From contig JALLAP010000314.1 of assembly GCA_036939355.1 (NCBI GenBank), forward strand, positions 1 to 25,208: a DNA stretch of 25,208 nt, given 5' to 3'. The DNA comes from Thalassiosira profunda (Eukaryota; Bacillariophyta; Thalassiosirophyceae; Thalassiosirales; Thalassiosiraceae). Below the pieces are notes generated by a model, which saw only the letters and a list, made by a program, of their open reading frames with translations, did not search any database and had not been told where the DNA came from. The translations under genes were made by a program, and so were the position numbers. Below are positions 1 through 25,208 of this stretch, one piece after another. Position 1 is the first letter of the stretch. The number at the start of each line of letters is the position of its first letter.

Positions 1-1519
1 TATACGACAACAAACGAAACTCACGCCTGGCGGGGGGCAGGACCCCTGGGGAACGTCCGGCGGCAGCGCGTCTCCGGAACAAATCAGATTTTCCTGCTTG
101 TTGCCCGGGGCAATGCAGAATCCGGTCAAAGTGAGGAAGACATCGCCATTGATGGCGGAGTTTAGCGGGGGGCCATCCCTTGGTGAGAGATAGTCCTCGT
201 CTCCGGTGGTCTGGGTGTAATTCGCGCCGATGTAGAGAATTGGCTTGGAACACGAGGTGTGGACGCGGATCAAGTAATCAGAATCCAAGCCCTTCAGCGA
301 GACCCCGATTTCGGGGTTGAGCTTGTTCCTCGCGGCCCGGCGGGTTCTGCATCCATCATCTCCCAAGGCGTCCTCAACTCTTTTGACGATTTCGAGAGTC
401 CGGGTCCTATCGGGTCTGGTTTGCAACACCTCATGCTGATCGCACACCTTCTTCTTGCCCCCCTTCCCGAAAACAACGTTGGCGCCGCCCGAGACGTCGT
501 ACAGCTTGAGCCAGGCCGCGCTGGGCGTCAGCGACATGTAAATGGGCGGGGTGGGGTTGTCCCCGATGAAGCAGTTCTCCGTGCACTTGTCCGAATTGGC
601 GGCGCACTCCTCGTCGTCGACGCAGGTGCCGCAGAGACAGAAGCCCCCTACCTCCCCCACGGGGCAGGTCGGGCCGCAGGTGCAGGATTCGTCGTCGCCT
701 TCCGGCTCACAGCAGCCGTTCGGATCGCCGCAGTCCGCGGACGCAGCTCCGGCGGCGCCAAAGACCGCGCCCAGGGACCGGGCGAAGTCGAAGTGGTGGG
801 GGGCGGAGCCGCGGATCGATCCCTGTGAGGAAGATGGAGCACATGATGTGAGCAAAGAAGGAGAGGAGCGAGATAGGCAGAGTGCACATCAAGATCTGGA
901 CACGTCCGGCTGCAACGCTCCCGGGCTCTTCGAGATACAAACATAGGACAGGCGAGGGCCAGAGGTGCAGATGGGCCTGCCGCTCCAACTGGAGGAGGCA
1001 TGCCCAAAGAGCTCGCGCCTCAACAGCGCGAGGCCCCGAATCTTCGGCGCACACCCTCGACCACGGCACCTATCCCCGACGCCCGTCGATCTCCTGCGAG
1101 AGACCGCCGGCTGCCGCGACGTGCCCATGCACCAACGCCGGCTTAGCAGGGTGCATGCACCAAGACGGGGGCGCGTGCACAAGATGTGCACACGATGCAA
1201 ACAGGCCGCTGTCCGGCGATGCATAGCTGGGCGAGAGGCGAGCGCATCCGCCCGTGAGACATGCCGTCGGGGGTCCTCGGTGCATGCGAGGCCCCGTCGG
1301 TGCATGTGAGCCCCCCTCGGCGGCCCTGGCGCGCCTTCGCTCCGACCCTCCCCTCCGGCCGACGGCCGCCAACCGGGCCGTCACCGCGCCCGTCCCCAAG
1401 CAAACGCAACGCCTCCCCGTCGAACTAACCGCGCGGGCCTCCCGGACCCCGATATGCGCGCCCGCGGCGGGGGCGAGGAGGGCCCCCGCCGCGAGCGCGG
1501 CCGCGCGAAGGAGGCGCAT
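1..1519 (-). CDS. Secreted cysteine-rich protein, partial (two exons, 3' end outside window)
   Basis: Family not recognised. Exon 1 (1519-1430) starts at an ATG and encodes a textbook signal peptide, MRLLRAAALAAGALLAPAAG, then about ten residues. It ends at a GTTAGT donor in phase 0. Exon 2 (822-1) follows a TTCCTCACAG acceptor, is also phase 0, and stays open for 274 codons to the window edge. Its early part has 12 cysteines in about 55 residues (CxxC, CC and CxCxxxC spacings), suggesting a disulfide-rich extracellular module; a Ser/Thr/Tyr-containing region with scattered Cys follows. The open frame and acceptor are directly visible. The two-exon model is inferred, because its intron of about 607 nt is far longer than others here. 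The 5' exon recurs with the same 30 residues at 8481-8570, which supports it as real coding sequence. Secretion is inferred from the signal peptide; function is unknown. Confidence 0.6.
1175..1191. repeat. 17-bp inverted repeat GTGCACA-AGA-TGTGCAC
   Basis: A perfect 7-bp inverted repeat with a 3-bp spacer lies in the large intron of the secreted gene. The identical 17-mer occurs at 3979-3995 and 8236-8252. A protein-binding site or short hairpin is possible; function unknown. Confidence 0.6.
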
Positions 1520-2717
1520 CCTTCGTCTCCTGATGTGCCCGTCGGGGGTGTTGCAAGTTGCAATTGCAAGTTTGCAAATTCTCGACGACAGGGGCGGCGG
1601 CGGTGAGGCTTTCACGTGAACCGTCGGGGCACAATGAACATGGAGGCTCGTTGGGTTGCGCGGCGACGACGATGCATGCCCGCCAACCGAGCACCATCAC
1701 TTTGTTTGACGCGGTGATACAAGACTCTGGTCGACCGTTGCAAATTTGAAACTCCCCGCGAGCGGGAAAAGGGCTAGGATGTGCGTAGGAATCGTCCAAA
1801 TTCAAACCGATTCAAACCTACGTGGTCGATTTGAATTTGGTATGAATTCCCACGTTATGAAATGATACTGTCTCTCTACTTTGCGAAAGTGTTTCAGGTA
1901 CGGTACTAGCACAAGATCTGCCTTCCAAACTGCCACGTTTCGCGAGCGGCGATGCACAAGTATTGGTCATCGCAGCGGTACTCGAATTGGACTTCGTGCC
2001 AAGAGTTGGCCACGTCAGTGCGTCACTTTTGAGGGCATTTGAATGGTGTTTTTCCCTCCAAAAGAGAAGTTGAGAAGCCGGTTTGCAAGCCCCGGCTGCC
2101 TGAACGGCATGCCCCGGCTAAACTCCCCACACAAAGACAGATCTGCAAGTCAGTTCCCCCAAGTCCGGACCCCGATGGTAAAGAATGTATTATTTGTTGT
2201 GTTTTGCAACACCTCTTGGGCAGCGGCTGCACACATACGCCAAACAAACAAAGTGTGCGCACAGAGCCAACATGTTTGTTTCTACTCTCTAATAGGACTA
2301 CTCCTAATCACTTGTAATCTTAGAACTTTGGTTATCCACTATCTGGGCTTCTTACAAAAGACAGTGCGGCCATTTGTCACGTTCTCATCATCTCTTTTTT
2401 ATCGTTCCTACGATTCTCTGCTCTCTTCCAAATATAGTAGAGTGTACTATGCTGGATCTGATGCATGTATGAGGTACAATGCGTGGACGACTGAATGAAA
2501 TATGACTACATAAGTTTACATAGAAAAATAGCAAACGGAGCAGGGCAACGTCACGGGCAAGATACAAATGTTCCAAGCAAGCGCAAAAGAAAGTTTGATG
2601 CATAAGTATCTAGTTGCAAAACGCTACAAGAAATGTGGCAAAGACAAAGATTCAGAAACAATAGGAAACAAAAAGGAGTGCACTGGTCAAGGTGGCATCT
2701 CACAATATCTCCTCAAA
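1520..2717. other. Intergenic region between secreted gene and OMA1-like gene, copy 1
   Basis: About 1.2 kb without a supported gene. It should hold the promoter of the leftward secreted gene and the 3' flank of the OMA1-like gene. Segments are conserved in 8571-9968, including a palindromic TTCACGTGAA (E-box-like) near 1610 and a TTGCAAATTTGAA segment near 1737. The open frame at 2043-2498 is not preserved in the second copy. No RNA gene was recognised. Confidence 0.6.
1796..1840. repeat. 11-bp inverted repeat upstream of the secreted gene
   Basis: CCAAATTCAAA at 1796-1806 is the exact reverse complement of TTTGAATTTGG at 1830-1840, with a 23-bp loop. The corresponding place in copy 2 (about 8868-8920) keeps a shorter 8-bp version. 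It may be a regulatory palindrome; this is weak evidence. Confidence 0.4.
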
Positions 2718-3956
2718 CTATTTCTGTTCCCCTCCTCCTTTCATCAGCTGCCACTTTCGATCCTTCATCGCGTTGACCAGATGGCGCCGCAAATGCTTGC
2801 AGCTGGTGTTGGCGTACTTGCCCGCATTCTCCTCTTCGCTCGCCTCCACCAAGGCCCGGTACCGCTCCTCCGTCGGTGGATGGTCCAATTCGATTGTCAA
2901 AAACGACACTCCGGGCGGATCAAGTTTGCTCATTTTCTGAAACACCTCGATGCCCCGCTTGGTATCAAAACATGCCATGGCGGCCAATCGTATTCCCATC
3001 TCGTCCGCTGCACTCTCGCTCTCGCGGGAGTAGGCATTGGACACCCATCGTTTCGTCGTCGATAGCAGCGCCATGGCCTGCAGAGTTGCAATCCCTCCAA
3101 ACGCGGCGAGAGTAGTGAGTATCATAATTTCCACCGTGCTGAGCACGGCCTCGGCGATTGTGCGCTTCTTCACGTGGCCGAGCAAGAGGTGCGAAGTCTC
3201 GTGACCGAGCACGAGCGCCATCTCGTCGTCGTTGCGAATCAGCTGTTCCATCATGGCCGTGGTAACAAAAATCTTGCGTGGCAAAAGCGCCGTGACAAAG
3301 GCATTTGGCGCCGGCGAGTCCAAGAGGACATAAGTCCACTCCCCTGCCATGGTAGCAGCGGCCGCGGCCACCGGATTCTCGAAGAGCTCGTCCAAGCCCG
3401 CAATTTGCTCCACATTGTGCGGATCCTTTGCCATCTCCGCCGGAAGTCCGGCGCGGATCCGCTCCAGCTCTACCTCCCGTTCCTCCTTCGCCATCTTCCG
3501 CGCCGCCCGCACGATGCTCTGCCCCACCGTCGCCACGCGGTACAATTCCGGATCTCTATGCGCGAGCGCCAGCGACTCTTTCAAATGCCCGTCCCGAATC
3601 ATGCGCGTCTTTGAGACGTCGCCGGGGTCAGCGCATCCGGCGCTTTTGCAAATGGACTCCAATATGGCCCGCTCCTTCTTGGACGGGTCGGCGAGGGCGT
3701 CCATGCATCCCAATTGGTACCCTACCGCGCCCACGCCGGCGACGAGGGCGGGGATGCGGAGGTACTTGGCGAGTGCGGAGAGTGCGCGGTGCCGTGGGGA
3801 GGCGCCCGCCCGCGCGGAAGGCGAGGAAGGAGCAGCTGCGTTGGTAACAAAGCACCGGCGGGGCGCTGCAACTGCCGGCGGGGAGATCAGCAGCCCATGG
3901 CATCGCGCCGGCGGAGGCGCATGCCGCATTGCAAAGAGGCACGATCGACGCAGCAT
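2718..3956 (-). CDS. OMA1-like mitochondrial M48 metallopeptidase, copy 1
   Basis: 412 residues, single exon. The zinc-protease signature HETSH is at residues 252-256 (within LVLGHETSHLLLGH), and the downstream glutamate ligand is E314 in ESAADEMG, the ExxxD arrangement of family M48. Upstream, a segment reading NAFVTALLPRKIFV matches the NAF...FV strand of OMA1/Ste24-type enzymes. A hydrophobic stretch after the HExxH helix could be membrane-embedded. The N-terminus is Arg/Ala-rich without acidic residues, as in mitochondrial presequences. OMA1 is an inner-membrane stress protease; that location is inferred from family and presequence. The start is the ATG at 3956; upstream in-frame codons are non-ATG and unconserved. 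It is transcribed divergently from the six-Cys gene. Its paralogue at 9969-11189 has a nearly identical mature part. Confidence 0.9.
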   Translation of the reverse strand: MLRRSCLFAMRHAPPPARCHGLLISPPAVAAPRRCFVTNAAAPSSPSARAGASPRHRALSALAKYLRIPALVAGVGAVGYQLGCMDALADPSKKERAILESICKSAGCADPGDVSKTRMIRDGHLKESLALAHRDPELYRVATVGQSIVRAARKMAKEEREVELERIRAGLPAEMAKDPHNVEQIAGLDELFENPVAAAAATMAGEWTYVLLDSPAPNAFVTALLPRKIFVTTAMMEQLIRNDDEMALVLGHETSHLLLGHVKKRTIAEAVLSTVEIMILTTLAAFGGIATLQAMALLSTTKRWVSNAYSRESESAADEMGIRLAAMACFDTKRGIEVFQKMSKLDPPGVSFLTIELDHPPTEERYRALVEASEEENAGKYANTSCKHLRRHLVNAMKDRKWQLMKGGGEQK

Positions 3957-4361
3957 CGTCTCCCTTGAGTGGCGGCGTGTGCACAAGATGTGCACAATCT
4001 TTGCAAATCAATAGCGGGAGCACTGCGCGGGAGCGAGAAGGACGCGGGCGGGCGAAGAGCAGAGGTACAATAAAGGTGTGAGAGGATTGTCGAGAGGAGT
4101 GGGAGGGGTGGGTGGGTGGGTGGCGTCCTTCAGCTGCGCACCACTCTTTATGTCCCGAAAAAGATCCCAACACGGCCAAGTCGGTGCCCACTCGTAAGTA
4201 ACACTCTACGTGTTGTACGGATACCACAGTTAATACTAAAAAGCAGCCAGTCTAGTCATCTCTTTATGTCCTGAAGGCGGAGTTCGTGACAGAGTGAAAA
4301 TGAAGCTGACCTTGTTCACACACGGCACCCACTCTGCTCCAGCTCCAACACCAACGTCAAG
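3957..4361. promoter_or_regulatory. Divergent promoter region, OMA1-like / six-Cys repeat gene, copy 1
   Basis: A 405-bp gap between two divergent starts. The 17-bp palindrome GTGCACAAGATGTGCAC lies at 3979-3995, just 23 bp upstream of the OMA1-like ATG, followed by TTTGCAAATC. The corresponding region of copy 2 keeps a degenerate version (GTGCACAAGTTGTGCAG). No TATA box was recognised. Confidence 0.45.
3979..3995. repeat. 17-bp inverted repeat GTGCACA-AGA-TGTGCAC
   Basis: Second exact occurrence of the palindrome, here in the probable 5' UTR or core promoter of the OMA1-like gene. Its position close to a start codon makes a regulatory role more plausible than for the intronic copies. Confidence 0.6.
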
Positions 4362-4998
4362 ATGAAGGTCATCACCGCGTTCGCCATCATCGCTGCCTCG
4401 GCCCTCTCCTCCGCGGCCGCGGCGCCCGAGGAAGTAAGTGTGCTTTCTTCATCTGCTTGATGAAAAAATGCATCTCTTTGCTCACGTGTTGTTCACTTTG
4501 ACACAGGTGACGCCCAACCTCCGCGCCTCCGCCTCTGCCAGCGAGCGCTTCCCCCTCGTCGAAGAGAACGAGAGTGAGGACAGCACCTGCGTCTCCGCCT
4601 ACCATCGCAACTGCTTCTACCGGAACGGCAACGAAAACGCACGCCCCTGCTGCAGAGGTTTGCAGTGCAGGTACACCGGCGAGCACCTCAACCCCAACGC
4701 GCGCGGCGGCGGCTCCACCAATCCGACCAACTTTGTCTGTGTGGCCTCCTCGGACCGCGAGCGCTCCGCCACCGACAGCGACGGAAGCCCCGACGAGGAC
4801 GACGGCGGCGACTGCGTCAGCGCGTACCATCGCAACTGCTACCTGCCGGGCGCGAACGAGGAGGGAAAGCCCTGCTGCAATGGTTCCAGCTGCAACTACC
4901 TGGGCGGGACGGCCCGGGCCCGTCAGGGCGGGTCGAATAATCCTGCCAACTTCGTCTGCGAGGCGGATGCCGCGGACGCCGTGGCGGCGGTCCGCTAA
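4362..4998 (+). CDS. Small secreted protein with two six-cysteine (knottin-like) repeats, copy 1
   Basis: 187 residues in two exons. Exon 1 (4362-4433) encodes signal peptide MKVITAFAIIAASALSSAAA. A 73-nt intron (4434-4506, GTAAGT...ACACAG) follows, then exon 2 (4507-4998). The mature protein has two repeats of about 50 residues with cysteine spacing C-x7-C-x11-CC-x4-C-x(~23)-C, each ending NFVC. The acidic Ser/Asp-rich linker between them contains SDGSPDEDDG. The C-C-CC-C-C order is the framework of cystine-knot miniproteins, so three disulfides per repeat are plausible, but fold and function are not shown. The paralogue at 11497 lacks the intron. An AATAAA at 5131-5136 could serve polyadenylation. 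Family not recognised. Confidence 0.85.
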
Positions 4999-5196
4999 CT
5001 TATCTTGTGTGGTAGGAGAGGGAATATTATCATCTTGGGGGGGAGGAGGCAGAAAACAGGGGTATCGTTGGGTTACAGTTCACAAAATGATTGACCCGTG
5101 AAGTAGCGCAGATACTTGCTAGCAGGCGAAAATAAAAGACAACGCAAAGGTTATGTACTGTCGGGCAGCCAGTTAAGACTCTTTGCCGTGCAATAC

Positions 5197-6579
5197 TCAA
5201 TCAATCTTCTCCATTCCAGGAAACAAATCAGGATTAAACTCGATGAACATCTCCCGGATCCATGTGATCTCATCATCACAAAAGTTCATCATCTGCTCAC
5301 TCACGAGCTTAAAGCCCGTAATCCATTTCACGTCAATTCCCTCCGCACGAATAAGCGCTTGTCTATCAACGTCCCACCTCAAAGCCGGATCGTTCTTGGC
5401 GGGGACATCTGCTTTCCAACCCCATTTGAACATGTCCGTTTCTGCTCGGACCAAGATGAAGTAATTCAGGCTGACGAGAAATTCCGCTTCGAGCCTCAGA
5501 TCGAGGTCTTGGTACACTTTAAATGCCAGCGTGGGGCCCCACATTCTTAAGCCTGTGATGGGGTTCTTCTCCGCATCCTCGAAATCGCGGTTGGGGTAAA
5601 GCAAGATGAGGGACATCTGCTTGTAGCATGACTCCCAACCATGCTCGTAACCCGAATGTCCCTTTTCCCTCGCATTCAGCAGGATATTGTAAACGTCCAC
5701 ATTGCCTGGCTGGACCAACTGATTGGCAGGGCTTTCGAGAGCAAGAGCACACGAATGGTGGTGCAGATACTGGTGCATTCCTGGACCGATGTAATGATGT
5801 CCTGAGCGGTTTTCCGCCTGGACAACTTTGTAATCGAAACTCTTGTGGAAAGCCGCATCAAGCGCAGCGAGATAGAGGATAAGATCCTGTTTGGCCAACA
5901 GTTCCTCGCTTGATCCTTTGGGAAGCACCCGTCCAGCACGGATGTCGCGGAGGAGTTTCTTTTGCTCTGCGTCCATTGCCGCAAGAGCGTTTTTTGTCGA
6001 GTTCGCTTCCTTTTCGAGGTAATGTGCATAACAATCTTGCTGCTGGAACTCTCGAATCGCCTGTAGTTTGCAATAGCGTCTGGTCTGCTCGAGCTTTCTT
6101 AGCATCGCCGCTCCCTCGGAGAATGAATGTTCCGTCGACACTGCCATTTTATAAGACAGAGCTGCATCGAGGAGCATGCCGTTCGCCTCTTCCGCCGCTC
6201 CCCGCCGGGCATATGCCTTGCCCCAAGTTGGTGCCGCGGTGGTAGCCCAGCGTCCGTGAGCCAGCGATTCGTCGTAAATTTTCTGCTTGAGCAGAACCAG
6301 CGCTAGATTTGCATGGATTTTGGCGGCGAGGGACGGAGATTCATCGTCGTCCATCGCGTTCTCGATGCAGCCCAGTGCTTCTTGATAAGAGGTCCGGGCG
6401 GCAACCCAATCGCGGCGAGACACTGCAGCATCGCCTTGTGTCTTTAGTGCCAGCGAGTCTAGATCCGACGAGTCTTCTTCATCGTCGGTCTCCGTCTTGA
6501 ACGCTATGTCGTCGCTGTTCGGAGCCGGCGGTGCCAACGAATCGTCGTCGTCGGTCTCTTCTTTGAATGCCACCTCCAT
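5197..6579 (-). CDS. TPR-repeat protein with uncharacterised C-terminal domain
   Basis: 460 residues, no intron. The N-terminus has two imperfect acidic repeats (AFKEETDDDDS and AFKTETDDEEDS). Residues of about 45-160 look like three tetratricopeptide repeats (patterns such as GDAAVSRRDWVAARTSYQEAL and NLALVLLKQKIYDESL), which usually mediate protein-protein contacts. The remaining 300 residues, rich in Trp, Tyr and His (GHHYIGPGMHQYLHHH, MFKWGWKADV), are not recognised. The start is the ATG at 6579, just before the acidic repeats. It converges on the six-Cys gene and diverges from the RdRP start at 7239. No similar gene occupies the equivalent slot of copy 2, which holds a MYND protein of similar length and orientation. 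Likely intracellular, as there is no signal peptide. Confidence 0.8.
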   Translation of the reverse strand: MEVAFKEETDDDDSLAPPAPNSDDIAFKTETDDEEDSSDLDSLALKTQGDAAVSRRDWVAARTSYQEALGCIENAMDDDESPSLAAKIHANLALVLLKQKIYDESLAHGRWATTAAPTWGKAYARRGAAEEANGMLLDAALSYKMAVSTEHSFSEGAAMLRKLEQTRRYCKLQAIREFQQQDCYAHYLEKEANSTKNALAAMDAEQKKLLRDIRAGRVLPKGSSEELLAKQDLILYLAALDAAFHKSFDYKVVQAENRSGHHYIGPGMHQYLHHHSCALALESPANQLVQPGNVDVYNILLNAREKGHSGYEHGWESCYKQMSLILLYPNRDFEDAEKNPITGLRMWGPTLAFKVYQDLDLRLEAEFLVSLNYFILVRAETDMFKWGWKADVPAKNDPALRWDVDRQALIRAEGIDVKWITGFKLVSEQMMNFCDDEITWIREMFIEFNPDLFPGMEKID

Positions 6580-7238
6580 TGCCAGTCAAGAGCGTTGTTG
6601 TGCAGGGAGAGCACGCCTGCGCAGTTGGAGGTGGTCAGCGCTTCTTCAGGCGGGGGTGAGGTCAGGTTGGGAAGAAGGTTAAGCAGCGAGATCTTTTCAG
6701 GCGCCAAAAGTATCTTTTTCGGCCTTTTCCGGATCGAGATTCCGCCAGTTCCCCCTCGTGAGAGCGCCACTCGTCGTGCTGTCCGCCGGACACGGCATCA
6801 GTGGCGGCAAACCAACACCACCGGGAGGTGAGCAGATCGGCGTGCGAGCGGTGAGGCGGCGGTGGGGGCGTTAGTTGCAAACCGGGTGGGCGGGCGGTGC
6901 CACGCGGGATTCCCTTGACACAAGATGTGAGCGTGATGAAATATTCAGCTACTACGTGAGAGATTGATGTTTGCGCGGCACTTGTTGCCCGAGCGGGGCC
7001 CGGACTGTTCCTCGATGCGCCGCTGCCTCGTTCTTGTCTTCATTCTTTGTGCGAGAGACAGCTGTGGAACATATATTATCAGGGTGTCTCCTCTCCTGAT
7101 GGGAGCCATCACTATCAGCGTGATTGTTTTTGCAACGCGATATGCATCTCTGACACCTCCTGGGCGCGGCCACACGCCATTTCCACTTTCTTTGCAGATA
7201 ACTGCTATTGTAATCGATTGTGCTCGAACGGGGGCACG
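6580..7238. promoter_or_regulatory. Divergent upstream region of the TPR gene and truncated RdRP gene
   Basis: 659 bp. From about 6655 rightwards it matches 13670-14237 upstream of the complete RdRP gene; shared blocks include AAGCAGCGAGATCTTTT, ACCGGGAGGTGAGCAGATCGG and AAGATGTGAGCG. The part next to the TPR gene is not shared. It probably contains the RdRP promoter and 5' UTR. Short open frames here are not conserved in the second copy. Confidence 0.5.
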
Positions 7239-7846
7239 ATGGACGGTGCTCAGCGCGGGATGAACGCCCTGTCCCTCTCCGCGCCCGTCGCCTCCGATGG
7301 TTGTGGAATTTCAGGGGAACCCGACGCGCTGTCCAAGCTAGAGGAGCGCCGCGCCGCCCGCAATCGAAACAAGCCCGTGTGGTACCATGCGCTGCGGGAC
7401 GATGTGCTGCTCCGATCCTTGGTGGGGCAAGGGGAGGGCGACCCCGCCGTGCCAGTCGATCGTGCCTCGCTGTACCCTCCCGCAGTTGCAAATGGGCCCG
7501 GGGAAGTGGTGGAGGACGAATTGCAGGTGCCTACGTTACGGGGATCGGCGGCGCGCCTTCCCTACGCCATTCGGTTCGTGCTGGAGCTCCACCTGTTGGA
7601 TAATGCAATCGTGGAGATTGAGCAGGTTCGGTGCCCTGACAGCGAAGCCAGCGAGCAGCGGGAGCGGCGCGTTGAAGAGCTGGCCGTGGGGGGCAGGAGG
7701 CTGGTGGTGGCGTTCGTTCAGCAAGTGATACCTCCACTGCTGGAAGTCGAGTGGGGAGGGTTGGACGTCGACAATTTCGCCCTGTCGGAGCTGTTCGCAG
7801 AGGCCCTCCGGCCGAAATTGCGTGGGGTCCAGCAGGCGGTCAAGGA
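6655..7846. repeat. Tandem segmental duplication, right block, copy 1
   Basis: It aligns with about 13670-14845: the RdRP promoter region and the first 608 nt of RdRP coding sequence, with no indel inside the coding part. Similarity ends at CAAGGA, five bases before the N at 7851. Confidence 0.85.
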
Positions 7847-7850
7847 CGCG
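7239..7850 (+). CDS. RdRP-fusion gene, 5' fragment (second copy cut at an N)
   Basis: 204 codons from ATG 7239, open and without frameshift. They match residues 1-203 of the large RdRP-helicase gene at 14238 with scattered substitutions (roughly nine in ten residues identical by eye). The fragment covers only the N-terminal region before any polymerase motif. The match ends at 7846 and the sequence runs into the N at 7851, after which a different gene on the opposite strand begins. The clean open frame suggests a real second gene whose remainder is missing from the assembly. A truncated pseudogene is the alternative. Confidence 0.7.
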
Positions 7851-7851
7851 N
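7851..7851. other. Single-N assembly join between duplicated units
   Basis: One undetermined base separates the cut-off RdRP fragment from the cut-off secreted gene. Unlike the three other Ns, it is not flanked by direct repeats. The right flank (7852) matches 841 exactly, in the intron of the secreted gene. Probably a scaffolding gap of unknown true length. Confidence 0.75.
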
Positions 7852-8570
7852 ACATGATGTGAGCAAAGAAGGAGAGGAGCGAGATAGGCAGAGTGCACAT
7901 CAAGATTGGACACGTCCGAGTGCAACACTCCCTGGCTCTCCAAGACGCAAACAGAGGACAGGCGAGGGCTAGAGGCGCACACAGGATGGCGCTTGCCTCT
8001 TTGAGCTGGAGCTGGAGGAGGCATGCCCAAAGAGCTCGCGCCTCAGCTGCGCGAGGCCCAGCATCGTCGGTGCGCGCCCTCGGCCACAGCGTCCCCCGAC
8101 GCCCGTCGATCTCCCGCGAGGGCGGCCTACGCCGAGCCGCGCATGGCACGACATGCACCAACACCGGCTTTGCAGGGTGCATGCATCAAGACGCGGGCGC
8201 GGCGCCTCCGGCCGTCGGCCTCGGACGAGACGCGCGTGCACAAGATGTGCACAAGATGCAAACAGGCCGCTGTCGGCCGATCGGCGAGCACATGCGCCCG
8301 TGAGACATGCCGTCGGGGGTTCTCGGTGCATGCGAGGCCCCGTCGGTGCATGTGAGCCCCCCTCGGCGGCCCTTGCGCGCCACCGCTCCGACGCTCCCCT
8401 CCTCTCGACCGACGGCCGCCGCCGGCCCGTCGCCGCGACCGTCCCCAAGCAAACGCCGCGCCTCCGTCGTTCGAACTCACCGCGCGGGCCTCCCGGACCC
8501 CGATGTGCGCGCCCGCGGCGGGGGCGAGGAGGGCCCCCGCCGCGAGCGCGGCCGCGCGAAGGAGGCGCAT
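7852..8570 (-). CDS. Secreted cysteine-rich protein, copy 2, 5' exon and partial intron only
   Basis: Exon 1 (8570-8481) encodes the same 30 residues as 1519-1430, with signal peptide MRLLRAAALAAGALLAPAAG. Its donor is a canonical GTGAGT, where copy 1 has GTTAGT. The following intron continues leftwards to the N at 7851 and stops about 20 bp before the position of exon 2 in copy 1, so the body of the protein is absent here. The intron carries the 17-bp palindrome at 8236-8252 and many TGCATG/GTGCAT words, as in copy 1. The rest is lost at the gap or truly deleted. Confidence 0.5.
8236..8252. repeat. 17-bp inverted repeat GTGCACA-AGA-TGTGCAC
   Basis: Third exact occurrence, at the position corresponding to 1175-1191 in the duplicated intron. 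It is followed by a second partial unit (ACAAGATGCAAAC). Confidence 0.6.
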
Positions 8571-9968
8571 CCTTCGTCTCCTGAGTGCCCGTCGGGGGTG
8601 TTGCAAGTTGCAAATTTGAAGCTCTCGACGGCAGTGGGCGGCGGCGGCGGCGGCGGTGGAGGCTTAGGGAGGCTTTCACGTGAACCGTCGGGGCACAATG
8701 AACATGGACGCTGTTGGGTTGCGCGGCGACGACGATGCATGCCCGCCAACCGAGCACCATCACTTTGTTTGACGCGGTGATACAAGACCTCTGCATCGAC
8801 CGTTGCAAATTTGAAACTCCCCGCGGCGGGAAAAGGAGTATGTAGGTGTGCGTAGGAATCATACAGCGAAATTCAAACCAATTCAAACCGTTACACGTAA
8901 GTGGGTCGATTTGAATTAAGTATGAATTCCCACGTTACAAAATGATACTGTCCCAACGCACCGGTGATGCAAGAGAGTCTCTACTTTGCGAAAGAATATC
9001 AGGTACGGTACTAGCACTGACCTGCCTTCCAAACTGCCACGTTTCGCGAGCGGCGATGCACAAGTATTAGTCATCGCAGCGGTACTCGAATTCAACTTCG
9101 TGCCGGTACAAAACACGTCAGTGCGTCACTTTTGAGGGCGTTTTGAATTGTGGGTTTTCCCTCCAAAAGAGAGAAGTTGAGAAGCGGCTTGCATGCCCCG
9201 GCTACCTAGAGAGATACCATAAACTCCCACACGAAGATAGATCTGCAAGTCAGTTCCCTCCAATTAATTGAGAAGCGAACCCCCAACACCCAACACCAAG
9301 TCTCATCTGTCAAGTCAGTTCCCTCAACGTCTGTCCGACCCCGATGCCGATGGCGAAAAGGAATGCATTATTGTATTGTTACGCTGTGGTGCACACACAC
9401 AATAAAACACAAACAGAGCAAAGTGCAGGTTGCAGCCACAGAGCAGAGGCCACATCATATGTACAAATAACTGGCCACCACCATCAGTTGCAATTTGTGC
9501 ATCCAGCACCAAAATTGACACACTCAGCCAATTTGAGGTTCATTTTCGCGTCCTATCTCGACTGCTAGTGCACTCACAAAACGCCATCTCGTGTTGACCA
9601 CAAAGTGCCCCCTCAAAAGTGAGTTTTCGGTGCAATGTGGACTGCACTGCAATATGCAACTATTGACCAAATACTATGTTAGAATAATCTTCCTCTGGGG
9701 GGAGCAAACACGAAAAGTGTGTGCGCACTACTTCCTTTTTGTTTGGAACAGGGGCGTTTGATCTTCTTCCAAAAATAATGTGTATGCGCGGAAAAATAGC
9801 AAAAGGAGGGCAACGCGGTCACGCACAAGATAGGTATCCAATTTCCGAGCGCAAAAGAATGTTTCAATTCATAGTAGGTGCAAGAATGGTATGGCGAAGA
9901 TCCAGAAACGATAAGAAACAAAAAAGGAGTGCGACTGGTCAAGGTGTCATCCACAATATCTCCTCAAA
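8571..9968. other. Intergenic region between secreted gene and OMA1-like gene, copy 2
   Basis: About 1.4 kb without a supported gene, collinear with 1520-2717 but with many substitutions and indels. It contains a GGC-repeat tract near 8637-8660, the conserved TTCACGTGAA, and an A/C-rich stretch at 9390-9415. No RNA gene or conserved open frame was found. Confidence 0.55.
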
Positions 9969-11189
9969 CTATTTCTGTTCCCCTCCTCCTTTCATCAGCT
10001 GCCACTTTCGATCCTTCATCGCGTTCACCAGATGGCGCCGCAAATGCTTGCAGCTGCTGTTTGCATACTTGGCCACGTTCTCCTCCTTGCTCGCCTCCAC
10101 CAAGGCCCGGTACCGCTCCTCCGTCGGCGGATGATCGAGCTCGATCGTCAAAAACGACACTCCGGGAGGATCGAGTTTGCTCATCTTCTGAAACACCTCG
10201 ATGCCCCGCTTGGTATCGAAACATGCCATGGCGGCCAATCGAATCCCCATCTCGTCCGCGGCGCTCTCGCTTTCCCGAGAGTAGGCATTGGACACCCATC
10301 GTTTCGTCGTCGACAGCAGCGCCATGGCCTGCAGAGTTGCAATTCCTCCAAACGCCGAGAGGCCTGTGAGTATCATAATTTCCACCGTGCTGAGCACGGC
10401 CTCGGCGACCGTGCGCTTCTTCACGTGGCCGAGCAAGAGGTGCGACGTTTCGTGTCCCAAAACCAAAGCCATCTCGTCGTCTGAAGATATGAGCTGATCC
10501 ATCATGGCCGTGGTTACAAAAATCTTGCGCGGCAAAAGTGCCGTGACGAAGGCATTGGGCGCGGGGGAATCCAACAACACGTAAGTCCACTCCCCTGTCA
10601 TCGTCGCGGCGGCCGCAGCCACCGGGTTCTCGAACAGCTCGTCCAGCCCTGCAATTTGCTCCACATTGTGTGGATCCTTTGCCATCTCCGCCGGAAGGCC
10701 GGCGCGGATCTGTTCCAGCTCGGTCTCTCGCTCCTCTTTCGCCATCTTCCGCGCCGCCCGCACGATGCTCTGCCCCACCGTCGCCACTCTATACAAATCC
10801 GGATCCCGGTGCGCGAGCGCCAGCGACTCTTTCAAATGCCCATCCCGGATCATCCGCGTTTTCGAGACGTCGCCGGGGTCAGCGCATCCGGCGCTTTTGC
10901 AAATGGACTCCAATATGGCCCACTCCTTCTTGGACGGGTCGGCGAGGGCGTCCATGCATCCCAACTGGTAGCCCACCGCGCCGACGCCGGCGACGAGGGC
11001 GGGGATGCGGAGGTACTTGGCGAGAGCGGATAGGGCGCGGTGCGAGGTGGAGGAGGAGGCGCCCGCCCGCGATGACGAGGGCGACGCCGCTGAATTTGCA
11101 AAGTACCGACGGGGCGCTGCGATGGCCGAAGGGGTTATCGGCGACCGCGATGCCAGCCGCACCGAGACGAGGCACGGTCGACTCAGCAT
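9969..11189 (-). CDS. OMA1-like mitochondrial M48 metallopeptidase, copy 2
   Basis: 406 residues, single exon. The HETSH zinc motif starts at residue 246, and the ESAADEMG ligand segment is intact, so the enzyme should be catalytically competent. From HRALSALAKYLRIPALVAG onwards it is almost identical to the copy at 2718-3956. The first roughly 55 residues, the putative mitochondrial presequence (MLSRPCLVSVRLASRSP...), have diverged in sequence and length while keeping Arg/Ser/Ala-rich, acid-free composition. That pattern fits selection on the protease domain and loose constraint on the targeting peptide. The start is the ATG at 11189, aligned with the ATG of copy 1; the longer upstream frame lacks an ATG and is not conserved. 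Divergent from the six-Cys gene at 11497. Confidence 0.9.
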   Translation of the reverse strand: MLSRPCLVSVRLASRSPITPSAIAAPRRYFANSAASPSSSRAGASSSTSHRALSALAKYLRIPALVAGVGAVGYQLGCMDALADPSKKEWAILESICKSAGCADPGDVSKTRMIRDGHLKESLALAHRDPDLYRVATVGQSIVRAARKMAKEERETELEQIRAGLPAEMAKDPHNVEQIAGLDELFENPVAAAAATMTGEWTYVLLDSPAPNAFVTALLPRKIFVTTAMMDQLISSDDEMALVLGHETSHLLLGHVKKRTVAEAVLSTVEIMILTGLSAFGGIATLQAMALLSTTKRWVSNAYSRESESAADEMGIRLAAMACFDTKRGIEVFQKMSKLDPPGVSFLTIELDHPPTEERYRALVEASKEENVAKYANSSCKHLRRHLVNAMKDRKWQLMKGGGEQK

Positions 11190-11496
11190 CTCTCCCTTTG
11201 CAGTCTGTCGAGTGCACAAGTTGTGCAGAATCTTTGCATCAATGGCGGGCGCGCTGCGAGGGAGCGAGGAGGGTGGGGTGCGATGCGCGGGGGACCCAGC
11301 GGGCCTGCGGCCTCTGTCTCTGTGGCGGGTGGCGGCCGCTGTGCCTGCGCCCGCCAAGAGCGCCAAGAGGTGCACCAACTTTATTTGTTTATGTCACTGA
11401 ATTCTACACAAAGTGTACTGATTCCAGTGTAGACCTTTCTCGACAGAGTGAACGCTTGGCATTTCAAGCGTCCCACCAACACCCAACACCACCAAC
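11190..11496. promoter_or_regulatory. Divergent promoter region, OMA1-like / six-Cys repeat gene, copy 2
   Basis: 307 bp, about 100 bp shorter than in copy 1. A degenerate form of the 17-bp palindrome (GTGCACAAGTTGTGCAG) lies just upstream of the OMA1-like ATG. A CACCAACACCCAACACCACCAAC stretch precedes the six-Cys start and resembles the CCAACACCAACGTC leader of copy 1. Confidence 0.4.
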
Positions 11497-12051
11497 ATGA
11501 AGCTCACTGCCGCCTTCGCCGCCGTCATCGCTGCCTCGGCCCCCCTCTCCTTCGCGGCCGCGGCGCCCGAGGAAACGACGCCCAACCTCCGCGCCTCCGC
11601 CTCTGCCTCCGAGCGCTTCCCCATCGTGGGCGAGGACGCGAGCGACACCTGCGTCGGCGCCTACCGTCGCAACTGCTTCTACCGGAACGGCAACGAGGAC
11701 GCCAAACCCTGCTGCAGCGGTTTGCGGTGCGAGTATACCGGTGAGCACGCCAACCCCAACGCGCGCGGCGGCGGCTCGACCAATCCGACCAACTTTGTCT
11801 GTGTGGTCTCCTCGGACCGCGAGCGCTCCGCCACCGACAGCGACGGAAGCCCCGACGAGGACGACGGCGGCGACTGCGTCAGCGCGTACCATCGCAACTG
11901 CTACCTGCCGGGCGCGAACGAGGAGGGAAAGCCCTGCTGCAATGGTTCCAGCTGCAACTACCTGGGCGGGACGGCCCGGGCCCGTCAGGGCGGGTCGAAT
12001 AATCCTGCCAACTTCGTGTGCGAGGCGGATGCCGTGGCGGCGTTCAGCTAG
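11497..12051 (+). CDS. Small secreted protein with two six-cysteine (knottin-like) repeats, copy 2, intronless
   Basis: 184 residues in one exon. The signal peptide is MKLTAAFAAVIAASAPLSFA. Two repeats carry the same C-x7-C-x11-CC-x4-C...NFVC framework, separated by the acidic Ser/Asp linker. The paralogue at 4362 has a 73-nt intron immediately after the codons for PEE; here PEE runs straight into TTPNLR. The second repeat and linker (about 250 bp from 11794) differ from copy 1 at only two or three positions, while the first repeat has many differences. This patchiness suggests gene conversion or uneven selection. Function is unknown; secretion is inferred from the signal peptide. Confidence 0.85.
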   Translation: MKLTAAFAAVIAASAPLSFAAAAPEETTPNLRASASASERFPIVGEDASDTCVGAYRRNCFYRNGNEDAKPCCSGLRCEYTGEHANPNARGGGSTNPTNFVCVVSSDRERSATDSDGSPDEDDGGDCVSAYHRNCYLPGANEEGKPCCNGSSCNYLGGTARARQGGSNNPANFVCEADAVAAFS

Positions 12052-12137
12052 CTTATCTTGGGAGAGGTGGGATCATTCTGTGATCGCTTGGCTCTGGGGG
12101 TCAGGCACCGCTAACGTCTGGCACAAGATATATAAGC

Positions 12138-13490
12138 TTAGCGCTTCTTCGTTCTACTCTTCTTCTCCTTCTTAGGACTCTTTTTCTTCTTGTCCTTCTT
12201 TTTTGACTCAGCATATGTGCAAAACTCCTTATGGGAGGGAAAGTCGAGAGCTTGACACTCTGAGCCGCAGTAGTATGGATGGCCGTCAGGGTTGCAGGGG
12301 CAGTGAGATAGCTTTGCACCGGGCGTTCCGTCGTCACCCACCACTTCCCCTTCTGGCTTGTTGCAGTAATCGCACCTCAGCCTGACATGTTCTGTAGCCA
12401 AAGAGGGAATTGGCATGTCGAACGTCCTTGCAATCCTACGAAGCTTCTTGCCCAATTTCCGCTCCGCATATTCCGAGTACAACTTCCAACAATCTAATGC
12501 ACCCTCATTGCCTTTTATTTCTTTCATCCGTTGCGTTTGGAGAACTTCCCAGATAAACTCCTTATGCTTCTGGGCCTCTTGCTCGTTCAGGCTTGGGCGC
12601 ATTTCTGAAGAGTCAAGCCTCGATTGGATGTACGCCTCAACTGAATCCCACCGACGACGATCAGTTCCGCCTTCAACGACCACATCACTATCGGCCACCA
12701 AGAAGGTGAGAGCAGGGCGAGAAGAGTAATCTTCTACCAGCAGTCCCAGCTCACACGCAACTTTCCACATCCGCGTATCAAAGCACAGTGCAAGATCATT
12801 GAAACGGTCTACATCCACTAGGCTGCCTCGAAATAGCCCGGATAGCTCCAGCACACCCGAACCGATGCCTTTGTATCGATTTCCTCTCACGATGTCGACA
12901 TAGCACTCATGCACGCGTTCCTCGAAATCGTCTTTGGGAACATCCTGAAGCTTGTACGAGGCAGTGAATCCATGCAGGGGATGCCAGCCAAATCGCTTGA
13001 TGATCGCGGCGAGCAAGAAGGCCCAATTTTTGGCCGGCCACGTCCCCATGCCTCGCTTCCAGGGCAAACACGCCACCTGCGCCGCGGCCCCGACGCGCCC
13101 TCCGCTGGTCGCGGTAACGGAGAACCCGATTCCCATATTTCCCCGCCTGTGCTCGAGGTACCGCACCACCTGCAATTGATACCCGCTCGTTGGGGAGCCT
13201 GCTTCGAGCGGCGGGGCCCGGTCGCACACGATCACATTCATCGCACAGGAAAGCACCTCCCTCGGAGGGGCCTCGTCCTTCGGCAGCCGGCGAGAGGCCG
13301 GGCGCCCGGCCTCGCGCCGGAGCCATTGCATTTGTCCCGCGACTGTGGCCTCGATTGCGGCCTGCTCCGGGAAATCTTCCGGCCGCGGCGCCTCGCCCCG
13401 TTCCTGCATCGCCTTAAGCGATTTCGTTTCCTTTTCCATGGCGGCCAAGCACTCCCTGGCTTCGCGCTGCTCGTCGCACTCTGGCTCCAT
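12138..13490 (-). CDS. MYND-type zinc-finger protein
   Basis: 450 residues, single exon. A MYND-like zinc finger occupies residues of about 373-424: CDYC, then HCPC, YYCGSEC and HKEFC, giving the C-x2-C...C-x-C...C-x3-C...H-x3-C ligand order, with an unusually long first loop. A Lys-rich tail (KKKDKKKKSPKKEKKSRTKKR-like, last 25 residues) could be a nuclear localisation or RNA-binding segment. MYND fingers are protein-interaction modules. The N-terminal 370 residues (EVLSCAMNVIVCD, RRGNMGIGFSV, FGWHPLHGF) are not recognised. The start is the ATG at 13490; an in-frame TTG two codons upstream is not used. It lies in the slot held by the TPR gene in copy 1 and diverges from the RdRP-helicase gene. 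Confidence 0.8.
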   Translation of the reverse strand: MEPECDEQREARECLAAMEKETKSLKAMQERGEAPRPEDFPEQAAIEATVAGQMQWLRREAGRPASRRLPKDEAPPREVLSCAMNVIVCDRAPPLEAGSPTSGYQLQVVRYLEHRRGNMGIGFSVTATSGGRVGAAAQVACLPWKRGMGTWPAKNWAFLLAAIIKRFGWHPLHGFTASYKLQDVPKDDFEERVHECYVDIVRGNRYKGIGSGVLELSGLFRGSLVDVDRFNDLALCFDTRMWKVACELGLLVEDYSSRPALTFLVADSDVVVEGGTDRRRWDSVEAYIQSRLDSSEMRPSLNEQEAQKHKEFIWEVLQTQRMKEIKGNEGALDCWKLYSEYAERKLGKKLRRIARTFDMPIPSLATEHVRLRCDYCNKPEGEVVGDDGTPGAKLSHCPCNPDGHPYYCGSECQALDFPSHKEFCTYAESKKKDKKKKSPKKEKKSRTKKR

Positions 13491-14237
13491 CCTCAACTAA
13501 CAATGAACAATCCACAAATCAGTGCCATCCGGGAGGTTGATGGGCTGGAGGTGGGTGATGGGCTAGAGGTGAAGGCGCATGCGTCTATGTCTGGCGCTTC
13601 TAGCAGTGGATGGTTGGAGGCATGCAGCAGATCAGCATGCGGTGAGGTGTGCATGTTCATGTTGTGTGTTCAGGTTGGGCGGAAGCTACCTAGTTGAAGC
13701 AGCGAGATCTTTTTTATCTTTTTTTTTTCGGCCTTCCCGGATCAGACGAGTTTTCCGCCCTGTGTGAGTAGCCCCCATGTCGTGTGTCAGCCGGGCACGG
13801 CATCAGCGGCGCGGCAAACCAACACCAACCGGGAGGTGAGCAGATCGGCGTGCGAGCGGTGGCGGCGGCGGTGGGGGCGTTAGTTGCAAAAAGGGGGCGG
13901 GCGGGGATTCCCAGACAATAAGATGTGAGCGTCATGAAATATTCAGTTACTATTGTGATAGTGACTGATGTTTGCGCGGCACTTGTTGCCCGAAGGGGCC
14001 CGGGCTGTTCCTCGATGCGCCGCTGCCTCGTTCTTTGTGCGAGAGACAGCTGTGGAACATAGGTATTGTATATTATCAGGGTGTCTCCTCTCCTTGTGGG
14101 AGCCATCACTATCAGCGTGATTGTTTTTGCAACGCGATATATGCATCTCTGACACCTCCTGGGCGCGGCCACACGCCATTTCCACTTTCTTAGCAGATAA
14201 CTGCTATTGTAATTGATTGTGCTCGAACAGGGGCACG
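13491..14237. promoter_or_regulatory. Divergent upstream region of the MYND gene and RdRP-helicase gene
   Basis: 747 bp. From about 13670 it matches the region upstream of the truncated RdRP copy. Shared blocks are AAGCAGCGAGATCTTTT, the GGGAGGTGAGCAGATCGG block, AAGATGTGAGCG with GAAATATTCAG, and a long conserved block ending at GGGCACG before the ATG. Indels break any extended upstream frame. The left 180 bp, next to the MYND gene, are unique. Confidence 0.5.
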
Positions 14238-14845
14238 ATGGACGGTGCTCAGCGCGGGATGAACGCCCTGTCCCTCTCCGCGCCCGTCGCCTCAGATGGT
14301 GGTGGAATTTCAGGGGAACCCGACGCCCTGTCCAAGCTGGAGGAGCGACGCGCCGCCCGCAATCGAAACAAATACGTGTGGTACCATGCACTGAGGGACG
14401 ATGTGCTGTTCCGATCCTTGGTGGGGCAAGGGGAGGGCGACCCCGCCGTGCCCGTCGATCGCGCCTCGCTGTATCCTCCCGCAGTTGCAAATGGACGGGG
14501 GGAAGTGGTGGAGGATGAATTGCAGCTGCCTACATTTCGGGGATTGGTGGCGCGCCTTCCCTACGCCCTCCGGTTTGTGCTGGAGCTCCACCTGTTGGAT
14601 AATGCAATCGTGGAAATTGAGCAGGTTCGGTGCCCTGACAGCGAAGCCAGCGAGCAACGGGAGCGGCGCGAGGAAGAGCTGGCCGTGGGGGCCCGGCGAC
14701 TAGCAGTGGCATTCGTTCAGCAAGTGATACCTCCACTGCTGGAAATTGTGTGGGGAGGGTTGGACGTCGACAATTTTGCCCTGTCGGAGCTGTTCGCAGA
14801 GGCCCTCCGGCCGAAATTGCGTGGGGTCCAGCAGGCTGTCAAGGA
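13670..14845. repeat. Tandem segmental duplication, right block, copy 2
   Basis: Partner of 6655-7846. The coding portion (14238-14845) aligns without gaps over 608 nt. The ATG-to-ATG offset between copies is 6,999 bp. Confidence 0.85.
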
Positions 14846-17800
14846 GAAGAGGGAGGCCTCGTTCGATAGAAATGACGTGGCACGCGCCATGGATCAAGCA
14901 AAGCAATGGCTCGGTAGGGTCGTGGAGCTCTGCGGCGAGGAGCGGGACCTCACGTCGGAGTCCCCGGGTATCAATCTCATTCAGCGACGGGCCCGGTGGC
15001 CGTACGCCGAGTACAGTTGTCGCTTCCTCACCAATGGAGATCTGATCCCAACCAATTACGAGATGGTGAATAGCCACACATACTCCGCTGAGGACCAAAA
15101 GGGGAGACTGCGGGAGACTGGCAGCCGCCGGGGGCTGCGAGAGGGAGGATGGCTTGTTCGTGACCGGTTCTGCCGCGTTGCCAATGGTTTTGATGTGTGC
15201 GAACATCTTGTAGATTGGGTCGGCTCGGAGCCGACGCTCTGCGGTAGGAGCTACAGGTTCCTCTTCGATAAGGGAGTTGGAAGCGACATGAAAGTGTGGT
15301 GAGTCCACTCTTGCTCAACGCATGTACACAGATTTGACCTTCGACCGACTGCAGCGTTTCCTTCTCGGCGTTTTCTTTCTCAGGCTCTTCTCGGAGCACG
15401 CCAGAGGAGCGAGCACGAGTCGACCGGAGCTCGATGTCACCAGGGATGGGTTCTTGGCCGGACTTGGCAACCTGCAGAATGTGTTGCTAAGCAAACTCGG
15501 CGATCGCATCAGCCTTGCGTTTACGGAGACGTGGCCCATTGCNCCTGCAGAATGTGTTGCTAAGCAAACTCGGCGATCGCATCAGCCTTGCGTTTACGGA
15601 GACGTGGCCCATTGCCAGCTTATCAGATGATCAGATCGTGGCCATTCCAGGTGAGTTGTCTGGATGCTAAATCTGCACCCTTTCCTCAAGCAACTGACGG
15701 CATTTCCTCCATCTACAGACATTGTCCGCAATGGCTACGCTTTCAGCGATGGAAACGGCATAATGGGGATAGAAGTGGCACGCTCAATACAGCAAGCGCT
15801 GGGCCTGAAAGAAATACCCGGTGCGGCGCAGATAAGAATTGGCGGTGTGAAGGGTATGCTATCGCTCAATTGGGATTGGGAGAAAACAGACTGCATTGGC
15901 ATACGTCCCTCGCAGGTCAAATTTTGCTCCTCCCATCGGATTTTGGAGGTGAAAGAGGTGGCCAAGACGCACGTCGGAAGCACTCATAGACTGTTCAAGG
16001 AGGCTCTGCTGGTGAGTTTGACGTGCCGCGGCCATCCATCGGACCTTCTCTCGCTGTGCTGACCTTGCCCCATTGCTTCCGTCCCCACACAAAGGTCATG
16101 GATCACCTCGGTGTGCGATGCTCGTCATTCTACAAGCTTCAGGAGAAGGCGTGTGCACAAGTGGTGCTTGAACAGGACGTGGATGGCGCTCTCGAGTTAT
16201 TTACTGCATCGCATAGTGGAAATGTCGACGAGTCTGATTATGTGCGAAATGCGGTGAGATTCTGAACACATCGTTTTGGCTACCTTGGTACATTTGCTGA
16301 TCAGTGCCGTTGTTCGTACACCAAAAAGCTTGACACTGGTGCCAAAATGGATGGGAAACAATTCACGACGCTGGAGTTAGAGGCCATGCAAGAGAAACTG
16401 GAGACTGCCAGAGACAAAGTCAACATTGACCTTAAATGGTGAGGTCGAGTGTTGCCTCTTTTGCTGCTTCTCGCAGTGCATGTCTCACACGTTCCCTCTA
16501 GCTCCGTGATGTTTGGCATAGTCGACGAACATGACGTGCTCGAAGAGGATGAGGTATTGGTTTGCAACGGCCGAATAACGGGGGAAGTGCTTGTCCTGCG
16601 CGCGCCCTGTATGTTCCCGGGAGACATCCAACAAGCTCGCGCCGTTCCGCGCAAGCCAGATACCGCCTTTGCTTGTCTTGAACATGTCATCGTGTTCAGC
16701 TCGAAAGGCGAAAGGCCATTGGCGGACACGCTTGGCGGCGGTGACCTTGATGGCGACAAGTATTTTGTTTGTTATGAGCAAGAGCTCGTTGAAATGGCAA
16801 CCCCGGTGTTGCCCCACGATTTCGGAACCCAGAATCCAACTATAAAGGAGGAGGCAGATATTGCGACGGCGTTCTGCGCGCCATCCGAGCATGCGGCTCT
16901 TACGGTTCCGGCTGTCGAAGACCAGCTGCGTGTTCTCGGGGAGTTCATTAGCGAAGGAAACTTAGTTTCTCATACGGCGGATGCGTGGCTGCGAATGGCG
17001 GATAAGCTCGGCGTTTACAACGAAAACGTGCAAAGGCTTGCTGCGTTGCATCAGCGTAAGTTGCAAAGGCCAGACATATTGCGTCACATCACGAAGACGG
17101 AGCTCCGCTAAAACTCACCTCCCTTCTCCTCCGGCCAGGCGCTCTCGATTCGCGAAAGGGTTACAGTAATATTGATCCATCTGAGCTCTCGTTCTTGTAC
17201 AACGTCTTGGAGATGATGCCAATGCCTCTTTACAAGCATCGATCATCCAATCGCAAAGGGCCCATATCGTTCCTCGGAGTTCTATGGGAGTTCTGGTGCT
17301 CGAATATCAGATCGATCAATACTCTCCTTGCACGCCGCTCCAATGGACATCCATCCCAGCCATCGCTCGCCTTGGAATCAACGGTCAAAGAAAACGAGCA
17401 AGTAAGGGCGTTGACGATAACGGCGATGAAAAATCTTGACTGGGAGAAAGACAAGAGCTACCGGTATTGCGTCACATGCGGAGGCAGAAAAATCAGTACC
17501 TCGATGACGGTGTGTGCTGTGTGTGGATGTGAGTGGGCTTGTCCTGGGCCGTGTTCACACAATCATTGGAAGCTATGTTTTGGCATCCGATGGCAAGAGA
17601 GTGGCGTGTTGGTGGATGACGCTGCGGATGATGATTTCTCCACGACGAGCAGCTCTGCTCCGAGCCCACTCGGATCCTTTGCTGGTTCTAGAGAAGTCAC
17701 TGAGTCGTTCATGGGTTCCAGAGAGGTCACTGCTGATACTGTCTCGCTGACGACATCGATCGATGAAGCCGAGATGAGTCTCATACCTGAAGACCCGCAA

Positions 17801-20800
17801 GATGCATTGGGTTTTTTGATTGATCTAGTGTTTGGGGTCAAGCCAACGCCAACTTTGAACAGCACTTCAATCGATTGGCGTTTCCTAGATGCAAAGCGCG
17901 ACCTTGAAGCAATGAGACAAATGGTGCTGGTTGAGTTTTGTACGGGCTTGAAAGAGGCGCAAAAGAAGTCTGGAGACCGAACTGAGTCACCTCACATCTA
18001 CGACGTTTTTGCGTTGGAGCCCCGCGTCAATCGTGGAAACATAACCTTGGCAGTTTGTTTGCGAGATGACGGGCGATTCCGAGGGCAAGGCAAGAGTGGC
18101 TTTTTGATGTGGTACGATGGGCGCAGTGGCGAATTGGTCGGGTACCCGATGACACCGTGCTTCCATCGGTTTCGAGTAGCATCTCTCTCAGGAACGAGCC
18201 GCATACTCGAGAGCCTGAGCGTATTGGAAGGCACGCTGATGGATAGCGCAATGAGGCGCGATGCAGACGCGTTTGTGAATGCTAGCACGGAGACGCTTCT
18301 GTTGAAGCCGGAGCTATACTCTGCACTGCTCAATACCTCCCAAAAGAAAGCGGTCGCAACTGTGTGCGACCCTGACTTCGACAGAGGCTTCTTCATTGTG
18401 CATGGGCCACCAGGTACGTCTCCATCGTGCTATTGCTCGAAACTATTCGTCGTCGTTTTGGTAGTGATCTGACAACTGTTTCCCGCACACGTCAAACAGG
18501 AACCGGGAAGGTAAGTAGTTCAATCGCTTTCTCGTTATGTTATGTCATTTCCGTAGGTATACATCTCAATGCTTCATTGTGTCGCTCTCATCAAATAAGA
18601 CGGTGGTGAGTTGTTATTCCAATGTGGCTCCGCCTAATGATGCCTGTCTACACAAAACTCACTATTTGTCATGTACTGCACTAGACTTTGGCCGCAATGG
18701 TCGCATCGACAGAGGAGGGCATTGTCACCGCGCCATCGAACGCAGCAGTGGCGAACGTGGCTATCAAGATTTTATCGTTCAGCCAGACATTCGATGTCAG
18801 AAGCTTGGTAGTGCTTGGAGAGAACTGTCACAAGTCGATCCACTTTCTGAGCCCATCCCATCGGTGGCGGCGCTTTCTCGCATTCCGCGAGAAGCACTGG
18901 AAGAAGCGCGAGCAAAAGGGCGCGACGGAGGTCTTATCAGCTTTTGCTGCTGACTTTGGGCTTGACCTATCGGCGTTGATCAACAGCAAGTTGCCAGTGA
19001 AGGAAAACCTACTGAACGGGTTCGCCGAGTGGCTCAGATTACCACGCACCAACACTATTCCTCTGTCGCTTGAGGCCATCCAAAAGCATTGTCCAAAAGT
19101 CGACGACAGCTCCAAGGGGCAGCAGGCGCTTAAGAGAATGCTCTCGGAGGCTAAAGTCGTGCTCTGTACTTTGAACACAGCAGGGTCAGGCTTTCTTCGC
19201 GAGGCAGTGGGAGGGCAACATCGCACCTTTTTTCTCGACGAGGCGGCCCAGGTACCCGAGGTTGAATTCTACATCGCGACAACTTTCCCTGGCATCAGAC
19301 GAATTGTGGTAATCGGTGATCCGCGGNCCCGAGGTTGAATTCTACATCGCGACAACTTTCCCTGGCATCAGACGAATTGTGGTAATCGGTGATCCGCGGC
19401 AATTGAATGCTACAGTTATCGATCGTGACTGTGAGCACATGGGATATGGTAAGAAATGTGCAGATTTTATCTGCATGGGCCTCTGGCGGCTCGCTCACTT
19501 CTCTCCTCCAACCTTATTAGGCGACTCGTGGATGAAGAATGTCATGCAGCTCGACAGAGGAAAGGTTCATCTTCTAAATATGGTGAGTTTGATGGCAAGG
19601 TACTCGTGTTTCGCTCAGCCGTTCCTCACAGTTTACTTCGTCCCAAGCAATACCGATGCCATCCTGGCATTCTTGCGTTCTCGAATGAGCACTTCTACGA
19701 CAATAGGATCCGCTCGCACGAATCTGTTCAACGCAGAGAGCCGACCGTTGACTTTCCTATGAAATTTATTGACACAGCAACGTACGGCGAGGAAGAACGT
19801 GAAGGCGCTTCGTTTCGGAACGACTTCGAGGCATCCTCCGTGTTGTTGCTATTGAAGAAGGACAAGGATGTTCGAGGCATCCTTACAAGTACGAAAAACG
19901 CGTCAATAATGGTGATCGCGCCTTATCGTGCCCAGGTAACCCTGTTACGAAGGAAGATCCTTGAACAGAACCACCTGCGAAACGTGCGATGTGACACGGT
20001 GGACGCCTTCCAGGGGCAGGAGGCAGACGTTGTTGTGATCTCGCTTGTCCGGACTTCTTCCGTGGGGTTCACGGATGAGTAAGATTTCAGTGCGACGTAC
20101 TTCTTCGCCAAAGCATTCGCTCACCACTTCGCTTTGTTTTTGCCTTTGACTTAACAATACAGTCCCCAGCGAATCAATGTCGCACTTACGCGCTCAAAGA
20201 TGGCCCTTCGGATAGTTGGCGACCGTGAATTCTGGTGCAAGAATAGTACGTGGATTGCCAGCCTCATTTCTCATTGTCAAGAATCCGGTGCTGTGGAATT
20301 CGACGCCCGTGTCAAAGGAGGAAAGAAGAAATGGCTTGCTTTCCAGAAGCCTAAGCTATCTGCACTCCAGCACGCACTGTGGAAGGTCAACATCACTCCT
20401 CTTTTTCACCACGCCCTCAAGGGGCTGAACAAGAACGTCGCAATCAACACTGTGATTGCACTTGCACAAGCGAGCGAAAAGGATCTGTTCTCTCTTCCGG
20501 CACCCGACCAAGGGAAACCGCGGTGGCAAATGACAGCTCTGAAGGGGCACGAGTCCCAGCTGCAGGTTGTGTGGTGTGCAAAGAAAGGCTCGGAACGTTC
20601 CGGTGGACGGCCCGTGATCGAAGCGCACTTCGTGGGTAAGAAAGAGCAATGCCTACATTTCTTACAGACCCACCCAGCGCTTCCAAGAGGAGTGGCGCGG
20701 GTGAAGAGGGACCTGAGCGGTCTTTCAGTTGAAAGCGCGGACGATACGCAGGGGCAATCGCAAAAGATCGAGCTGGCTTGGACGCTTGATCAGACTCTTG

Positions 20801-23800
20801 GCAATGCAATTCTGAACGAGGTAGTCGCAGAGCTTCCACAGGGGAGCCAAGATCACTCTGCTCCGGACATCTACATACTATCTTCCTCACATTCATTCAT
20901 CCGCTGGGACGAATCTGTTAGGGCTGCTTTGACTTGGACGCTGATCAAGAGGACGTTATCCTCCTTGTCCCTCCAGTCATTCTTGAAAGCGGCTCGGGCA
21001 CGGGAAAGACCAACGTACTTTTTCAGGTAAGCGCTTTTGCAGCTTTTGCTCTTATCGCAATTCTCGCTCTGGCTTTTCTTACAGCCTCCATTCCAGCACG
21101 CCGTCGCGCACGCACGAGTGGCCAAGCATGAGAGCAGCACTCGCATATGCTTCATTACTGGTAAGAAATGCGCCACGCCTTCGAGCGCAAATGGCTTTGG
21201 CTCATTGTTTTGTTGTTCGCTGCCGCCCCCTTCTAGTGTCACCCCGCCTTCGACAGGAGATGGACACACGTTATTCCAACGTAAGGAAAATGGAGACATC
21301 GCACCTCCCTCCCATCAAATTCTACTCTCTGCTCGAGCTGCTGGGCGACCTGCTCTCTTTCATCAAGATGGGCCACATCAAAGTGTCAGAGATATGTAGA
21401 TTTGCCGATTATGTGAACGCCAGGAAAAGCCACGAGCACCTGCTCGCTGATGCGAAGGAGGCAGAAAGTGAGTAGCTTTGCCACACGCAAATACGCATCG
21501 TCAATGCTAACCCCTAATTGCCGCCAGATGAGATCGGAGGAGTGATCTTGGGTAGCCTTGATTCGGCGAAGGAGCACAGGGCTCTGACACGAGAAGAATA
21601 TATTGCTACCGGCCGCAGCTACGTCGAAAACAAAAGCGATGCCGGCCGGCAGAAGCGGCNCACGAGAAGAATATATTGCTACCGGCCGCAGCTACGTCGA
21701 AAACAAAAGCGATGCTGGCCGGCAGAAGCGGCACGACATATACACGGAATACGAGCGCTACCGCAACTGGAAGCGGTCCAATGATGAGATGGATATCAAT
21801 GATGTGGTGCTGGAGCTAATAATAAAGCTCCAAGTCGCTCGACAAAAAGGCTACAATGGCGAGCAAGCAGGTGGCTGGATACAAATGTTTCACGCTGTCT
21901 ACCTCGACGAGATACAGGATTTCAGCTACGCGTCGATTTACCTCATTTGCTCGATCGCGGGATGGTCAACGTTGCATTGGGTATTTGCCGGCGACACTGC
22001 TCAGATGATCAGCCCAGGCTGCTCGTTCAAGTTCGATGGACTGAAGGAGGTCCTTCTCGCTGTCAAGCCTGGAATTGAACGCCAGGTAAAGGACGTGATC
22101 AAGCTGACGCGCAATTATCGCGTCACGCAGGATGTCTTGGAGTTCTCGAACAGCATTCTAGCAGTGGCCAAGCAGTCGTTCCCAAAGGACATTCGATACC
22201 TCAGGCCTGAAGGTGCATTTCTATTGGCATGCTTTTGAATGCATCTTCACTTGACCAACTGACCTCACGCCTCACCTCGCATCAGTTGTAATGAATGATT
22301 TGGGAACGAGGGTGCGCATTTGCAAGTGGAACAAAGCTTTAGCGCTGGCTCCAAAGTTCAGTGCTAAGCAGGCGCTCATCTACTCCTCGACAAGCCACCA
22401 ACAGGAAACGGAGCGAGAGATGGCGAACTGGCTCCCGGATCATCCCTTTGTGTTGACTACGCTAGAATCAAAAGGCCTGGAGTTTGATGATTGCGTCCTT
22501 GCATTTGACATGGATAGGCATGCATGGAACATGACTGCGGGCAATGTCGCAGCTTTGCGACTGCTCCGCGAGCTGTACGTCGGCATCACTCGAGCGAAGC
22601 GGCGCGTTGTCCTCTTGTGCAACAATAAGCGAATGAAGGAATTCTTCCTTTCGCTTCAAGGCTGCAGCATCGAGGAGACAGATGCCCACGTTGCTCTTCT
22701 GGAGTTTGACTCGGAAACCTCGAAGGAGGAGTGGCTGAAAAAGGGAAGGGAACTTTTCGACGACGAGCAGTACAAGATGGCTGCAAGCTGCTTCAAGAAT
22801 GCCGGTGAGATTTGATAACAGCATTGGTGAAGTGTTGTCCTAATCTTGCTCACAACACTGTCCTCTTTTCGCTCCATAGGCAACTTTGGTCACTTCAATT
22901 GGGCGCTTGGTCTTCACGAGGAGACGGCACTTCGAGACGCAGAAAGCGCAAAACAGTCCTACCGCCGATCAGCGCATGCATTCTTTGAGCTAGGTGATCA
23001 CGAGCATACCCTGATCCTTCTCGTCAAAGTGAAAGAACGGCCGCCTTGGAATTCAGACGATGATCACATCTATGAGTACAGCATCGCTGCACTTCCGGAC
23101 TTCTTCCCTCGCGATCAAGTCATCGAATTCGCTCTGCTGCGCAACAGATGGCAAGAAATTAGTGTGGATGACGTAAAGGGGTCACTGCGATTCTTTATTC
23201 AGCACAGAGGAAGGGCCGAGCTCCATCAGATCGTTGCTTCCTGCCCCAAAGATGATCTGCCAGAACTAGGCGTTTTGGCTGCCGATTATTATTTCGCACA
23301 GCGAGATTATTTTGATGCCACAAGGCTCTACTTGGAACAGTCGCATGAGTACGAACAGGACTTTGCAAAGGCCGAGGTGGCAACGGATCTTTTGATAGAA
23401 TCAAAGTCAGAAGAGAGCCTAGATGAAATCGCACAGCTCTTGATGTGGTCGAAAGGCGAAAAGGCTAGCGAAGCAGTGTCGAAGGATGGCAACACTTTCC
23501 TCCTACTGCGTCTGTATGAGAACCCGCTTGAAGTTGCCAAGTCAATACGCGCGGCAGAAGCCCTGCGAAAGTTTGGGACAGCTGTTATCATCTCCGCATT
23601 CGACAGATCGAACACCCCGAAAGAGGAGCTCCACCGTTTCAGTCGAAGCAGCTTTGCAGTTGAGGTGGAACAAGCCCTTGCCGCAAGATTTAGCGACAAT
23701 CTGATCGAGGTCGTTCGATGGTACCTCAATAATGATGACAAGCGCAACGCGGAACTATTCGCAGCCGAAAACATGGATCAGTGGTCTCAGGCGGAACTGC

Positions 23801-24998
23801 TAGGCATGGCGAGTGTGAAACTCGATCCCATTGGGCTCGTTGAGGCGGCCGATAGCAAGGGTGCCTTGGTACGAATGGATGTCGTCTTTTGTGCATCTGA
23901 TCCTCATCACTAACTGGTTCATTTTGTTCGCAGATTACATTGCTAAGGGTCTATCTCAGCGGTGGAACATTCGATCTGCAAAGGGCGACGCAGGCGTCGG
24001 ACAGAGCCCTGGCATCCGCGGAGAAAGCAGAAGCCAACTTTGAAGGCTTGCTTGTCGAGTGGAATGGGCGCAAGGACGATAACCGCGTGAAGAGGATGAT
24101 CGAGCGAAAACAGCCGAATCCACCCGGGTCGAAAACAGTTGTCTTTCTTCGCCTCTTCTGGGAACCAGAGCAAAGCAGTAGACAGCTGCAGCGCTATTGC
24201 ATGGATTGGTTTGGCAGCCAGATTGTTGAGTGTGCAGTCTCCAGGTTGTTAATCAACAATCCTCCGCAAAGGTACGAAGTGCTGTCCAGATTCGATACGC
24301 AGGCGTTTGAGCATCTGCGCCCCCCTCCAGCAGAGGAGCAGGGTGTCCAACACGACAGCACCAGGTTTAGGCAAGGTGATAAGGTCATTTTGCATGGACT
24401 TGCGAGTGCACTAGCGCGAGCCCTCAATGGTCAAAGAGGTACAATTTTAGGCTGGCTGCAAAATGAGCAGAGATATGGCGTGAGGCTTGACGACGGAGTG
24501 GAGAAAAGTGTGCGTGCCTCCAACCTCAGGCTAGATGATGACATCTCTGGCAGCAACGACGATGACGGTGATAGCGATGAGGAGATATCAATCTCTTCCG
24601 ACGAAAGCAGCAGCAGTGGTAGCGTGCCAGAGTTGATTGGGCGTCGCGGCAAGAGCGACAGCAGCGCCTCCAGCAGCGAGGGCGACTCCTCGGACACTTC
24701 CTTTGATCGCGGAAACGACTCCGACAGCTCTTCCAGCAGCGTCCCTCCGCTGGCGCGGAAGGATAATAGTTCGAGCGACGAAGATGACATCCCACAGCTC
24801 TTGAGTCCGAATCAACAGAGCAGCAGCAGCTCGTCGGACGAAAGTATTCCTGGCCGCAGATTGAGACGGAGAGCGGCGCAAGGCCGCGGCGGCAGGTCCG
24901 GTAGGAGCGAGGGCGAAGGGAGGGGCAGAGGCCAGGGAGGAGCGGGAACGGCCACGGGAGCCGGCGGCAAGGGAAAGGGACGAAAGAAGCGCAAATAG
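14238..24998 (+). CDS. RdRP - SF1B (UPF1/SEN1-like) - SF1A (UvrD/TRANK1-like) tri-modular fusion protein
   Basis: About 3,041 residues in 20 exons: 14238-15298, 15384-15650*, 15719-16011, 16095-16253, 16305-16438, 16502-17055, 17139-18413, 18500-18510, 18600-18605, 18685-19448*, 19521-19582, 19648-20078, 20163-20820(?), 20922-21026, 21085-21160, 21237-21467, 21528-22212*, 22286-22804, 22880-23868, 23934-24998. Asterisks mark exons containing a 72-bp assembly duplication plus N; omitting 73 bp from each restores the frame, and the total is then 9,126 nt (3,042 codons). All introns are GT-AG, mostly 51-89 nt, and every junction keeps family motifs in frame. The protein should make RNA from RNA templates and unwind or remodel nucleic acid; a role in RNA silencing is inferred. 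No signal peptide. The only doubtful junction is 20821-20921. Two separate adjacent genes are the alternative, but the clean in-frame intron at 17056-17138 argues against that. Confidence 0.85.
15384..17055 (+). other. Cellular RNA-dependent RNA polymerase domain (two-barrel, QDE-1/RDR family)
   Basis: Residues of about 350-798. Family landmarks in order: RNGYAFSDGNGIMG (the RNGYxFSDGxG motif), IRIGGVKGML followed by IGIRPSQVKF, GEVLVLRAPCMFPGDI (the GxVxVxRxPCxxPGDI motif), HVIVFSSKGERP, and the catalytic LGGGDLDGDKYFV with DLDGD at residues 695-699 (16743-16757). The three aspartates that coordinate magnesium in this family are all present, so activity is expected. The class is the eukaryotic silencing polymerase, not a viral right-hand RdRP. 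The first 350 residues show no domain I recognise. Confidence 0.92.
15471..15615. repeat. 72-bp direct duplication flanking N at 15543 (assembly artefact)
   Basis: 15471-15542 and 15544-15615 appear identical and are separated by one N. They lie in exon 2 of the RdRP-helicase gene. Collapsing them yields TETWPIASLSDDQ in frame, so this is an unmerged contig overlap rather than a biological repeat. Confidence 0.9.
17468..17554 (+). other. Zinc-ribbon-like CxxC pair between polymerase and first helicase
   Basis: Residues 909-937 contain CVTC, 11 residues, then CAVC and further cysteines (GCEWACPGPC). Spacing of this kind binds zinc in many RNA-processing proteins. It is followed by a Ser/Thr-rich linker with a repeated GSREVT word. 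Zinc binding is inferred from cysteine spacing alone. Confidence 0.5.
18500..18510 (+). other. 11-nt microexon inside the Walker A codons
   Basis: GAACCGGGAAG sits between CAAACAG and GTAAGT. Joined to the upstream phase-1 exon it completes G-T-G-K of GPPGTGKT. Without it the P-loop lysine is lost, so the exon is strongly supported. Confidence 0.85.
18600..18605 (+). other. Possible 6-nt microexon encoding Thr-Val
   Basis: ACGGTG lies between AAATAAG and GTGAGT. Including it gives GTGKTVTLAAMV, as in UPF1 (GKTVT). Skipping it gives GTGKTLAAMV, also in frame and functional-looking. Flanking introns of 89 and 79 nt fit the gene's norm; one 174-nt intron would not. Confidence 0.55.
19255..19399. 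repeat. 72-bp direct duplication flanking N at 19327 (assembly artefact)
   Basis: 19255-19326 and 19328-19399 appear identical around one N, between helicase motifs II and III. Collapsing gives VVIGDPRQLNATV without interruption. Confidence 0.9.
20922..22640 (+). other. SF1A helicase domain, UvrD/TRANK1-like
   Basis: Motifs in order: FDLDADQEDVILL leading to Walker A ESGSGTGKTN (GSGTGKT 1867-1873), FITVSPRLRQ (motif Ia region), DEIQD (2083-2087), GDTAQMISPG (motif III), LTRNYR (motif IV), LTTLESKGLEFDD (motif V, from 2244), LYVGITRAKRRVVLLC (motif VI, 2282-2291). DEIQD with FAGDTAQ and ESKGLEFDD matches the eukaryotic UvrD-like group typified by TRANK1 rather than bacterial UvrD itself. All ATPase residues appear intact, so the chain carries two potentially active helicase motors. 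Confidence 0.88.
21588..21732. repeat. 72-bp direct duplication flanking N at 21660 (assembly artefact)
   Basis: 21588-21659 and 21661-21732 differ at one base (GATGCC versus GATGCT, synonymous) around one N, in the second helicase. Collapsing restores the frame through GRQKRHDIYTEY. The mismatch may be allelic or a read error. Confidence 0.88.
22880..24530 (+). other. Helical C-terminal region and SH3/KOW-like segment
   Basis: Residues of about 2350-2885. The first 340 residues are alpha-helical in character with TPR-like helix pairs (YRRSAHAFFELGDHEHTL, AADYYFAQRDYFDATRLYLEQ), resembling the helical arrays that follow the helicase in TRANK1-type proteins. Near 2830-2885 a short segment reads FRQGDKVILHGL, NGQRGTILGW, RYGVRLDDG, VRASNL, a pattern seen in small beta-barrel (SH3/KOW-like) modules. 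Exact domain limits cannot be given by eye. Confidence 0.5.
24531..24998 (+). other. Disordered acidic Ser/Asp tail and basic Arg/Gly C-terminus
   Basis: Residues of about 2887-3041. Runs such as DEEISISSDESSSSGS and SSSEGDSSDTSFDRGNDSD contain many S-D/E casein-kinase-2-type sites. They are followed by a basic tail with repeated RGGR/GRGRGQGG words and a final KGKGRKKRK. The basic end could bind RNA or act as a nuclear localisation signal; that is inferred from composition. Confidence 0.7.
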
Positions 24999-25156
24999 AT
25001 AATATCTAGGGCATTTTTACCAACACTTGAACCACCAAGCTCTGGAGCGGCTTAGAGGCAGCTGGTTGGGCGGTATCTTATGAGTACGTAAGTACGTACC
25101 TACCTACCTACGTCCACCACAAATAGCTCGACCGTTTGCGACCGTTGCATTTTTGC

Positions 25157-25157
<1 letters not shown>
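24999..25157. other. 3' flank of the fusion gene with short tandem repeat
   Basis: 3' untranslated or intergenic DNA. At 25085-25112 there is a degenerate 4-bp repeat of GTAC/TACC words. No further gene is visible. Confidence 0.5.

Positions 25158-25208
<51 letters not shown>
25158..25208. repeat. Poly-C tract of 51 bases at the window end
   Basis: Uninterrupted C run reaching the last base. It could be a genuine homopolymer that ended a contig or a sequencing artefact. It does not resemble a telomeric repeat. Confidence 0.7.

Follow-up and report, generated by a model that had tools for sequence, protein, structure and literature searches.

A diatom gene that very probably joins an RNA-dependent RNA polymerase to two different superfamily 1 helicases

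Background

RNA-dependent RNA polymerases (RdRPs) that carry a Dicer-type SF2 helicase at their N-terminus are described from Dictyostelium, Peronosporomycete oomycetes, Hydra and Nematostella (PMC4791657). In several silencing pathways the cooperation between RdRPs and helicases is hard to test because the partners are separate proteins. Where nature supplies RdRP and helicase in one polypeptide, together with another motor of opposite class, a single purification is enough to test their coupling directly. We analyzed a candidate of this kind in the diatom Thalassiosira profunda; the window is the whole 25,208-nt stretch of DNA examined (assembly GCA_036939355.1, contig JALLAP010000314.1). 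Its RdRP-SF1B-SF1A fusion is an addition to the RNA silencing machinery of algae, of which little is known.

Gene model

Is this one gene or several? On the + strand of the window, 20 exons make up one gene whose product, 3,037-3,044 residues long, has in order from the N-terminus an RdRP, a zinc-finger-like linker, an SF1B helicase, an SF1A helicase and a C-terminal region (Table 1). An earlier sequence-only reading had proposed just such a single gene joining an RdRP to two different SF1 helicases, and the uninterrupted exon, the colinear relatives and the intact motifs all bear this out. Its frame of about 3,041 residues could be reproduced, in that removal of 19 introns, with the 72-bp overlaps at the three one-N joins counted once, leaves exactly 3,041 stop-free residues (14238-24998), but two splice sites needed correction. 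The acceptor at 21084 was moved to 21096, where the environmental protein P0001 reads FQHAVA. The other is the donor of the intron between the two helicases, near 20.9 kb, where there are five possible introns within the range and lengths searched. We favor a start at 20842 over 20821 because the 21 nt between them encode VVAELPQ, which matches the relatives (TMLELPD in P0001, IIDKLPQ in P0002) and is kept only with 20842; the intron thus probably begins there, with a GG donor. The frame stays open with either donor (3,037 or 3,044 residues).

The apparent stop in the RdRP region had been assigned to an intron, correctly: P0001 reads through the junction in the same frame (ELHQYTLDARKH in P0001, ALHQ-RALDSRKG in the window). 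The exon that follows has 1,275 nt, or 425 codons without a stop, and since it runs from the RdRP tail into the SF1B Walker A, a reading as two adjacent genes is disfavored. From P0001 we infer that the transcript is continuous across the fusion.

Three assembly joins, which the earlier reading does not mention, lie inside the gene. Five of the six distinct Ns in the sequence examined have the same one-N, repeat-flanked form, so we take the joins to be a trait of the assembly; none falls within 16743-18404, from the RdRP motif to the SF1B Walker A, or within 20182-20991, from SF1B motif VI to the SF1A Walker A. Upstream, positions 7000-7846 are 92% identical to the 5' end of the gene. Compared by eye, the first residues of the fusion protein look like the starts of P0036 and P0038.

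Table 1. Features of the RdRP-SF1B-SF1A locus (window coordinates)
Feature	Position	Strand	Evidence or remark
Truncated tandem duplicate covering coding-sequence nt 1-608	7239..7846	+	
RdRP-SF1B-SF1A fusion gene of 20 exons and about 3,040 codons	14238..24998	+	Stop-free spliced frame; colinear relative P0001
Cellular RdRP domain (PF05183)	15231..17175	+	Pfam 6.6e-84; catalytic DLDGD at 16743
Assembly join	15471..15615	.	One N at 15543 between two identical 72-bp overlap copies
Intron	17056..17138	+	GTAAGT...CCAG; excision removes the in-frame apparent stop at 17109-17111 and restores the P0001 frame
Single exon	17139..18413	+	Runs from the RdRP tail through the zinc-finger-like cluster and conserved linker into the SF1B Walker A
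Zinc-finger-like Cys/His cluster in linker	17468..17578	+	
SF1B helicase core, UPF1/SEN1 type	18329..20226	+	AAA_11 6.7e-28, AAA_12 3.6e-45
11-nt micro-exon in Walker A	18500..18510	+	Required for GPPGTGKTVTL, uninterrupted in P0001
6-nt micro-exon	18600..18605	+	After the 11-nt micro-exon
Assembly join	19255..19399	.	One N at 19327 between two identical 72-bp overlap copies
Probable SF1B/SF1A inter-domain intron	20842..20921	+	GG donor; alternative 20821-20921 with GT donor
SF1A UvrD/PcrA-type helicase core	20922..22640 (end approximate)	+	UvrD-helicase 7.5e-12; PcrA 1pjr 2.6e-6
Assembly join	21588..21732	.	One N at 21660 between two 72-bp overlap copies, 1 mismatch
Conserved C-terminal region and acidic/Ser-rich, basic-ending tail	22641..24998 (start approximate)	+	Aligned with P0001, 37% and 41%

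Domains and motifs

The spliced protein was searched against Pfam in three pieces covering residues 1-2820 of 3,037. PF05183 scored 283 bits against a cut-off of 23.8 and the DxDGD catalytic motif is present (as DLDGD, intact as claimed earlier), which makes this a eukaryotic RdRP of the QDE-1/RDR type. A PDB search with a profile of four members of the RdRP-SF1B-SF1A family matched plant RDR2 and QDE-1, so that the RdRP has the QDE-1/RDR2 fold. The RdRP was the sole Pfam match up to an E-value of 1 in residues 1-866, with no DEAD or helicase-C domain upstream of it. Viral origin was also considered and rejected: an RdRP profile scan of viral contigs gave 38 pattern matches, none of them a confirmed relative.

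The linker can be aligned with P0001, P0015, P0016 and P0028. Its Cys/His pattern, which has no Pfam match above the cut-off, is kept in P0001 and P0015 and largely in P0016 and P0028; it is absent in P0017. In the structure predicted for P0028, residues 519-660 and 703-795 have pLDDT below 50, and the linker and its cluster are for this reason without a usable model.

That the first helicase is a complete UPF1/SEN1-like enzyme was confirmed by the two AAA domains, by the SF1 motifs (GPPGTGKT at 18404, DEAAQ at 19237, QYRCHP at 19648) and by a PDB search in which 8ftm and NAM7/UPF1/SEN1 were the top matches (best 8.8e-41; ZNFX1 chain E, 3.4e-19). The second had been called UvrD/TRANK1-like. 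The UvrD assignment stands, with UvrD-helicase at 45.9 bits (cut-off 23), UvrD_C at 26.1 (cut-off 25.6), a motif II of the DExQD form (DEIQD) and the match to PcrA; the TRANK1 likeness appears loose, a long branch separating the family's SF1A from TRANK1 in the midpoint-rooted tree. Further motifs are GSGTGKT at 20991, DEIQDF at 21906 and ITRAKRR at 22585, and all catalytic motifs examined are intact. Up to residue 2820 the C-terminal region has no Pfam match, and residues 1-2820 contain neither a nucleotidyltransferase nor an ankyrin match.

Relatives and trees

Judged by its sequence, the protein is a member of a conserved RdRP-SF1B-SF1A family. P0001 (2,749 residues) is colinear with window residues 159-2832 at 40% identity. 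An annotated protein of the diatom Seminavis robusta, P0017 (3,379 aa), has the RdRP followed by SF1B and a UvrD-type SF1A, an alignment that reaches the C-terminal region and a Ser-rich tail; unlike the window protein it has a linker without the zinc-finger-like cluster and a longer N-terminus. Its database name, 'polymerase alpha-associated DNA helicase A', omits the RdRP. With the same three-part protein present in a diatom and in an environmental sequence, a sequencing accident is very improbable; the fusion is very likely a genuine, conserved machine that seems to be undescribed.

The sequence-only reading knew of no description of this architecture. Among the open-licence matches listed, no paper describes RdRP-SF1B-SF1A (unlisted or subscription papers may differ), and the one paper that names Seminavis robusta together with an RNA-dependent RNA polymerase is listed with an unrelated topic. 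RdRP-SF1B fusion as such, however, is not unique to this family, since the Agaricomycete database entries P0022 (Phanerochaete sordida) and P0024 (Coprinopsis marcescibilis) have it, as does P0023: all three combine the RdRP and SF1B in one chain, in that order (from domains in P0022, by alignment in all three). They differ from the window in that they are without a separate SF1A and their SF1B comes from another branch.

Other relatives have only the helicase pair. P0002 and P0003 are SF1B-SF1A proteins without RdRP that the SF1B tree places among the fusion rows or beside them; in these two the RdRP may be lacking, encoded separately or overlooked by the gene models. The contig of P0002 measures 10.4 kb, of which 3.3 kb lie outside its frame. 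The plant proteins P0004 (Selaginella) and P0005 (Euphorbia) share with the window an SF1B followed by a UvrD-type SF1A, but they are without RdRP and their SF1A lies beyond a long branch.

In the SF1B tree (25 of the 26 matching rows; P0015 was too short) the window groups with SEN1-type and plant rows, and the ZNFX1-type rows P0012 and P0014 fall outside that group, on long branches. A single clade of the family with the fungal fusions was rejected for SF1B (p 0.0024); the same test on the RdRP gave no rejection (p 0.22), nor did a clade of the family's SF1B with that of plants (p 0.23). The RdRP tree was built after 7 of 31 profile-matching rows (P0018, P0031, P0033, P0035, P0036, P0038 and the C890 paralogue) had been removed because their coverage was too short or their span too long. 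In the midpoint-rooted SF1A tree, which has 10 of 11 rows and leaves P0001 unplaced owing to the span filter, a long branch parts the family from the TRANK1, fungal and plant rows. Since the helicases of the window family and of the Agaricomycetes come from two different branches, the data suggest more than one joining of RdRP and SF1B, an indication that the two activities belong together.

Silencing context

A search of the assembly for Argonaute gave no Piwi match (one control genome was positive) and no PAZ or ArgoN match (no control genome was positive either). The assembly is probably incomplete. With no Argonaute detected, a canonical RNAi pathway stays a predicted context here. The same assembly has 32 matches to light-harvesting genes, the PDB relatives of one of which include fucoxanthin chlorophyll proteins, in keeping with an alga; a silicon transporter had no match in it, and no control genome scored above the cut-off.

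Proposed function

We predict, with a probability of roughly 0.6, that this nuclear algal gene of a conserved family encodes a self-contained enzyme for dsRNA synthesis in which the motors clear the template or feed it in, the polymerase-helicase partnership being covalent. The intact RdRP would copy transcripts into dsRNA, while the SF1B and SF1A motors may strip proteins, structure or hybridized strands from the template and pass it to the active site. A partnership that is built elsewhere from separate proteins (Rdp1/Hrr1, EGO-1/ZNFX-1, QDE-1/DNA helicase) would thus be covalent here, and the dsRNA would be passed on to the Dicer-like proteins with tandem RNase III domains that this genome also encodes. 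SF1B enzymes as a class translocate 5'-3' and SF1A enzymes 3'-5'. A doubtful elaboration is a RecBCD-like bipolar machine, in which the SF1A would pull the template along the reading direction of the RdRP and the SF1B would move the complementary or displaced strand in parallel with it, so that the RdRP could invade duplex RNA or R-loops and make dsRNA processively.

A possible, though rather unlikely, alternative is that the fusion serves RNA:DNA hybrids (R-loops) or ssDNA-derived transcripts: SEN1-type and UvrD-type motors would uncover RNA or ssDNA where conflicts or damage occur, for the RdRP to convert into dsRNA in the manner of QDE-1 acting with RPA and a DNA helicase. The grouping of the SF1B with SEN1-type and plant rows is consistent with this, but UPF1-like SF1B enzymes act on RNA in the cytoplasm too. 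The DNA helicases PcrA/UvrD are the SF1A's nearest in the PDB, and the same genome has an ORF that fuses RNase H to an RdRP, which points to RNA:DNA hybrids near RdRPs here. There are structures of QDE-1 with a DNA template, and QDE-1 is described as able to use DNA and as requiring RPA and a DNA helicase (PMC2950127). Nuclear RNAi in fission yeast has been linked to R-loop conflicts, but the authors of that work conclude that the action of Dcr1 is not simply R-loop removal (PMC12624956).

It is improbable that the RdRP is a passenger, attached in one lineage to an SF1B-SF1A pair whose core function is RNA/DNA surveillance. The pair does occur without RdRP in P0002, P0003 and the plant proteins P0004 and P0005, and between the window and P0001 the SF1A is the best conserved part (53%, against 43% for the RdRP); the RdRP is nevertheless under constraint, since the [GA]GD.DGD motif is retained in the window, P0001 and P0017 and the four family members aligned share long conserved RdRP blocks. 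Least probable is a mis-predicted or mis-assembled run of two or three adjacent genes, for which the three one-N joins, the non-GT donor in the better model and the missing RdRP of P0002 and P0003 might speak, but against which stand two join-free inter-domain junctions, a single exon across the first of them, and the same order in P0001 and P0017.

Comparison with known systems

The predicted dsRNA synthase has a parallel in the fission-yeast RDRC (Rdp1, Hrr1 and Cid12), where an RdRP likewise works with an SF1 helicase. RDRC consists of separate subunits and its Hrr1 is the ZNFX1 orthologue, whereas the window encodes one chain with no nucleotidyltransferase match in residues 1-2820; as its SF1B is of the SEN1/UPF1 type and not of the ZNFX1/Hrr1 type, the parallel is an analogy only. 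The RdRP-SF2 fusions resemble the window protein in having RdRP and helicase in one chain, but there the helicase is a single N-terminal SF2 motor, whereas here two SF1 motors stand C-terminal to the polymerase.

Gene model and assembly joins

The RdRP-SF1B-SF1A protein is very probably real and conserved, and apparently undescribed. When the + strand was read exon by exon from 14238 to 24998, the 3,041-residue frame claimed by the sequence-only reading was reproduced exactly with nineteen introns (51-101 bp), three joins marked by a single N being counted once. Each of these has one copy of a 72-bp sequence on either side, a form seen in five of the six distinct Ns in the sequence examined, and each was therefore taken as an assembly overlap left in twice. 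With the deposited letters each join adds 73 bases and the frame would break. The stretch from the RdRP catalytic motif to the SF1B Walker A contains no join, and neither does that from SF1B motif VI to the SF1A Walker A, so the domain order at these two junctions is independent of the joins.

The intron that had been proposed to remove an apparent stop was judged right. One acceptor was corrected from 21084 to 21096, which changes FQPPFQHAVA to FQHAVA, as in P0001, a 2,749-residue environmental protein. The intron 20821-20921 (GT donor) removes VVAELPQ, to which P0001 and P0002 have matching sequence; the alternative 20842-20921 retains it and has a GG donor. The frame is kept with either start, giving 3,037 or 3,044 residues. 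In the second gene model the donor is GT in 18 of 19 introns and the acceptor AG in all 19. The SF1B Walker A is divided among exons, including micro-exons of 11 and 6 nt. The start at 14238 is supported by the N-termini of the database proteins P0036 and P0038, which by eye are like that of the fusion protein, first residues included.

Features of the fusion locus, its surroundings and other contigs
Feature	Position	Strand
Joins of one N	15543, 19327, 21660	
RdRP catalytic motif	16743	+
Intron	17056-17138	+
Exon from RdRP tail to GPPG	17139-18413	+
MYND-like Cys/His pattern in the linker (by eye)	17468-17578	+
SF1B Walker A	18404	+
SF1B motif VI	20182	+
SF1A Walker A	20991	+
Tandem duplication (~7 kb)	841-7846 and 7852-14845	
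Cys-rich ORFs	4438-4998 and 11452-12051	
MYND zinc-finger gene	12138-13496	-
L025 (C1069), RNase H-RdRP	881-3109	-
L026 (C1069), second copy	6444-8021 and 5272-6549	-
L029 (C82), PHD/CXXC and RdRP, possibly one gene	1787-4485	+
L030 (C178), tandem RNase III	19-4029	-
L031 (C746), tandem RNase III	5031-9815	-

The main blocks of the tandem duplication are 81-91% identical. The upstream duplicate stops within fusion-gene exon 1, at the N at 7851, which is without the 72-bp overlap. A 608-nt coding copy has 43 differences from the fusion gene, of which 26 fall at third codon positions, a pattern like that of a sequence once under constraint. The Cys-rich ORFs carry repeated CVSAYHRNCYLPG...KPCCNGSSCNYLG-like units, and the second has a signal-like start. 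That the neighbouring gene encodes a MYND finger and the linker resembles one is possibly coincidence.

One gene or two?

Are the RdRP and the helicases parts of one gene or of adjacent genes? A single exon of 425 codons with no stop runs from the RdRP tail through a Cys/His cluster and the linker to GPPG, placing RdRP and SF1B in one gene, as had been claimed. The linker aligns with that of P0001 (33% over 257 residues) and with those of the relatives P0015, P0016 and P0028. P0015, which shares 93% identity with P0001 over the RdRP part, diverges from the family sequence in the Walker A, where P0016 carries extra residues and P0028 stops; these departures fall at or beside window intron positions. 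P0001 is continuous through all three parts. The simple explanation would be that these three proteins were predicted from genomic DNA and that P0001 stems from spliced RNA, although the source label reads only 'jgi'; if so, a single message would encode all three enzymes. P0003, and also P0002, a protein from an MMETSP transcript that is flagged as complete, begin downstream of the RdRP part, which speaks against the fusion being universal.

Relatives and origin of the fusions

The same domain order had been proposed as something to seek in relatives, and RdRP, SF1B and SF1A are all present in two. Residues 250-2400 of the fusion protein found 14 proteins, five with SF1B and UvrD-type domains and one (P0001) with RdRP as well. 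The P0001 RdRP part found 13 (0.55-1.75 times its length), six with RdRP and SF1B and two with all three domains: P0001 and P0017, from the diatom Seminavis robusta. A profile of four RdRP parts, in a length-limited search that scored only candidates sharing most words, found 14, including additional partial members; members other than that of S. robusta are inferred to be algal. A single alignment of P0001 spans residues 159-2832 of the fusion protein with 40% identity; taken part by part, the values are 39% for the N-terminal part, 43% for RdRP, 33% for the linker, 46% for SF1B, 40% for the next linker, 53% for SF1A, 37% for the C-terminal region and 41% for the tail. The RdRP relatives P0029 and P0032 have a precomputed dsRNA-binding motif (PF00035); none was found in the fusion protein over residues 1-2820.

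Trees were built from 24 of 31 (RdRP), 25 of 26 (SF1B) and 10 of 11 (SF1A) rows. In the RdRP tree 11 fusion-family rows and P0037 form one group (support 100/99); the Agaricomycete RdRP-SF1B fusions are placed elsewhere, and one clade with the fusion family was not rejected (p 0.22). Six fusion-family SF1Bs group at 100/100, within a larger group (96/93) that includes SEN1, plant and two own-genome rows. Here too the fungal ones are placed elsewhere, and a single clade was rejected (p 0.0024); judged by the helicase partner, the RdRP-SF1B fusion thus arose at least twice. In the SF1A tree the fusion family stands apart from animal TRANK1 and from the fungal and plant rows.

Genome context

Eight RdRP matches are spread over five contigs of the assembly (21.8 Mb in 1,366 contigs), and two of the eight are in the fusion gene. 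Three nuclear polymerases would need more than two contigs matching the large RNA polymerase subunit; only two match, so the assembly is probably incomplete. It has no match to Piwi, which one control genome matched, or to PAZ and ArgoN, for which no control genome gave a match either. With 32 light-harvesting matches, and none to the silicon transporter (for which no control genome passed the cut-off either), the organism was taken to be an alga. Tandem RNase III occurs in two similar ORFs of 1,337 and 1,595 residues, whose products are putative, unusual Dicer-like proteins; in L030, the one scanned, Pfam gave neither a DEAD helicase nor a PAZ domain. On C82, RdRP exons are closely preceded, on one strand, by PHD and CXXC zinc-finger domains; together these may form a single predicted chromatin-reader-RdRP gene, and C149 has a similar copy.

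Function and precedents

The fused motors would prepare the RdRP template. A variant in which the template is an RNA:DNA hybrid is given weight by the SEN1/UvrD character of the motors and by an RNase H-RdRP ORF in the same genome: 743 residues of L025 join RNase H (PF13456, PF00075) to an RdRP start (PF05183), which hints at hybrids as RdRP substrates here. In its similar second copy the two lie in overlapping ORFs.

No RdRP-SF1B-SF1A architecture is described, by title or abstract start, among the matches listed from the open-licence literature (most subscription journals lie outside it), which agrees with the earlier statement that none was known. RdRPs are reported in diatoms, such a fusion being unmentioned in the passages available (PMC3155517, PMC4247016). 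Other papers report an RDRC of Rdp1, the helicase Hrr1 and Cid12 (PMC2965749), co-precipitation of the SF1 helicase ZNFX-1, the Hrr1 orthologue, with the RdRP EGO-1 (PMC9276528), a requirement for RPA and a DNA helicase in dsRNA production by QDE-1 (PMC2950127), and RdRPs carrying SF2 helicase domains (PMC4791657). An RdRP joined to a helicase is thus known; what is apparently new is its combination with two SF1 motors.
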